From Microbulbifer sp. SAOS-129_SWC (GTDB lineage: Bacteria > Pseudomonadota > Gammaproteobacteria > Pseudomonadales > Cellvibrionaceae): DNA of 64,000 nucleotides. The notes beneath the pieces were generated by a model. That model was given only the letters and a program-made list of their open reading frames with translations. It ran no database searches and was not told where the DNA came from. Every line of letters begins with the position of its first letter. Within the stretch, counting starts at the first letter, position 1. Positions 1-64,000 of the stretch are shown one piece after another. A program made the position numbers and the translations under genes. The DNA lies in NCBI RefSeq assembly GCF_039696035.1, contig NZ_CP155567.1, forward strand, positions 3,963,001 to 4,027,000, read 5' to 3'.

Positions 1-1053
1 CAGGAAGCGCACAATATTCTGCTGGATCAGGTGGATACTGGTGGACTCGAGTGGCTCCAGAAAGCCGCTGGACAACCCTACGGCCAGGCAGTTTTTATTC
101 CACTGTTTGCGCCTGCGCCCGGTCTGGAATTTGATGACCCGCGGATCGGTCAGCGGCTTGCCGTCGATATTGTCCAGTAGCTGCTCACGCGCCGACTCAT
201 CGGATTGATAGTTACCGGCATAGACGAGGCCATTGCCCACCCGGTGGCGCAGCGGGATGCGCCACTGCCAGGCGCTCTCGCGGGCGATGGAGCGGGTAAA
301 GGGAACCGGCGGTGCCACCGCTTCGGTCTGCACGGCCACCGCGGTGTCGCACGGCAGCCAGTGTGACCAGGACTCGAACCCCGTGTGCAGGGCCTTTTCA
401 ATCAACAGGGCGCGCATCCCGGTACAGTCGATAAAGAAATCGCCGTCCAGTTCACGCCCCGAATCCAGCTTGAGGGCACGGATATATCCGTTGTCGGGCC
501 GCAGCAGTACCTGGTCGATCTTGCCCTCCACGCGCTTGACCCCATTGCCTTCGCTGAACTCGCGCAGGTAGGCCGCGTAGAGGCTGGCATCAAAGTGGAA
601 GGCGTAGTTGAGGCCGTTATTCGGCAGGTGGGAAAACCGGTGTGCCTCCGCCGCGCGGCGCTCCAGGCAATATTCGCCAAAATCCCCGGCCAACCCCAGT
701 TGCCGGCCGCGCATCCAGAAGTGCTGGAAACCGCAGGCCCAGCAATCCTGGCCGGTGACACCGAACCCGTGCAGGTAGTCTTTGCCGCGGTCGCGCCAGT
801 TTTCAAAACGGATACCCAGTTTGTAGGTGCCCTGGGTCGCCGCAAGAAACTCTGCCTCATCAATGCCCAGCAGGCGGTGGAAAAACACCAGCGTGGGGAT
901 AGTGGCTTCGCCCACACCGACGGTACCGATCGCCTCGGACTCCACCAGGGTGATGTCCAGTTTGCCGCCCATCAATTTCGACAGGGCGGCGGCCGTCATC
1001 CATCCGGCGGTACCGCCGCCGGCAATTACAATTTTCTTGATGGCTTGACTCAT
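1..1053 (-). CDS. Flavin-dependent tryptophan halogenase-family protein (partial, C-terminus outside window)
   Basis: The frame is open from the ATG at 1053 to the window edge (351 codons), so only the C-terminus is missing. The N-terminus carries the FAD-binding GGGTAGW motif, followed by the GVGEATIP segment and the YKLGIRFENW stretch that holds the conserved lysine of flavin-dependent halogenases. The WxWxIP signature is present as WQWRIP and the SGFLEPLESTS segment is intact. By family this is an FAD enzyme acting in the cytoplasm with reduced flavin. Its true substrate is unknown, because TBDR-linked members of this family have no proven halogenase role. It is the last visible gene of a leftward TBDR/halogenase/cupin operon, 38 bp after the cupin gene. 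Family assignment is secure, function is not. Confidence 0.9.
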   Translation of the reverse strand, partial: MSQAIKKIVIAGGGTAGWMTAAALSKLMGGKLDITLVESEAIGTVGVGEATIPTLVFFHRLLGIDEAEFLAATQGTYKLGIRFENWRDRGKDYLHGFGVTGQDCWACGFQHFWMRGRQLGLAGDFGEYCLERRAAEAHRFSHLPNNGLNYAFHFDASLYAAYLREFSEGNGVKRVEGKIDQVLLRPDNGYIRALKLDSGRELDGDFFIDCTGMRALLIEKALHTGFESWSHWLPCDTAVAVQTEAVAPPVPFTRSIARESAWQWRIPLRHRVGNGLVYAGNYQSDESAREQLLDNIDGKPLTDPRVIKFQTGRRRKQWNKNCLAVGLSSGFLEPLESTSIHLIQQNIVRFL

Positions 1054-1091
1054 TATTACCTCGCCTTGTTATTGGCTCGCCTTTTCTCGAC

Positions 1092-2102
1092 TCAAGGCAT
1101 CCGCTGCAGTCTGTCGATCAGCTGTTTCCGCAATCCCTCAACCGTTTCGCGGTCGAGTTCTCCCAACACCCCGCGCCTGGCTTCGGGGATATGCGCGGCC
1201 GAATCTGTGCGGTTTACCACGAAGTGCTCAAATAAATGGCCCCACGCCTGGCGCTGCGCCTGCGGCAGTCCGCCAATCGTAACCAGGGCGTGCATCAGCG
1301 CATCGAATGGCAGTCCCGCCCAGGCGGGCGTCGCGCGCCACCAGTAGTTCACCAGTACGTTCAAGTCGTCGAGCCCCTCCACCTGGTGCCACCACATACT
1401 GGGCAGATAGAGCAGGTCCCCCGGCTCCATCGCGGCCACCTGCGCCGCATCCAGGGCCGCGCGGTATCGCGGAAAGCGCTCAAAATCCGGCGCGTAGAAA
1501 TCCACCATACTGATCGCCTGCCCTGCCGGGGTAAAGTCCAGCGGACCCGGGTAGAGGTTAGCCACCTGATCCGGCGGAAATATCGTGAAGCGGCGGCGCC
1601 CCGCCACCACACCGGCCAGGTTGTCCGGCAGGTCAAAATGCGCGGCAATGCGCGTGCGGTTGCCAAACCACAGGGACACCAGTGGTTCGCAGTCGGGCAG
1701 GTCGAGATCATTTTGCGCGCGCAGGCCCGGCAGATGGTGATCGACCGGTGTCGAGCCCACATAACAGCAGTCATCGCCGTAGGCACCGCTCTCGAGCTGT
1801 CGCAGCGTCGGTAGCAGCTGACCGGTGGCGCGCTCGAAGTTGAAACCGTCCAACTTGTCGTTGTAAAAAATTCGCCCACCAGTTTCCGCGCCCGCGCGGA
1901 ACAACACCAACGGCCTCTCCTGGTCAAAAGGCGTCAGGTAATCGGCCAGCTGTCCCGCACGGGCCGCCTTTACCATGGGCCAGTGTGCCAGTGTGCCCTT
2001 CATCAGCAGGGGCGTCGTACGACCGGCGACAATCGCCGCTACCTCCTCTGGGGAAACATCCTCTCTCGTCTCAACTGCGGGAATAAACTCGGGATATTTC
2101 AT
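1092..2102 (-). CDS. Cupin-like (JmjC/cupin_8 type) protein
   Basis: This 336-residue protein resembles cupin_8/JmjC-like Fe(II), 2-oxoglutarate-type proteins. A metal-binding HxD pair is visible as H155-F-D157 in AHFDLPDN, and a distal histidine as H239 in WWHQVEG. Spacing and order fit a double-stranded beta-helix fold. There is no signal peptide, so it should be cytoplasmic. Its ATG overlaps the stop of the upstream halogenase gene by 4 bp (ATGA type), so the two are translationally coupled. Cupin, halogenase and TBDR genes co-occur in many carbohydrate-uptake loci of Xanthomonas, Caulobacter and marine gammaproteobacteria. The reaction is unknown; hydroxylation of a protein or small molecule is only a family-based guess. 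Confidence 0.85.
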   Translation of the reverse strand: MKYPEFIPAVETREDVSPEEVAAIVAGRTTPLLMKGTLAHWPMVKAARAGQLADYLTPFDQERPLVLFRAGAETGGRIFYNDKLDGFNFERATGQLLPTLRQLESGAYGDDCCYVGSTPVDHHLPGLRAQNDLDLPDCEPLVSLWFGNRTRIAAHFDLPDNLAGVVAGRRRFTIFPPDQVANLYPGPLDFTPAGQAISMVDFYAPDFERFPRYRAALDAAQVAAMEPGDLLYLPSMWWHQVEGLDDLNVLVNYWWRATPAWAGLPFDALMHALVTIGGLPQAQRQAWGHLFEHFVVNRTDSAAHIPEARRGVLGELDRETVEGLRKQLIDRLQRMP

Positions 2103-3655
2103 TCGACGTGCACCCTCGGATGGGCGCCGTTGATCAACTGTTCAATCAGCTCACGGTTACCCGGCAGTCCATTGCGGAAGCTGGCCACTTGCCGCTGCAC
2201 TTCGGCGAGCTTTGCGCGCGCCAGCTCGAGGTTGTCGTCCGCACGCGGCGCGCGGACGAAATCGCACGGATATCCCATCCCATGCAGCACATAGCGATAG
2301 CTTGCAGGAGGAAACAGGGGCTGCGCTAGCGGAAAGTCCTGACGTGCCGGTGCACGGTGCCGCCACAGGGCCAGGTTTTCACGCAGGGATTCGGGCCAGG
2401 TCTGCGGTTCCCGGTGGGCGCGCCAGTATTCGGAGTCCGAACGCGTTGACACGGCATAGTGGAGCTTCAGGAACTCGATGATTTGGTCCCAATGCGCCAG
2501 CATCTGGCGATTAAAGCGCTTGGCCGCGATCCCCATCTGATCGAACTGCGCCGGCAGGAAGTCGCGTATCAGTCCGGCGGACTGTTCGATCAGCGCCAGT
2601 GCCGAAGCCTCCAGTGGCTCGATAAATCCGGCAGCCATTCCCACGGCAACGCAGTTGCGCTGCCAGAATACCGAGCGATGGCCCGGTGCGAAACGCAGTT
2701 GGCGGACGGACAGTTCCGCCGCATTGGCAATCGCCGCTTCCCGCGCGAGAAAATCGCGGAAATGCGCTTCTGCGGTCTCGTCGTCGGTAAAGTCACTGGC
2801 ATAGACGTAGCCCATACCACGGCGTGTGGGCAGGCCGATGTCCCAAACCCAACCGTTGGCTAATCCGGTCGAGCGGGTGACCGAGGCGATGGGTGCCGCG
2901 GCGGACTCGTGTGGCACCTGCACCGCCAGCGCTCGATCATTGAACAGCTCCGAAGCCTTGCTCACCCAGGGAATGCCAAGATGGTCGCCAATTATCAGCG
3001 CGGAATTGCCAGAGCAATCCACGAACAAATCGGCGGCCAGGCGCTGCCCTTCGCGCGTGTGCAGTGCCGCGACCGAACCGTCCGCGGCGCCCTCCACCTG
3101 TTCGACCTCGGCCGACAGGTGCTGCACGCCCAATTGCGAGACGCAATGGTCGCGCAGGCAGCGGCCGAACTTGCCGGCATCGAAGTGATAGCCGTAGTTG
3201 AGCACTCCGGCATACTCGGGGGTGGCGAGCTGCTTGGGGGCCATGCCCGCATCGCAGATAGCCGCCTGCGGCGTCACCGCATGGGCGTAGTCGTCAGTTC
3301 CCGGCTGTCGCGCCAGGTCCAGCTCGAAGTAGCCATGCGGCAGTGAAAAGGGATGGTAGTAGCGATCGTGCGCACTCTCGGTGTGCCACGACGTAAACAG
3401 GGAACCCTGTTTGAAGGAGGCGTCGCACTCGGCAAACAGGCGCCGCTCGGGAAGGCCGATGCGCCGCAGGGTCTCGCGCATGGATGGCCAGGTACCCTCG
3501 CCGACCCCGATCGTGGGGACGTTGGGCGATTCAACCACTGCAATATCACAGTGACCGCCGCGATTGCGGCCGTGTTCCGCCGCCAACAAGGCAGCCGTCA
3601 ACCAGCCGGCAGCGCCACCGCCCAACACCAGAATGGATAATGGTGCCTGTTGCAT
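2099..3655 (-). CDS. Flavin-dependent tryptophan halogenase-family protein
   Basis: This 518-residue protein begins with a Rossmann FAD motif (GGGAAGW near residue 12) and the GVGEGTWPS segment, which replaces the usual GVGEATIP. The halogenase lysine region reads SFKQGSLFTSW. The WxWxIP signature is altered to WVWDIG, and GFIEPLEAS is present toward the C-terminus. The loss of the proline in WxWxIP and the changed GEATIP motif set it apart from the other three family members in this window, so it may have a different substrate. It lies 125 bp after the TBDR gene, with a strong hairpin between them, and overlaps the cupin gene by 4 bp. FAD dependence is well supported; halogenation is not. 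Confidence 0.88.
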   Translation of the reverse strand: MQQAPLSILVLGGGAAGWLTAALLAAEHGRNRGGHCDIAVVESPNVPTIGVGEGTWPSMRETLRRIGLPERRLFAECDASFKQGSLFTSWHTESAHDRYYHPFSLPHGYFELDLARQPGTDDYAHAVTPQAAICDAGMAPKQLATPEYAGVLNYGYHFDAGKFGRCLRDHCVSQLGVQHLSAEVEQVEGAADGSVAALHTREGQRLAADLFVDCSGNSALIIGDHLGIPWVSKASELFNDRALAVQVPHESAAAPIASVTRSTGLANGWVWDIGLPTRRGMGYVYASDFTDDETAEAHFRDFLAREAAIANAAELSVRQLRFAPGHRSVFWQRNCVAVGMAAGFIEPLEASALALIEQSAGLIRDFLPAQFDQMGIAAKRFNRQMLAHWDQIIEFLKLHYAVSTRSDSEYWRAHREPQTWPESLRENLALWRHRAPARQDFPLAQPLFPPASYRYVLHGMGYPCDFVRAPRADDNLELARAKLAEVQRQVASFRNGLPGNRELIEQLINGAHPRVHVE

Positions 3656-3724
3656 TGCAGAGCCTTTACCACATCAGAAAAGCTTAAAACTACATTAACG
3701 TAAACCTTCACGCCAATGTAAATG

Positions 3725-3760
3725 CGCCATCAGGGGGCGGCCAACCGCCCCCTGATGGCG
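3725..3760 (-). terminator. Strong intergenic hairpin between TBDR and halogenase genes
   Basis: A perfect 16-bp stem (3725-3740 with 3745-3760) closes on a CCAA tetraloop. On the minus strand it lies 21 nt after the TBDR stop codon and before the next gene of the same strand. No long T-run follows, only a CATTTAC stretch, so it may be a partial terminator or an mRNA-stabilising hairpin that sets TBDR expression above that of the downstream enzymes. Confidence 0.7.
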
Positions 3761-3780
3761 AAACCTCATCGGCCGATGCC

Positions 3781-6714
3781 TCAGAAGTTGTAACGCACGC
3801 CGAGGTTGTAACGCGCCCCGGTTTGAATGGCGCCAATCATCATATGCTTATCACGACCATACAAACGCTGGGTCTCGTTGGTGAGGTTGATGCCTTCGAT
3901 GAATACGGTCAGGTCTTCCCGAATGTCGTAGCTGGCATTCGCGTCCCACTGCCCGTAGGCCTCGGTGTACACAGGGTTGCGCTCCCCGTTACCGTCAAAC
4001 GTATTGGTCAGGAAGTCATCACGCCAGTTGTAGGCGATACGTGCCTGGATGCCGTCCTTGTCATAGAAACCGATGACGTTGAAAGAGTCACTCAAGCCCA
4101 GCAGTGCAAACTGGTTCTCACAGCCATCACACTTGTTAGTGTTGAAGTTGTCGTAAGAAATATCGCCATTGACCGTGGTCAGGTTGACAATGCTGCCGAA
4201 GCCGGAGTCGCCGAACATATGCTGCACGGCCACTTCAAAGCCATCGATCGTGGCACTTTTGGCGTTAACCGGGGCGATCACAGTAAATTCCGCCGCCGCA
4301 TCTCCTTCCGCCGCAGAACCCACCACCGGTGCACCGTACAGGGATTCCATGTAGGCGCGTACCTGGGCCGGATCATCAGTACCCAGATCGGCAACCGCCT
4401 GTTCATAGCGCGGCCCCTGCGCCGGGTGCGCCAGATTGAAAGTGGTCTCCGTGAAAGAGCTCTGGCCGATGAAGTTCTTCACATCCTTGCGGTAGTAACC
4501 GGCGGATACGTAGCTGCTATCGCCGTAATACCACTCCGCAGATAGGTCGAAGTTGGTGGACTCAAAAGGATCCAGATCCGGGTTGCCGCGCGAGGCGGTG
4601 CCGCCGTTGAAGCGCAGCAGCGGGTTGATAGTCTGACCACCCTGGATATCGGCGTAGCCCGGACGCGTGATGGTCTTGCTGACGGAGGCGCGAGCAATGA
4701 CGTCGTCTCTCAGCGAGATATCGAAGTCGATGTTCGGCAGCCAGTTGCTGTAGCCACCTTCCTGCTGGCTGAAGCCCAGGCCACTGGTCTGCGCCACGAA
4801 CTCATTGTCGGCAGCCCAAACGATCGAGTCGTAGACCGGCACTTTCGCCTTGGCATCCACCTTGGTGTCCTCGAAGCGCAGCCCCATTGAGAGATGCATC
4901 GGCATCGCAGCTTCGTCCCAGGCCAGGTTGACCTGCGCGTAAGCGGCCTGCTGCGTCTCCACTGCGGTGCGGTCGGTGGTGAAGTCGTCGCTGGCACACA
5001 GCACGGTGCCACAGGGGCTAATGGTCTCGCCGTTGGCCGCAGCGATGGCCGAGATCGCATTGATCATGCCCTGGAAGTCCGCCGCGTAATAGTACGGGGT
5101 CATATTGGGGCTGTCGGCACTACTGAACTGATCCAGCGCGTCGGCCATGCTCTTCTGTACGAAGATATCATCCGGGTAATCCGCCGGTGAACCGTAACCA
5201 CCCCAGGTATCGCGCTGGGCATTGGCGAAAGCGGAACGGTTGGTCGATTCCAGGTAGGACACACCGAAGTCGATACTCTTGACCGCGTTGTTGTCGAGCT
5301 TGAAGGTACCGTCGAACTTCGCCTGCTCGATGTCGTGCTTCATGTAGCTGTTGCGGAAGCTGCTGCCAGAAGTCAGCATTTGCGCAGGATCGAAGCCCTG
5401 GCCGTCGATGTACTGGAAGCTGGTGGTGGGCAGGTCGCCGCTGTAGTCCACTGTGGTGGCGGCGCGGTTGAACTGGACACCAGCGATACTGTTGTTGGTG
5501 CCGCGACCGTCCTTCGCGCCATTCTCCGCCGTGGAGTTGTGGTAGTCAAAGGCCAGGCTCAGGTGATCGGTCGGATCCCAGGCCAGGTTCAGGCCTACGG
5601 AATTGTTATCGTTGACCGTGCCCCACTCACCGGCATTGAAGGTCACGTCGGAACCTGTGCCATCGGTGTAGACGATCGGTGCGACCACGCTGCCATTGCC
5701 GGAACCCTTGGTGAAGGAACCGGACACGGGTACGCCGTTGAACCAGGCACCCATGGCATTGTACTGCTGCTCCACATCCTGCTCGGCGTAGGTGTAATCC
5801 AGGGTCGCCTCGAAGTCGTCACGCGGGGCCCACTGCATAGTCAGCTGGGCGTTGGTACGCTTGCGTTGCAGCTCGCCGAAGGCATAGCCGACACCACGCG
5901 GTACGGAATAAACGTCACCTTCCTGCGGCGCATTTTCAAAGTTGGGGTTGTCCGGCGCAATGGAGCCCCAGTCACCCTGACCACCGGGGATGGTGTACCA
6001 GCCGGAAGGTGTTTCCGACTTGGCGTAGCCGCTGTCGCGCTCGGAGTAAGAGCCGGTCAGCGCGATACCGATGGTATCGTCGGCAAACTTGGTGCTGAAG
6101 ATGCCCGACAGCTCCGGGGTGAAGTCATTACCCTGTTTGTTGGAGGTATCGTGGGTGGTCTTGGCACTGAGATTCAGCACCATATCGTCCTGCTCCAGCG
6201 GACGGGCTGTACGAATATTGATCACAGAGCCGATGCCGCCAGTTGCCAGAGAGGCCTTGCCGGTCTTGTAGACTTCCACCGCGCTGACACTCTCGGCGGC
6301 CAGGTTGGCAAAATCGAAAGAACGAGACGCCGAAGCACCAGTCGCCTCAATATTGGCGGCCGGCATCACCCGGCCGTTCAGGGTAACTACGTTGTAGTCG
6401 GGGCCGAAGCCGCGCACGGTCACTCGACTGCCCTCGCCATTCTGGCGGTCGATCGAGACACCGGTGACACGCTGCAGGGATTCCGCCAGGTTGGTATCCG
6501 GCATCTTGCCGATATCCTCAGAGGAAATGGCATCCACCACCCCCTGAGAATCGCGCTTGACGTCCATCGACTTGGTAAGACTGCCGCGAATACCCACAAC
6601 AGTCACTTCTTCCAGCCCGCTGCCGCTTTGGCTCTGCGCCATGGCGGTACCGGTCAGCGCGCAGGCAATCGCCGCCGCTATGGATTTTTTCCTAAATCCA
6701 GCTTGATTACTCAT
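3781..6714 (-). CDS. TonB-dependent outer-membrane receptor
   Basis: The 977-residue protein has a signal peptide (KKSIAAAIACALTGTAMAQ) and a plug domain with the typical segments EEVTVVGIRGSL, SSEDIGKMPDTNLAESLQRVTGVSI and SRVTVRGFGP. A long beta-barrel follows and ends in a terminal phenylalanine (LGVRYNF), as expected for outer-membrane insertion. The plug resembles the Xanthomonas/Caulobacter TBDR group that imports oligosaccharides. It heads the leftward operon with halogenase and cupin genes and is divergent from a SLC45-type sugar permease, which suggests an oligosaccharide, probably alpha-gluco, as substrate. A GGAGAG sequence lies about 10 nt before the ATG. The substrate is inferred from neighbours only. 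Confidence 0.93.
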   Translation of the reverse strand: MSNQAGFRKKSIAAAIACALTGTAMAQSQSGSGLEEVTVVGIRGSLTKSMDVKRDSQGVVDAISSEDIGKMPDTNLAESLQRVTGVSIDRQNGEGSRVTVRGFGPDYNVVTLNGRVMPAANIEATGASASRSFDFANLAAESVSAVEVYKTGKASLATGGIGSVINIRTARPLEQDDMVLNLSAKTTHDTSNKQGNDFTPELSGIFSTKFADDTIGIALTGSYSERDSGYAKSETPSGWYTIPGGQGDWGSIAPDNPNFENAPQEGDVYSVPRGVGYAFGELQRKRTNAQLTMQWAPRDDFEATLDYTYAEQDVEQQYNAMGAWFNGVPVSGSFTKGSGNGSVVAPIVYTDGTGSDVTFNAGEWGTVNDNNSVGLNLAWDPTDHLSLAFDYHNSTAENGAKDGRGTNNSIAGVQFNRAATTVDYSGDLPTTSFQYIDGQGFDPAQMLTSGSSFRNSYMKHDIEQAKFDGTFKLDNNAVKSIDFGVSYLESTNRSAFANAQRDTWGGYGSPADYPDDIFVQKSMADALDQFSSADSPNMTPYYYAADFQGMINAISAIAAANGETISPCGTVLCASDDFTTDRTAVETQQAAYAQVNLAWDEAAMPMHLSMGLRFEDTKVDAKAKVPVYDSIVWAADNEFVAQTSGLGFSQQEGGYSNWLPNIDFDISLRDDVIARASVSKTITRPGYADIQGGQTINPLLRFNGGTASRGNPDLDPFESTNFDLSAEWYYGDSSYVSAGYYRKDVKNFIGQSSFTETTFNLAHPAQGPRYEQAVADLGTDDPAQVRAYMESLYGAPVVGSAAEGDAAAEFTVIAPVNAKSATIDGFEVAVQHMFGDSGFGSIVNLTTVNGDISYDNFNTNKCDGCENQFALLGLSDSFNVIGFYDKDGIQARIAYNWRDDFLTNTFDGNGERNPVYTEAYGQWDANASYDIREDLTVFIEGINLTNETQRLYGRDKHMMIGAIQTGARYNLGVRYNF

Positions 6715-7253
6715 GGAGCTCTCTCTCCCATCGTCACGTCGTTATTCTTTATTTACGCCAGATGACTACTACCCAATGGGGTCGAGTAGGATAGCGCTAT
6801 CTGGCGCCAGCCTATACTCCGATGCGCGACTCATCAGTGTCGTCCCAGTTTCGTTGAGGGGTGAAAAATGACCTATCCCACCTTTTCCCAGCCAAAGCGG
6901 GAAAGGAAAAAATTCTTATAAATCAACAAGGTGCGCATTATCGCACAAAAAGCGTGCAGGCCCCAGCACCCGCCGCCCCGACACCGTGCGGCGGCATCAG
7001 ATGCCAAAGGCACAAGCTGCCAATCAGAGACCTGCCGGGTGGGCCCCACCCCCGCGACGCCTGCCCAGTTACCGCACCCCGAGAGGCGGCCGGAAAAAGC
7101 AACCGCCTGCGGAGGGATGATTGCTTTCATTCCGCAGACAACGCACCCTACTGGTAACCGGGACGGCAACCACGCAGGCATCTGCGACCATCGCCTCCAA
7201 GCCGCGACCGGGCGGTACAAAGTTCTCGCGCACAACATCGAACAACAAGAACA
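6715..7253. promoter_or_regulatory. Divergent control region between TBDR and MFS genes
   Basis: This 539-bp non-coding stretch separates the leftward TBDR operon from the rightward permease gene and must hold both promoters. The clearest element is the palindrome GATAGCGCTATC (6790-6801), which abuts CTGGCGCCAG (6801-6810), about 80 bp before the TBDR start. These are candidate operator sites. The TGAAA..TTTCA operators seen elsewhere in the locus are not visible here. I cannot place -35/-10 boxes with confidence. Confidence 0.4.
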
Positions 7254-8774
7254 ATGACAATGCAAAAACCCCAGCTGAGCTTCTGGCAGATCTGGAATAT
7301 GTGCTTCGGCTTTATCGGTATCCAGTTCGGCTTCGCCCTGCAGAACGCCAACGTGAGCCGTATCTTCCAGAGCCTCGGCGCCTCGATTGAAGATATTCCG
7401 ATTCTCTGGGTTGCGGCGCCAATCACCGGACTGCTGATCCAGCCGGTGATCGGCTATCTCAGCGACCGCACCTGGACCCGCTTCGGCCGCCGCCGCCCCT
7501 ACTTGCTTGCCGGTGCCGTGGCCGCGAGCCTGGCCCTGTTCGCCATGCCCAACGCCTCCAGCCTGTGGGTTGCCGCGGGCCTGCTGTGGATTCTGGATGC
7601 CTCCCTCAATGTCATGCTCGGGCCGGCCATCGCCCTGCTCGGGGATATGCAGCCGGACCGGCAACGCTCCACCGGCTTCCTGATGCAGGGGTTCTTTATC
7701 GGGGTCAGCGCAGTGGTGGCCTCGGCGCTCCCCTGGATGCTGCACAACTGGCTGGCCGTCGGCGACAGCGGCGCCGCCGGCATAGCGCCGTCGGTGACCT
7801 ATGCGTTCTATGTCGGAGGCCTGATCATGCTGGCCAGCGTGATCTGGACAGCCCTGCGCACGCGAGAGTTCAATCCGCAGCAGCTGGCCGAACTCGCTTC
7901 TGGCGACAACGCCGTGTCGCTCCCTGACTCCGAAGCCCGGCCACCCGGCTCCAGCAGTTTCGCCAGCGGCGGGCTGCTACTGGCGGGCGCTGTCGGAGCG
8001 CTGCTGGTGGAGCTGCTCGGTGCCGAGCGCCAGCTGCATATCCTCTGCGCGGGTGCCGCGCTGTTCGGCGCCCTGCAGCTGGGCGCGCGCTGGATGCACC
8101 ATCGCGGTGCAACCTCGAATGCTGCCTACCAGTTCACCCGCGACCTGATGCAGATGCCGACCACGATGCGCCAGCTGGCGGTAGTGCAATTCTTCACCTG
8201 GTTCGCGCTCTTTTGCATGTGGATCTACGGTACACCGGCGGTGGCAAGCTATCACTTCGGCGCCCTCGCCGCCGACAGCGCTGCCTATAACCGCGGCGCG
8301 GACTGGGTCGGGGTACTGTTTTCGGCCTACAATGGCTTCGCCGCGCTGGCCGCCGTCGCCATTCCGCTGCTGGTGCGTGTGAGCAATCGCAAGATCTGCC
8401 ACTGCATCAACTTATGCCTGGGCGCCACCGCCCTGATGTCGTTTTACTGGATTCACGATCCCACCCTGCTATTGCTGCCGATGGTCGCCATGGGCTTTGC
8501 CTGGGCCTCGATCCTGTCAATGCCCTACGCCATCCTTGCCGGCTCCCTGCCGGCGCACAAAATGGGTGTCTACGCCGGCATCTTCAATTTCTTTATCGTG
8601 ATTCCACAGATCCTCGCCTCCAGCACACTGGCGCTGGTGATTCACCACTTTTTTGCCGACCAGACGATCTATGCCATGGTGCTCGCCGGCGTGCTGATGC
8701 TGGGAGCGGCAATCGCGACACTGTTCGTGCAAGACCAGCCTGCAGAAGTTTCCGTACCGCTCGCCACCGGCTGA
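7254..8774 (+). CDS. MFS sugar permease, SLC45/maltose-transporter type
   Basis: This 506-residue polytopic inner-membrane protein has about twelve hydrophobic segments. The loop after helix 2 carries the MFS signature as GYLSDRTWTRFGRRRP. The N-terminal FWQIWNMCFGFIGIQFGFALQNANVSRIF matches in character the SLC45-like proton-coupled sugar carriers that sit beside TBDRs in Caulobacter-type maltose loci, split here only by my reading of the family. It should move the glucose or maltose-type product released in the periplasm into the cytoplasm. It is divergent from the first TBDR and upstream of the second. The shine-dalgarno sequence is weak, and a second ATG lies two codons downstream. Confidence 0.88.
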   Translation: MTMQKPQLSFWQIWNMCFGFIGIQFGFALQNANVSRIFQSLGASIEDIPILWVAAPITGLLIQPVIGYLSDRTWTRFGRRRPYLLAGAVAASLALFAMPNASSLWVAAGLLWILDASLNVMLGPAIALLGDMQPDRQRSTGFLMQGFFIGVSAVVASALPWMLHNWLAVGDSGAAGIAPSVTYAFYVGGLIMLASVIWTALRTREFNPQQLAELASGDNAVSLPDSEARPPGSSSFASGGLLLAGAVGALLVELLGAERQLHILCAGAALFGALQLGARWMHHRGATSNAAYQFTRDLMQMPTTMRQLAVVQFFTWFALFCMWIYGTPAVASYHFGALAADSAAYNRGADWVGVLFSAYNGFAALAAVAIPLLVRVSNRKICHCINLCLGATALMSFYWIHDPTLLLLPMVAMGFAWASILSMPYAILAGSLPAHKMGVYAGIFNFFIVIPQILASSTLALVIHHFFADQTIYAMVLAGVLMLGAAIATLFVQDQPAEVSVPLATG

Positions 8775-8844
8775 CGATCGCTCCTGTTCGTTCCTGACAA
8801 TCCGCAGTCAGTCCTGTCATTTGCAGATTTTTGTTCAATTTGAC

Positions 8845-8880
8845 CTGAAAACGTTTTCAGTGAATGGAAAACGTTTTCAG
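8845..8880. promoter_or_regulatory. Pair of LacI-type operators upstream of second TBDR
   Basis: Two palindromes occur side by side: CTGAAAACGTTTTCAG at 8845-8860 and GGAAAACGTTTTCAG at 8866-8880. Their central CG steps are 20 bp apart, about two helical turns. The form, with a central CG and A/T-rich arms, is that of LacI/GalR-family operators. A closely related pair with the same spacing precedes the GH97 gene. The likely binder is the LacI-type protein encoded at 26698-27708. Confidence 0.8.
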
Positions 8881-8902
8881 GCCTTTCAGGCCCGCCTTTC
8901 CG

Positions 8903-8932
8903 TTGACGCTTTTATAAAAGCGTCATTACGAT
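8903..8932 (+). promoter_or_regulatory. Candidate sigma-70 promoter containing a 20-bp palindrome
   Basis: TTGACG (8903-8908) and TACGAT (8927-8932) are spaced by 18 bp and lie just downstream of the operator pair, giving a leader of about 250 nt to the TBDR start at 9188. The spacer is occupied by a perfect 20-bp palindrome, GACGCTTTTATAAAAGCGTC (8905-8924), which could be a second regulator site or a transcript hairpin if the start site is further upstream. Confidence 0.5.
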
Positions 8933-9187
8933 CATTTCAACAGCGGCACAGACAATAAATATTTCAGTAGCTGTCGCTGTTAGCGAATCTCGATGTTTAG
9001 CAGATGATGATGAGATCCTATCGACTCAGTCCGGCCACGGCCGCCTGCCCTCCTTAGCATCTTGTCAGCGGGGAATACCCTGACGATATCTACGCGCAGT
9101 CTCGTCCCGACGGGCGATCGTCGATCCGTGTCTGGAATAGCCCCCCGCACAAAACAATAACCACAGCATGGTCTACAGGGGAAATCC

Positions 9188-12100
9188 ATGAACCATCCAC
9201 CCAGTTTTAAAAGGAAGCTCCTGACGAGCGCAATCGCCTCTTACGCCCTGGCCGGCTTTGCCGGTGTAGCCCTGGCCCAGGACGGGGAGGATCCCAAAGC
9301 CCTGGAAGAGGTCACCGTCTACGGCGTCAAGGAAGCCCAGCAAACCGCCATCAATACCAAACGCGATGCGCGCACCATCGTCGACGGCATCGCCGCCGAG
9401 GATATCGGCAAACTGCCGGACACTACCATCACCGATTCACTGCAGCGCATTCCCGGCGTGCAGATCCAGCGTACCGCCGGTGAGGGCGGCAGCCTCAGCG
9501 TACGCGGCATGCAGCAGGTGGCGGTCATGCTGAATGGCGAGCAATTCCTCGCCGCCGGCAACCTGGCGTCGGCACAGCCGAACTTCGTCGATGTACCGGC
9601 ACAGCTGCTGCGCTCCGCCAACGTCTACAAGAGCCAGGATGTCACCAATTCGGTGTCCGGTATCACCGGCACGGTGGATATCCGCACCTTCCGGCCGATG
9701 GATTTCGAGGAGGGCCTCAGCACTGCCAGCGGTTACGATCTGTCCACCGGTGAACTGAGCGGTGAAATGGACAACACCTTTAACGCCCTGCTCAACTGGC
9801 GCAACGATACGATCGGGGTAATGGTGTCAGGCGTTACCGGCCAAAAAAACCTGGCCAACGACTATGTCGGCCACGCCGGCGATCCGGTAGCCGAGGAAAT
9901 GGGCCCGGCCTCGCCGTTCGCCGGCCAGTGGACGGTGAACTCCAACCACGGTTACGAAATGTTCAAGGCCGAAAACGAACGCAACCGCGACGGTATCAAC
10001 CTGTCGCTGCAGGCCAACCTGGGCGACGGTTTCGAACTGGTGGTGGAAGGTTTCCATACCGACGCCACCGAATACCAGCGCCGCGTGGGCCTGAACCTGT
10101 CCAACCGCTGGCAGGGCCAGAACGCCACCAGCCCCGAGCGCCAGGCGCTGTGGCACGAGCGCTACAGCAACGAGTGGAGTGGTGCGCAGATCGCTGCACC
10201 CACCAGCGCCAGCGATTCCATCACCGGCGCCGACGGCCGCCAGTGGATTGTTGCCGACCAGTTCGATGTAGAACCGCTGTGGATCTACTCACTGTCGTCC
10301 AACCGCGTGATCGAAACCGAGTCCACCAACTTCAACGTGGAGCTGAACTTCGACAACGGGGGTCCGTTTACCGGCAGCCTGCGCGCCATCGCTGCCACTG
10401 CCAGCAACAACCAGTTGTTCGGGACCGCCCAGGGCGGTATCAACAGTTTCCGTGGCAACACCGTGCAGAAACTCGACAACCACTTTTATCCGGCAGATGT
10501 CGTGGATCGCTACAACCTGACCCTGGATCCGGACAAACTGGATATGGTCGGCGTCAACGGTGGTCGCTTCGTGCTGCCCAACCCGCTCGGCTACGACGAG
10601 GATCCTCGCCTGGGGCTGACCTACCGCGACAGTAAAGCCAGCTGGTCCGGCTTTGATCAGCCAATTGCCGGTGGTCTCGGTGACGGCGCCACGCTGGCCG
10701 ACTATATGGCCAACAAAGACAGCTGGATCATGGAAGGCGAGCAGCTGGAACTGAACAACGATACTGTCGCCGACCTGCAGGCGATCAACCTGCGCGGCAA
10801 CTACAAGGTCGACAACCTGTTTATCACCGACGTGGAAGTCGGCCTGCGACCGAGTCGCCGCAGTGTAGAGGTAGAGAATTACGATTACTGGGCACAGTTC
10901 TACGTGGGCTCTGACAACCGCATCACCAGCCCGGAGCATCCGGAAGCGAGCAACATGGTCGGCTGCTACGCCCAGTGGCGCTCCATCGACCAGAAGTTCG
11001 ATGGCGGCGGCACCGGCTCCGAGTGCTCTGCCGGCGAACGCCTGGTGGGCCAGGAAGGCGACGAGTCCTCCTTCACCCCCTACTATGTGCTGCCACCGCA
11101 GTCTCTCGACCACAACGGCGAAGACCTGATGTTCGTCACCGATCTCGGTGACTACGCCAAGGGCATTCCCGGCTTCTGGGCCGTGGATCCGAAGACCTTC
11201 GACAATCCCGAGGCCTTCAACCGCAAGGCATTCGGCGATATCAAGAAGATCCTGCGACCGTCGAACAGCTACAAGATCGCGCTCAACGAAGTCAGCACCT
11301 ACCTCAACACCAACTTCGAGTACGGTCCCATGTACGGCAATCTGGGCCTGAAAGTGATCGAGTCGGAAATCAAGGCAGAGATCTACGAAGCCACCGGTAT
11401 CACCCGCACCAACGGCGGCTCGCTGTACTACACCGGCACCAAAACAGAGACACAAAGACGCAGTGATTTCCTGCCGTCCCTGAACCTGGCCTGGAACGCG
11501 ACGGATGAGCTGGTGTTTCGTATGAGTGCGGCTAAAAACAAACAGGAGCTGGACCTGTACCGCTATGGCAGCAGCCTGAACATCACTACCGGCCCCGACC
11601 CGGACGATGCCACCCAGCGCATCCCCACCAGCTGGAACTCACAGGGCAACATCAACCTGCAGCCGTGGGTCACCAAGAACTACGACCTGTCTGCCGAGTA
11701 CTACTTTGGCGACGCCAGCATGCTCAGTCTGGGCGCCTATATGGTGAAGATCGATACCTTTATCGAGAACAAGGAAGGCACCATCGACGTGGTCTCCAAG
11801 GGCAAAACCTACTCCATCAGTGGCACCGGCCCGGTGGTGGGTGAAGGCGGTGAAGTGAAGGGCATAGAACTCGGCGCCAAGCTGGCCCTGAGCGACTTCA
11901 CCGACGGCTTCTTCAGCGACTTCGGTGTCGAGGCAAACTATACCTATTCACCCAGTGAAGTACCCGGCGATCACTCGGACGTAACCGGTGAACCCTACCC
12001 GTTCGCCAACAACTCCGAGAATACCTACAACTTCATCACCTGGTATCAGCACGACAAGTGGCAGGCACGGATTGCGATGAACCACCGCAGTGAGCGCTTT

Positions 12101-12331
12101 ATCCAGTCCTACGGACCACTGAACTTTGCCAAGTACGCGCCGGAAGAAACCTACCTGGACGCCAATGTCAGCTACGACGTAATGGACAATGTGACCGTCT
12201 ACCTGCAGGGTGCCAACCTCACCAGCCAGGATGTGAAAGAGGTGTATCGCCTGGCGAGTGGCGTTGAGCAGGATTCCCTCGTCTACGACAACGAGGCGCG
12301 CTACTCCCTAGGTGTACGCGCCAAGTTCTAA
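9188..12331 (+). CDS. TonB-dependent outer-membrane receptor
   Basis: This 1047-residue TBDR has a signal peptide ending in GFAGVALAQ, then plug segments LEEVTVYGVKEAQ, IAAEDIGKLPDTTITDSLQRIPGVQI and GGSLSVRGMQQV. A large barrel follows and ends in LGVRAKF with a C-terminal phenylalanine. It is longer than the first TBDR and clearly a separate paralogue. GGGGAAA precedes the ATG at good distance. Upstream lie the paired LacI-type operators and a candidate promoter. Downstream, once the inserted IS30 and orphan gene are ignored, come two halogenase-like genes, GH97 and tandem GH87. I infer uptake of an alpha-glucan oligosaccharide released at the surface by the GH87 protein. Confidence 0.93.
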   Translation: MNHPPSFKRKLLTSAIASYALAGFAGVALAQDGEDPKALEEVTVYGVKEAQQTAINTKRDARTIVDGIAAEDIGKLPDTTITDSLQRIPGVQIQRTAGEGGSLSVRGMQQVAVMLNGEQFLAAGNLASAQPNFVDVPAQLLRSANVYKSQDVTNSVSGITGTVDIRTFRPMDFEEGLSTASGYDLSTGELSGEMDNTFNALLNWRNDTIGVMVSGVTGQKNLANDYVGHAGDPVAEEMGPASPFAGQWTVNSNHGYEMFKAENERNRDGINLSLQANLGDGFELVVEGFHTDATEYQRRVGLNLSNRWQGQNATSPERQALWHERYSNEWSGAQIAAPTSASDSITGADGRQWIVADQFDVEPLWIYSLSSNRVIETESTNFNVELNFDNGGPFTGSLRAIAATASNNQLFGTAQGGINSFRGNTVQKLDNHFYPADVVDRYNLTLDPDKLDMVGVNGGRFVLPNPLGYDEDPRLGLTYRDSKASWSGFDQPIAGGLGDGATLADYMANKDSWIMEGEQLELNNDTVADLQAINLRGNYKVDNLFITDVEVGLRPSRRSVEVENYDYWAQFYVGSDNRITSPEHPEASNMVGCYAQWRSIDQKFDGGGTGSECSAGERLVGQEGDESSFTPYYVLPPQSLDHNGEDLMFVTDLGDYAKGIPGFWAVDPKTFDNPEAFNRKAFGDIKKILRPSNSYKIALNEVSTYLNTNFEYGPMYGNLGLKVIESEIKAEIYEATGITRTNGGSLYYTGTKTETQRRSDFLPSLNLAWNATDELVFRMSAAKNKQELDLYRYGSSLNITTGPDPDDATQRIPTSWNSQGNINLQPWVTKNYDLSAEYYFGDASMLSLGAYMVKIDTFIENKEGTIDVVSKGKTYSISGTGPVVGEGGEVKGIELGAKLALSDFTDGFFSDFGVEANYTYSPSEVPGDHSDVTGEPYPFANNSENTYNFITWYQHDKWQARIAMNHRSERFIQSYGPLNFAKYAPEETYLDANVSYDVMDNVTVYLQGANLTSQDVKEVYRLASGVEQDSLVYDNEARYSLGVRAKF

Positions 12332-12344
12332 GAGCAATGGGGAA

Positions 12345-12394
12345 CCGGTTTGCGGGAAAAGCTGAGGTTTAGTTTGAAGTTCCCCGCAAACCGG
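12345..12394. repeat. Inverted repeat with GTTTGCGGG stem
   Basis: CCGGTTTGCGGG (12345-12356) pairs perfectly with CCCGCAAACCGG (12383-12394) around a 26-nt loop, immediately after the TBDR stop codon. The GTTTGCGG/CCGCAAAC stem recurs in hairpins near 26.5, 57.6 and 59.2 kb, which suggests a dispersed repeat family rather than a gene-specific terminator. Confidence 0.6.
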
Positions 12395-12475
12395 GAACCT
12401 TGCGCGAAGTAATACTCTCTCTTCTCGAGCATCGTGGAGAAACGCATTCGATCAGCATTTCTCCCCTTCCTCGGT

Positions 12476-12508
12476 CATGGACCTGCGCTTTGGTCCATGG
12501 CTTTTTTT
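12476..12508 (+). terminator. Rho-independent terminator after second TBDR
   Basis: CATGGACC (12476-12483) pairs with GGTCCATG (12492-12499) around an 8-nt loop, followed after GC by seven T residues (12502-12508). It would end transcription of the TBDR gene before the IS30 element. Confidence 0.85.
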
Positions 12509-12550
12509 GCGTATAAAACTTAAAACCAGAAAACCCATACGAATATATTT

Positions 12551-13633
12551 CGCGGTTTCGGATAATAAGTGCAATTGGTAAGAGAGAGGCCAGCTGGTAG
12601 AGTCGGCGCTTCTCCCCGCCAAGAGAAAAGCACTGATGAGCTACAACCAGCTGACCGAGAACGAACGATACCAGATTTATAGTCTGAAGAAAGCCGGGCA
12701 CTCGCAAATAGAGATTGCCGAACTTCTGGAAAGGCATCCCTCTACGATCTGTCGAGAGCTGCGTCGCAACAAAGGGCTACGAGGGTACCGGCCCGGGCAA
12801 GCTCAAAAGCTGTCGAATGTTAGACGGTATGGGGCCCACAAGGCTCGGAAGGTGACGGACGAGGTACGTGATCAGATTGAAACGCTGCTCCGGCAGGAGT
12901 TAAGCCCGCAGCAGGTAGCAGATTATCTGAAACGGTGTACGGGTATTTCCTTACATCATGAGACAATTTATCAGCTGATCTATGCCGACAAGGCTCATGG
13001 CGGCGATTTGTATACGCATCTGCGAGTAGCGTCAAAGCCCTACCGCAAGCGTTACGGCAGCAACGATCAACGCGGCAAGATCAAGAACAGAGTGAGTATT
13101 GATGAACGCCCTGAGGTTGTTGACCTGGGTAACCGAATTGGCGACTGGGAAGGCGATACAGTCATCGGCAAAGGCCGCAAAGGTGCGCTATTGACCCTGG
13201 TAGAGCGCAAATCGCTGTATACGGTCATTGTGTTGCTGACGGGCAAGAGAGCCGACTTGCTCGCCGCTGCAGCGGTTGCGCATATGGTACACCTTAAGGA
13301 GAAAGTCAAAACAATCACGTTCGACAATGGCCTTGAGTTTGCCGGTCATGAAGAGATCGCGAAAGGACTGGAGGCGGATATTTACTTTGCCCATCCCTAT
13401 GCATCATGGGAGCGTGGAATCAATGAAAATACCAATGGTCTTATTCGGCAATATTTCCCGAAGGGAACGGACTTCAGTACGGTATCGGATGAGCAGGTTC
13501 AGTTTGTCATGGACCGCCTGAACAGCAGACCAAGAGCGACCAGGGGTGGACGATCGCCAAATGAGCTATTTATGGGGCGGCGGGACGATTTGCTCGCTGC
13601 ATGAAGAAATTGCAGTTATTACTTGAAACCGCG
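12551..13633 (+). mobile_element. IS30-family insertion sequence
   Basis: The element is bounded by imperfect inverted repeats of about 26 bp. The left end (12551-12576) contains CGCGGTTTC and TAATAAGTGCAATT. The right end (13608-13633), read on the minus strand, contains CGCGGTTTC and TAATAACTGCAATT. Between them is a single intact transposase gene. No clear long target duplication is visible; a TT on each side would fit the 2-3 bp duplications of this family. The element sits between a TBDR gene and the halogenase genes that normally follow it. Confidence 0.82.
12636..13604 (+). CDS. IS30-family transposase
   Basis: The 322-residue protein starts with an IS30-type helix-turn-helix (YNQLTENERYQIYSLKKAG, then EIAELLERHPSTICRELRRN). 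The DDE catalytic residues are visible in GDWEGDTV (about residue 170), FDNGLEF (about 230) and the ERGINENTNGLIRQ segment (about 259). Length and domain order are those of an intact IS30 transposase, so the element could still be active. It lies entirely within the two inverted repeats. Confidence 0.95.
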   Translation: MSYNQLTENERYQIYSLKKAGHSQIEIAELLERHPSTICRELRRNKGLRGYRPGQAQKLSNVRRYGAHKARKVTDEVRDQIETLLRQELSPQQVADYLKRCTGISLHHETIYQLIYADKAHGGDLYTHLRVASKPYRKRYGSNDQRGKIKNRVSIDERPEVVDLGNRIGDWEGDTVIGKGRKGALLTLVERKSLYTVIVLLTGKRADLLAAAAVAHMVHLKEKVKTITFDNGLEFAGHEEIAKGLEADIYFAHPYASWERGINENTNGLIRQYFPKGTDFSTVSDEQVQFVMDRLNSRPRATRGGRSPNELFMGRRDDLLAA

Positions 13634-13660
13634 TTTTACTTACAACGATAGGAGGAACAA

Positions 13661-14473
13661 TTGAAACCACTAATGATCATAACTTTGACTCTTATCGCAA
13701 ACCCCATATTTGCGCAAGTTGCACGGGATCACCTCTACCAGAGAAAAACTGACGAGCAAGTCAATCAATACATTTCTCAGCAAATCGAAAAAATACAAAG
13801 CCCTTTTGACAAAGATGGAAACCTGATCCTAAAAATAATTAAAAACGAAAAAAGAGATAGATCAATATCTGATCTTAGAAGATTCATTGATTACGCAATT
13901 TCAAATGGATCCAAAATAGAACAGAACGATATAATCCACTTTAAAAATGGCAATTACACGATACCTGCAAACAGCAAAATAGCATCAATAACGCAACTAA
14001 CCACGAGCCTGAGAAACCAAGATGCATTTAACATAGAGCGAGATCAATTAAAGGAAGCAGGGCTTTCAAATTCATCCATAATGTCAATGGAAAAATCGAT
14101 TAAACATAACCGAAGCAAACTGGAAATACTAAGAAATATACTAACTAAATCATCCAAACTTAAAAGAAAAATAAACTCTCTATCCAAAACCCTACAAATA
14201 ATATACGTCGAAAACTTCAACACGGAAGTTCAGAGAGAAGAAGATGAAATCTATTTAAAGAGAACATTGGAGATCCTTGATCCCATACCAAAAAAAGAAC
14301 AAAAATTAATGCTTATGCATTTCATGAATACAAGCAGTGGATCATTCTTTATTCCATCGGGAACAACCGAATCCTCAATCAAGAGGCTAACAGCCAAGAT
14401 CCTCAATGGAGAACTACAGAAAGAATTGCAAACAGAAATTCAACAGGAGATTGAAAAAACAAAAAACAAATGA
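13661..14473 (+). CDS. AT-rich orphan gene, exported protein of unknown function
   Basis: I do not recognise this 270-residue protein. The start is TTG at 13661, chosen because a full AGGAGG lies at 13650-13655, five bases upstream. Residues 1-18 form a signal peptide ending in NPIFA-Q, so the product should be periplasmic or exported. The rest is very rich in lysine, isoleucine, asparagine and glutamate, has no cysteine cluster, and looks largely helical with charged coiled-coil-like stretches, including the C-terminal run of Glu, Gln and Lys. The base composition is far more AT-rich than that of every neighbour, which points to transfer from elsewhere. It lies directly after the IS30 right end and 31 bp before a halogenase gene. 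Confidence 0.75.
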   Translation: MKPLMIITLTLIANPIFAQVARDHLYQRKTDEQVNQYISQQIEKIQSPFDKDGNLILKIIKNEKRDRSISDLRRFIDYAISNGSKIEQNDIIHFKNGNYTIPANSKIASITQLTTSLRNQDAFNIERDQLKEAGLSNSSIMSMEKSIKHNRSKLEILRNILTKSSKLKRKINSLSKTLQIIYVENFNTEVQREEDEIYLKRTLEILDPIPKKEQKLMLMHFMNTSSGSFFIPSGTTESSIKRLTAKILNGELQKELQTEIQQEIEKTKNK

Positions 14474-14504
14474 GACTATTTGATATAAAAATAATGATAA
14501 CAAA

Positions 14505-16025
14505 ATGAACAAATCAGAAATAAAGCAAGCGTGCAAAAGAATCGTTATCGTCGGCGGCGGTACCGCCGGCTGGATGAGTGCGGCCAGCTTGCAACAGCAC
14601 TTCGGCCCGCAGGCCCAGATCACACTGATCGAGTCCTCAGAGATCGGTACCGTCGGTGTCGGTGAGGCCACCATCCCCACCATCCGCAATTTCTATCACC
14701 AGCTGGGCCTGCAGGACCTGGATGTAATCCGCGCTACCGGCGCCACCTGCAAACTGGGCATCGAGTTCCGCGACTGGCACAGGCCCGGATCAAAATTCAT
14801 CCATCCGTTCGGCCTGTACGGCCAGTCGCTGCGTGGGATCGATTTCCACCAGTTCTGGCTCAAACTGCGGCGCATGGGCGCCGCGGCGGACCTGGGCGAT
14901 TACTCTCTCGGTGTGACCCTGGCCAAGAACCACAAGTTCACCCTGCCGAGCCGCAAGCCGCCGTCGACGCTGTCGGTCTTCGACTGGGCACTGCATTTTG
15001 ACGCGACCCGCTTTGCCGCACTGATGCGTGATTTCGCAGAAAAGAACGGCGTGGCACGCATCGACGCGAAGATCGAACGGGTAGCGCTGAATCCGGATAG
15101 CGGTTTTATCGATTCAGTGGTTACCGAGTGCGGCCAGTCAATTGCCGGCGACCTGTTTATCGACTGCTCCGGCTTCCGCGCCCTGCTGCTCGGCGAGGCA
15201 CTCGGTATTGAATATGAAGACTGGAACCAGTGGCTGCTGTGCGACAGCGCGCTGGCCGTGCAGAGCCGCGGTACCGGCGCACCGCCGCCCTATACCCGCG
15301 TCATCGCACGCAGTGCCGGCTGGCAGTGGCAGATTCCGCTGCAGCACCGCCAGGGCAACGGCCACGTTTACAGCAGCCGCCATATTTCCGACAGTGACGC
15401 GCAACAGATCCTCGAGCAGAACATCGACGGCGAACTGTTACACGCCCCGCGCCAGTTGCACTTTCGGCCGGGGCGGCGCAAGCAGGCCTGGCACAAAAAC
15501 TGTATCGCCATCGGTCTCGCCGCCGGCTTTCTCGAACCGCTGGAGAGCACCAGCATCGCATTGGTCGAAACCGCACTGGAAAAGATCAAGACCCTCGTCA
15601 CCAACTTCGACTGCCACCCGGCCGTGGTGGAGGAGTTCAACCAGACTACCGCGCTCGAAACCGAGCGGGTGCGCGACTTCCTGATCCTGCACTACAAGGC
15701 TACCGCGCGGGACGACAGCGATTTCTGGCGCTACTGCCGCGATATGTCGATCCCGGACACCCTCGCGCACAAACTGGAGCTATTCAAGGCCAGCGGCTAT
15801 ATCGTCAACTATCGCTGGGAAATGTTTCACCAGCCCAGCTGGCTGGCGATTTTTACCGGCTTCGACTATCTGCCGGAACAGTACGACCAACGCGTGGATA
15901 ACTTCGACGAGCAGCAGCTGATTCACAGCTTTGCCGAGATGCGTGCGAGCCTGCATCGCGCCGCAGACGAATCCCCGCACCACAGCGACTTTATCGCGCA
16001 ACATTGCGCCGCGGAGCCCGTATGA
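14505..16025 (+). CDS. Flavin-dependent tryptophan halogenase-family protein
   Basis: The 506-residue protein has the FAD motif GGGTAGW (residues 17-23), GVGEATIPT, the lysine-containing TCKLGIEFRDW, the WxWxIP signature as W273-Q-W-Q-I-P, and GFLEPLESTS. All hallmark motifs of the family are intact. The first ten codons are AT-rich like the orphan gene upstream and unlike the rest of the gene, so the rearrangement that brought in the upstream DNA may have replaced its original 5' end. The shine-dalgarno sequence is poor. The next halogenase gene overlaps its stop by 4 bp. Probable FAD-dependent cytoplasmic enzyme; substrate unknown. Confidence 0.9.
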   Translation: MNKSEIKQACKRIVIVGGGTAGWMSAASLQQHFGPQAQITLIESSEIGTVGVGEATIPTIRNFYHQLGLQDLDVIRATGATCKLGIEFRDWHRPGSKFIHPFGLYGQSLRGIDFHQFWLKLRRMGAAADLGDYSLGVTLAKNHKFTLPSRKPPSTLSVFDWALHFDATRFAALMRDFAEKNGVARIDAKIERVALNPDSGFIDSVVTECGQSIAGDLFIDCSGFRALLLGEALGIEYEDWNQWLLCDSALAVQSRGTGAPPPYTRVIARSAGWQWQIPLQHRQGNGHVYSSRHISDSDAQQILEQNIDGELLHAPRQLHFRPGRRKQAWHKNCIAIGLAAGFLEPLESTSIALVETALEKIKTLVTNFDCHPAVVEEFNQTTALETERVRDFLILHYKATARDDSDFWRYCRDMSIPDTLAHKLELFKASGYIVNYRWEMFHQPSWLAIFTGFDYLPEQYDQRVDNFDEQQLIHSFAEMRASLHRAADESPHHSDFIAQHCAAEPV

Positions 16026-17539
16026 ATACCTCCATGCAACCCATCAGGAAAATTGTAATCGTCGGCGGCGGTAGCGCCGGCTGGATCGCCGCCGCCGTAC
16101 TGGGTAGCCAGTTTTCCCGCGAGCAGCTGCAGGTAGAGCTGGTGGAGTCCGAAGAGATCGGCACCATCGGCGTGGGCGAATCGACGATTCCGCCGTTTCT
16201 GGAATTACTGCAGTCGCTCAATATCGACGAGCGCGATTTTATCCAGCAGACCCAGGCCAGCTTCAAGCTCGGCATCGAATTTTCCGACTGGCGGGTAAAG
16301 GGCGAGTCCTACTTCCACCCGTTCGGCACTATCAGCGCCGGCATGGATGAAACCGTTTTCTACCAGTCGTGGCTCAAGAGCCGGCAACTCGGCGACGGCT
16401 ACGAGTTGCAGGATTTCTCCCCGGCCAGCGTTATGGCCAGCCAGAAAAAGTTTATGCTGCCGCAGCAGGCCCAGCAGAGCCCGATCGGCGAAGCACGCTA
16501 CGCACTCCACCTGGATGCCAAACTGGTCGCCGACTATCTGCGCCGCCACGCGGAAAACAACGGGGTAAAGCGCACCGAAGGACGCGTAACCGATATCCAG
16601 TGCCGACAAGACGGCTTTATCGATAACCTGACGCTGGCGAACGGCGAACAGATTCACGGCGACTTCTTTATCGATTGCAGCGGCTTCCGCGCCCTGCTGA
16701 TTGAGAAGACACTCGGCACCGACTACAGCGACTGGTCACACTACCTGCCCTGCGACCGCGCGGTAACCATCCAGACCGAGAGTACTGATACCCCGCCCTA
16801 CACCCGCGCCGGCGCCAAGGACGCCGGCTGGATGTGGCGTATCCCGCTGCAGCGGCGCACCGGTAACGGCTATGTGTATGCCAGTAAATTTTGCAGCGAT
16901 GACGAGGCACTGCAGACGCTGCTCGCCGGCGTCGAGGGCAAACACCTGACCGAACCGCATGTCATTCCCTTCCGCACCGGCGTGCGCCGCGAGGGCTGGA
17001 AGGCGAACTGCCTGTCGCTGGGACTCGCCTCCGGTTTTATCGAACCGCTGGAGAGCACTGCGATTCACCTGGTGGTGCGCGGTATGGTGCACTTTATGCG
17101 CAACTTCCCCGACCGCCGCTGCGACGCAGCGCTGGTGCGCGAATACAACCGCCGCATGCTCATGGATTACGAGGAGATCCGCGATTTTATCGTCATGCAC
17201 TACTGCCTGACCCGGCGCGACGACACACCCTTCTGGCGCTGGTGGCAGCAGATGGAACGGCCGCAGTCACTACAGGAAACGCTGGACTACTTTGCGGTAA
17301 AAGGCGAACTGCCGGAAACCATGGATCCGCTGTTCGCCGCTGTCAGCTGGCGCTCGGTGTGCGAGGGAATGGGGCTGCGGCCGCAGAAATACTCGGCCCT
17401 GATCGATAAATTCGACCCGGCCGTGACTCGCGCGCATTTCGAGCGCTATTTGAAAGCCATTAACGAGGTTGTACAGAAGCTACCGGGACACGCGGAATTT
17501 ATTCAGAAGAACTGTCCGCATTCACAAGAAACTGCCTAA
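16022..17539 (+). CDS. Flavin-dependent tryptophan halogenase-family protein
   Basis: I place the start at the ATG at 16022, which overlaps the preceding stop as ATGA and has GGAG five bases upstream; a TTG at 16004 would add six residues. The 505-residue product has GGGSAGW, GVGESTIPP, SFKLGIEFSDW, the WxWxIP signature as W270-M-W-R-I-P, and GFIEPLESTA. It is a paralogue of its upstream neighbour, sharing layout throughout. Translational coupling suggests that the two enzymes are needed together. As with the other members here, the FAD-dependent family is clear but halogenation of tryptophan should not be assumed. Confidence 0.92.
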   Translation: MNTSMQPIRKIVIVGGGSAGWIAAAVLGSQFSREQLQVELVESEEIGTIGVGESTIPPFLELLQSLNIDERDFIQQTQASFKLGIEFSDWRVKGESYFHPFGTISAGMDETVFYQSWLKSRQLGDGYELQDFSPASVMASQKKFMLPQQAQQSPIGEARYALHLDAKLVADYLRRHAENNGVKRTEGRVTDIQCRQDGFIDNLTLANGEQIHGDFFIDCSGFRALLIEKTLGTDYSDWSHYLPCDRAVTIQTESTDTPPYTRAGAKDAGWMWRIPLQRRTGNGYVYASKFCSDDEALQTLLAGVEGKHLTEPHVIPFRTGVRREGWKANCLSLGLASGFIEPLESTAIHLVVRGMVHFMRNFPDRRCDAALVREYNRRMLMDYEEIRDFIVMHYCLTRRDDTPFWRWWQQMERPQSLQETLDYFAVKGELPETMDPLFAAVSWRSVCEGMGLRPQKYSALIDKFDPAVTRAHFERYLKAINEVVQKLPGHAEFIQKNCPHSQETA

Positions 17540-17596
17540 ATCCTAACGAAATCTCGCGCAGAAGTTTCCAGGCCGGTATGGGTGCCTATTTCCGAG

Positions 17597-17643
17597 ACCG
17601 TATGAGGCATGGATGCCGATTACGAGCGTACAGGGACGTATTT
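17597..17643. repeat. Interspersed repeat, copy 1
   Basis: This roughly 46-bp block is the reverse complement of a block at 26545-26590, about 9 kb away, with essentially no mismatches that I can see. In the second copy the block forms the loop of a long hairpin; here the flanking stem is not preserved. It lies in the non-coding gap between a halogenase gene and the GH97 operators. Confidence 0.75.
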
Positions 17644-17764
17644 AAGGGGGGCGCCTAGCCCGTATCCCGGGAAGAGGTACCCGCGCCGCCCCCGCTCTGA
17701 ACGATCACCAAGGTACCACGAAACTTCGCAATACTCCCTGCGAGATAGACTTTACCAAAACACA

Positions 17765-17799
17765 TGAAATCGTTTTCAGAGATCTGAAATCGATTTCAG
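17765..17799. promoter_or_regulatory. Pair of LacI-type operators upstream of GH97
   Basis: TGAAATCGTTTTCA (17765-17778) and CTGAAATCGATTTCAG (17784-17799) have central CG steps 20 bp apart, the same spacing as the pair at 8845-8880. TTGACC follows at 17804-17809 as a possible -35 box, but I see no good -10. The shared pattern links GH97 and probably the downstream GH87 gene to the TBDR in one regulon under the LacI-type protein at 26.7 kb. Confidence 0.8.
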
Positions 17800-17897
17800 A
17801 CCATTGACCCCACTTCCGTACTAGACAGTCCATCCAGCCCCTCCCTAGCATTACCGCTGCGATAAAAAAGTAAATAACAGCGAGCGATGAGACGACC

Positions 17898-19931
17898 ATG
17901 AAACCCCGCAAGCATTCCCTGTTCGGAGCCTTTCTCCTTTTTCTCTCTTTCGGCGCCGCCGCCGGCGACACCCTGACGGTAGCCTCGCCGTCCGGAAAAC
18001 TGTCCGTGGAGTTCTTTCTTACCCGCGACGGCCAGCCCGCCTACCGCGCCAGCAGCCGCGGCCGTGAACTGATCCACGAATCGCACCTGGGCTTTACCCT
18101 GGACAAGGCAGCGGCGCTGAACAAAGGCTTTTTCGTGCGCGACTCCGCGCTGTCGAGTTTCGATAATATCTGGGAACAGCCTTGGGGCGAACAGCACTTT
18201 ATTCGCAACCACTACCGGCAGCTTAAAGTCCAGCTACAGGAGGATGGCGGCGACCGGCGTCAGCTCAACCTGGTATTTCGCGTCTTCGACGACGGCCTCG
18301 CCTTTCGCTATGAATTCCCCCAGCAGCCGAAACTACAGCAGTTCGCCGTCACCGATGAGCTGACCGAATTCAATCTCGCCGGCGACTACAGCGCCTGGTG
18401 GACCCCGGCCCAGGCCGGCAACCAGTATGAATACCTGTACCGCAACACCTCGCTCAGCAAGATACCGCTGGCCCACACACCGCTGACGATGAAAACCGGT
18501 GACGGCCTCTACCTCAGCCTGCACGAAGCCGCGCTGCACGACTATTCCACGATGAATATCGCCGCGGGCCAAAATGGCCATCTCAAGGCCGAGCTGGTGC
18601 CCTGGAGTAAAGAGACCGACGTGCGCGCCAAGTTGCACACGCCGGCAGTCACACCCTGGCGCAGCCTGCAGGTGGCCGACTCCGCCGCTGGCCTGATCAA
18701 CTCCTACCTGACCCTGAACCTCAACGAACCCAACAAACTCGGCGATGTGTCCTGGGTAAAACCGGGTAAATATGTCGGCATCTGGTGGGAACTGCACCTG
18801 GAAAAAGGCACCTGGCACAGCGGGCCGAAACACGGTGCCACCACCGCCAACACCAAAAAATATATCGACTTCGCCGCCGCCAACGGCTTCGACGGTGTAT
18901 TGGTGGAAGGCTGGAACCAGGGCTGGGACGGCGAGTGGTGGAACGGTGGCGGTGACAAGTTCAATTTCACCAAGCCCTACCCGGATTACGACATCGACGA
19001 ACTGAGCCGCTACGCCGCCGACAAGGGTGTCTATATTATCGGCCACCACGAAACCGGCGCAGCGGTGAATAACTACGAGCGCCAGTTGGAAGGCGCCTAC
19101 GATTTCCTGGAGCAGCACGGCATGAAAGCGGTCAAGACCGGCTATGTGGAAACCGGCGAGCAGCTGCTGAACGGCAACTACCACCACGGCCAGTCGTTCG
19201 TGCGTCACCAGCAGAAGGTGATTGACACTGCCGCCCGCCACCATGTGATGGTCGTGGCCCATGAGACGGTAAAAGATACCGGCGAGCGCCGCACCTACCC
19301 GAATATGATTTCCCGCGAGGTGGCGCGCGGCCAGGAGTACAACGCCTGGTCGGAAGATGGTGGCAATCCACCGAATCACACCGCCACGCTGCCGTTCACA
19401 CGGCTGTTGTCCGGCCCGATGGATTTCACTCCCGGCATTTTTGACCTTACCCTGCCGAGCAGACCGAACAACCGCGTCAACACCACCCTGGCCAAACAGC
19501 TGGCGCTCTATGTGGTGATCTACTCACCGGTGCAGATGGCCGCGGACCTGCCAGAAAATTATGCCAAATATCCCGATGCCTTCCAGTTTATCAAGGACGT
19601 GCCGACCGACTGGGAGAGCACCCGCGCACTGGACGGCGAGATCGGCGAGTACATCAGCATCGCGCGCCGCGAGCGCGGTGGCGATGACTGGTTTGTCGGC
19701 GCCCTCACTAACGAAAAAGCGCGCGACCTGGACATCAATCTGGATTTTCTCGACAAGGACCTGAGTTATACCGCGACTCTCTATCGCGATGGCGACAAGG
19801 CGGACTACCGCAGCAATCCCGAGAGTTACGCCATCGAAACGCGCACCGTCAAAGCCGATGATCACATCGCTGCGCACCTGGCCGCCGGTGGTGGCCTCGC
19901 AATCAGCCTGGTCGCCAACAAGTCCGAATAA
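17898..19931 (+). CDS. GH97 alpha-glucosidase (SusB type), exported
   Basis: The 677-residue protein has a signal peptide (to about residue 22) and the GH97 layout: an N-terminal beta-sandwich, a (beta/alpha)8 barrel from about residue 290 and a C-terminal beta-domain. The inverting SusB-type catalytic glutamates are visible as E456 in VAHETVKDTG and E480 in RGQEYNAW. Their 24-residue spacing matches the E508/E532 pair of Bacteroides SusB. The KTGYVETG strand lacks the aspartate nucleophile of retaining GH97 alpha-galactosidases. It should release glucose from the non-reducing ends of alpha-gluco-oligosaccharides in the periplasm. It follows paired LacI-type operators and precedes the tandem GH87 gene. 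Confidence 0.92.
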   Translation: MKPRKHSLFGAFLLFLSFGAAAGDTLTVASPSGKLSVEFFLTRDGQPAYRASSRGRELIHESHLGFTLDKAAALNKGFFVRDSALSSFDNIWEQPWGEQHFIRNHYRQLKVQLQEDGGDRRQLNLVFRVFDDGLAFRYEFPQQPKLQQFAVTDELTEFNLAGDYSAWWTPAQAGNQYEYLYRNTSLSKIPLAHTPLTMKTGDGLYLSLHEAALHDYSTMNIAAGQNGHLKAELVPWSKETDVRAKLHTPAVTPWRSLQVADSAAGLINSYLTLNLNEPNKLGDVSWVKPGKYVGIWWELHLEKGTWHSGPKHGATTANTKKYIDFAAANGFDGVLVEGWNQGWDGEWWNGGGDKFNFTKPYPDYDIDELSRYAADKGVYIIGHHETGAAVNNYERQLEGAYDFLEQHGMKAVKTGYVETGEQLLNGNYHHGQSFVRHQQKVIDTAARHHVMVVAHETVKDTGERRTYPNMISREVARGQEYNAWSEDGGNPPNHTATLPFTRLLSGPMDFTPGIFDLTLPSRPNNRVNTTLAKQLALYVVIYSPVQMAADLPENYAKYPDAFQFIKDVPTDWESTRALDGEIGEYISIARRERGGDDWFVGALTNEKARDLDINLDFLDKDLSYTATLYRDGDKADYRSNPESYAIETRTVKADDHIAAHLAAGGGLAISLVANKSE

Positions 19932-19968
19932 GATTGCCGAAGTCCGGCACCGCGACTGAATCTGTAGC

Positions 19969-19994
19969 GCCGGGAGGCATTCTTTCCTCCCGGC
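19969..19994 (+). terminator. Hairpin after GH97
   Basis: GCCGGGAGG (19969-19977) pairs with CCTCCCGGC (19986-19994) around an 8-nt loop, followed by TGTTTG. The T-run is poor, so it may be a weak terminator or a 3'-end stabiliser between the GH97 and GH87 genes. Confidence 0.55.
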
Positions 19995-20150
19995 TGTTTG
20001 CAAAGTCTTCCCTCCGCGCAGATATCCATGCGGACACTCCCCAGTATTTACCTGTCGTCCGGCCATGCACTCAGTGCCGGTGGTACCCGCGCGAACTCAC
20101 TATCGCGCACGAAACTGCAGTACCAAAGATAACAACAAACTGAGGATTCG

Positions 20151-23100
20151 ATGATGAAACTCCCCCCGGAGAATAAGGTGCGGTGGCGTTTGCGTGCGCC
20201 GCACTCACAACACAAAATGAAAACGCAATGGATCGCCGGCCTGCTCGCCACTTGTCTATTCGGTGCAGCCGGCACGGCCATTGCCCAGACTAACCCAACC
20301 CCTAACCTGGCCCTCGGCTCTAGCATCAGCGAGAGCTCGCACGCAGATGTCTACGTCGCCGGCAATGCCAACGACGGCAATCGCGATACTTACTGGGAGA
20401 GCGCCAACAATGCCTTTCCGCAATCGCTGACCGTCGACCTGGGCAGTGTCAAAGCCGTCGACAGCGTCGCGCTGAAACTGCCGTCGACCTGGGGCGCGCG
20501 TAACCAGGCCCTCTCAATTAGTGGCAGCAGCGACGGCAGCAGTTACACCACCATCGCTAACGAGGCCAGCTACAGCTTCGACCCAGCCAGCGACAACACG
20601 GTGGATATCGCCTTCGGCAGCACCCAGGCGCGCTATCTGCGCCTCACCTTCAGTGCCAACAGCAGCTGGCCCGCCGGGCAGGTATCCGAGTTTGAAATTT
20701 ACGGCGATAACAGCAGCGGCCCGCGCGATGCGTTTTCCCGCATCGAGGCCGAAAGTTTTGATGCCATGAGCGGTGTGCAGACCGAAGCCACCAGCGACAC
20801 GGACGGCGGTAGCAATGTAGGCTGGATCGGCGCCGGTGACTGGCTGCGTTTCGACAACGTGGATTTTGCCAGTGGCGTCAGTAGCGCCGACGTGCGTGTC
20901 GCCAGCGGCGGCGATGGCGGCACCATCGAATTCCGTCTCGGCAGCGTCAGCGGCCAGCTGGTGGGCAGTCTCGCTGTCGGCAACACCGGCGGCTGGCAGA
21001 ACTGGGCGACCGAAACCGCGAGCGTCAATGCCAGCGGCACCCAGGATTTGTACCTGGTGTTCAACGGCAGCGGCGAGGGCCTGTTCAATGTGAACTGGCT
21101 ACAGTTCAGCGCCGACGATGCGCCGCTATTGCCGGGCACCCCACAAGACCTGGCGGTGACCGAGTCGACCGTCAGCACCGTATCGCTCAGCTGGAGCGCG
21201 GCCGCCGATGCGGATGGCTATGAAATACTGCGCAACGGCAGTGTCATCGGCTCTACCGGTGCTACCAGTTATACGGATTCCGGCCTGGCCCAGAACACCA
21301 GTTATTCGTACAGCGTGCGCGCCTACAACGGCAACGGTAACTCGGCACAGAGCAGTGCGGTGTCTGCCACGACCGCCGGTGACAGTAATCCAGCGGAATA
21401 CGACAACGTCGCTGCGGGCAAGACCGCGAGCGCTACATCCGCGCTCAGCCATTTGCCGGTGGCCAACCTGGTGGATGGCGATCAATCCACCTACTGGGAG
21501 AGCAGCGGCGCACTACCGCAATCGGCCACCATCGATCTGGGCGCGACCCACTTCGTCAATCAGGTGACCATGCAACTGCCCGCCGACGCGGCCTGGGAAA
21601 CCCGTATCCAGACAGTGACCATTCTGGGTAGCAGCGACGGCAGCAATTTTGTGCCGATCGTCGCCGCACAGGATTACACCTTTGATCCGGCGAGCGGCAA
21701 TACCGCCAGCGCAAGCTTTGCCGATACCGCCACACGCTATATCCGCCTGAGTGTGTCCGCCAACAGCGGCTGGAGTGCGGCACAACTTTCCGAAGTACAG
21801 GTTTTCGGTTATCCGGATCCGGTTCCACCGCAGGCACCGCAGAACCTGACCATCGCCGGCGGTACCGCCACCACGCTGTTTCTGAGCTGGCAGGCATCGC
21901 CGCTCGCCGACGGTTATGAAGTGCTGCGCGACGGCGGTGTGATCGCCGATGTCACTGCCACTTCATTCGCCGATAGCGGTCTCACCCCCAGCACCAGTTA
22001 CAACTACAGTGTGCGCGCCCACAACGAATTCGGTGCATCACCGTCGAGCAACACCGTCACCGGCACCACGCAGGAGGAGGGATCGGAGCCCGACCCCAAC
22101 CAACGCGGCGCCAGCATGCCCTACACCATTTACCAGGCGGAGAGCGGCGTGACCGGCGGCGGCGCCCAGGTGCTGGCCCCGAACCGCAACATCGGCGACC
22201 TGGCCGGCGAGGCCTCCGGCCGCAGCGCGGTGACCCTGAACAGCACCGGCGCCTACGTCGAGTTCACCACCGCCGCGGATACCAATACCCTGGTCACGCG
22301 CTTCTCGATTCCGGACGCAGCGGGCGGCGGCGGCACCTCGGCCACCCTGAATGTGTATGTCGACGGCCAGTTTGAAAAAGCGCTGTCGCTGACCTCGAAG
22401 CACGCCTGGCTCTACGGCGATGAAACCGCGCCGCAGAACAGCCCCGGTGCCGGCACACCGCGGCATATTTACGACGAAGCACAGCTGATGTTCGACCGCG
22501 TGATTCCCGCCGGCACCAGTATTCGCCTGCAGAAAGACCAGGAGAACAGCAGCCAGTATGCGATCGATTTTATCAGCCTGGAGCTGGCCACACCGATTCC
22601 CAACCCCAACCCGGCCAGCTATGTTGTACCCAGCGGCTTCACCCAACAGGCGGTACAACAAGCGCTTACCGACGCGGCCAACAGCTCGGCTGCGGGTGTG
22701 TACCTGCCGCCGGGTGATTACGAGACCAGCTATAAATTCCAGGTCACCGGCAAGCCGCTGAATATTGTCGGCGCCGGCCCCTGGTATACCCGCTTCCACA
22801 CACCGAGCGGTCAGACCAACACCGATGCCGGCTTCGCGGTGAACAGCGCGGCCAACGGTTCGACCTTTGCCAACTTCGCTTTCTTCGGCAATTACGTCAG
22901 CCGTATCGACGGCCCCGGCAAAGTGTTCGACTTCAACGGCGTCAGCAATATGACGCTGGACAATTTGTGGGTGGAACACCAGGTGTGCATGTTCTGGGGC
23001 GCCAGCGTGCACGACAGCACCATCAAGAACTCACGCATCCGCAACACCTTTGCCGACGGTATCAACTTCACCAACGGCAGCAGCGGCAACCACGTGTACA

Positions 23101-26100
23101 ACAGCGAGGCGCGCAGCACCGGCGATGACAGCTTTGCGCTGTTCGCCGCTACCGACAACGGCGGCGGCATCGTGCAGGACAACCTGTTCGAGAACCTCAC
23201 CGCCATGACCCCGTGGCGCGCCGCCGGCCTCGCCAGTTACGGCGGACAGGGCAATACCTTCCGCAATATCCAGGTAGAGGACACCCTGACTTACAGCGGC
23301 GTCACCATCAGTTCGCTGGATTTCGGTTATGCCTTTACCGGCTTCCAGTACACACCCACCACCAATTTCGAGGGTATTACCATCCTGCGTGCCGGCGGCC
23401 ACTTCTGGGGCGACCAGGTGTTCCCGGCGCTGTGGATGTTTTCGGCTTCGGACACCTTCCGCGGCATTCGCATTTCCGACCTGGATATTGTCGACCCGAC
23501 GTACCACGGCATCATGTTCCAGACCAACTACGTCAACGGACAGCACGAGAATGTGTTTGAGGACACGGTGTTTACCAATGTGAGCATTTCCGGCGCGCAG
23601 GTGGATCCGCAGTACCCGAACCGTTCCGGTTTCGGCATCTGGTCCAACCCCATGCCGGAAGCGAATCAGGGGCCGGCCGTGGGCGAGGTGGAATTCAACA
23701 ACCTGACCCTGTTCAACAACGCGGTGAATATTCAGGACGAGTCGCCGGATTTCCATATCACCATCAACGGCTTTGATGGCTCGGGATCGAGTTCGAGCTC
23801 ATCCAGCTCCAGTTCCAGCTCCAGTTCCAGCTCCAGCTCAAGTTCCAGTTCTAGTTCCAGCTCCAGTTCGAGCTCGAGTTCCAGCTCAAGCTCCGGCGGC
23901 GGCACGCCGGCGCCGGTGCAGTCCGGCAAGGCGCCGTCCGCGAGCAGTGAAAACGGTTCCTTCACCGCCGCCAATACCCTGGACGGTAACGATGCGACCT
24001 ACTGGGAAAGCGCCAGCGACAGTTTTCCACAGTCGCTGACCGTGGATCTTGGCAGTACCCACTTTGTCAGCGGCGTAGTGATGAAACTGCCCAACGACAG
24101 CGCCTGGGAAGCGCGCACCCAGTCGGTGGAAATTCGCGGTAGCAGTGACGGCAGCAGCTACAGCTCCCTGGCAAGCGGCGACTACCTGTTTGATGCAAAC
24201 CAGGGCAACAGTGTCACCGTCAACTTCGCCGAAACCGCCGTGCGCTATGTGCAGCTGGTCATTACCGGTAACACTGCCTGGCCCGCCGCACAGCTGGCGG
24301 AGCTGGAGATCTACGGCTATCCGGATCCGGTGCCGCCGGCCACGCCCGCGAATCTCGCCGTTACCGGCACCACCGAGTCTTCGGTGTTCCTGTCCTGGCA
24401 GGCGAGCCCGCTGGCCAATAGTTATGCAGTGTTCCGCGATGGTACCAGCGTCGCCAGCGTGAGCGGCACCGCGTTCGAGGATGCCGATCTGGCTGCGGAA
24501 ACCACTTACAGCTATACCGTGCGCGCGCTGAACCAGTACGGCGAATCCGCGCTCAGCAATGTTGTCAGCGGTACGACATTGGCCGAGGGCAGCGGCCCCG
24601 CGCCGCATCCGGAACCCGACAGCAGTCACGGTGCCGCGGTGCTTTACGACCGCTACGATACCGGTGATGCCAGCACCGGCGGCGGTGCCGCGGTGCGCAG
24701 CGCGCCGACCTTCGACCAGGACCTGATCGCCTCGGAAGCCAGCGCGCAGAGCTACATCACCCTGCCCGGCAGCGGCGCCTACGCCGAGTGGACGGTGCGC
24801 GATGGCGAGGGCGGTGCCGGCGTGACCATGCGCTTTACCATGCCGGACTCCGCCGATGGTATGGGTCTGAACGGCTCGCTGGATGTCTACGTCAACGGCC
24901 AGTTTGCGCAGACAGTGCCGCTGACCTCCTACTACGCCTGGCAGTACTTCTCCGGCGACATGCCCGCCGATACTCCCGCGGGGGGCCGACCGCTGTTCCG
25001 TTTCGACGAGGTGCACTGGAAACTGGCCAATGCATTGCAGCCCGGCGATGTGATCCGCATCCAGAAGGGCGGCGACAGCATCGAGTACGGGGTGGATTTC
25101 CTGGAGATTGAAGCGGTACCCGCGCCTATCGCGCGTCCCGGCAATTCGGTTTCCGTCACCGACTTCGGCGCCGTGGCCGATGACGGTATCGACGACCTGG
25201 CGGCGTTCGAGGACGCGGTAGACCAGGCCGTTGCCACCGGACAGAGCCTGTATATTCCACCGGGTACCTTCCACCTGGGCAACATGTGGCAAGTCGGCAG
25301 CGCGGACAATATGATCCAGGACCTGACGGTGGCCGGTGCCGGTATCTGGTATACAAACCTGCAGTTCACCAATCCCAATTCGGCTTCCGGCGGTATTTCG
25401 CTGCGGATTAATGGCAAGCTGGATTTCAGCAACCTGTACATGAACTCCAACCTGCGCTCGCGCTACGGCCAGAACGCGATTTACAAAGGGTTCATGGATA
25501 ACTTCGGCACCGACTCTTACATCCACAGCGTGTGGCTGGAACATTTCGAGGCCGGTTTCTGGGTCGGGGACTACGCGCACACGCCGGCGATCCACGCCGA
25601 GAATCTGCTGATCGAGCACAGCCGTATCCGCAACAACCTGGCCGACGGCGTCAACTTCGCCCAGGGCACCAGCAACAGCACGGTGCGCAACTGCAGCCTG
25701 CGCAACAACGGCGACGACGCGCTGGCGGTGTGGACCAGCAATGTGAACGGCGCACCGGCCGGGGTGAATAATCACTTCACCCACAACACCATCGAAGACA
25801 ACTGGCGCGCCGCCGCCATTGCGTTCTTCGGCGGCAGTGGCCACCAGGCGGATTACAACCTGATCGTGGATACCGTGGGCGGCTCCGGCTTCCGTATGAA
25901 CACCGTGTTCCCCGGCTACCATTTCCAGAACAACACCGGGATAACGTTCAGCGACAGCACCATTATTCGCAGCGGCACCAGCCGCGACCTCTACAACGGT
26001 GAGCGCGGCGCCATCGACCTGGAGGCCTCCAACGACGCGATCCGCAATGTGACCGTATCGCGGGTGGCGATCTACGACACCCAGCGCAGCGCCATCCAGG

Positions 26101-26327
26101 TGGGTTACGGCGGTGGTTTTGAAGGCGTCGTATTCAACGATATCGCCATTGACGGCACCGGCCTCGATGGCATCACCACCTCGCGCTTCTCCTCGCCGCA
26201 CCCGGGGGCTGCCTTCTACTCCTACACCGGTAACGGCACCGTCACCATCAACAACTGGACCACGGCGAATATTGCCAATCCGGACACCATCTTCATTCAG
26301 CCCGGTTTCAACCTGATTATTCAGTAA
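20151..26327 (+). CDS. Secreted multimodular protein with two GH87 alpha-1,3-glucanase modules
   Basis: The 2058-residue protein has a signal peptide (best seen from M23, MKTQWIAGLL to TAIAQ); the ATG at 20151 is kept because GAGG lies five bases upstream. Modules in order: F5/8-type C (about 50-185), CBM6-like (195-320), Fn3 (324-415), F5/8-type C (417-558), Fn3 (560-645), binding module (656-790), beta-helix 1 (818-1205), poly-Ser linker (1213-1248), F5/8-type C (1254-1392), Fn3 (1394-1480), binding module (1495-1640) and beta-helix 2 (1665-2058). Both helices carry D..DD with the spacing of the GH87 catalytic aspartates: D969/D992/D993 and D1832/D1855/D1856. The likely role is extracellular attack on alpha-1,3-glucan (mutan or nigeran type) upstream of GH97. 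The exact linkage is inferred. Confidence 0.85.
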   Translation: MMKLPPENKVRWRLRAPHSQHKMKTQWIAGLLATCLFGAAGTAIAQTNPTPNLALGSSISESSHADVYVAGNANDGNRDTYWESANNAFPQSLTVDLGSVKAVDSVALKLPSTWGARNQALSISGSSDGSSYTTIANEASYSFDPASDNTVDIAFGSTQARYLRLTFSANSSWPAGQVSEFEIYGDNSSGPRDAFSRIEAESFDAMSGVQTEATSDTDGGSNVGWIGAGDWLRFDNVDFASGVSSADVRVASGGDGGTIEFRLGSVSGQLVGSLAVGNTGGWQNWATETASVNASGTQDLYLVFNGSGEGLFNVNWLQFSADDAPLLPGTPQDLAVTESTVSTVSLSWSAAADADGYEILRNGSVIGSTGATSYTDSGLAQNTSYSYSVRAYNGNGNSAQSSAVSATTAGDSNPAEYDNVAAGKTASATSALSHLPVANLVDGDQSTYWESSGALPQSATIDLGATHFVNQVTMQLPADAAWETRIQTVTILGSSDGSNFVPIVAAQDYTFDPASGNTASASFADTATRYIRLSVSANSGWSAAQLSEVQVFGYPDPVPPQAPQNLTIAGGTATTLFLSWQASPLADGYEVLRDGGVIADVTATSFADSGLTPSTSYNYSVRAHNEFGASPSSNTVTGTTQEEGSEPDPNQRGASMPYTIYQAESGVTGGGAQVLAPNRNIGDLAGEASGRSAVTLNSTGAYVEFTTAADTNTLVTRFSIPDAAGGGGTSATLNVYVDGQFEKALSLTSKHAWLYGDETAPQNSPGAGTPRHIYDEAQLMFDRVIPAGTSIRLQKDQENSSQYAIDFISLELATPIPNPNPASYVVPSGFTQQAVQQALTDAANSSAAGVYLPPGDYETSYKFQVTGKPLNIVGAGPWYTRFHTPSGQTNTDAGFAVNSAANGSTFANFAFFGNYVSRIDGPGKVFDFNGVSNMTLDNLWVEHQVCMFWGASVHDSTIKNSRIRNTFADGINFTNGSSGNHVYNSEARSTGDDSFALFAATDNGGGIVQDNLFENLTAMTPWRAAGLASYGGQGNTFRNIQVEDTLTYSGVTISSLDFGYAFTGFQYTPTTNFEGITILRAGGHFWGDQVFPALWMFSASDTFRGIRISDLDIVDPTYHGIMFQTNYVNGQHENVFEDTVFTNVSISGAQVDPQYPNRSGFGIWSNPMPEANQGPAVGEVEFNNLTLFNNAVNIQDESPDFHITINGFDGSGSSSSSSSSSSSSSSSSSSSSSSSSSSSSSSSSSSSSGGGTPAPVQSGKAPSASSENGSFTAANTLDGNDATYWESASDSFPQSLTVDLGSTHFVSGVVMKLPNDSAWEARTQSVEIRGSSDGSSYSSLASGDYLFDANQGNSVTVNFAETAVRYVQLVITGNTAWPAAQLAELEIYGYPDPVPPATPANLAVTGTTESSVFLSWQASPLANSYAVFRDGTSVASVSGTAFEDADLAAETTYSYTVRALNQYGESALSNVVSGTTLAEGSGPAPHPEPDSSHGAAVLYDRYDTGDASTGGGAAVRSAPTFDQDLIASEASAQSYITLPGSGAYAEWTVRDGEGGAGVTMRFTMPDSADGMGLNGSLDVYVNGQFAQTVPLTSYYAWQYFSGDMPADTPAGGRPLFRFDEVHWKLANALQPGDVIRIQKGGDSIEYGVDFLEIEAVPAPIARPGNSVSVTDFGAVADDGIDDLAAFEDAVDQAVATGQSLYIPPGTFHLGNMWQVGSADNMIQDLTVAGAGIWYTNLQFTNPNSASGGISLRINGKLDFSNLYMNSNLRSRYGQNAIYKGFMDNFGTDSYIHSVWLEHFEAGFWVGDYAHTPAIHAENLLIEHSRIRNNLADGVNFAQGTSNSTVRNCSLRNNGDDALAVWTSNVNGAPAGVNNHFTHNTIEDNWRAAAIAFFGGSGHQADYNLIVDTVGGSGFRMNTVFPGYHFQNNTGITFSDSTIIRSGTSRDLYNGERGAIDLEASNDAIRNVTVSRVAIYDTQRSAIQVGYGGGFEGVVFNDIAIDGTGLDGITTSRFSSPHPGAAFYSYTGNGTVTINNWTTANIANPDTIFIQPGFNLIIQ
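23787..23893 (+). repeat. Poly-serine linker-coding tract
   Basis: About 36 consecutive serine codons, mixing AGC, AGT, TCC, TCG, TCA and TCT, join the two GH87 halves. Such linkers are typical of Cellvibrio, Saccharophagus and Microbulbifer glycanases. The 6-bp periodicity (CCAGTT, CCAGCT) makes it prone to length changes. Confidence 0.9.
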
Positions 26328-26342
26328 CCGGGTCTCCCTTCT

Positions 26343-26382
26343 CCGCCGGCCGGGGCCAACACCCCCCGCCGGCGGCTTTTTT
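26343..26382 (+). terminator. Rho-independent terminator after GH87 gene
   Basis: A GC-rich stem (CCGCCGGCCGGGG with CCCCGCCGGCGG, allowing one offset) is followed by CTTTTTT at 26376-26382, 16 nt after the stop codon. Confidence 0.85.
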
Positions 26383-26510
26383 CCCCTCTCTCATCAAAAG
26401 GTCGCGGTGTACATCCCCGCGGGAGCCGTTATTATCGGGAGATAACCGCTGCCGGGCGGACAGATAAGAGAAGCACTTTGTCCCTGCCGAGTAACGGAGG
26501 CCGGGGCGGC

Positions 26511-26616
26511 CCTGCTACCGGGGGAAGTTTGCGGGACACGCTGTGAATACGTCCCTGTACGCTCGTAATCGGCATCCATGCCTCATACGGTCCCGCAAAC
26601 TCCCCCCGGCAGCAGG
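26511..26616. repeat. Long hairpin repeat element, copy 2 of the interspersed repeat
   Basis: The two arms, about 27 nt each (26511-26537 and 26590-26616), are inverted complements with three or so mismatches and include GTTTGCGGGAC and GTCCCGCAAAC. The 50-nt loop contains the block shared, in opposite orientation, with 17597-17643. It sits between the GH87 terminator and the LacI gene. It looks like a non-coding dispersed hairpin element. Confidence 0.75.
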
Positions 26617-26697
26617 GCCTTCGCATCTGACTTGAGCACTCTATTCCGACGGAATGGGTAGCCGTAATTCGAATAATAACGAGATGAGAAGAAAACC

Positions 26698-27708
26698 ATG
26701 ACCGGCATCAAGGAGATCGCCAAGGCGGCGAATGTTTCCCCCGCCACCGTGTCGCGCGTGCTGCGCAATCCGGAACTGGTGGCGGAGGCCAAGCGCAATC
26801 AGGTGCTCGAAGTGATCAAGCGCACCGGTTATACCCCCAATAGCCTCGGCGTCAGTCTACGTAAATCCAAGACCTACAACCTGGTGGCGATCATCCCCGA
26901 CGTGATCAGCGCATTCAATTACCCGGTCATCCGCGCCATGGAGAGTATCGCGCTGGAGAATGGCTACTCGCTGCTGCTCGGCGATACCCAGGAGCTGGAG
27001 AGCCGCGAGCGCTCCTTTGCCGCCATGGTGCGCTCGCGCCAGGCCGACGGCATCCTGCTGTTCTGCGCGCGGCTGCCTTTCGACGTGGACCCGGAACAAC
27101 CGCTGGCGGATCAGCTGCCCCCCATCGTCAACGCCTGCGAGACGGTACCCTTCGAGGGGCTGCCCAAAGTCAATATCAACAATATGGCCGCAGCCGAAGA
27201 TGCGGTGGATTACCTGCTGTCTCTCGGCCATCGCCGTATCGGCGTTGTCGCCGGCAACATGACCGTACCCAGCACCCGCGACCGGCTCGACGGCTACAAG
27301 CGCGCGCTCTATCGCGCCGGTATTCCATTCGACAAAGACCTACTGGAAGTGGGCGACTACGGCCTGGAAAAAGCCGCCCAGGCCACCCGCAACCTGGTCG
27401 CGCGGGAAAACCGCCCCAGCGCGATTTTCGCCTTCAGCGATGAAATGGCGATGAGCTGTATGTCCACACTGCACAGTCTCGGCTACCGGATCCCGGACGA
27501 TTTTTCGGTGATGGGATTCGACAACATCTCCTACGCCAATTATTGCTATCCCTCGCTAACGACCATTTCCCAACCGATGACCGAGATCGGTATCGCCTGT
27601 ATGGAGCTGCTGTTACCGCAATTGAACGGCGAAAAAATGCAGCCCTGTAACCGCATGCTGCCGCACAAACTAATCGTGCGCGCCAGCACCGGGCCGGCGC
27701 CGCAGTAA
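26698..27708 (+). CDS. LacI-family transcriptional regulator
   Basis: The 336-residue protein opens with a textbook LacI helix-turn-helix (IKEIAKAANVSPATVSRVL, residues 4-22), a hinge helix near residue 50, and a periplasmic-binding-protein-like effector domain with VAIIPDVISAFNYPVIRAME, GHRRIGVVAG and FAFSDEMA. It lies at the end of the alpha-glucan locus and is transcribed in the same direction as the hydrolases. Palindromes ATTCCGACGGAAT (26643-26655) and ATTCGAAT precede it. Its most probable targets are the two operator pairs at 8845-8880 and 17765-17799. The effector is probably a gluco-oligosaccharide; this is inferred. Confidence 0.93.
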   Translation: MTGIKEIAKAANVSPATVSRVLRNPELVAEAKRNQVLEVIKRTGYTPNSLGVSLRKSKTYNLVAIIPDVISAFNYPVIRAMESIALENGYSLLLGDTQELESRERSFAAMVRSRQADGILLFCARLPFDVDPEQPLADQLPPIVNACETVPFEGLPKVNINNMAAAEDAVDYLLSLGHRRIGVVAGNMTVPSTRDRLDGYKRALYRAGIPFDKDLLEVGDYGLEKAAQATRNLVARENRPSAIFAFSDEMAMSCMSTLHSLGYRIPDDFSVMGFDNISYANYCYPSLTTISQPMTEIGIACMELLLPQLNGEKMQPCNRMLPHKLIVRASTGPAPQ

Positions 27709-27930
27709 ACGCCGCGGCCGCGCGCCGCACTGCCTTAGTTCGCAGCGCCCCCTCTCCGCTGTCACGCCTCTGTTCCCGGCACCGACGCCTGCGCGTTCGC
27801 ATATCGCCAAAATACAAATTGTCGTGCATGTCGTCGGCACCTAACCCCTCGCGCTGACACCTAAAAAATATGTACTAGCCTTTACCGGCATAAGGAGTTT
27901 GTTCCATAGTCTCAACGGATTGAAGAATAA
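27709..27930. promoter_or_regulatory. Upstream region of the export operon
   Basis: This 222-bp gap follows the LacI gene and precedes the TolC-like gene. It becomes AT-rich near 27865-27925 and probably holds the promoter of the export operon, but I see no convincing consensus boxes or operator. Confidence 0.3.
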
Positions 27931-29508
27931 ATGCGACACGTTATACCGGTCTCGGCATTTGCAATTTCTCTCGGCATCTTGAGCGCCTGCAGTGTCACCC
28001 CCACCCCGGTTGATCAGGCCAGTATCGAGGAGCGGGTCGGCGCCGACTGGCAGACCGCCTTTGGCGCGCAGCAGCCCATCAGCGGACCCATCTCGCTGAA
28101 CGAGGCCATCGCCCGCGCTATTGCCTACAACATGGACAATCGCCTGAAGCTGATGGAAGCGGTGGTCGCCAACCGCTCGCTGAAGCTGTCGCGCTGGGAC
28201 ATGCTGCCGGAAATCGCTGCCGACGCCGGCTATTTCCACCGCAACAAACAGCACTTCGCCAGCAGTGAAGACGTCAACGGCAACCAGTCCCTGGCCCAGT
28301 CCACCTCGCTGGACAAGACCTATCGCACCGCCGGGCTCGACCTCTACTGGAACGTACTCGACTTCGGCATCAATTACCTTGCCGCCAAACAGTCCGCCGA
28401 TGGCGTGATGATTGCCGTGGAGCGCCAGCGCAAGCTGATGCAGAACGTGATCATGGACGTGGAGTACGCCTACTGGATGGCACAGGCGGCTCAACGCGCC
28501 GAAGCGCAATTGCCGACACTGATCGAGCAGACCCGGCGCGCCCTGTCCAGCTCGCGCCAGAGTGCCGAGCGCGGCCTGCGCAAGGCAGAGGCCAGTCTCA
28601 GCTACCGGCGCGAATTGTTGGAGCAGCTGCAGCAACTGGTAGAGCTGCAGAGCCACATGTACGAATCCAGGCGCGAACTGGCTTCGCTGATGGGGCTGCC
28701 GCCCGGCACCGACTACCGCGTCGCCAACACCCGGCACAGCGCCGCGATCCGCAGCCCCTTCGCCAGCATGGACCTCCAGCAGCTGGAACAGTATGGCCTG
28801 CGCAACCGCCCGGAACTGCTCGAGGAGGACTACCGCCGGCGCATGGCCGTGGACGAACTGCGCAAGTCGTGCCTGCAGCTGCTGCCGGGCCTGGAACTGC
28901 ACACCGGCTACCGCTACGACTCCAACAGCTACCTCCTTTATAACGACTGGGGCGAGAGCAGCCTGCGCCTGACCTGGAACCTGCTGCATTCGGTGATCGC
29001 CGGGCGCGATGAGGTTGGCTATGCGCGCGACAATATCGCGCTCGGCGACGTGCGGCGCGCGGCGCTGACCGTCGCGGTGTTGACCCAGATCGACCTGGCC
29101 AAAAGCCACCTGAGCCGCGCGCAGCTCAACTATCAGTACGCGCAGGAAATCGCCGACATCGACGGCCAGATGGCCAAGCAGACCCGCGCGCGCTGGAAAT
29201 CCAACCAGGGCAGCGAGCTGGAGAGCATCAAGGCTGCCACCCAGGATCTGGTTTCCAGCGTGCGTCGCGACGTCAGCTACGCCGACTGGCGCAATGCCAG
29301 CGGCAAGCTCGGTAACTCGGTCGGCTTCAGCCCCGAGTACTACATCGACTATCGCCAGCCGCTGGAGCTGATCGAGCAACAGGTCGCCGACCTGCGCTCG
29401 TCGCAGGCCAGCATGGAGCTGTTGCCGGAGGGCGGCTATTCCCCCGTCGGCGTCAAGCAGCGCGAGAGCGTTATCAGTGACGATCCGCAAGCAGCCAGAC
29501 ACTGGTGA
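27931..29508 (+). CDS. TolC/OMF-family outer-membrane lipoprotein
   Basis: The 525-residue protein has a lipoprotein signal peptide with lipobox LSAC (cleavage before the cysteine near residue 20). The remainder is long, helical and duplicated in the manner of outer-membrane factors, with ISLNEAIARAIAYNMDNRLK near the start and a second such segment (LEQYGLRNRPELLEEDYRRRMA) in the middle. It should form the outer-membrane channel and periplasmic tunnel of an export machine. It is the first gene of a tight operon: the next start lies at its stop codon. The OMF family is clear, although sequence conservation looks low and the C-terminal 40 residues are unusual. Confidence 0.85.
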   Translation: MRHVIPVSAFAISLGILSACSVTPTPVDQASIEERVGADWQTAFGAQQPISGPISLNEAIARAIAYNMDNRLKLMEAVVANRSLKLSRWDMLPEIAADAGYFHRNKQHFASSEDVNGNQSLAQSTSLDKTYRTAGLDLYWNVLDFGINYLAAKQSADGVMIAVERQRKLMQNVIMDVEYAYWMAQAAQRAEAQLPTLIEQTRRALSSSRQSAERGLRKAEASLSYRRELLEQLQQLVELQSHMYESRRELASLMGLPPGTDYRVANTRHSAAIRSPFASMDLQQLEQYGLRNRPELLEEDYRRRMAVDELRKSCLQLLPGLELHTGYRYDSNSYLLYNDWGESSLRLTWNLLHSVIAGRDEVGYARDNIALGDVRRAALTVAVLTQIDLAKSHLSRAQLNYQYAQEIADIDGQMAKQTRARWKSNQGSELESIKAATQDLVSSVRRDVSYADWRNASGKLGNSVGFSPEYYIDYRQPLELIEQQVADLRSSQASMELLPEGGYSPVGVKQRESVISDDPQAARHW

Positions 29509-29513
29509 TCGCC

Positions 29514-30320
29514 ATGGGCAATATCCGCACCCTTTGTCTCGCACTGCTGGCGGCGGTGCCGCTGCTCGCCGGTGCACAGGCACCCGCTGAGACCGCGGGC
29601 GACTATGCCGATGGCAGCGGCGCGCCGGCCAAGCTCAGCGCCATCCACCGGGTCAAACTATCCAGCGATCTTGCCGCCGTGATCACCGCAGTCAAAGTCC
29701 GCGACGGTGACCACTTCAAGCGCGGCGACCTGCTCGCCAGTTTCGACTGCACCGAACTGCGCGCCGAACTGGACAGCGCGGAGGCCCAGCGCAAGATAAC
29801 CGCGCGCCAGCACGACTCCAACCTGGAGCTGCGCCGCATCGGCGGCAATATCAGTCAACTGGAGCTGCTGCAGGGCGAAGCGCAGCTGGCCGATGCCACC
29901 GCCAAGGCCAAAGTGCTCAAACACCGCAGTGGCAACTGCGAAGTGCGCGCACCGTTCGACGGTTTCGTCATCAAGCGCGAGGTGCAGCCCTACCAGCGCG
30001 CCGAAGTCGGTATGCCGCTGTTCGAACTGGTCGACAACCGCAAGCTGGAGGTCGAGGCGATAGTACCGTCCACTTGGCTGAGCCAGCTCCGCGCCGGGCG
30101 CAAATTTCGCGTGCGCATCAACGAAACCGGCAGTACTTACCAGGCACAGTTGCAGCGCATCGTGCCGGCGGTGGACCCGGTTACGCGCACCGTGCGCGTT
30201 ATCGGCATTATCGAAGCGCCGGGAGCGCTGCTGATCGGCGGCATGAGCGGCGAAGCCCTGTTCGATATTGACGCCACAGAGCCGGCGGCCGTTGCCGGAG
30301 TCACGCAAAGTGAGCGCTAG
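29514..30320 (+). CDS. HlyD/RND-type periplasmic adaptor subunit
   Basis: The ATG at 29514 is preferred because GGTGA precedes it by five bases; a GTG at 29505 overlaps the upstream stop and would add three residues. The 268-residue product has a signal peptide (RTLCLALLAAVPLLAGAQA), a split lipoyl/barrel-sandwich domain (VITAVKVRDGDHFKRGDLLASFDC and CEVRAPFDGFVIKREVQPYQRAEVGMPLFELVD) around a short coiled-coil hairpin, and a beta-barrel domain (VEAIVPSTWLSQLRAG). It is shorter than drug-efflux adaptors and has no membrane anchor other than the signal. It should bridge the TolC-like channel to the inner-membrane component. Operon position supports this. Confidence 0.85.
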   Translation: MGNIRTLCLALLAAVPLLAGAQAPAETAGDYADGSGAPAKLSAIHRVKLSSDLAAVITAVKVRDGDHFKRGDLLASFDCTELRAELDSAEAQRKITARQHDSNLELRRIGGNISQLELLQGEAQLADATAKAKVLKHRSGNCEVRAPFDGFVIKREVQPYQRAEVGMPLFELVDNRKLEVEAIVPSTWLSQLRAGRKFRVRINETGSTYQAQLQRIVPAVDPVTRTVRVIGIIEAPGALLIGGMSGEALFDIDATEPAAVAGVTQSER

Positions 30321-31584
30321 CGCCCCACCCGGCCTGCTGGAAAAACTCAACGCCTTCCTGGCGCTGGAAAAACGCCTGCGCGGCGCGCGCAGTGTCGCGG
30401 AAATAGCCCGTATTGCCTGCTGCGACTGCCAGGCGCTGCTGCGCGTGGACAGCTGCGTGTATTTTCGCAAGCCGGACCTGAGGGCTCTGGCCGCGGCCAA
30501 TGTCGCTGACGTCGACAACACCAGCGCGGAAATACACCACTTTCGCAGCCTGCTGCGCGGCCATGCACCCGCCGCGGGCAAAACCCAGGTGGAATGCGCA
30601 ACGGAGAAATATTTTTGCCTGGTGGCAGAGATTGGCCAGTTTGGGAGATTGCTGTTCGTGCGCGCGACCCCGTTCGCCGAGCACGAGCAGGAAATCCAGC
30701 GCGAGCTGGCCGCCGCCATGGAACAGGCACTGCTGGCGCGACGCGGCGCCGCGCGACGGCCCTGGCATATGCAGCTGGCGCGGCGCAAAACCTGGTTTGC
30801 GCTATTTTTTTTCGGTGTGTGTCTGCTGCCTGTGCGCCAGAGCGTGCTCGCGCCGGCGACGCTGGCGGCTATCGATCCGCGCATCGTATCGGCAAAAACC
30901 GAGGGCGTGGTGCGCAGTATCGCCGTGGCACCCAACACCCGCATCAACAAGGGCGACCTGCTGTTTACGCTCGAATCCGCCGAGGTGGAGGCGGAGATCG
31001 GCAAGGTCAAACAGGAGATTTCCCTCTACAGTGAGCGCCTGCGTATGACGCGGCAATACAATTTCCAGGAGTCCAGCGCCGGCCACCGCCTGGCCCAGGC
31101 GCAGACGGATCTCGCCATCCGCCGCCTGGATCTCGACTACCAGCAGGACCTGCTGCAGAAAACCCGCGTGCGAGCGCCGGAATCCGGCGTGGCCATTTTT
31201 ACCGAGCCGTCGGAGTGGATCGGCCGCCGCGTGCGCGCCGGGGAAAAAGTGATGGAAATCGTGCGCCCGGATGCGCGCCAGATCCAGGTCGACCTGCCCA
31301 CCACCGATGCGATCCCTCTACCGGAGAGGGCGCAGGCGATTTTCTATGCGGAGGCGGACCCGCTGGCACCGATCAGGGGGCGCGTGCGCTACCAGAGCCT
31401 GCTCACCGCCGAGGGCGAAGACCTGCCGGCGAGCTATCGGGTCATTGCGCAGATCGAGGAGGACCAGCGCGATATCCGCATCAATACCAAGGGTTACGCA
31501 CGGCTTTACGGCGCGCGTGTGCCGCTGATTTATTTTCTGCTGCGCCGGCCACTGGCCAATATGCGCCGCTGGCTGGGCGTCTGA
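30310..31584 (+). CDS. Membrane adaptor: GAF-like N-terminal domain fused to HlyD-like domain
   Basis: The start is the GTG at 30310, with GGAG nine bases upstream; it overlaps the previous gene by 11 bp. A TTG at 30268 is possible. Residues 1-140 lack a signal peptide and resemble a GAF sensor domain (LEKRLRGARSVAEIARIACCDCQALL, then ELAAAMEQALLARRG). One membrane helix follows (WFALFFFGVCLLPV, about residue 160), then a lipoyl half (VVRSIAVAPNTRINKGDLLFTLES), a coiled coil, a second lipoyl half (TRVRAPESGVAIF) and a barrel domain. The product spans the inner membrane with the GAF part in the cytoplasm. A cytoplasmic sensor on an export adaptor is unusual. No ATPase is encoded nearby. Confidence 0.82.
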   Translation: MSASAPPGLLEKLNAFLALEKRLRGARSVAEIARIACCDCQALLRVDSCVYFRKPDLRALAAANVADVDNTSAEIHHFRSLLRGHAPAAGKTQVECATEKYFCLVAEIGQFGRLLFVRATPFAEHEQEIQRELAAAMEQALLARRGAARRPWHMQLARRKTWFALFFFGVCLLPVRQSVLAPATLAAIDPRIVSAKTEGVVRSIAVAPNTRINKGDLLFTLESAEVEAEIGKVKQEISLYSERLRMTRQYNFQESSAGHRLAQAQTDLAIRRLDLDYQQDLLQKTRVRAPESGVAIFTEPSEWIGRRVRAGEKVMEIVRPDARQIQVDLPTTDAIPLPERAQAIFYAEADPLAPIRGRVRYQSLLTAEGEDLPASYRVIAQIEEDQRDIRINTKGYARLYGARVPLIYFLLRRPLANMRRWLGV

Positions 31585-31601
31585 TCAACACAGTGAAATT
31601 A

Positions 31602-31632
31602 TTAACCCGGCAATGGAATATTGCCGGGTTAA
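31602..31632 (+). terminator. Perfect intergenic hairpin within the export operon
   Basis: TTAACCCGGCAAT (31602-31614) pairs perfectly with ATTGCCGGGTTAA (31620-31632) around GGAAT. No T-run follows on the plus strand. It starts an otherwise empty 280-bp gap before the M50 gene, which also holds a small stem ATATTTC/GAAATAT (31736-31754). It may be an attenuator or processing site, or it may mark an internal promoter region. Confidence 0.55.
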
Positions 31633-31864
31633 TGCAGCGCATGGATGTGCCGCCGCCGAGCATAGCTCGGACACAAGCCCTTGAAAGACAAGGAGATCCA
31701 CGCATCTTCGACAGTATTTGAAGGGCGGCTATCGCATATTTCAGGACGAAATATTTGATAGTCGGGTTAATAGTTTGACCACCGCCGGCTTGTCTGCGGC
31801 GCGAGGTAAATGGCAGGGCCCCATCAGCGCCTGCCTGTGTGTCATGAGGTAACTGGAGTAATTT

Positions 31865-33997
31865 GTGCAAAGCTGGCCGGTACTGCGCAGGGATTTGCAG
31901 TTTCACAGGGCGGAAGACAGCCCGGGCGACTCGCCCGGCTGGATGCTGTACGACCCCCTGCGTGCCATCTATATCGAGCTGGGCGCACTGGAGCTGCTGA
32001 TTCTGCAGCACTGGCCGCTGGGCTCCGCCGAGGCCATTGCCAGTGCCATCAGCCGCGAGCGCGGCAGCGATGTGAGCGCCGAGCAGGTGCAGCAGTTTGT
32101 GCAGTTTGCCGCCGACAATGAACTGCTGCAGAGCAGCGGCGCACAGTTGCAACAGCGCATCGACGCACGTCCGCGCGCGCCGCTGCGTTCGGTACAGCGG
32201 CTGGTATTCTGGCGCCAGCCGCTGTTTTCCCCGGACCGCCTGGCACGCTGGCTGCTGCCACTGGCGCGTCTTACCGGCCGCCGCTATTTCTGGGTCGGCG
32301 CCGCGGCACTGGCGCTACTGGCGATGATTTCCATGGCCCAGCACTGGGTCGACTACCTGAGTTACCTGCGCGCCAGCTGGAGCCCCGCCGGTATCGGCGC
32401 CTACGTCGGTAGCTACTTCCTCCTCAGCCTGTTCCACGAACTCGGCCATGCCAGCGTGGCGCGCTCTTACGGAGTGCGCGCCAACTGTGTCGGTATAGGC
32501 CTGATCGCACTGATGCCAATCATGTACAGCGAGATCACCGACGGCTGGCGGCTACCGCGACGCGCGCGCCTGCATATTTCCAGCGCCGGGGTCATTTACG
32601 AATTTCTCATCGGTGTCGTTGCCGCGCTCGCCTGGTGCGCACTGGAAGACGGCACGCTGCGCTCGGCAACCTTTTACCTGTTCACCGGTTCACTGATCAC
32701 CACGCTCGCGATCAACCTGAACCCGTTGATGCGCTTCGACGGCTACTACCTGCTCGGCGATATCGTGCGCGAAAAAAACCTGCACGCGAGCGCGGCGGCG
32801 CAGCTGCGCGCCGCTGTCTGGCACGCGCTGTTGCGCGATCCGGGTATTCGGGCACCGCGAGACCGGCGCGAGTGGTTGCTGATCGCTTTTGCGCTGTTCA
32901 GTGTGACCTACCGTCTCGGCGTGTTTATGGGTATCAGCTGGATGGCCTACCAGCTGCTGTTCAAAGCCGCCGGCGTGCTGGTGTTTGCCTTCTGTATCAC
33001 TGCGTTGTTGCTGTTGCCGACATTGCGCGAGTACCGGCTGCTGAAACGCCACCTGCGCGAGAGGCAGAAGGCCAATGCGGAAGCAAACACGGCTGCCGAC
33101 GGCGAAGCGGTAAAGAAGCGCCGCGACCTCTTTGGCCAACTGCGCCCACTGCCGATCGCCATGGCCCTGGTGCTGCTGACGCTGTTGCTCGTGCCCCTGC
33201 CCTGGCCGGTAGAGCTGCCGGCATCTACCTACTATGCGCGCAAGCAGCAGGTTGTGGCACCGCAGGGCGGTCCAATCGAATCCATTGCGGCACAAGCCGG
33301 CGATCGCGTGGCCGCCGGAACGCCGCTGCTGCTGATCGACAGCAGCGAACTGGATTACCGCATCAAACGCAACAAGCTGGAACTGGCCCTGCTCAACGAG
33401 CGCCAGGACAGCGATGGCTTTGCCGCGGCGCTGGATGCGCTCGACGGTGTCTACCTGCAGGACCTGCTCAGCAAGCGCCAGCAACTGCGCGCGCTGCAAT
33501 CGCAGAAAAACCAGCTGCAAGTAGCGGCGGAATTTTCCGGGGTGGTGGACTGGCGCCGCCGCGGCATCGGTATCGGCGAATACCTGCCCCTGAATGAACC
33601 AGTGCTGTCGATCGTGGATCCCCAATCTCTGCGCGGGCGCGCCTACGGCCGCGCACAATTTATCGAGCGCCTCGGCGGGCACCCGCACGGACACCTGTTT
33701 CTGCCCGGGCGCTGGCAGCCGATCACCGTCACCATCGATCAGGTCGACCTGATCGGTTCGCGCCAGCTGCCCGATCCCGCGCTGTCGCGCCACTACGGCG
33801 GCCCGCTGGCAACCTTGCCGGACCAGCCCGATCAGTTTACGGAAGCGCTGCACCGGATTGACTTTTCTCTCGACGGCTCACCGCCACTGGCCGATCAGCG
33901 CACTGGTTATCTGGTGGTATTCGGCAAGCCTGTCAGCCTGCTCAAATTATTTGCCCGCCGCGTGGTGGGCGTGTTTGTACGCGAGAGCGGCGTTTAG
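31865..33997 (+). CDS. M50 (site-2-type) metalloprotease fused to HlyD-like adaptor
   Basis: The start is GTG at 31865, with GGAG six bases upstream. The 710-residue product has a PqqD-like winged N-terminal region (residues 35-90, LGALELLILQHWPLG). A polytopic membrane core follows, with the M50 zinc site H191-E-L-G-H195 and the second motif N286-P-L-M-R-F-D292-G, so the protease looks active. After further membrane helices comes a periplasmic lipoyl/HlyD-like part (about 440-600, VVAPQGGPIESIAAQAGDRVAAGTPLLLID). The architecture joins an intramembrane protease to an export adaptor. It lies 38 bp before the giant surface protein gene. I infer that it engages or cleaves that protein during export; this is not shown by sequence. 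Confidence 0.85.
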   Translation: MQSWPVLRRDLQFHRAEDSPGDSPGWMLYDPLRAIYIELGALELLILQHWPLGSAEAIASAISRERGSDVSAEQVQQFVQFAADNELLQSSGAQLQQRIDARPRAPLRSVQRLVFWRQPLFSPDRLARWLLPLARLTGRRYFWVGAAALALLAMISMAQHWVDYLSYLRASWSPAGIGAYVGSYFLLSLFHELGHASVARSYGVRANCVGIGLIALMPIMYSEITDGWRLPRRARLHISSAGVIYEFLIGVVAALAWCALEDGTLRSATFYLFTGSLITTLAINLNPLMRFDGYYLLGDIVREKNLHASAAAQLRAAVWHALLRDPGIRAPRDRREWLLIAFALFSVTYRLGVFMGISWMAYQLLFKAAGVLVFAFCITALLLLPTLREYRLLKRHLRERQKANAEANTAADGEAVKKRRDLFGQLRPLPIAMALVLLTLLLVPLPWPVELPASTYYARKQQVVAPQGGPIESIAAQAGDRVAAGTPLLLIDSSELDYRIKRNKLELALLNERQDSDGFAAALDALDGVYLQDLLSKRQQLRALQSQKNQLQVAAEFSGVVDWRRRGIGIGEYLPLNEPVLSIVDPQSLRGRAYGRAQFIERLGGHPHGHLFLPGRWQPITVTIDQVDLIGSRQLPDPALSRHYGGPLATLPDQPDQFTEALHRIDFSLDGSPPLADQRTGYLVVFGKPVSLLKLFARRVVGVFVRESGV

Positions 33998-34035
33998 CCA
34001 CCGCGTCCGCGTATCAAGAGGTAGAGGTATTCACA

Positions 34036-37000
34036 ATGGACTCCCGGGAATTGAACCCCTCGCCGCTGGCTGCCGCACTGGGTGCACAGCGCCAGCTCCA
34101 CAGCCTGCGCCGCGTACTGGAAAAACGCGTGCTGCTGGACGCTTCCACCCCGGCGGATACCGGCGGCCACCTGCCGGCCGGAATGGACAGCGACAGTAGC
34201 GACAGCACCAGCACCACCAACAACGCTACATCGGATAACGACAGTCACAGCACGGACACCGGCAGCCACCAGCCGGCCGCACAGGAAAGCGATGCCGACA
34301 GTGCGCCGGCGGGGCGCAAGGAAGTGGTGGTTATCGACACCACCATTGACGACGCCCAGGCACTGATCGACGACCTGCTCCATCGCGCCGATAGTGTGAG
34401 CGACAAAGGCAACTACCAGGAGCTGCATTTCGGCGCACGCACACTGGAGTTGTACACCATCGACGGCAACGACAATGTCGCCACCATTGGCGACATCCTC
34501 GCCGAACAGGGGCACAGCGACGCCCTGCACCTGGTCACCCACGGCGGCCCCGGCGGAATTCAGATCGGCGCCGATACGCTGTCCCTGCAAACCCTGCAGC
34601 AGTTCGACGGTGAACTGCAGAGCTGGTCGTCCCACTTCACCGCCGACGCGGACATTCTGCTGTACGGCTGCAACGTCAGCTACAGCGAGACCGGCGAATC
34701 CTTCATTCTGCAGCTGTCGCAATTGACCGGCACCGATATCGCCGCTTCCGACGATCCGACCGGCAGCATTGCCCACGGCGGTGACTGGGACCTGGAGTAC
34801 GAGCAGGGCGATATCGAGACCACCGTGGTGTTTTCGCAAATGCTGCAAGGCACCTGGGATGGACTGCTGGCCGCGGATCCCAATGCCACCGTCGATGCAC
34901 CCAGCGAGGATTTCATCAACGAAACTACCGACATCACCATTGCCTTCGACAACCAGAGTACCGATACCGGCTACGGCCCGTTTATCGATGTGGTCACCGG
35001 GCCGGGCATCGAAGTGCAAAGCGTCAGCGGTTTCCTCGGCGCCACCTATGTGGAATACACCTTTACCAATGGTCAATGGGTCGACAGCGGCGGCAACCCG
35101 GTGCAGTACCATCCCTACGACCTCAACCAGACCGGCGCCATCCCGCTGCCGCCGGCCGCTACCGAGGGCTCCACCTGGTATGCCGTACAGCTGCCGTTCG
35201 GCTCCTTTACCGGCGACCAGCCGGCCTACCAGTTCACCGCATCGGCCCTGCTCGACGAGGCGTCCGGGGCGATCGTGGGTGTGCCGATCCCCATCTGGGT
35301 CCGCCCCGGTTTCATGTATGGCAACGACCCGCTGAATAACCCGGATACCGATCCGCCGCTGGTCTCCAACCCGATCACTACCAGCATCACGCCGACGGTG
35401 ATGCTGGTGGACAAGGGCGCACGCGATGGCGACGGCGACAACGCCTCGATCGGCGACGACAGCGAGACCGTCACCGGTCCCAGCGAACCGGTAAACTGGG
35501 TAGTAACCGTGGACATCGCCAACTTGTCCTCAGTCGAAAACCTGGTGGTCACCGAGCAGGTGCCCAGCAACTTCTATTACCAGCCGGGCACCGTGACCGT
35601 CACCGACGTCAATGGCACCGTGCTGCAGGAAGGCACCGACTACACCCTGTCCGAACCGCCCGAAGGCGCCAACAACAATGCGGAACTGGTGGTGACCTTC
35701 CTCAACCCGGTCACCGGCACCCTGGCGAACAACGATATCGTCATCACTTACAGTGGTTATGTCCCGGATGTGGATGCCGACGGCAATCCGATCGTCATCA
35801 ACGACGGCGCCGACGATGCCGTGCGCAACAGCGTCGACGTCACCGGTACCTACCAGGACCAGACCATCAGCAGTAGCGATGACGACGTCATCACTGCCAC
35901 GGCCACCGCAGTGCAGAAAAATGTGGCGCTGATTGAAGACAATGGCGCGACGGGCTACACCCCCGGCGACCGCCTGCAGTACACCTTGACGCTACAGGTG
36001 TCGGACTATATGGAACTGCAGGACCTGGTGTTGTCGGATCTGCTCGGCGACGGCCTGCAGGTAGATCCGGACTCCATCAACTTCGAGCTGTTCTACAACG
36101 GCACCACCTACGGCCCCGATGCCGCGGGCAATGCCACGGTTACCGAAAACAGTGGCGACGGCTCCACCACCATCAGCGTGGATATTTCCCAGGAGCTGAT
36201 CGACCGCGGCATCAGCGACGGCAGCCTCGACGGCGACCTGTATGCCGACAGCAATGTAGACGGCACCACCACCGTCGTGATCACCTACGAGGCCACCATT
36301 CGCGAGCAGTATGTCGCTACCGGAAATTCGGTGAACGACCTGGATACCATCGGCAATCAGGCCACTATCGATGCGACCTCCCCGTCCGCCAATGGCGCGA
36401 CGGTGGACAACGGCAGCAGTGAGAGCATCGTGATCGAAGGAGCGGAATCCAGTAAAAGTGTCTTCGCCGTCAACGGCAGTAGCGCCCCTGGCGACCTGAA
36501 CGATATCACGGTCGGCGATACTGTTACCTTCGCCGTCGACATCGATCTCGGGACCCTGGACGCCAATGGTATACAGATAACGGACTATTTGCCGCTGCCG
36601 GTTTTCGAGGCGGTGGCGCCGACTTTTTTCGACACCAATGACGGCGCCCTGATTCCCGGTGCCAACCAGTGGGGCTTTGGCCCCGGCACCAATTTCGCCG
36701 ACTGGCCGGCGGGCTATCTCGACGGTAGCAATGTCACCACCAGCGCCGATTCCGGCAACAACTCCATCACCTGGACCCTCAACCCGCTGGAGCAGGACAA
36801 TTCCGTCGGCGGCCATGTACAGCTGCTGTTTACCGTGCCGGTCCAGGACACGCCGTTTACCGACGGTCTCTACCTGACCAATGTGGCCTCGGTGAGTGTC
36901 GACGGCACCACCGATACCACGGTGCTGGACCCGGATGGTATTCAGGTACAGGTACTGTCGCCAGCGCTCAGCGTCACCAAAGGCGTGATCGACACCGACG

Positions 37001-40000
37001 ACCCCAATGGCGTACTCGATCCGGATCCCACCGCGCCGGTGACCTTCGACCCGGCCGGCACTCCGGGCACCGCCGGCACCCCGCCGTGGAGCGGCGCCAT
37101 CACCAGTGCCGCCCTCGACACCACGCCGATTGATTCCGACCTGAGTAACGTGGATGCAGGGGATATCGTGCGCTTTGCCATCACAGTGGAAAACAGCGGT
37201 GGCTCCGACGCCTTCGATATCACCATCAGCGATACCTTGCCCGATGGCTTCGCCGTGCCCGGCAGCGGGCTGAACCTGCAGGTCTATACCGGCGACGGTA
37301 CCCAGGTCTCCTACAGCGGCAACCTGTTCAGCGGCGGTATCACGCTGGAGGATCCTTCAGCCAACGACGGCGCCATCAATCGCGGCTACGATGCCGATAC
37401 GGGTGATACCACCGACGGCAGTAACGTCATCGTCATCGTCTACGATCTGCAGGCTACCGTGGCGGTGCAGCCGCACCAGGAAATCACCAACACCGCCACG
37501 CTCGAAGCCTACGGCGGTATCGAAGGCGGCAACGACTACACCGCCGGCAACAGCAATATCGACTGGCAGGACGACGCCGTGGTGGATATCCGCGATAACA
37601 GCGTCAGCAAGGAACTCGTCGATACCAGCATCAACAGCAGCACCAACGCCAGTAACGAAGTGGTGATCGGCGAGACCGCCACCTATTCCCTGACCATCGA
37701 GGTAGCCGAGGGCACCACGCCCAGTGCCAGCATTGTCGATACCCTCGACACCGGCCTCGAGTATATCGGCGGAATCACTGTCACCAACAACTCCGGCAAT
37801 ATTCAAAACGATTCCGGCAGTACCTGGTCGCAGGCCGACCTGACTGTCACCAACAGCGGCCAGCAGGTGACTTTCGATCTGGGCGACCTGGTCAACGTCG
37901 ACACCGACAACAGTACCACGGAGACTATCACCATCACCTACGAGGTACTGGTGCAGAATGTCTCCACCAGCCAGAGCGGCGTCCAGCTGAACAACAATGC
38001 CCAGTTTTTCTGGGACGACACCGCCGACGGCGTCGACAATCCGCAGTCACTGGCACGGGACTCGGCACAAAATGTCACCGTGATCGAACCGGACCTGCAG
38101 GTGGATAAATCCCTCAGCAGCAGCGCTACCCTGATCGATGCCAACGACCCGATCGAATACACCATCGTGGTTTCGCACACCGGCTTTTCCGATACCGATG
38201 CCTTCGATACCACCTTCACTGACACGCTGCCGCCCGAGCTGACCAACGTCGCACTGGTGAGCGCCACACTGACCGAAAACGGTGTGCCTTCCGATATCAG
38301 CGGCCAGTTCCAGGTGACCGGCAATACGCTTGAAACCATTCCCGGCTCCACATTCGACCTGTTGCAGGGCGACACCCTGACCCTGGTCGTGAGTGCCGAC
38401 GTGGTCGGTAACGTGGTGGCCGGCACTCAGGTCTCCAATACCGCCACCGTCGACTGGACCAGTATCTCCGGCGACAACCCCAACGAGCGCGACGGCATCA
38501 ATGGCCCCGGCGGCCTCAACGACTATGAGAGCAGCGATACCTTCGACTTCAACATTGCCACGGTGCAGGCCGGCAAGAGCGTTATCAGCAGTTCCATCGA
38601 TGACAATTACAACGGCACCGATGAAGCGGTGATCGGCGAACTGGTCACCTACTATTCCGCTTTCCTGGTGCCCGAGGCGAGCGCGCCCATGGCGGAAATC
38701 ATCGATACACTGCCCGACGGCGTAGAGTTCGTCAGTCTCGATGAAATCACGGTCGGTGCGGATATCGACCCGAACAGTGTTGTCTTTACCCCGCCCGCCG
38801 CCGGCGCCACTGGCACAATCAGTTTCGGTACTGCCAACCTGATAAATATCGGCGGCAACAACGGCCAGGACGAAGCGGATCTGGTGGGTCTTGTGTATAC
38901 GGTGCGCGTACTGAATGTCGACAGCAACCAGGCCGGCACAACCCTCACCAACGATGCGGTTTTTCGCTGGGACCTGAACAACAACGGCAGCAATACCGAT
39001 GCCGGCGATGGACTGGCCGAAGCGTCAACCGACGTTACGGTGATCGAGCCGCAGCTCACCATCGACAAAACCAGCAATGTCACTTCTGCCGATAACGGCG
39101 ACCAGGTGAGCTACACCATCACCATCACCAATCCGGATGACGGCAGCAGCACCACGGCCTATGACCTCAACTTCAGTGATCCGCTGCCGGCGGAACTGAC
39201 CAATGTTTCGATCGTGGCATCAGCGGATTTCGGTTTCGGTCCGGTGGATGTCTCCGGTGATTTTGCCGTAGTCGGCGGCGAGCTGGTACTGGATCCACAG
39301 GGGGAACTGGAGCTGGATCCCGGCAATGTGGTCACCATCACCGTGACCGGCACCCTGGACGATACGCTCGCCGGCAGCACCATCAGCAATACCGCCAATT
39401 TGGACTGGAGCAGCATCAACGGCCAGGACGCAAACGAGCGCACCGGCGCCGACGGCCCCGGCGGCGCCCTCAACGATTACGCCACAGATGCCAACGTGGA
39501 TATCACGGTACTGTCGCCGGGGATAGAAAAAACCCTGGTATCCACCTCACAGAATGACGATCTCAACGACGATGGCGAAGCCACCATCGGTGAAATCGTC
39601 ACCTTCCAGACTACCATCACCCTGCCCGAAGCCTCACTGACCGGCACCATCGAAGATGTCTACGGCCTGGGGTTCGAGTTCGTCGACCTGGTTGACGTGA
39701 CCTCCAGCAACCCGGATGCCATCCAGGTCGACTACAACCAGGTTTCGGTGATCGACGACCCGGGTAACTACACCGTCGGTTTCGATTTCGGCACGCTGGA
39801 GAATACCGATACCGATAACAGCACCGTGGAAACGGTAACGCTCACCTATCGGCTGCGGGTCACCGATATCAATAGCAATGTGGACGGCACCACGCTCAGC
39901 AATGACGCCAGCCTGAATTACGACACTACCGGTGATGACACGCCGGATACCACCATCAGCGACAGCGCCTCGGTGGATGTGGTGGAACCGGTACTGGATA

Positions 40001-43000
40001 TCGACAAGCAGCTATTGAGTAGCACGCCACTGACCCTCGGCGCTATCGCCACCTACCAGATTACCGTGCAACTGGATCCGTCCAGCGGTGCCGACGCTTA
40101 CAATGTCACCATCGAAGACGCGCTGCCCACCTACCTGTCCAGCGTCGAAAATGTGCAAATTGATGTGACCGGTGGCACGCCGACGATAATCGATAACTCC
40201 AGCGCCAACCTGCTATCGCTGGATATCAGTGCCATCGACAGCACCACCGTCGTGACCATTACCGTCGACGCGCGAGTAACCAGTGATCCAAACGCCGTCG
40301 GCCAGGACGTCACCAATATTGTCGACGTGGGCTCCACCACCCTGGATACCCCCGCCGGCGGTGACGACTCGGACATCGAGCGCGAGTACGATTACACCGA
40401 CCAGGTGACGGCAGCGATCGCGGCCTTCGACCTGAATATCGACAAGGACGACGGTGGCATTGATCAAAGCAACCCGGCACATCCGGGCGACACGGTCACC
40501 TACACCTTCGACTACGGCAATACCGGCACTGTCGACGCCACCAATGTGGTGATCACCGACAACCTTCCGGACTACGTCGACTTCGATCCGGTTGCCAACC
40601 CCGGCTGGGTATTGAACGGCGACACACTGACTTACAACCTGGGCACCGTCGCCGCCGGCGCAACCGGCACCGTCGAACTCGTGGTGACGATTGTCGACCC
40701 ATTGCCCGCAGGCGTCGAGCAGACCACCGACACGGTCACCATCGATACCGAAGACGGCGCCGACCCGACCCCCGACAACAACACCGATGACGAAGTCACT
40801 CCCATCGAGGCGGCGCCGGATTATGTGATCGACAAGATCGAAAACTTCTCCGACCCGGCCCACCCCGGCGACACCGTGGAGTGGACCATCGAAGTGCGCA
40901 ACGACGGCAATCAGGACGGCACCGGGGTGGTGGTCACCGACTCCCTGCCCGACACCAGCCTGTTTACCGGTTTTACCGCCAGCGATGGCGGCACCGTCGA
41001 TCTCGCCGCGGGCACCGTCACCTGGGATATCGGCGACCTCGCCGTCGGCGACAGCCGCACGTTTACCCTTACCGCCACCATCGTCGACCAGGTGCCGACC
41101 ACCATCCCCACCCAGACCAATACGGTCAGCGTCGACGACGACGGCAACAACGGCCCCGACCCGACCCCGGACAACAACACCGACAGCGAAGACTTCGATA
41201 TCACCTACGTGGATCTGAATATCGATAAAGACGACGCCGGGGTGACCGCGGAACCCGGCGACAGCGTGGTCTACACCCTGAGCTACGGCAACAGTGGCAC
41301 CGCCGATGCCTCCGGCGTGGTGATCACCGAATCCCTGCCGGATTACGCCAGCTTCGACGCGGCCAATTCCGATCCGCGCTGGGTGCAAAACGGCGATACG
41401 CTGACGCTCGACCTCGGTACCGTCGCCGCCGGCGAAACCGGCAGTGTCGAATTTACCGTGATCATCGACAGCCCGATTCCCTCGGGGGTCGAGGAAACCA
41501 GCAACACCACCAGCATCGACGACGATGGCGGCAAGGGACCGGACCAGAACACCGACGACAATAGCGATGATGAAGTCACCCCCATCGACGGCCGCCCGGA
41601 TTATGTGATCGACAAGATCGAAAACTTCTCCGACCCGGCCCACCCCGGCGACACCGTGGAGTGGACCATCGAAGTGCGCAACGACGGCAACCAGGACGGC
41701 ACCGGGGTGGTGGTCACCGACTCCCTGCCCGACACCAGCCTGTTTACCGGTTTTACCGCCAGCGATGGCGGCACCGTCGATCTCGCCGCGGGCACCGTCA
41801 CCTGGGATATCGGCGACCTCGCCGTCGGCGACAGCCGCACGTTTACCCTTACCGCCACCATCGTCGACCAGGTGCCGACCACCATCCCCACCCAGACCAA
41901 TACGGTCAGCGTCGACGACGACGGCAACAACGGCCCCGACCCGACCCCGGACAACAACACCGACAGCGAAGACTTCGATATCACCTACGTGGATCTGAAT
42001 ATCGATAAAGACGACGCCGGGGTGACCGCGGAACCCGGCGACAGCGTGGTCTACACCCTGAGCTACGGCAACAGTGGCACCGCCGATGCCTCCGGCGTGG
42101 TGATCACCGAATCCCTGCCGGATTACGCCAGCTTCGACGCGGCCAATTCCGATCCGCGCTGGGTGCAAAACGGCGATACGCTGACGCTCGACCTCGGTAC
42201 CGTCGCCGCCGGCGAAACCGGCAGTGTCGAATTTACCGTGATCATCGACAGCCCGATTCCCTCGGGGGTCGAGGAAACCAGCAACACCACCAGCATCGAC
42301 GACGATGGCGGCAAGGGACCGGACCAGAACACCGACGACAATAGCGATGATGAAGTCACCCCCATCGACGGCCGCCCGGATTATGTGATCGACAAGATCG
42401 AAAACTTCTCCGACCCGGCCCACCCCGGCGACACCGTGGAGTGGACCATCGAAGTGCGCAACGACGGCAACCAGGACGGCACCGGGGTGGTGGTCACCGA
42501 CTCCCTGCCCGACACCAGCCTGTTTACCGGTTTTACCGCCAGCGATGGCGGCACCGTCGATCTCGCCGCGGGCACCGTCACCTGGGATATCGGCGACCTC
42601 GCCGTCGGCGACAGCCGCACGTTTACCCTTACCGCCACCATCGTCGACCAGGTGCCGACCACCATCCCCACCCAGACCAATACGGTCAGCGTCGACGACG
42701 ACGGCAACAACGGCCCCGACCCGACCCCGGACAACAACACCGACAGCGAAGACTTCGATATCACCTACGTGGATCTGAATATCGATAAAGACGACGCCGG
42801 GGTGACCGCGGAACCCGGCGACAGCGTGGTCTACACCCTGAGCTACGGCAACAGTGGCACCGCCGATGCCTCCGGCGTGGTGATCACCGAATCCCTGCCG
42901 GATTACGCCAGCTTCGACGCGGCCAATTCCGATCCGCGCTGGGTGCAAAACGGCGATACGCTGACGCTCGACCTCGGTACCGTCGCCGCCGGCGAAACCG

Positions 43001-45207
43001 GCAGTGTCGAATTTACCGTGATCATCGACAGCCCGATTCCCTCGGGGGTCGAGGAAACCAGCAACACCACCAGCATCGACGACGATGGCGGCAAGGGACC
43101 GGACCAGAACACCGACGACAATAGCGATGATGAAGTCACCCCCATCGACGGCCGCCCGGATTATGTGATCGACAAGATCGAAAACTTCTCCGACCCGGCC
43201 CACCCCGGCGACACCGTGGAGTGGACCATCGAAGTGCGCAACGACGGCAACCAGGACGGCACCGGGGTGGTGGTCACCGACTCCCTGCCCGACACCAGCC
43301 TGTTTACCGGTTTTACCGCCAGCGATGGCGGCACCGTCGATCTCGCCGCGGGCACCGTCACCTGGGATATCGGCGACCTCGCCGTCGGCGACAGCCGCAC
43401 GTTTACCCTTACCGCCACCATCGTCGACCAGGTGCCGACCACCATCCCCACCCAGACCAATACGGTCAGCGTCGACGACGACGGCAACAACGGCCCCGAC
43501 CCGACCCCGGACAACAACACCGACAGCAAAGACTTCGATATCACCTACGTGGATCTGAATATCGATAAAGACGACGCCGGGGTGACCGCGGAACCCGGCG
43601 ACAGCGTGGTCTACACCCTGAGCTACGGCAACAGTGGCACCGCCGATGCCTCCGGCGTGGTGATCACCGAATCCCTGCCGGATTACGCCAGCTTCGACGC
43701 GGCCAATTCCGATCCGCGCTGGGTGCAAAACGGCGATACGCTGACGCTCGACCTCGGTACCGTCGCCGCCGGCGAAACCGGCAGTGTCGAATTTACCGTG
43801 ATCATCGACAGCCCGATTCCCTCGGGGGTCGAGGAAACCAGCAACACCACCAGCATCGACGACGATGGCGGCAAGGGGCCGGACCAGAACACCGACGACA
43901 ACAGCGATGATGAAGTCACCCCCATCGACGGCCGCCCGGATTATGTGATCGTCAAGATCCCGAACTACAACGGCCCCGCAAATCCCGGCGACACCGTCAG
44001 CTGGACCATCGATGTGAGCAATCAGGGCAATCAGGACGGCACCGGGGTAGTGGTCACTGACACACTACCGGACACCAGCCTGTTCTCCGGCTTTGTAGCC
44101 AGCGACGGCGGTGTCATCGACCTTGCCGCCGGCACTGTGACCTGGCAGCTCGGCGACCTGGACGCCGGCGACAGTGTGACCCTGAGCCTCTCCGCCACCG
44201 TCAAGTCGGAAAACCTGCCCGCCGATGTCCCGCCACAGCAACAGAACAGCGTGGAAGTCACCGACGACGGCAGTAACGGCCAGGATCCGACCCCGGACAA
44301 CAATCACGATATGAAACCCCTCGAGGTGGAGTTCGTCGACCTGGTCATCGACAAGGACGACGGCGACGCCTTCCCCGGCCCCACCGACGGCTACAGCTAC
44401 ACCCTCAGCTACGCCAACCGCGGCAACACCACCGCGGACAATGTGGTCATTACCGAAACCCTGCCGCCCAACACCAGTTTCGACGCTGCCAATTCCACGC
44501 CCGGCTGGCAGCAGAACGGCAACACCTTCACCCTTGATGTCGGCAGCCTGGAGGCTGGCGAGAGCGGCACGGTGGAGTTTGCGGTGATCGTCGACTATCC
44601 GCTGCAGGTCACCATCGACAGCACCAGCAATACCGCCAGCATCGATTACGACGGCGGCGCCGGTAAGGATCCAACCCCGGACAACAATACCGACTCCACC
44701 GAGACACCGATCGACAATCCCGGCCCGCAGGTGGACAACATCACGCTGTCGCAGCTGCACTGGCAAATGGAATACCGCGAGCGCCCGCAGGCACCGACGC
44801 AACCGGAGATGTACGGCCGCCTGATCTCGCGCGAAACCCAGGCGGTCACCGCCAACCTGCAGGGCAGCCGCACTGGCAGCCTGTTCGATCCGGCCTTCGG
44901 CACCGTGGATGGACATTTCTATCCCAACGACTGGTCAGCCGTTTTCGGCGAGGAGAGCGGCTACTGGCTGTCACCGACGGAGGGCAGCGGTGACCACGCG
45001 GGCCTGCTGCAGCTGGACGACCATTTCGCCGGCTATCGTGCCGACAGCCTGTACGATATTTTCGGCAAGGCACTGATCAGCGCGGAAAATGAAGCCCGGC
45101 AGGACCCGCTGCAACAACAGCTGGATGCCATCAGCCGCGACCTCGACAGCACCGGCATAGCGCCAATTCTCGGTGCCATGGCGAAGCAGGTCGCGAGCGA
45201 ACCCTGA
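34036..45207 (+). CDS. Giant surface protein: LEPR-like motif, DUF4347 and about twenty DUF11-type repeats
   Basis: GAGG precedes the ATG. The 3723-residue protein has no classical signal peptide. Residues 28-36 read LEKRVLLDA, the LEPR-like motif at the N-terminus of some giant exported proteins. A DUF4347 domain (about 95-260) follows, with TH169GG and YGC212N. From about residue 450 the chain is a string of DUF11-type beta-sandwich repeats (for example PGDTVEWTIEVRNDGNQDGTG), joined by Asp-rich linkers such as DDDGNNGPDPTPDNNTDS that look calcium-binding. Residues 2261-3300 are four almost identical 260-residue units. The last 170 residues form a distinct domain without RTX repeats or LPXTG. 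Probable adhesin or surface filament exported by the upstream genes. Confidence 0.88.
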   Translation: MDSRELNPSPLAAALGAQRQLHSLRRVLEKRVLLDASTPADTGGHLPAGMDSDSSDSTSTTNNATSDNDSHSTDTGSHQPAAQESDADSAPAGRKEVVVIDTTIDDAQALIDDLLHRADSVSDKGNYQELHFGARTLELYTIDGNDNVATIGDILAEQGHSDALHLVTHGGPGGIQIGADTLSLQTLQQFDGELQSWSSHFTADADILLYGCNVSYSETGESFILQLSQLTGTDIAASDDPTGSIAHGGDWDLEYEQGDIETTVVFSQMLQGTWDGLLAADPNATVDAPSEDFINETTDITIAFDNQSTDTGYGPFIDVVTGPGIEVQSVSGFLGATYVEYTFTNGQWVDSGGNPVQYHPYDLNQTGAIPLPPAATEGSTWYAVQLPFGSFTGDQPAYQFTASALLDEASGAIVGVPIPIWVRPGFMYGNDPLNNPDTDPPLVSNPITTSITPTVMLVDKGARDGDGDNASIGDDSETVTGPSEPVNWVVTVDIANLSSVENLVVTEQVPSNFYYQPGTVTVTDVNGTVLQEGTDYTLSEPPEGANNNAELVVTFLNPVTGTLANNDIVITYSGYVPDVDADGNPIVINDGADDAVRNSVDVTGTYQDQTISSSDDDVITATATAVQKNVALIEDNGATGYTPGDRLQYTLTLQVSDYMELQDLVLSDLLGDGLQVDPDSINFELFYNGTTYGPDAAGNATVTENSGDGSTTISVDISQELIDRGISDGSLDGDLYADSNVDGTTTVVITYEATIREQYVATGNSVNDLDTIGNQATIDATSPSANGATVDNGSSESIVIEGAESSKSVFAVNGSSAPGDLNDITVGDTVTFAVDIDLGTLDANGIQITDYLPLPVFEAVAPTFFDTNDGALIPGANQWGFGPGTNFADWPAGYLDGSNVTTSADSGNNSITWTLNPLEQDNSVGGHVQLLFTVPVQDTPFTDGLYLTNVASVSVDGTTDTTVLDPDGIQVQVLSPALSVTKGVIDTDDPNGVLDPDPTAPVTFDPAGTPGTAGTPPWSGAITSAALDTTPIDSDLSNVDAGDIVRFAITVENSGGSDAFDITISDTLPDGFAVPGSGLNLQVYTGDGTQVSYSGNLFSGGITLEDPSANDGAINRGYDADTGDTTDGSNVIVIVYDLQATVAVQPHQEITNTATLEAYGGIEGGNDYTAGNSNIDWQDDAVVDIRDNSVSKELVDTSINSSTNASNEVVIGETATYSLTIEVAEGTTPSASIVDTLDTGLEYIGGITVTNNSGNIQNDSGSTWSQADLTVTNSGQQVTFDLGDLVNVDTDNSTTETITITYEVLVQNVSTSQSGVQLNNNAQFFWDDTADGVDNPQSLARDSAQNVTVIEPDLQVDKSLSSSATLIDANDPIEYTIVVSHTGFSDTDAFDTTFTDTLPPELTNVALVSATLTENGVPSDISGQFQVTGNTLETIPGSTFDLLQGDTLTLVVSADVVGNVVAGTQVSNTATVDWTSISGDNPNERDGINGPGGLNDYESSDTFDFNIATVQAGKSVISSSIDDNYNGTDEAVIGELVTYYSAFLVPEASAPMAEIIDTLPDGVEFVSLDEITVGADIDPNSVVFTPPAAGATGTISFGTANLINIGGNNGQDEADLVGLVYTVRVLNVDSNQAGTTLTNDAVFRWDLNNNGSNTDAGDGLAEASTDVTVIEPQLTIDKTSNVTSADNGDQVSYTITITNPDDGSSTTAYDLNFSDPLPAELTNVSIVASADFGFGPVDVSGDFAVVGGELVLDPQGELELDPGNVVTITVTGTLDDTLAGSTISNTANLDWSSINGQDANERTGADGPGGALNDYATDANVDITVLSPGIEKTLVSTSQNDDLNDDGEATIGEIVTFQTTITLPEASLTGTIEDVYGLGFEFVDLVDVTSSNPDAIQVDYNQVSVIDDPGNYTVGFDFGTLENTDTDNSTVETVTLTYRLRVTDINSNVDGTTLSNDASLNYDTTGDDTPDTTISDSASVDVVEPVLDIDKQLLSSTPLTLGAIATYQITVQLDPSSGADAYNVTIEDALPTYLSSVENVQIDVTGGTPTIIDNSSANLLSLDISAIDSTTVVTITVDARVTSDPNAVGQDVTNIVDVGSTTLDTPAGGDDSDIEREYDYTDQVTAAIAAFDLNIDKDDGGIDQSNPAHPGDTVTYTFDYGNTGTVDATNVVITDNLPDYVDFDPVANPGWVLNGDTLTYNLGTVAAGATGTVELVVTIVDPLPAGVEQTTDTVTIDTEDGADPTPDNNTDDEVTPIEAAPDYVIDKIENFSDPAHPGDTVEWTIEVRNDGNQDGTGVVVTDSLPDTSLFTGFTASDGGTVDLAAGTVTWDIGDLAVGDSRTFTLTATIVDQVPTTIPTQTNTVSVDDDGNNGPDPTPDNNTDSEDFDITYVDLNIDKDDAGVTAEPGDSVVYTLSYGNSGTADASGVVITESLPDYASFDAANSDPRWVQNGDTLTLDLGTVAAGETGSVEFTVIIDSPIPSGVEETSNTTSIDDDGGKGPDQNTDDNSDDEVTPIDGRPDYVIDKIENFSDPAHPGDTVEWTIEVRNDGNQDGTGVVVTDSLPDTSLFTGFTASDGGTVDLAAGTVTWDIGDLAVGDSRTFTLTATIVDQVPTTIPTQTNTVSVDDDGNNGPDPTPDNNTDSEDFDITYVDLNIDKDDAGVTAEPGDSVVYTLSYGNSGTADASGVVITESLPDYASFDAANSDPRWVQNGDTLTLDLGTVAAGETGSVEFTVIIDSPIPSGVEETSNTTSIDDDGGKGPDQNTDDNSDDEVTPIDGRPDYVIDKIENFSDPAHPGDTVEWTIEVRNDGNQDGTGVVVTDSLPDTSLFTGFTASDGGTVDLAAGTVTWDIGDLAVGDSRTFTLTATIVDQVPTTIPTQTNTVSVDDDGNNGPDPTPDNNTDSEDFDITYVDLNIDKDDAGVTAEPGDSVVYTLSYGNSGTADASGVVITESLPDYASFDAANSDPRWVQNGDTLTLDLGTVAAGETGSVEFTVIIDSPIPSGVEETSNTTSIDDDGGKGPDQNTDDNSDDEVTPIDGRPDYVIDKIENFSDPAHPGDTVEWTIEVRNDGNQDGTGVVVTDSLPDTSLFTGFTASDGGTVDLAAGTVTWDIGDLAVGDSRTFTLTATIVDQVPTTIPTQTNTVSVDDDGNNGPDPTPDNNTDSKDFDITYVDLNIDKDDAGVTAEPGDSVVYTLSYGNSGTADASGVVITESLPDYASFDAANSDPRWVQNGDTLTLDLGTVAAGETGSVEFTVIIDSPIPSGVEETSNTTSIDDDGGKGPDQNTDDNSDDEVTPIDGRPDYVIVKIPNYNGPANPGDTVSWTIDVSNQGNQDGTGVVVTDTLPDTSLFSGFVASDGGVIDLAAGTVTWQLGDLDAGDSVTLSLSATVKSENLPADVPPQQQNSVEVTDDGSNGQDPTPDNNHDMKPLEVEFVDLVIDKDDGDAFPGPTDGYSYTLSYANRGNTTADNVVITETLPPNTSFDAANSTPGWQQNGNTFTLDVGSLEAGESGTVEFAVIVDYPLQVTIDSTSNTASIDYDGGAGKDPTPDNNTDSTETPIDNPGPQVDNITLSQLHWQMEYRERPQAPTQPEMYGRLISRETQAVTANLQGSRTGSLFDPAFGTVDGHFYPNDWSAVFGEESGYWLSPTEGSGDHAGLLQLDDHFAGYRADSLYDIFGKALISAENEARQDPLQQQLDAISRDLDSTGIAPILGAMAKQVASEP
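40816..43935 (+). repeat. Four tandem 780-bp near-identical coding repeats
   Basis: Units start at 40816, 41596, 42376 and 43156. Reading them side by side I find only four variant bases: 40911 (T for C), 43528 (A for G, Glu to Lys), 43878 (G for A) and 43902 (C for T). Each unit encodes two DUF11-type domains (260 residues). Codon-level identity shows recent expansion or ongoing homogenisation. A fifth, clearly diverged unit follows from 43936. Confidence 0.97.
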
Positions 45208-45343
45208 GAGTATTACAACCGGGTTTGACCAGCCGCCGGGCATGGTCGGCGGCAGGGGGCGTAGCCAGCGGTAGCGGGTGATGGGTCGAAAGCGGCGGTC
45301 GAGCAGGTACCGGGTGCAGAGTCACAGCGTTTGACCGGCCACC
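45208..45343. other. Short intergenic gap
   Basis: No gene, clear terminator or repeat is visible between the giant gene and the TetR operator. Confidence 0.4.
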
Positions 45344-45358
45344 TAGACGACCGGTCTA
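45344..45358. promoter_or_regulatory. TetR operator, copy 1
   Basis: TAGACGACCGGTCTA (dyad TAGAC/GTCTA) lies 21 bp before the start of the TetR gene. The identical 15-bp sequence occurs before the reductase gene at 46012-46026, so it is very probably the autoregulatory site. It resembles the E. coli NemR box in general form. Confidence 0.85.
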
Positions 45359-45379
45359 ATCGGACGTAGACTAGTCGCC

Positions 45380-45964
45380 ATGACCAGCCATGAAGACACC
45401 CGCCAGCACCTGCTCGATACCGGCCATCGCGTGATCGCCGGCAAGGGCTTCTGCGGCGTGGGGTTGAGTGAAATCCTGAAGTCCGCCGGGGTGCCCAAGG
45501 GCTCTTTTTACCACTACTTCCAGTCCAAGGAGCAGTTTGGCCAGGCCCTGCTGGAATACTATTTCCGCCGCTACCTGGCGGATCTGGAACAGCTGTTCAG
45601 CCGCGGCGACATGACCGCCGCCGAGCGGCTGATGTCCTACTGGCAGGAGTGGCTGCGCACCTACAGTGCCGGCTGCGAGGAGCAGAAATGCCTGGTGGTA
45701 AAACTCAGCGCCGAGGTGGCCGACCTCTCCGAACCCATGCGCCTGACCCTGCGCGACGGTACCGACCGGATCCTCGCACAGCTGGTGCGCTGCATCGAGG
45801 CCGGCCGCGCCGATGGGTCGCTGCCGGCCAGGCTGGACGCCCAAGCCACCGCCAGCAGTCTCTACCAGCTGTGGCTGGGTGCCAGCCTGCTGACCAAGCT
45901 GCATCGCACCGGCCAGCCGCTGGAACAGGCACTGGTCACCACCCAAGCCCTGCTGGCCGACTGA
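45380..45964 (+). CDS. TetR-family repressor, NemR-like
   Basis: The 194-residue protein has a TetR helix-turn-helix (GLSEILKSAGVPKGSFYHYFQSKEQF, residues 28-53) and a TetR_C-type ligand domain with GCEEQKCLVVKLSAEVADL, whose two cysteines (about residues 94 and 99) could sense electrophiles as NemR cysteines do. The operator is duplicated before itself and before the reductase gene. The neighbours, a CurA-like NADPH reductase and a DJ-1/PfpI-type protein, fit a reactive-electrophile or aldehyde response. Assignment to TetR is firm; the NemR-like role is inferred from cysteines, operator and targets. Confidence 0.9.
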   Translation: MTSHEDTRQHLLDTGHRVIAGKGFCGVGLSEILKSAGVPKGSFYHYFQSKEQFGQALLEYYFRRYLADLEQLFSRGDMTAAERLMSYWQEWLRTYSAGCEEQKCLVVKLSAEVADLSEPMRLTLRDGTDRILAQLVRCIEAGRADGSLPARLDAQATASSLYQLWLGASLLTKLHRTGQPLEQALVTTQALLAD

Positions 45965-45974
45965 TCACAAATCG

Positions 45975-46000
45975 ATACCCGCCCTGTGCGGGTATTTTTT
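45975..46000 (+). terminator. Rho-independent terminator after TetR gene
   Basis: ATACCCGC (45975-45982) pairs with GCGGGTAT (45988-45995), with T residues to 46000. It insulates the repressor gene from the reductase operon. Confidence 0.88.
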
Positions 46001-46010
46001 CGACACCGCT

Positions 46011-46027
46011 CTAGACGACCGGTCTAG
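46011..46027. promoter_or_regulatory. TetR operator, copy 2
   Basis: CTAGACGACCGGTCTAG contains the same 15-bp core as 45344-45358 and extends outward as GCTC..GAGC. It lies 67 bp before the reductase ATG and should control the reductase and DJ-1-like genes. Confidence 0.85.
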
Positions 46028-46094
46028 TAGAGCATTAAAGCGGTTACCGCGCGCCGCGCGCGCTACAACTGACTGCAACCCGAGGAGAGCAACC

Positions 46095-47129
46095 ATGCCC
46101 CAGTCTTCCGACCACAACCGCCGTGTCGTTCTCGCCGCCCGCCCACAGGGCGCGCCCACGAACGACAACTTCCGCCTCGAGCAGACGGAGGTCCCGCAGC
46201 CCGCCGATGGCGAAGTACTGCTGCGCACCGTCTATCTGTCACTGGACCCCTATATGCGCGGGCGCATGAGCGACGCGCCGTCGTATGCAGAGCCGGTGCA
46301 GGTGGATGATCCCATGTGCGGTGCCACTGTCTGCCGGGTGATGGAATCGCGCAACGCCAAGTTCAACAAGGGGGATTGGGTGCTGGCCTACAGCGGCTGG
46401 CAGGACTATGCCCTGTCTGATGGCAGCGACCTGATGAACCTGGGCACCAGTCCACAGCATCCTTCCTACGCACTCGGCGTGCTGGGCATGCCCGGGTTCA
46501 CCGCGTATATGGGCCTGCTGGATATCGGCGAGCCGAAAGAAGGGGAGACCCTGGTCGTCGCCGCCGCCACCGGACCGGTGGGCGCCACCGTCGGCCAGAT
46601 CGGCAAGCTGAAGGGTTGTCGCGTCGTCGGCGTGGCCGGCGGGGCGGAGAAATGTCGCCACGCGGTAGAGAACCTGGGTTTCGATGCCTGTATCGACCAC
46701 TACGCCGATGACTTCGCCGAACAGCTGGCCGCCGCCTGCCCGAAGGGTATCGACGTCTATTTCGAAAATGTCGGCGGCAAGGTTTTCGATGCGGTCATGC
46801 CGCTGCTCAACACCTTTGCGCGCATTCCGCTGTGCGGCCTGGTGTCCCAGTACAACGCCACATCACTGCCGGAAGGCCCCGACCGCCTCGGCCAGCTGAT
46901 GGGCCTGTCGCTGGTCAAGCGCCTGAAAATTCAGGGGTTCATTATCTTCGATTACCAGGACCGCTTCGGCGAATTTTACCCGCAGATGTCCGAGTGGGTG
47001 GCCGGCGGCAAGATCCAGTATCGCGAGGAAATCGTCGACGGCCTGGAGCAGGCGCCGGAGGCCTTTATGGGCATGCTGCAGGGCAAAAACTTCGGCAAGC
47101 TGGTGATTCGCGTCGGCGCCGACGACTGA
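46095..47129 (+). CDS. curA: NADP-dependent oxidoreductase, CurA/leukotriene-B4 dehydrogenase type
   Basis: The 344-residue protein belongs to the zinc-independent MDR group. The start YLSLDPYMRGRMSD is the family hallmark, followed by the nucleotide-binding AAATGPVGATVGQIGKLKGCRVVGVAGG, ENVGGKVFDAVMPLL and the C-terminal GKLVIRVG. It should reduce alpha,beta-unsaturated carbonyl compounds with NADPH in the cytoplasm. GAGGAGAG precedes the ATG. The TetR operator upstream and the DJ-1-like gene downstream (59 bp gap) suggest a small electrophile-detoxification operon. The gene symbol reflects family membership; curcumin itself need not be the substrate. Confidence 0.9.
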   Translation: MPQSSDHNRRVVLAARPQGAPTNDNFRLEQTEVPQPADGEVLLRTVYLSLDPYMRGRMSDAPSYAEPVQVDDPMCGATVCRVMESRNAKFNKGDWVLAYSGWQDYALSDGSDLMNLGTSPQHPSYALGVLGMPGFTAYMGLLDIGEPKEGETLVVAAATGPVGATVGQIGKLKGCRVVGVAGGAEKCRHAVENLGFDACIDHYADDFAEQLAAACPKGIDVYFENVGGKVFDAVMPLLNTFARIPLCGLVSQYNATSLPEGPDRLGQLMGLSLVKRLKIQGFIIFDYQDRFGEFYPQMSEWVAGGKIQYREEIVDGLEQAPEAFMGMLQGKNFGKLVIRVGADD

Positions 47130-47188
47130 TCCGCAACCGGATTATCCCCACAGGCATTACACATCCAACATTTCAGTAAGGAGTTACG

Positions 47189-47866
47189 ATGAAAATTCTG
47201 ATGGTTCTCACCTCTCACGACCAACTGGGCGACACCGGCGAGAAAACCGGCTTCTGGCTGGAGGAATTCGCCGCGCCCTACTATGTGTTCAAGGATGCGG
47301 GCGCGGCGCTGACCCTCGCCTCGCCCCAAGGTGGCCAGCCACCCCTGGATCCGAAAAGCGACGATCCGGATGCACAGACCGAAGCCACCGATCGCTTCCG
47401 CAAGGACAGCGAAGCGCAGCAGGCGCTGGCGCATACCAAGCGCCTGGCGGATGTCAAAGCCGGAGATTTCGATGCGGTCTTCTACCCCGGCGGCCACGGC
47501 CCGCTGTGGGATCTGGCCGAAGACCGCGATTCCATCGCCCTGATCGAAGCCTTTGTCGCGGCACAAAAACCGGTCGCGGCGGTATGCCACGCACCGGGCG
47601 TGTTCCGCCACACCAAGGGTGAAGACGGCAAGGCGCTGGTGCAGGGCAAGAAAGTCACCGGCTTCAGCAATTCCGAGGAGGCCGCCGTCGGCCTGACCGA
47701 CGTGGTGCCGTTTCTGGTCGAGGATATGTTGCAGCAGAACGGCGGCACCTACTCCAAGGGCGACGACTGGCAAAGCTATGTGCTGACCGACGGGCTGCTG
47801 ATTACCGGGCAAAACCCGGCCTCGTCCGAAGCCACGGCCAGCGCGTTAATGGCGAAGCTGCAGTAA
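47189..47866 (+). CDS. DJ-1/PfpI-family protein (type 1 glutamine amidotransferase-like)
   Basis: The 225-residue protein carries the DJ-1/PfpI features: an N-terminal beta-strand MKILMVLTSHD, a GFWLEEFAAPYYVFKDAG segment, FYPGGHGPLWDLAED and the nucleophile elbow AAVCHAPG with its cysteine near residue 133. Relatives include Hsp31-like glyoxalase III enzymes and chaperones. AAGGAG precedes the ATG. Being co-transcribed with a CurA-like reductase under a TetR operator, it probably removes methylglyoxal-like or other reactive carbonyls. The exact activity is not decided by sequence. Confidence 0.9.
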   Translation: MKILMVLTSHDQLGDTGEKTGFWLEEFAAPYYVFKDAGAALTLASPQGGQPPLDPKSDDPDAQTEATDRFRKDSEAQQALAHTKRLADVKAGDFDAVFYPGGHGPLWDLAEDRDSIALIEAFVAAQKPVAAVCHAPGVFRHTKGEDGKALVQGKKVTGFSNSEEAAVGLTDVVPFLVEDMLQQNGGTYSKGDDWQSYVLTDGLLITGQNPASSEATASALMAKLQ

Positions 47867-47886
47867 GAACTGACGGCGCCAAATAA

Positions 47887-47914
47887 AAAAGGGGGAGCCA
47901 ATGCTCCCCCTTTT
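47887..47914. terminator. Bidirectional terminator
   Basis: AAAAGGGGGAGC (47887-47898) pairs with GCTCCCCCTTTT (47903-47914) around CAAT. A and T runs on both sides allow it to serve the rightward DJ-1-like gene and the leftward GH31 gene. Confidence 0.9.
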
Positions 47915-47941
47915 CAGTTGGTCCTGTTTTTATTTCTCTCT

Positions 47942-50900
47942 TTATTTCTCTGCGCTTCTGGTAACAACCAGCGCATTGGCCCAGTTACCGCAGCTGTTGC
48001 TGTCGCCGGAGGTGCGCAGACTCAATGACTTCAGAGTGCGGACATCGATCTCCGGCTTCTGGAACGCCGGCGCCTTGACCTTGCCGCTGCTGTATAGCAG
48101 GCGGCCATCGCCGTAAATCTGGAAACCCATGGCCGCAGTGTCGCGGCAGCTGTCGTCGATACCGATGTCGGCGCGGAACAGAGAAGCACCCGCTGGCAGA
48201 TTGAAGTCAACGCGGCTGTCACCCTTCACCTGCAAGCCGGACTGGAATTGCAGGCCGTTCACACGCATTACCACTTTGTCCTTATTGGCGGCATTCAACA
48301 CTGCCACATTGGCAGACTTGCTGGCCGTCGGCAGATCGGCAAGGTAGACATTCTGCTTGTGCTCTCCCTCCTTGGCACCCAGCAGCTTGAATTCGGCAAT
48401 GGTGACCGGGTTTACCACCACCGGCTCGATGGCATTGTAAGGCGGTGCGAAATCCTTGTTGTTCTGGCTGGCCAGAACCATCGGATCATTGCCGGCTGCG
48501 TCGTTCTGATCCTGCGTCGACGTGATCCGCAAGCGCAGCATACGGCCGACAATGGGAGCAAACGTCACTTTCTGCATGCCCTTTTTCGCTTCCAGCGTGC
48601 CGGTGCGCAGGGCTTTACCCCAGTTGCCATTGCTGTCGGCCATATAGATCTCGTAATCCCGCACCTGACCGTAACGCCAGTACTTGTCGTTGCGCGGCTG
48701 GATTTCGAAACCGGTAATCAGGCGTCGTTCGTTGAAGGCCAGGCTGAACTCGATGGCCCCGGTCTTGACGGACTGATCCCTGACGCTCCTGAACCAGGTG
48801 CCCGGTTTGCCATCGAAGGCGTTTTCCAGCGGGAAGCCTTTTTCTTCCGCCGGGCGATTCAGAACGATAAAGCTATCGCTGGAGATATCGTTGCCCCGCT
48901 TCGGCATTTTCGGATAGGGTTTGGTTGCGGCCAGGGTAAGTTTTGGATCAATCTGCAAGGCGAATGTATAGCTCTGCTCTACCGGCACTTTTCGGGTTTT
49001 GACGTAGACCACACCGTACTGGGTCTTGGGATCGAACCACCAGCCTTCCGCTGCGGCGTCAAACCCGGCCTTGTTCGCCAGTTGCGGCAGGGCCCGGTTG
49101 TTCAGGGTCACACCTTTCGGCTTGACGCGGGTGTGGACCTGCAGGCGGTAAACCCGGGCTTTCTCACGGCCGTTGTAATCGCCCTTGACCGGCGCGATCT
49201 GCACGCGCACATCGCCCGCGCCTTTTTGTGGCGCCGACATGGTGAAGTCCTGCAGGCTGTAACTGCCCTTCTTATACGCACGGGTATTGCCGTCGTCTTC
49301 GTACAGGGTGAAGTGCGAATCGCCCAGCGGATACAGATCCAGGGTCAGCTCGTCCTTGGGCACCTGGCCGTCATACAGCGCTGCCGGGTACATCGGGATA
49401 ATCGCCCCGCCGCGCACCATTACCGGCGTTTTTTCCAGGGTGACGGGATAATTCAGCTCCATACCGGCCTTGGAATTAACCTGGCTGACGCGACCATCCC
49501 AGTAATCAATCCAGGTACCCTGCGGCAGGTGAATGCCCTGACGCCAACCCTTGGAGGCAACCTGGCTGCGATACACCGGCGCCACCAGGAAATCCTTGCC
49601 CAGGAAGAACTGGTACTCGTATTTCTCGGTATAGGTATTGGGGTCTTCGGGGTGATCCCACATCAGGCCGCGGATGATCGGCGCACCTGTCTGTTCAGCC
49701 TGCCACGCATAGGTATACATATACGGCATCAGGCGCATCTTCAGCTTCAGGTAATCGCGGTTGATGCCGCGATAGGGCTCTTCAAACCACCAGGGGTGCT
49801 TCCTTTCCTTCTTCGACCAGCCCGACATGCCCATCAGCACCGGGGTGAAGGATTTCCACTGCAAATCCCGGGTGAAGGTTTCCGGACTGCCGCCGAAGAT
49901 ACCGTCCACGTCGCCGGTGGCGTAATTCATGCCGGACAGGCCGGCGCCGATCAGGGTCGGCACATGCCAGCGGATATAATCCCAACTGCCGGACTGGTCG
50001 CCAGTCCAGGCCACCGCATAGCGCTGGATACCGGCCCAGCCCATCACCGTCCAGATAAAGGGGCGGCTATCGGAATTGTCGAGGATACCCGACGCCGCCT
50101 GTGCATTGGCATCCATGGCAAACTGGTAGCCTTTACCGGTCCAGGCGACATCCAGCTTCTGCGCGCGGGTGCCGGCAGTACCCACTTCCCAGGCGATTTT
50201 CTTCACGCCGTTTTCGGTCCACAGGCCGGTTTTAAAACCGTATTTTGCCAGCCCCTTTACGACCTTGGGCAGATCGCTGTAGCCGCAACCATAGCCGTCA
50301 TTGGGCAGGATCCAGCCGCCGGGCATATCGTATTTACGATACTTGGCCGCGACGGATTCGATCACGTCCGGCGTCTTGCCGGTGGGGCCATCGCTCCAGC
50401 CTTCCGGCACGGTGCCGGGCTTTTTGACATTGTCGCCGTCGTTGTAACAGTCGGCATCGCCGTATTCGAACGCCCAGCGCGGCAGCAGCGGGGCACGGCC
50501 AGTCAGCGCCGTGTATTCGGCCAGGACTTTCTTGATCGTATCGCCAAAGAAAAAGTAACCGTCGAAGCGGTTTTCCGTGTGGCGGGTAGTGATATAGCCC
50601 TCGGAGCGGAAATCGTAGCTGCCATTGCTCCAGGTATTGCGCAGTACGCCGTAGCCGGCCGTACTCATATAGAAGGGTGCGGGACTGGGACGGTCGCCCT
50701 CTTCCCAGCCGCCGGAGTAGGAAATCTCCAGCACTTTGCCTTTAAACGCGTACTGGCCGTTTTGCAGGCCCCCGCCAAAGAATTGCTCGTCTTTACCGCT
50801 ACTCAAAGTCTGGTAGCTGCCCTCGGCAGACAGGTCGATGGGCTTCAGCTCCCGCCAGATCAGTGTCTTGTTATCCGGCTTGTAGGCGGCAAATTTCAGT

Positions 50901-51238
50901 GGTTTGGTATAGATCCGCAGGGCCACCGCATCCGTTCGCAGCAGGCGGTAATCCCCATTGTCCTGCAGGCTGAATGGGACCGCCGGGCGCTTCTGACCGA
51001 GCACAATGCTGGTCTTCTTGTCGCCGTCAGCAAACAGCGCCTTATCGCGGGCAGCGAGAATGCGGATGACATCGTTTTTTACGACTTCGATTTTGACCTG
51101 CGCCCTGTCGTCCGTGGTGATTGCTACGCCCTGCTTGTCACTGTCGATGGACTTCAGGGTGCCCAGGGCTTCCGCCCAGGCCCCGGAGCTCAGCCCCAGC
51201 AAGATAGTGACCAGACCCGCGATTACAGAATTTCGCAT
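47942..51238 (-). CDS. Secreted GH31 glucanase/alpha-glucosidase with F5/8C and NPCBM modules
   Basis: The 1098-residue protein has a signal peptide (to GAWA, residue 22), an N-terminal beta-domain, a GH31 barrel (about 245-600), C-terminal beta-domains, an F5/8-type C module (about 785-900) and an NPCBM-like module (about 960-1098). The probable nucleophile is D363 in KLDVAW and the acid/base D414 in WTGDQSG. The LDVAW form recalls GH31 dextranase/isomaltosyl-type enzymes rather than the common WxDMNE alpha-glucosidases. The substrate is therefore probably an alpha-1,6-containing or branched alpha-glucan. It stands alone, convergent with the reductase operon, and I see no LacI-type operator before it. 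Confidence 0.88.
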   Translation of the reverse strand: MRNSVIAGLVTILLGLSSGAWAEALGTLKSIDSDKQGVAITTDDRAQVKIEVVKNDVIRILAARDKALFADGDKKTSIVLGQKRPAVPFSLQDNGDYRLLRTDAVALRIYTKPLKFAAYKPDNKTLIWRELKPIDLSAEGSYQTLSSGKDEQFFGGGLQNGQYAFKGKVLEISYSGGWEEGDRPSPAPFYMSTAGYGVLRNTWSNGSYDFRSEGYITTRHTENRFDGYFFFGDTIKKVLAEYTALTGRAPLLPRWAFEYGDADCYNDGDNVKKPGTVPEGWSDGPTGKTPDVIESVAAKYRKYDMPGGWILPNDGYGCGYSDLPKVVKGLAKYGFKTGLWTENGVKKIAWEVGTAGTRAQKLDVAWTGKGYQFAMDANAQAASGILDNSDSRPFIWTVMGWAGIQRYAVAWTGDQSGSWDYIRWHVPTLIGAGLSGMNYATGDVDGIFGGSPETFTRDLQWKSFTPVLMGMSGWSKKERKHPWWFEEPYRGINRDYLKLKMRLMPYMYTYAWQAEQTGAPIIRGLMWDHPEDPNTYTEKYEYQFFLGKDFLVAPVYRSQVASKGWRQGIHLPQGTWIDYWDGRVSQVNSKAGMELNYPVTLEKTPVMVRGGAIIPMYPAALYDGQVPKDELTLDLYPLGDSHFTLYEDDGNTRAYKKGSYSLQDFTMSAPQKGAGDVRVQIAPVKGDYNGREKARVYRLQVHTRVKPKGVTLNNRALPQLANKAGFDAAAEGWWFDPKTQYGVVYVKTRKVPVEQSYTFALQIDPKLTLAATKPYPKMPKRGNDISSDSFIVLNRPAEEKGFPLENAFDGKPGTWFRSVRDQSVKTGAIEFSLAFNERRLITGFEIQPRNDKYWRYGQVRDYEIYMADSNGNWGKALRTGTLEAKKGMQKVTFAPIVGRMLRLRITSTQDQNDAAGNDPMVLASQNNKDFAPPYNAIEPVVVNPVTIAEFKLLGAKEGEHKQNVYLADLPTASKSANVAVLNAANKDKVVMRVNGLQFQSGLQVKGDSRVDFNLPAGASLFRADIGIDDSCRDTAAMGFQIYGDGRLLYSSGKVKAPAFQKPEIDVRTLKSLSLRTSGDSNSCGNWANALVVTRSAEK

Positions 51239-51753
51239 GATTGCTTCCAGTTGGATGGATGGTTTATCGGTATTTATTACGCCATCTCGGCTTGCACATC
51301 CGCCGCCTCAAAAGCCCCCCAGCCGGCACTCAATCCCGGACTGCAGCCGTCCCCGCTTTCGCAAACGGGATTCTTGGGAGACCTCAATCTCCCGCCGGTG
51401 CGCCTAGCGGGCCCCAGACCCGGCCAGAGTGCACGCCGGACCCAAGTCCTCTCGCGAGAACTGGCCGCCATCAGGCGGTAAATCAGGGCCAGGGAAATCA
51501 CCTGCCGAAAACAATCTCCGCGAGCACTTCAAAAGCAAATGAAACAGCAGACCTTCAATATAAAACAATAAAATCGACAAAACCACTCAAAATAGTAATT
51601 TTGAAAGAAAACGAAAGGTATAATTACGGGAGAAGCGACTGATCTTGACCGGATGTTCCCAGGCCTTCCGGCGGGAGCGGTGCCAGGTCTGGCCCGCGAG
51701 TGCACCACATCGCCCGGCTCGGCGGCGCTGACCGCCGCCTTCCGGCATAAAAA
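51239..51753. promoter_or_regulatory. Upstream region of GH31
   Basis: The 515-bp gap lies between the leftward GH31 gene and the 3' end of the leftward helicase gene. The part at 51510-51640 is strongly AT-rich and is the probable GH31 promoter area. I see no TGAAA..TTTCA operator, gene or repeat in it. Confidence 0.4.
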
Positions 51754-51779
51754 AAAGCGAGCCGGGTGAGGCTCGCTTT
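51754..51779 (-). terminator. Rho-independent terminator of the helicase gene
   Basis: AAAGCGAGCC (51754-51763) pairs with GGCTCGCTTT (51770-51779). On the minus strand the hairpin is followed by a run of T, 56 nt after the helicase stop. Confidence 0.9.
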
Positions 51780-51834
51780 CTCGAGGGCAACGCTGGCCCC
51801 GCCGTGGTCAGAGACCGCGTTCAGGGCGTTGCTT

Positions 51835-53181
51835 TCACGCGGTTTCGGTGTTGCGCGCCGGACGGCGGCGACGCCGTGGGCGCTGGCTGTCATCGCCGCC
51901 GCGCCCACGGTTCTGGTCGCGACCGGCCGCAGAGCGGGCGCCACCGCCATTGCCGCCATTGCCGCCATTACCGCGGTTCTGCCCGCGGCCACCACCGCCA
52001 CCGCCACTGCGACGCTGGCCGGAAGGCGCCTTGGACTCGGGCACCACGTGATTGGGCTCGAAGCCTTCCACTTCCTCGCGCGGAATCGGCTTCTTGATCA
52101 GTCGCTCGATATCCTGCAGCTGCTTGGCTTCATCCGCGCTGACCAGTGACACCGCCTGTCCGCGCGCGCCGGCGCGGCCGGTGCGGCCGATACGATGCAC
52201 ATAGTCTTCCGGGACATTGGGCAGATCGAAGTTGACCACCTGCGGCAGCTGGTCGATATCAATACCGCGCGCGGCAATATCGGTGGCCACCAGGATCTGT
52301 ACCTTGCCGGCCTTGAAGTCTGCCAGTGCCTTGGTACGCGCATTCTGGCTCTTGTTACCGTGAATCGCCGCCGCGCGGATATCGTCCGCCTCCAGCTGTT
52401 TCACCAGACGGTTGGCACCGTGCTTGGTGCGGCTGAACACCAGCGCCTGGTGCCAGTTGTTTTCCAGAATCAGGTGGCTCAGCAGCTTCTGCTTGCGCGC
52501 CTTGTCCACCGGGTGCAGCTTCTGGCGCACGGATTCGGTGGTGGTGTTGCGCGGGCTCACGTCGATTTCGGTGGGGTTGTCCAGCAGGCCTTTGGCCAGG
52601 CCACGGATCTCACCGGAAAAAGTTGCCGAGAACAGCAGATTCTGGCGCTTGGCCGGCAGCACTTTGAGAATACGCTTGATGTCGTGGATGAAGCCCATAT
52701 CCAGCATACGGTCGGCTTCGTCCAGTACCAGCACTTCCAGGTTGTCAAAACGGATGGCGCGCTGGTTGTACAGGTCCAGCAGGCGGCCGGGGGTGGCGAC
52801 GAGGATGTCGGCACCGCCGCGCAGACGCATCATCTGCGGGTTGATCTTTACTCCGCCGAACACCACCGAGTGGCGCAGCTTCAGGTATTTGCTGTAGCCC
52901 TGCACATTGTCGAATACCTGCGCCGCCAGTTCACGCGTGGGGGTCAACACCAACGCCCGCACCTGGTTGTTGCGCGCGGGATCGCCTTTGGCCAGCCGGT
53001 GCAGCAGCGGCAGGGTGAAACCCGCGGTTTTGCCGGTACCGGTCTGCGCGGCAGCCATGATGTCGCCGCCTTTCATCACTGCCGGAATGGCCTGGGCCTG
53101 GATCGGCGTGGGTTGGCTGTAGCCCTGTTCGGCCACGGCGCGGGACAGTTCCTGGGCCAGGCCCAGATCTTCAAACAACAT
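51835..53181 (-). CDS. rhlE: DEAD-box ATP-dependent RNA helicase, RhlE type
   Basis: The 448-residue protein has all DEAD-box motifs: Q motif ([14 protein letters not shown]), [29 protein letters not shown], and in the second domain [10 protein letters not shown] and [10 protein letters not shown]. The C-terminal tail is rich in Gly, Arg and Asn ([16 protein letters not shown] and so on) and basic, as in RhlE proteins that bind RNA through such tails. It acts in RNA unwinding and ribosome or mRNA metabolism, often in the cold. The 5' region before it is long (about 430 bp to the next gene), which would allow a regulated leader. Confidence 0.93.
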
Positions 53182-53613
53182 AGAATAATAACCTCAGCAT
53201 GCGCTCAAAGGCGCACTGCGAAACGGGCGCTCACGCGATCGCGGCGCAAAAATAATTCGGTACGGGCGAAAGTTCGAATCGCCTGCCGTCGTCTTGGCTG
53301 CGCGCGCAGGGCGCGGCCGATTGCGGCATTCAGTAGTGGGATCCGGTAAGAATTTGGGAAAAATTCCGGGAGGGGTGCCGGCGGCGCGCCGGCCTACAGA
53401 TGACGCAGTTGGGTAAACCAACGGCGGCACTATACCACACTCCCGCTGACCGCATAGATCAATTTCGCCGTATTGGATTCCCCCGGCGGCCACAGTAGCC
53501 TTGAATCAACACCGGGTACCTGCGCCAGGTTTCCCGGCCGTCCAGACTCTGCGGAAAATTTCTGTCGAGCGGCAGAGTCGTAGAACGACCACGGCAGTGG
53601 GGAGGAAGCTAAA
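53182..53613. promoter_or_regulatory. Divergent gap between rhlE and GNAT genes
   Basis: This 432-bp non-coding region holds the two divergent promoters. It is GC-rich near 53370-53400 (GCCGGCGGCGCGCCGGC forms a stem). A structured rhlE leader is possible, but I cannot define boundaries. Confidence 0.35.
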
Positions 53614-54186
53614 GTGTCTGCCAGCAATCAATACGACACGCACCTGGCTCAGGAGACCGTCAACCTGAGCAACGGCCAGACCGTGCGCGTGCGCCCGGTG
53701 TGCCGGGAAGACGGCGCGCTGGAGAAAAGTCTGATCGAGGGATTGTCACCCGAATCCCGGCGCGACCGTTTTATTGGCGGTAGCGGCAAGGCCAGTGAAA
53801 AGCTGATCGAGCTGCTGACCGACAACGACCACCAGCACCATGAGGCCTTTATTGCCATCGACGAAAACAGTGACCCGCCGCAGGCCGTGGGCATAGCACA
53901 CTATGCACTGGACGACGACGGCCACGGCTGCGAATGCGCGGTGGTGGTCAGTGATGAATGGCAGCACCACGGGCTCGGCAAGATTCTACTGCAGCACCTT
54001 ATTCACTCCGCCCGCGACCGCGGCTGCGACACCATGTATTCGATTGAGTCCGCCGACAACAGCAAGGTGAAAAATTTTGCCCGCACCATGGGCTTCGTGT
54101 GCAAGGCCGATCCGCGCGACTATACGCTGTTGACCTACACCCTCGACTTACACAGCCCCGGTCCCGGCGCGCGCGCTGCGGCTTAG
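53614..54186 (+). CDS. GNAT-family N-acetyltransferase
   Basis: The start is GTG at 53614, with GGAGGA nine bases upstream. The 190-residue product has a GNAT fold: the acetyl-CoA-binding motif A is [16 protein letters not shown], followed by a helix and the [14 protein letters not shown] motif B. The start [30 protein letters not shown] resembles the small-molecule or protein acetyltransferase domain found in PatZ-like proteins and in stand-alone stress-related GNATs. The substrate is unknown. It stands alone between rhlE and mmsA. Confidence 0.87.
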
Positions 54187-54415
54187 CTGCGACGCACCCA
54201 ATTCCTGGCGGAGCCGCTGTTCGACTGCGACCAGAATAAGTCGGCGCTCCACCTCCGCAGCCGCCCGCTTTTGTCTTTATTCCTGCGGCCAGAAGGCGCC
54301 ACCTCATCGACGGCCGCACGGGAAGGGCAATTTCACGCCAACTTCACCGCAGCAAAAGCATCGACGGCATATCCGGGCGTACACTGTCCCGAGACAGATC
54401 GGCAAGGTGAACAAC

Positions 54416-55927
54416 ATGGATAAAACGATTCCCGCCAAACTCCCCCTGTACCTGCACGGCAACTGGATCCAATCCCAGAGTAACGACTGGCTCGACGTAA
54501 CCAACCCCGCTACCGGAGCGGTACTGACGCGCGCGCCCTATACCACCGCAGACGAAATGGAGCAGGCGGTGGCATCCGCCGCGGAGGCTTTCCAGAGCTG
54601 GAAGGATACCCCCGTGCCCGAGCGTGCCCGGCTGATGCTGCGTTACCAGCAACTGCTCAAGGAACACCAGGAGGAGCTGGCAACAATCCTCTGCGAGGAA
54701 ACCGGCAAGACCTTCGACGACGCCAAAGGCGATGTGTGGCGGGGTATCGAAGTGGTAGAGCAGGCAGCCAATATCGCTGCGCTGATGATGGGAGAGACGG
54801 TGGAGAATGTCGCTTCCACAATCGACTGTTACTCCTACCTGCAACCCATCGGGGTCTGCGCAGGCATCACCCCATTCAATTTTCCGGCGATGATTCCCCT
54901 GTGGATGTTTCCGATGGCCATTGCCTGCGGCAATACCTTCGTGCTCAAGCCCTCCGAGCAGGACCCGGTTACACCGTGCAAACTGGCCGAACTGTTTGCC
55001 GAAGCCGGCGCCCCCAAAGGACTGCTGCAGGTGGTCCACGGTGGCCGCGAGCAGGTGGATTTCCTGCTCGAGCACCCGGGTATCAAGGCAGTCTCCTTTG
55101 TCGGCTCGGTGCCCGTCGGTCGCCATATCTACCGCACCGGCACGGACAACCTGAAGCGGGTGCAGGCATTTGCCGGCGCCAAGAACCATATGGTGGTCAT
55201 GCCCGACGCCAACAAACCCGCCGCGATCAACAATATCGTCGGTTCCTCGGTGGGTGCTGCCGGCCAGCGCTGCATGGCCATCTCGGTGGCCGTGCTGGTG
55301 GGCGAGGCGCAACAGTGGATCCCGGAAATCCGCGACGCCATGGCCGGGGTCAAGCCCGGCCACTGGAAAGACCCGGACGCCGGCTACGGCCCGCTGATCT
55401 CCGCCGCCGCACGCGAGCGGGTACTGGGCTATATCAAGAAGGGCAAGGAGGAAGGCGCACGCTGCCTGCTGGACGGGACCGGTGCCAGCGTCGACGGCTA
55501 CCCCAACGGCCACTGGGTGGGACCGACGCTGTTCGCCGACGTGACTCCGGACATGTCTATCTACACCGATGAAATCTTCGGTCCGGTGCTGTGCCTGGTC
55601 AATGCCGACACCCTCGACGACGCCATTCGCCTGGTCAACGACTGCCCCTATGGCAATGGTACCTCCATTTTTACCGCCAGCGGCGCCGCCGCGCGCAAAT
55701 ACCAGCACGACATATTAGTCGGCCAGGTAGGTATCAACGTGCCGATTCCGGTGCCGCTGCCCTTTTTCAGTTTCACCGGCTGGCGCGCCTCCTTCTACGG
55801 CGACCAGCACGCCTACGGCAAGCAGGCGGTGCGTTTCTATACCGAAACCAAGACGGTAATCGCGCGCTGGTTTGATAGCGATATCGAACACGCGGAGCAC
55901 CCGAATATGACTATTCAGCTGAAGTGA
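54416..55927 (+). CDS. mmsA: Methylmalonate-semialdehyde dehydrogenase (CoA-acylating)
   Basis: The ATG at 54416 is chosen because AAGGTGA lies just upstream; a GTG at 54407 falls inside that ribosome-binding site. The 503-residue protein has the MMSDH-type aldehyde dehydrogenase features: [47 protein letters not shown], the nucleophile in [11 protein letters not shown] and the C-terminal [20 protein letters not shown]. It converts methylmalonate semialdehyde to propionyl-CoA in valine and inositol breakdown. The usual valine-pathway partners are not next to it. A decayed copy of its last 100 bp lies 3.4 kb downstream, marking a rearrangement. Confidence 0.92.
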
Positions 55928-56220
55928 ACTGTCAGCCCTGTTGAACGTAGATTTCGAAAACAGAATTGCAGAGAGATTCAAGATGTGCGGTCAAGTACTC
56001 AGCTAACGGCCCCTACAGTGTTTGTTTAGGCCTCGCCGTAGCCCCAGGCAATTGACGTTATGCGCCTCTAGTGTGGCAAGGTGAAAAGGTTTGTACCCGC
56101 TCCAAAGTACGGGCTTCCATTTAAAGCCCGACGTGCGATAGCGAGACGTGCGCACAGCAACGCCTGAGTGGCGTAACAGCCCCCGCGGCGTGACCAGGCC
56201 CCGGCACTGATGCCTGGGCG
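55928..56220. other. Intergenic region after mmsA
   Basis: No gene is seen in these 293 bp. A small stem CCAGGC/GCCTGG (56194-56199 with 56212-56217) lies just beyond the end of the leftward AraC gene and might act as its terminator. This stretch is the left edge of the inserted segment. Confidence 0.35.
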
Positions 56221-57171
56221 CTAATCGTCAGTAAAATCGCGCGATGTTTTTTCGCTGGCTTTCACCTGAGTCCGGTAACGTTTTGGTGAGTTACCAACGA
56301 TCCGTTTGAAGGCATTGCTAAACGCGCTTTCGGATGTGTAACCGAGTGATAGAGCAAGGGTAGAGATCGGAACATTGTCATCGCGCAGTGCACGTTCGGC
56401 CAAGCGCATTCGCCAATTCGTCAGGTAGGTCAGGGGCGCGTCACCAGCGACACGCTTGAAGTAGTGAGCGAAGGTCGTCCTCGACATGGCACAGGACTTA
56501 GCCAGCTCTTCGAGGTGCCAATGACGATGGGGCTCGCCATGCATCAACCGGAGTGCAGGCGCGAGACGCTTGTCACCCACCGCGCGGAGCCATCCCGCTG
56601 CCAGGGTATCGGAGGTCTCCAGATGCGTCCGCAGGATCTGGACAAATATAAGCTGAGCTAGATTCGCTGATGAAAGCTTGGCGCCGGGTAGTTCGGCCTC
56701 GCGCTCACGCACGAGTTGGTCAATCAGCCAATGCAAGACCGTCGCTTGTGGTGACGCTGCGCGCACATGGATCAGGGGGGGAAGCATGTCCGAGAGCAGC
56801 GAGCCGCTAACGGGATCCAGCCGAACGTGCCCGCCGATCTGAATGCAATCGGCTCCATCCCCCAGAGTTGCAGTCTTGGTGATATTGCCCGCGAACAGGG
56901 TCGTTGCGTCGACCGGTACAGCAGACAGATCACTGGCAAGAACAAAAGTGCGTGGCGTCGATAGGAGTAAAACGTCGCCGGTTTCCACTCGTACAGCCCG
57001 GTCCTCTCCGTCTATGGCGAGCCAACAATCGCCCTTCAACAGCGCAAAAAATTTGATCTTGTCCGGTTGAGGAAAGCGGATCGCCCAGGTCCCCCCGGCG
57101 CTGAAACCGCCCGTTACAACAGGTGTGGCATCCGTGTATTTGAGGACATCAGAGAAGGGATCGCTATTCAT
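56221..57171 (-). CDS. AraC-family transcriptional regulator with cupin-type N-terminal domain
   Basis: I choose the ATG at 57171 (316 residues); an upstream TTG at 57213 would add 14. The N-terminal half resembles the Cupin_6/AraC_binding type (FALLKGDCWLAIDGEDRAVRVETGDVLLLS), and the C-terminal half has the two AraC helix-turn-helices (HLEELAKSCAMSRTTFAHYFKRVAG and ISTLALSLGYTSESAFSNAFKRIVG, ending SPKRYR). Regulators of this subgroup usually stand divergent from a short-chain dehydrogenase that they control. Here only a stump of such a gene remains at 57415-57555, so the regulator may have lost its target or been co-opted by the aldehyde dehydrogenase. Confidence 0.9.
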   Translation of the reverse strand: MNSDPFSDVLKYTDATPVVTGGFSAGGTWAIRFPQPDKIKFFALLKGDCWLAIDGEDRAVRVETGDVLLLSTPRTFVLASDLSAVPVDATTLFAGNITKTATLGDGADCIQIGGHVRLDPVSGSLLSDMLPPLIHVRAASPQATVLHWLIDQLVREREAELPGAKLSSANLAQLIFVQILRTHLETSDTLAAGWLRAVGDKRLAPALRLMHGEPHRHWHLEELAKSCAMSRTTFAHYFKRVAGDAPLTYLTNWRMRLAERALRDDNVPISTLALSLGYTSESAFSNAFKRIVGNSPKRYRTQVKASEKTSRDFTDD

Positions 57172-57414
57172 AACGGCAATATAGCGCAAGAAAATAGCAA
57201 TTTTATGTATCAATAGTGCAAAAGACTAATTTTTATCAGCCTTTCGTCATTCCGTCGATCTGCGATGCGCTGGCAACCGGCCACGGCGAGGCCGCCGGCC
57301 GAGATATTCGGAAGGTTCGTACTCACGCGCAAGTAAATCGGACTTTTGATTATTCTCAGTCCAGATCAGCGGGGATACAGTGTAGGAAGAATTTCCCGCT
57401 GACTAGAATTTGCG
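57172..57414. promoter_or_regulatory. Divergent region between AraC gene and SDR stump
   Basis: The gap should hold the AraC promoter and the former promoter of the divergent short-chain dehydrogenase. It is AT-rich near 57180-57240. No defined operator is visible. Confidence 0.35.
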
Positions 57415-57555
57415 ATGTCCACTCTACAACCTCCTCTAGGGTCCGGCTTCAGTTCCGTGTCGACGGCTACTGATGTCATCAGGGCGATCAATCTATCGGG
57501 AGAAGTCGCCGGCGTCACTGTCGGCTGCTCCGGCCCGGATCGACAGCGCCTTTAG
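57415..57555 (+). pseudogene. Truncated short-chain dehydrogenase/reductase (SDR) N-terminus
   Basis: The 46-codon frame reads LGSGFSSVSTATDVIRAINL followed by SGEVAGVTVGCSGPDRQRL and a stop. This matches the N-terminus of the SDR type that begins with a GSGF..STA.EV...DLSGK lead and a TGGYSGLG cofactor loop, but the cofactor loop is already degraded. The frame stops exactly where a 106-bp repeat starts. The stump is divergent from the AraC gene, the normal arrangement for this SDR subgroup, so the rest of the gene was probably lost in a rearrangement. Confidence 0.65.
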
Positions 57556-57557
57556 GT

Positions 57558-57663
57558 CTAACAAGTTGTTGAAAAAGGTTTTCCTTGGCTTTTTTCAACT
57601 CGGGTTTGCAGCACAGATTCGCAAACCCTCCACGGCAAATCACTACTTACGTGCTCGATTTGC
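57558..57663 (+). repeat. 106-bp direct repeat, left copy
   Basis: The repeat begins CTAACA and contains two hairpins: TTGAAAAAGG..TTTTTTCAA and GGGTTTGC (57602-57609) with GCAAACCC (57621-57628). It is about 75-80 percent identical, by eye, to 59154-59260 in the same orientation. Together the copies bracket the aldehyde dehydrogenase gene. Confidence 0.8.
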
Positions 57664-57723
57664 GCTTCGCGCCTTCCATGGCCGGACCAACAGTCTGCCA
57701 ACACATTAAATAAGGGGGTCTTC

Positions 57724-59157
57724 ATGAGAGTCATCAACCAGCATTACATCAATGGGCGCTTCGTAGATTCCCACGGAACCGAAATGCTCGACATAGTGAA
57801 CCCGACCAATCGCACCACTATCGGCCGCGTTACCCTCGGCGATGAGCGAGATGCACGCGATGCTGTCGACGCCGCAAAAAGGGCCCTGAAAACCTGGTCC
57901 AGAACATCGCTGGATGAGCGCAAGCACTATCTGCAGAAATTGCACGACGCGATTCAATCCCGCGAAGCCGAGCATATTAAAATCAGGACTGAAGAATACG
58001 GTGGTGTATCGCGACACTCCAAATTTTCCATCAATGGAGCCGCAAAAGTCTTCCTCAACATGAAGAAGACTCTGGACGAAATCGCATTCCACAAAGCTGT
58101 TGGCCAGGCGGACGTTACATTAAAGCCCGTAGGTGTTGCGGGGCTTATCACTCCGTGGAACTCGGCCATTTTCATGGTGTGCAACAAGGTTGCACCAGCC
58201 CTTGCTGCGGGATGCACCGTTGTCATCAAGCCCAGCGAACTGAGCGCACTGCAGATTCAGCTTCTCGCGGAATGTTTTGATGCTGCGGGATTACCGCCCG
58301 GTGTTATCAATCTCGTTCATGGCCGCGGCGAAGTTGTCGGCAACGAACTCACGCTAAATCCTGACGTTGCCAAAATATCCTTTACTGGGTCAACTGCCGT
58401 GGGCAAATCCATCATGCGCAACGCTGCCGAGACTATAAAGCGCGTCACACTCGAACTTGGAGGAAAATCGGCACACATCCTTCTTGACGATGCGGACATC
58501 GACAAGGCTGTTGCGTTCGCCCTCACAACGGGTTTCATGAATAACGGGCAAGCCTGTATTGCCGGCTCGCGCATTTTGGTTCCAGAACAAAAACTGGAGA
58601 CTGTGAAGGAAGCATTGCTGAAGGCCGTACCCACTTGGAAAGTCGGCGATCCAACTAAAGACGATACCCTACTCGGCCCGCTCGTCACCGAGAAGCAGTA
58701 CAACCGTGTGCAAGGCTACATCCACATGGGTATTGAAGAAGGGGCGGAAATCCTTACCGGCGGCGAAGGGCAACCCAGGGGCTTCGAAGCGGGCAACTTC
58801 GTCCAGCCAACGATTTTCGTTAATGTCCGCAACGACATGACGATCGCACAGGAAGAGATATTTGGGCCAGTCTTATCCGTCATAACCTACAAGACCGAGG
58901 AAGATGCGATAAGGATCGCAAATGATTCCATCTACGGCTTACAGGCATGGATTAGCTGTGGCGATCCAGAACGCGGTCGCAAGATAGCCGATCGCATTGA
59001 GGCTGGCGTAGTCATGGTCAATCAAGTTTTCGATATGTTCGACGAGGCCGGAGCGCCTGCGGGTGGCTTCAAGCAATCAGGCATAGGCCGCGAGTTCGGG
59101 ACCTATGGACTTTCCTCCTATCTTGAACCGCAGGCAATTTTTCCCAAGCGGGCCTAA
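57724..59157 (+). CDS. NAD(P)-dependent aldehyde dehydrogenase
   Basis: GGGGG lies six bases before the ATG. The 477-residue protein has the aldehyde dehydrogenase superfamily features: ITPWNSAIFMVCNKVAPALAAGCTVVIKPSE, SFTGSTAVGKSIM, the general base in ELGGKS, the nucleophile cysteine in NNGQACIAGSRI, and EEIFGPVLSV. It oxidises an aldehyde to the acid in the cytoplasm; the substrate is unknown. It is the only gene between two 106-bp direct repeats, and its stop codon lies within the start of the right repeat. Its GC content is lower than that of the core genes, and the arrangement suggests a mobile gene cassette or a recombination product. Confidence 0.92.
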   Translation: MRVINQHYINGRFVDSHGTEMLDIVNPTNRTTIGRVTLGDERDARDAVDAAKRALKTWSRTSLDERKHYLQKLHDAIQSREAEHIKIRTEEYGGVSRHSKFSINGAAKVFLNMKKTLDEIAFHKAVGQADVTLKPVGVAGLITPWNSAIFMVCNKVAPALAAGCTVVIKPSELSALQIQLLAECFDAAGLPPGVINLVHGRGEVVGNELTLNPDVAKISFTGSTAVGKSIMRNAAETIKRVTLELGGKSAHILLDDADIDKAVAFALTTGFMNNGQACIAGSRILVPEQKLETVKEALLKAVPTWKVGDPTKDDTLLGPLVTEKQYNRVQGYIHMGIEEGAEILTGGEGQPRGFEAGNFVQPTIFVNVRNDMTIAQEEIFGPVLSVITYKTEEDAIRIANDSIYGLQAWISCGDPERGRKIADRIEAGVVMVNQVFDMFDEAGAPAGGFKQSGIGREFGTYGLSSYLEPQAIFPKRA

Positions 59158-59260
59158 CAGATTTTTGAAAAAGGCTTTGCCCGGCCTTTCTCAACCCAGG
59201 TTTGCGGCACAAGTCCGCAAACCCTCCACGACAAATCGAACACTTACGCACTCGATTTAC
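59154..59260 (+). repeat. 107-bp direct repeat, right copy
   Basis: It begins CTAACA at the stop codon of the aldehyde dehydrogenase and contains the hairpins TTGAAAAAGGC..GCCTTTCTCAA and GGTTTGCGG (59199-59207) with CCGCAAACC (59215-59223). It matches 57558-57663 in order and orientation. The two hairpins could also end transcription of the gene. Confidence 0.8.
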
Positions 59261-59299
59261 GTGCCACTGAGTCTGTGGTTGAGCGCGAGGCCGGATATT

Positions 59300-59437
59300 G
59301 CAGGCGGTGTGCTTCTACACGGAAACCAAGACTATCACCGCTCGCTGATTCGATAGCGATATCGAACACGCCGAACACCCGAACACCCGAACACCCGAAC
59401 ACCCGAACACCCGAACATGAGCATTCAGCTTAAATAA
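59300..59437 (+). pseudogene. Decayed duplicate of the mmsA 3' end
   Basis: From GCAGGCGGTG at 59300 to the stop at 59435-59437 the sequence follows the last 100 bp of mmsA (55823-55927). Translated it reads FYTETKT.TAR, then a stop where mmsA has tryptophan (TGG to TGA), then [12 protein letters not shown], and finally MSIQLK. A tandem array of the 8-bp unit CCGAACAC has expanded inside it. It is a relic that cannot be functional. Confidence 0.85.
59371..59418 (+). repeat. 8-bp tandem repeat (CCGAACAC)
   Basis: Five perfect copies of CCGAACAC and a sixth with a final T (CCGAACAT) run from 59371 to 59418. The unit corresponds to the EHPN codons of the mmsA end, where only one copy is present at the intact locus. 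Confidence 0.95.
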
Positions 59438-59448
59438 AGCCTGTAAAA

Positions 59449-60564
59449 CTACAGCAGGGTTTTGCTGGAAGAAGTGACGAATGCCGAAAGGAAAGCCTGG
59501 GCGAACTGCGAGCGCTCGACTTCCGCCCGCTCGGGAGGATTATCCCACCAGACGCCCTCGCTGTTGGCCAAGACGATAAAACTGACATTCATATCCGGAA
59601 CCTTGAGATACAGCGCCGAATAGGCGTCATCCCACCATCCCGAGTGCCAGACCAGCGTATGCCCCTTGTATTTCTGGATAAACCAGCCCAAACCATAGGG
59701 CGCCGCCTCGCCATTGTTTAACCGTGTCGGCGTCATCATTTTTTTCCGCGATGCCTCCGAGATCAGCTGCCCCCGATCGAGCGCAATATCGAATTTGGCG
59801 AGATCGAGGGCCGTGGAAACGACACCTCCGGCTGCACCGTCGCCTTGCGGTGGACGCTCGCCCGCGCGCGATATGGCCCCAGAATCCGACACCTGGTACG
59901 GCTGCGCCTGCTCCCGGGCAAGATCTGCACGAAGCGGTAAGTCCCGGTATTTTCGCGCTGACATTTCCATATCAGCGGGAGTGAATACATACTGCTTTAC
60001 CAGCGCAGAAAAGGATGTATCGGTAACTGACATGATCGGGCGCGAAGCCCAGGAAAACAGCACCGGGTTGTAGGAAAAGTGTGAACCGGGCACCCCGATG
60101 GCCGTGTGGGACAATAAATTTCTAAGCGTATGATTTGGGGAATCGCACAGAAGTCCTTTGGCGAGGGTCGTGGGCTGCCGGCTGAAGCCGGTACAGAACT
60201 CTCCCCACTCGCTGTATTCGACAAGCGGCCGATCCAGGTCGATTTTACCTGTCTCGACGAGATGAAGTGCGACAACAGCCGATAGTGGTTTGGCAACTGA
60301 CGCGATGTCGTAAGGAGTCTCCGCTGTGGCTGGAATGGCTTTTTCAGCATTAGCGTAGCCCAGACCCGTCGCGAGAACGATCGACTGGTCTTTCACCACT
60401 GCAACTGAAAGCCCCGGAATATGCGCTTTTTTCCGGATCACATCGAGCTTTTGCACAAAAGCAGCGATATCATAAGGTTTCGAATTGTCATGCGCAGCAT
60501 GCGGCTCAGCGGAAAAGCTTGATGACGCCGCTATTAGAAGCGAAAATAAAATAAGATTTTTCAC
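59449..60564 (-). CDS. Serine hydrolase, class C beta-lactamase-like
   Basis: The 371-residue protein has a signal peptide (ending SSSFSA, about residue 19) and the penicillin-binding/beta-lactamase fold: the SxxK motif is S-V-A-K in YDIASVAKPLSAV, a tyrosine motif is probably SYNP, and a third motif is HSG in LVWHSGWW. Such proteins act in the periplasm as esterases, peptidases or, rarely, beta-lactamases. The family is broad, and resistance should not be assumed. It is convergent with the relic of mmsA and alone in its orientation here. Confidence 0.88.
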   Translation of the reverse strand: MKNLILFSLLIAASSSFSAEPHAAHDNSKPYDIAAFVQKLDVIRKKAHIPGLSVAVVKDQSIVLATGLGYANAEKAIPATAETPYDIASVAKPLSAVVALHLVETGKIDLDRPLVEYSEWGEFCTGFSRQPTTLAKGLLCDSPNHTLRNLLSHTAIGVPGSHFSYNPVLFSWASRPIMSVTDTSFSALVKQYVFTPADMEMSARKYRDLPLRADLAREQAQPYQVSDSGAISRAGERPPQGDGAAGGVVSTALDLAKFDIALDRGQLISEASRKKMMTPTRLNNGEAAPYGLGWFIQKYKGHTLVWHSGWWDDAYSALYLKVPDMNVSFIVLANSEGVWWDNPPERAEVERSQFAQAFLSAFVTSSSKTLL

Positions 60565-60659
60565 AGGATTATTTCCTCTCGAGGAAAAATTGTTATTGGC
60601 CGATTATTAAAGACTCCACAGCTGTCGATTAATATCAATAGTGAGCCGAATTCAGACCT

Positions 60660-61510
60660 GCCGGCGCCTCAACGACATAGACCGACTGACTAGCCACATT
60701 TGATCATTAAAATCATGTCGCCGACGAGTTTTATACAACATTTCTATGTAGCCAAAGATGTCTCTGCGGACTACATCCGAGTCAGGTAGATTTTCCGCTT
60801 GATTCGCTCCCGCTTCAGCAGCTGGAAAAAGCGTTCCTCCACAGCGTTATCGCGGCATTTTTCTCGACAACTAACACTGCCTTCCAACCCCACCGGCTTT
60901 TATGAGGGCCTGCCAGTCCTGACTTATATGCTGACTGCCTTGATCTGAGCGCACTGTGACCTTTGATTTTGGGTTCCGATTCCATACCGCCACCAGGAGC
61001 GCGTCCCGGACCAGTTGCTTTGCCATTTGTGACGGCATCGACCAACCGATTACTCGCCTTGAGATCGAGTCGACCACGACGGCTAGATATACGGGTACAG
61101 ATGTAGGTGATATCTTTCACTCACGCATCGTTCGGTGAGTCGGCGTTAAATTCGCTCTGCAACCGATTTGGGGTGACCGCATCTCGGCGTCAGAATTTAT
61201 GCCTCGGTCTGCTGCCGACTAATTGTGTCATGATCACTGCCAGCTTCATCAATCGGTCAACTCGATTATGACCGCAATTTCAACCACGCTTCCGGAGGTC
61301 CCTGAAGATCTTTCGGTAGCCGTACACGGCGCCGGAGTCCAGCCAGAACTGCTTGATCAGCCCGTTTTCCTCCCGGGCTCGCTCCGACAGGGGACGGTCG
61401 CGCCACACATAGAATTCGCTGTGATGTACTTCCAGCTGGCAACAAACCCGCCGGATCGGCCATTGGTTGCCGTGATCCAGAATAAAGAATTTCTGGAAAA
61501 TACTGTCAGG
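60660..61510 (-). pseudogene. Decayed IS3-family transposase (orfB)
   Basis: On the minus strand the pieces appear in order but in different frames: an N-terminal part (QWPIRRVCCQLEVHHSEFYV, then GAVYGYRKIFRDLRKRG), a central part with ISRRVIGWSM and SDQGSQHISQDWQALIKAGG (DDE core), and a C-terminal part with EMLYKTRRRHDFND-like sequence. Several frameshifts and stop codons separate them, so no transposase can be made. I could not identify the terminal inverted repeats. Confidence 0.8.
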
Positions 61511-61740
61511 TACATTTTTTAGAATTTTGTAGGGTGTATTGAATAATTAAAATTCCTGCACCAATAAGCCACATCAATACAACGACGGTTATACGACAAA
61601 ATTCCACAAAAGAAAAATATTGAAGCGCTCAAACTTCAGCGGCCCCAAATTGTACAAGCACCACATTAGCTGCATAACTGAAATTCAGCTGGTATATTAA
61701 ACTCTTTAGATATATTGAAAATATAAAAGTAGGCGGCAGC
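61511..61740. other. AT-rich gap before the PPTase gene
   Basis: These 230 bp contain no gene. They are strongly AT-rich from 61640 on and probably hold the PPTase promoter (a TATATT-type stretch near 61690-61725), but no clear boxes are seen. Confidence 0.35.
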
Positions 61741-62475
61741 ATGTTGAGTTGTTCACTTAACCCTTACATTAAGGATCTATCTGAAAAGAAAATCCCAGGT
61801 TTTCCCGGAATCTGTTATCAATGTGAATTTTATGAAGATGGATATTCGGACTTGAGGGTAAGGCAACTTCTCGGAGAAAACCTTCATGAATCTCTTGGTC
61901 GAGCAGTGCCTAAACGTAAATCAGAGTTTGTAGCTGGAAGATACTTGGCACGAAAAGCATTAACGTCCCTGGGAGCGAACAGCACTTCAGTGGGAATAGG
62001 AGATAATCGAATGCCATTATGGCCGGATTCTTTTGTTGGATCAATTAGCCATTGTAGAGAATTTGCAATTTGCGCCGTGGCAAAACAAAACAATTTAAAA
62101 GGAATCGGCATAGATATTGAGAATATACTCAATGAAAAATCCGCCAAGGATATTGTTAACAGTATACTTCTTGAACCTGAGCATAAGCTTGTAGAGTCAT
62201 ATAGCACGCCAAACCCATCTGTACTTACACTTATTTTTTCCGCCAAGGAAAGTCTTTTTAAAGCACTGTATCCTGAAGTAGGATATTATTTTGGTTTCGA
62301 TGTTGCGCAAACGACAGCAATAAATTTTCAAACTGGTAAGTTTACGCTGAAGCTGGTGCAGGAACTCACTCCAGCTTTGCCTGTAGGCATTCGTTTTGAA
62401 GGGCTATTCGAACTTGATAACAACAAGGTTTTCACGGTGGTGATTATGCCGGCTTTAACGGACACCAACATCTAA
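61741..62475 (+). CDS. 4'-phosphopantetheinyl transferase, EntD/Sfp type
   Basis: The 244-residue protein has the PPTase motifs in order: KRKSEFVAGRYLARKAL (about 58-74), GSISHC (about 99-104), IGIDIE (about 122-128, with the Mg-binding aspartate and glutamate) and FSAKESLFKAL (about 168). These match EntD-like enzymes, which load phosphopantetheine from CoA onto carrier proteins of NRPS, PKS or related systems. No carrier-protein or synthase gene is in the window, so its partner lies elsewhere. The gene is distinctly more AT-rich than the core genes, and lies between a dead IS3 element and an AT-rich non-coding stretch, which suggests horizontal origin. Confidence 0.9.
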   Translation: MLSCSLNPYIKDLSEKKIPGFPGICYQCEFYEDGYSDLRVRQLLGENLHESLGRAVPKRKSEFVAGRYLARKALTSLGANSTSVGIGDNRMPLWPDSFVGSISHCREFAICAVAKQNNLKGIGIDIENILNEKSAKDIVNSILLEPEHKLVESYSTPNPSVLTLIFSAKESLFKALYPEVGYYFGFDVAQTTAINFQTGKFTLKLVQELTPALPVGIRFEGLFELDNNKVFTVVIMPALTDTNI

Positions 62476-62940
62476 CTCATAAACTCCCCCCCCAGCCATA
62501 ATACAACAGACTGCGGAAAACTTGGCAACATTAAAATTAGATCAGGATCCAGAGTTTATAACGGGCTCCGGAGCCCCTGCCCCACACAATCTGGCAGCAT
62601 TCAAAATACTGTGTCATTTATTTACTATTATCAAAAAAATAAATGACCCATGACCCAATCCACTTTCGATATGGATGCTGCCGTCATAGCGCTATGTGAG
62701 GATAAAACCCTAGCTGCAAAGGCGGTATCTTGCCCCACCTGATTAAAATGATATAAATATCTTAATCATATAAATCTCGGAAAATTTAAAGATTTTTCAA
62801 ATCATGTACACAAAATTCTGCCAGCAGTTATTTTTACCATCGTGCATTTATTTTTTCACTTTCATATTTCAACACTGGATTCAGAAAATACTCGATAAAA
62901 AGTTTTCACTTTTCCCGGACGAAAATATCACCCGACTTAT
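62476..62940. other. AT-rich non-coding stretch
   Basis: No reading frame of note is seen. A small palindrome GGGCTCCGGAGCCC lies near 62564. The composition resembles that of the PPTase gene. Confidence 0.35.
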
Positions 62941-63099
62941 TTAGGACCCTGAGGCAACTGATTTCACAGGCTCCAAGGAGGCATCCCAGCTCTTACCAAT
63001 TCGCTGTATGGCTCTCAAACTAACCGTGGCAATTTCAGCCAGATGCAGCTGGCTCCATGCCTTGGTGAATCCCGGACTGATGATTTTCTTTGCGTTAAC
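62941..63099 (-). pseudogene. XRE-type helix-turn-helix gene relic
   Basis: The minus-strand frame reads KAWSQLHLAEIATVSLRAIQ followed by RIGKSWDASLEPVKSVASGS and a stop. This is the typical XRE helix-turn-helix of small regulators (KAWSQ.QLAEI..VS.R.IQRIE). The frame lacks a start codon: a GTT sits where the ATG should be and a TAA precedes it directly. It is therefore most likely a fragment of a lost regulator gene. Confidence 0.6.
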
Positions 63100-63120
63100 T
63101 TACTCTTCCAAATCTCTGCC

Positions 63121-63150
63121 CCCCTGAAAATTGAGTAATATTTTCAGGGG
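63121..63150. terminator. Perfect hairpin near the XRE relic
   Basis: CCCCTGAAAAT (63121-63131) pairs perfectly with ATTTTCAGGGG (63140-63150) around an 8-nt loop. It has no strong T-run. It could be a terminator or the end of a decayed element. Confidence 0.5.
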
Positions 63151-63308
63151 ATCAACCTTAATCAGTTACGGCAAACATATGACATCTGTACACGTTCTGG
63201 ACAACAGGACTGTAAAACGCCCGGTTTTGGGCCGACTTGCAGTTTTGACGGGACAGAACTAAGGCCCAGCCCACGAAGTGAGCGGCGATGGACTATTGGT
63301 CTGTATTC
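63151..63308. other. Non-coding gap
   Basis: Nothing gene-like is seen between the hairpin and the end of the LprI-like gene. Confidence 0.3.
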
Positions 63309-63677
63309 TTATAGCTTGCTTTTTTGGCAACCTATTGCCTTACATTCACGGATTCTATCTTGAAGCTGGTTGGTGCGCGCAACAGTCATTGACGTCGTAC
63401 ATTGAAGACTGACAAAAAACTGACCATTTTTATGGACGCTACAGGCTCTATTACGGCGCTTTATCCAAGATACTTGCGTAGTTTTTAGCCTGTTTTTTTC
63501 TTGATTCGTCAGAAAAGAGCGGAGCTCAACATAAGCTGTGTTTAATTCCTTGTCTGATTCTTGATACACCTTATTTAGACAATACAGCCCATCAAAGTCA
63601 TCTCTCGGCTTATCGCAATTATCAGCAAATACTGGGCTGGAAATTAGTATGGCGATAAATAGAAGTACATTTTTCAT
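63309..63677 (-). CDS. LprI-like (DUF1311) small periplasmic protein
   Basis: The start is the ATG at 63677, with AAGGAAA just upstream. A longer frame from 63725 would add 16 residues ahead of the signal peptide and is unlikely. The 122-residue product has a signal peptide (KNVLLFIAILISSPVFA-D) and a cysteine-containing domain of the DUF1311/LprI type, with YCLNKVYQESDKELNTAYVELRS and VSWIKRRNRAC as typical segments. Some family members inhibit lysozyme. The role here is inferred from the family alone. The gene is AT-rich like its surroundings. Confidence 0.82.
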   Translation of the reverse strand: MKNVLLFIAILISSPVFADNCDKPRDDFDGLYCLNKVYQESDKELNTAYVELRSFLTNQEKNRLKTTQVSWIKRRNRACSVHKNGQFFVSLQCTTSMTVARTNQLQDRIRECKAIGCQKSKL

Positions 63678-63916
63678 CGTATTTCCTTTTCTTTTGATTT
63701 TAGGCATAACAGCTGTATTCACCAACCACTGCGTTATGCGATTTTCCCACTATATCCGAAGACACTGCCATACTACCAAAACGTAAACTATTTATTTCAC
63801 AGAAAATTAGACCAAAGCCCTAAAGACCTGCCAATCAGGATATATTGCCAAATGCGCTATATCACAGGGTTGCCGCCGGTTTGTGAATATTACCCGTCTA
63901 AAATCCCCCAAAAAAA

Positions 63917-63941
63917 ACCCCGCTCAAATGGCGGGGTCTTT
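63917..63941. terminator. Bidirectional Rho-independent terminator
   Basis: ACCCCGC (63917-63923) pairs with GCGGGGT (63931-63937), with an A-run before and CTTTT after it. It lies just beyond the end of a leftward gene that enters from the right edge. Confidence 0.85.
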
Positions 63942-63962
63942 TACGTTCAGGCTGGGGGCTGC

Positions 63963-64000
63963 TCAACCCACCTCGGCCAGGTTACCCTTGCTCTCCAGCC
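63963..64000 (-). CDS. C-terminal end of a leftward gene (partial)
   Basis: The minus-strand frame reads LESKGNLAEVG and then TGA at 63965-63963. It is followed by a good terminator, which supports a real gene end. Twelve codons are too few to name the product. Confidence 0.5.
   Translation of the reverse strand, partial: LESKGNLAEVG

Follow-up and report, generated by a model that had tools for sequence, protein, structure and literature searches.

A five-gene locus of Microbulbifer as a candidate export system for a giant LExR-leader protein, with no ABC transporter at the locus

How could a protein of thousands of residues be exported when the genes beside it encode a TolC-type channel and HlyD-type adaptors and no ABC protein? 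The question is raised by five adjoining genes of Microbulbifer sp. SAOS-129_SWC, contained in the 64,000-nt stretch analysed here (the window), which is part of a single-contig 4.63 Mb genome (G000) with a listed completeness of 100%. The five genes almost certainly form one system. That they represent a giant surface-type protein together with its dedicated, ABC-independent, type-I-like exporter, the driving force being left open, is a reading to which we give about an even chance.

The locus and its proteins

The first-pass annotation had read five genes of these families in a row on one strand, with the first three overlapping and no ATPase encoded, and open reading frames and Pfam confirmed the positions and families (Table 1). 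Genes 1 and 2 overlapped by 4 nt, and genes 2 and 3 by 11 nt if gene 3 starts at its likely GTG (30310, with GGAG upstream) rather than at the mechanical TTG start (30268). No ABC protein was found among the 25 window proteins scanned with Pfam, and the sole NTPase among the 20 of these that lie outside the locus was a DEAD-box helicase. The inverted repeat between genes 3 and 4 was unique in the window (1 match, 0 in 100 shuffles) and no T run followed it. The flanks (1092-26327 and 47942-51238) encoded TonB receptors, three tryptophan-halogenase-like proteins, GH97, GH31, and an alpha-1,3-glucanase, and the locus possibly sits inside a glucan-use region.

Table 1. Features of the five-gene locus, in window coordinates.
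Feature	Position	Strand	Basis
TolC/OprM-type outer-membrane factor (OMF), lipoprotein, lipobox Cys20 (gene 1)	27931..29508	+	Pfam OEP/TolC, 86 bits; C20 conservation
Short periplasmic adaptor, RND-type membrane fusion protein, conserved C82 and C145 (gene 2)	29505..30320	+	TIGR01730, 115 bits
Membrane-anchored HlyD-type adaptor, possible GAF N-terminal region (gene 3)	30310..31584	+	Pfam HlyD_3, 38.8 bits
Inverted repeat in the gap between genes 3 and 4, with perfect 13-bp arms and a 5-nt loop	31602..31632	+	
RRE-M50-HlyD fusion of 710 aa, the proposed inner-membrane core that would bind and cut the leader (gene 4)	31865..33997	+	Pfam, AlphaFold2, fold match
RRE-like domain, M50-HlyD residues 3-90	31871..32134	+	
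HELGH zinc-binding motif, M50-HlyD residues 191-195	32435..32449	+	Invariance in 40 sequences
NLNPLMRFDGYY motif with third zinc-ligand candidate D292, M50-HlyD residues 284-295	32714..32749	+	Invariance in 40 sequences
HlyD/MacA-like periplasmic adaptor domain, M50-HlyD residues 445-693	33197..33943	+	
Giant substrate candidate, 3723 aa (gene 5)	34036..45207	+	
LExR leader motif LEKRVLLDA, giant residues 28-36	34117..34143	+	Alignment A2
DUF4347, caspase/CHAT-like fold, H169 and C212	34324..34869	+	
Four near-identical 780-bp repeats within the giant gene	40813..43961	+	Script

The lipobox cysteine of the OMF filled 100% of its column in an alignment with 63 relatives. The short adaptor exceeded the TIGR01730 cut-off of 94.9 and also matched HlyD_3 (67 bits), and its C82 and C145 were kept at 98% and 96% among its relatives. 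Gene 3 had been called a GAF-HlyD adaptor; the HlyD part stood, and the GAF part is at most hinted at by a match of 21.1 bits, under the 22.4 cut-off, in one of the two relatives scanned, the window protein itself giving no GAF match in Pfam. In the locus of the closest relative (L113 of G067, 12579-14981) no reading frame could be assigned to the OMF, and an 800-aa frame contained the short adaptor, possibly the result of a frameshift or an assembly error.

The fourth gene product (M50-HlyD), whose nearest relatives among the matches listed were from Microbulbifer species, matched Peptidase_M50 (28.7 bits) and HlyD_3 (25.3 bits); its Pfam families were M50 and HlyD/biotinyl, with no C39 and no ABC. 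Its M50 site was intact: H191, E192, H195, and D292 were invariant in alignment A1 (40 sequences, the window protein plus 39 loci; alignment A3 held 26), as were N284 and L288-Y295, and D292 is the candidate third zinc ligand. The AlphaFold2 model (mean pLDDT 87.7) contained RRE and HlyD folds, the former at the N-terminus, both recognised by fold matches. Pfam and PDB sequence searches with the N-terminal domain found no PqqD/RRE family, so the RRE assignment comes from the predicted structure. In that model the first membrane helix comes after the RRE-like domain, which is therefore probably cytoplasmic. The daptide RRE-site-2 protease model NF041824 aligned to residues 55-384 with 134.7 bits, and to the relative on an E. 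coli plasmid with 172.6 bits, both below its cut-off of 300. Existing annotation of M50-HlyD proteins names generic efflux subunits or zinc metalloproteases.

The Pfam matches of the giant protein included DUF4347 (154 bits) and 15 DUF11 stretches, and no RTX family was present among them at E<=0.001. The 780-bp repeats were 99.5-100% identical between neighbours, which suggests recent duplication or gene conversion; they were detected by a script and missed by Tandem Repeats Finder, which allows periods of up to 500. The fold of DUF4347 is of the clan CD (caspase/CHAT) protease type. H169 and C212 were kept in 24 rows of alignment A2, 23 of them chosen by that motif, and among 30 DUF4347 matches chosen instead by PF14252, GC was present in 29 and HG in 23. 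For A2, 23 of 29 regions selected with the LE.R and HG...GC patterns were used, so these positions are conserved by choice, and D35 is free of that selection. Weak PDB matches to small GTPases were discounted, since alpha/beta folds of this kind are common. Excerpts of the literature mention DUF4347 for a candidate T6SS effector and in an expression table of B. thailandensis.

Recurrence of the cassette and the leader of the giant

A pattern scan of GTDB species genomes gave at least 525 stretches with M50-HlyD relatives, from which the best 80 loci were kept. In these best 80 of at least 525 loci, M50-HlyD was present in 76, the two adaptors together in 70, and the OMF in 63, while the next family reached only 12; the cassette genes lay on the expected strand in 77/80. 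The pattern is more than chance because it recurs across phyla. An adjacent giant could be looked for in 53 of the 80 loci, those where each flank of the cassette extends for 1.5 kb or more. Under a strict rule (a same-strand protein of 1000 aa or more with a DUF4347-region match or LExR motif) a giant adjoined the cassette in 42 of these 53, and under a looser rule (either strand, 650 aa) in 51. The 48 strict-rule loci drawn from the same 80 had the giant downstream (36), upstream (10), or on both sides (2). A family of ~360 aa lay beside the cassette in nine loci (L030, L034, L036, L049, L055, L067, L069, L072, and L074), alphaproteobacterial where titled.

On plasmids of Kosakonia cowanii, Azospirillum argentinense, and E. 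coli, all four exporter genes adjoined a LExR-DUF4347 giant. The E. coli M50-HlyD gene was found in 24/5426 E. coli genomes, with 21 of its 25 places on plasmids, and the pABWA45_1 copy (L150, L153) came with a 13.4-kb LExR-DUF4347-cadherin gene. On the Kosakonia plasmid, three genes annotated as tail fiber come after the cassette.

The co-occurrence of M50-HlyD with DUF4347 giants, suggested as a check by the first-pass annotation, was searched for, and the two were associated in both the genus and the class sample. Within the genus (37 genomes), M50-HlyD and DUF4347 occurred in the same 11 genomes and 26 had neither (Fisher p=1.2e-9, uncorrected for descent); one of the 11, G071, had a stop inside the M50-HlyD match. 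At order level, G100 and G105 had both, and an M50-HlyD match with no DUF4347 match was seen in G094, G096, G103, and weakly in G089 and G101. The giant beside the cassette ran off the contig in G094 and G103, its start unseen; G096 had a cassette with no adjoining giant, and in G092 a DUF4347 protein starting Sec-like was accompanied by generic adaptor matches only. Across the class (232 genomes, best 4-5 candidates scored per genome), 23 had both, 7 DUF4347 only, 11 the cassette only, and 191 neither (p=1.3e-17), with the partial M50 match of G056 (38-339 of 712, in a 408-aa protein lacking an HlyD match) not counted as a cassette.

The N-terminus of the giant had been described as LEPR-like. 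A LExR-type leader was indeed present, in the form LEKRVLLDA and not as a literal LEPR. Judged by the best DUF4347 match per genome, which leaves out the second copies of G000 and G067, the 30 DUF4347 genomes of the class sample had a LExR-type leader in 23, no leader in 6, and a cut-off start in one (G261, left out of the leader table); the irregular leader of G311, some others, and the Sec-like starts (four of the 6) were classed by eye. The cassette was present in 21 of the 23 LExR genomes at E<=1e-60, and in 22 with G201, counted as cassette-bearing with a gene that runs off the contig end and two adaptor-like matches beside it. The sole LExR-DUF4347 genome lacking the cassette, G299, carried an LssB-type ABC. 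Leaderless DUF4347 genomes had the cassette in 1/6 (G167; Fisher p=2.9e-4 against LExR).

Two types of leader were recognised, LExRxxxDA/G and LEPRxLxSAD. The former paired with M50-HlyD profile scores of 702-989 bits (6 genomes, 1.0-1.4 bits/position), the profile rows with visible leaders being themselves of this type, and the latter with 219-356 bits (14 genomes, including one AAD-variant and one irregular leader), where four of the 14 genes were partial (0.39-0.65 bits/position). G152, with a D-type leader and a partial M50-HlyD gene, was intermediate (0.70 bits/position). This match between leader type and M50-HlyD subfamily could come from linkage alone. The earlier proposal that M50-HlyD recognises the N-terminus of the giant is favoured by the RRE fold of the model, by the cassette in 22/23 LExR genomes, and by the leader type tracking the subfamily. 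That the RRE-like domain binds LExR and the M50 site cuts the leader is somewhat better than an even bet.

G000 and G067 each carried a second DUF4347 gene unlinked to a cassette; both products end LPTL...WRNRRR, and the G067 copy has a Sec-like start. The unlinked locus of the window genome is L099 (C1:907000-922000). Among the unlinked DUF4347 proteins, a Sec-like start was seen in L107 and L100 and the LPTL...WRNRRR end in L099 and L107. The conserved neighbour of these genes (L099, L107, and L100) is presumably sulfotransferase-like, and three small proteins that we take to be tail-collar-like adjoin the gene in L099 and L107.

ABC exporters and other routes for the giant

An unlikely alternative is type I secretion with the ABC protein supplied from elsewhere, where the four genes would be accessory parts recruiting a general or distant ABC exporter. 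The TolC and HlyD parts are type-I-like, and a type I ABC occurs in 13/34 class-sample cassette genomes. Within the genus, an LssB-type ABC (E<=1e-110) was found in 9/11 cassette genomes and 16/26 others, G000 and G067 being the cassette genomes that lack it. LssB matches exceeded the cut-off in 15/50 cassette genomes from the M50-HlyD scan, with many more full-length matches below it. Sixteen cassette genomes including G000 were examined further and gave PrtD types in 7 and none in 9, several of these 9 being draft bins, with a partial LssB-like match in G022 and a low-scoring full-length one in G017. An ABC ATPase adjoined the OMF in three loci: a divergent 366-aa ORF in L110 and L111 of the genus, importer-like by its neighbour, and a 234-aa ORF after the OMF on the other strand in L112 (G105); the window itself has no such ATPase.

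Against this reading, the class sample showed no enrichment: LssB/HlyB-like or PrtD-like ABC proteins (E<=1e-125) were found in 13/34 cassette genomes and 64/198 others (p=0.56), and none was seen in 21/34 cassette genomes with the best 4-5 candidates scored. The first-pass annotation had raised the possibility of an ABC transporter always encoded elsewhere, and this does not hold: G000, a complete genome, showed no type I ABC, nor did the cassette genomes G150, G188, and G285, each a single contig, and searches of the Nitrospira record G036 (chromosome CP092081) with models of LssB and PrtD gave none either. G000 had three ABC_membrane matches (MsbA, MsbA-related, and one unassigned; two over cut-off), none near the T1SS cut-off. 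No ABC family recurred in the best 80 of at least 525 loci; ABC-signature ORFs were present in 3/77 of these and weak ABC similarity in two more, L047 and L066. Export of the giant seems reasonably likely to need no dedicated ABC, and an ABC protein may contribute in the species of the genus carrying both the cassette and an LssB-type ABC. Housekeeping ATPases (SecA, MsbA-type) may contribute as well. Of the earlier suggestion that M50-HlyD takes the place of the ABC protein at the inner membrane, the dedicated locus and the lack of a linked ABC stood; M50-HlyD is a candidate translocase, and we know of no M50 protein that translocates proteins.

A two-step route, with SecYEG/SecA moving the giant across the inner membrane and the cassette trimming the leader and providing outer-membrane passage, is improbable. 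SecA is a general energy source for bacterial export, and some other DUF4347 proteins have Sec-like starts. However, only 1/4 of the genomes whose best DUF4347 match starts Sec-like had the cassette, and the RRE-like domain is probably cytoplasmic, as judged from the model. The window leader, unlike those of Sec-exported proteins, is charged and lacks a hydrophobic signal (best 15-residue Kyte-Doolittle mean 0.33). Other LExR leaders overlap weak Sec-like starts: 25 LExR entries had a median of 0.94 and a maximum of 1.70, against 1.44-2.52 for six Sec-like starts, 3 of which fall within the LExR range.

It is also doubtful, to a slightly greater degree, that the giant exits by some other route and that the cassette serves maturation or retention, cutting the leader and anchoring the protein in the envelope. 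Protease and adaptor parts are present for such a task, and in the available part of one report the daptide RRE-M50 protein is a leader peptidase with ABC transporters beside it (PMC10036551), but a TolC-type channel with three adaptors suggests a conduit, and no other exporter family recurred in the best 80 of at least 525 loci. Chance neighbours or unrelated efflux genes, a reading helped by the generic annotation (efflux subunit or protease) of every part taken singly, are very hard to reconcile with a gene order kept across phyla and plasmids and with the matched presence and absence.

Relation to known systems and proposed mechanism

Returning to the preferred reading of an ABC-independent exporter, the cassette resembles type I secretion (HlyB/HlyD/TolC, and the Lap type for giant adhesins) in its TolC-type channel, HlyD-type adaptors, and adjoining giant repeat protein, and it probably works like it. 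It differs in the lack of a linked or associated ABC exporter, in having three adaptors, one fused to an RRE-like domain and a site-2 protease, and in an N-terminal leader motif on a giant with no RTX match. RTX repeats are common, not universal, in type I substrates, whose C-terminal secretion signal is uncleaved. We do not file the cassette under type I secretion because the defining ABC test failed. PCAT/AMS (C39) exporters share with the proposed cassette a leader-recognising and peptidase function in the inner-membrane component; instead of a C39 and ABC core the cassette has M50 and an RRE-like domain, with no nucleotide-binding domain. MacAB-TolC and RND/MFS tripartite pumps have a MacB, RND, or MFS transporter, which the cassette lacks.

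At the leader the cassette resembles daptide MpaP, an RRE-site-2 protease acting with the leader motif ELExMEAP in the accessible sections of PMC10036551: both fuse RRE to an intramembrane M50 and involve a LE-containing motif. The epipeptide M50 protein EpeP is thought to cleave and export a peptide, according to a passage of PMC10885120. Compared with these sections on MpaP and EpeP, the cassette adds an HlyD domain, tripartite partners, and a candidate substrate of thousands of residues in place of small peptides. RiPP systems, whose substrate is a short precursor peptide, differ further in that the linked candidate substrate here, among ORFs of at least 90 aa, has 3723 aa. The LEPR-XLL model (NF012209, LEPR-8K) describes a similar N-terminal LEPR-type motif and matched 15/24 N-terminal regions at E up to 1, the window leader scoring 11.3 bits against the 17-bit cut-off; unlike this motif-only model, the leader is here tied to a linked machine.

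No description of the gene set was found in searches of open-access papers, and one may exist in subscription papers or preprints. The Pectobacterium MRP adhesin system, weighed as possible prior art, is termed type I in the portions seen of PMC6584795 and PMC6963963. The latter mentions LapG with MRP and reports a peptidase M50 for P. aroidearum alone, and on the strength of those portions the system is probably a different one. The Asaia secretome paper PMC12502724, from its accessible part, was not relevant.

Tentatively, and with a little less than even confidence, we propose a new one-step class of Gram-negative secretion with no dedicated NTPase, in which an RRE-M50-adaptor gate serves giant proteins and LExR/LEPR is the address tag. 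In the preferred reading, the RRE-like domain of M50-HlyD would bind, in the cytoplasm, the charged, weakly hydrophobic leader LExRxxxDA of the nascent giant, on the model of RiPP leader binding. M50-HlyD and the GAF-HlyD protein, both in the inner membrane with periplasmic HlyD domains, would form a mixed ring with the soluble RND-type adaptor on the lipoprotein TolC. The unfolded giant would then cross this conduit in one step towards display at the surface, and cleavage of the leader by the M50 site would commit or release the chain. Outside, the caspase-like DUF4347 may cut again. Proton motive force, ribosome push, and extracellular folding are candidate driving forces.

Microbulbifer suits the testing of this scheme, with the locus in some species and absent from close relatives. 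If the scheme is true, RiPP leader recognition and protein secretion would be connected, the LEPR-XLL motif and M50-HlyD proteins would each gain a suggested function, and LEPR-XLL giants, whose export has so far been unexplained, would have an export route. A widespread conduit of this kind would then be a new solution for taking very large proteins across two membranes without an ABC protein.
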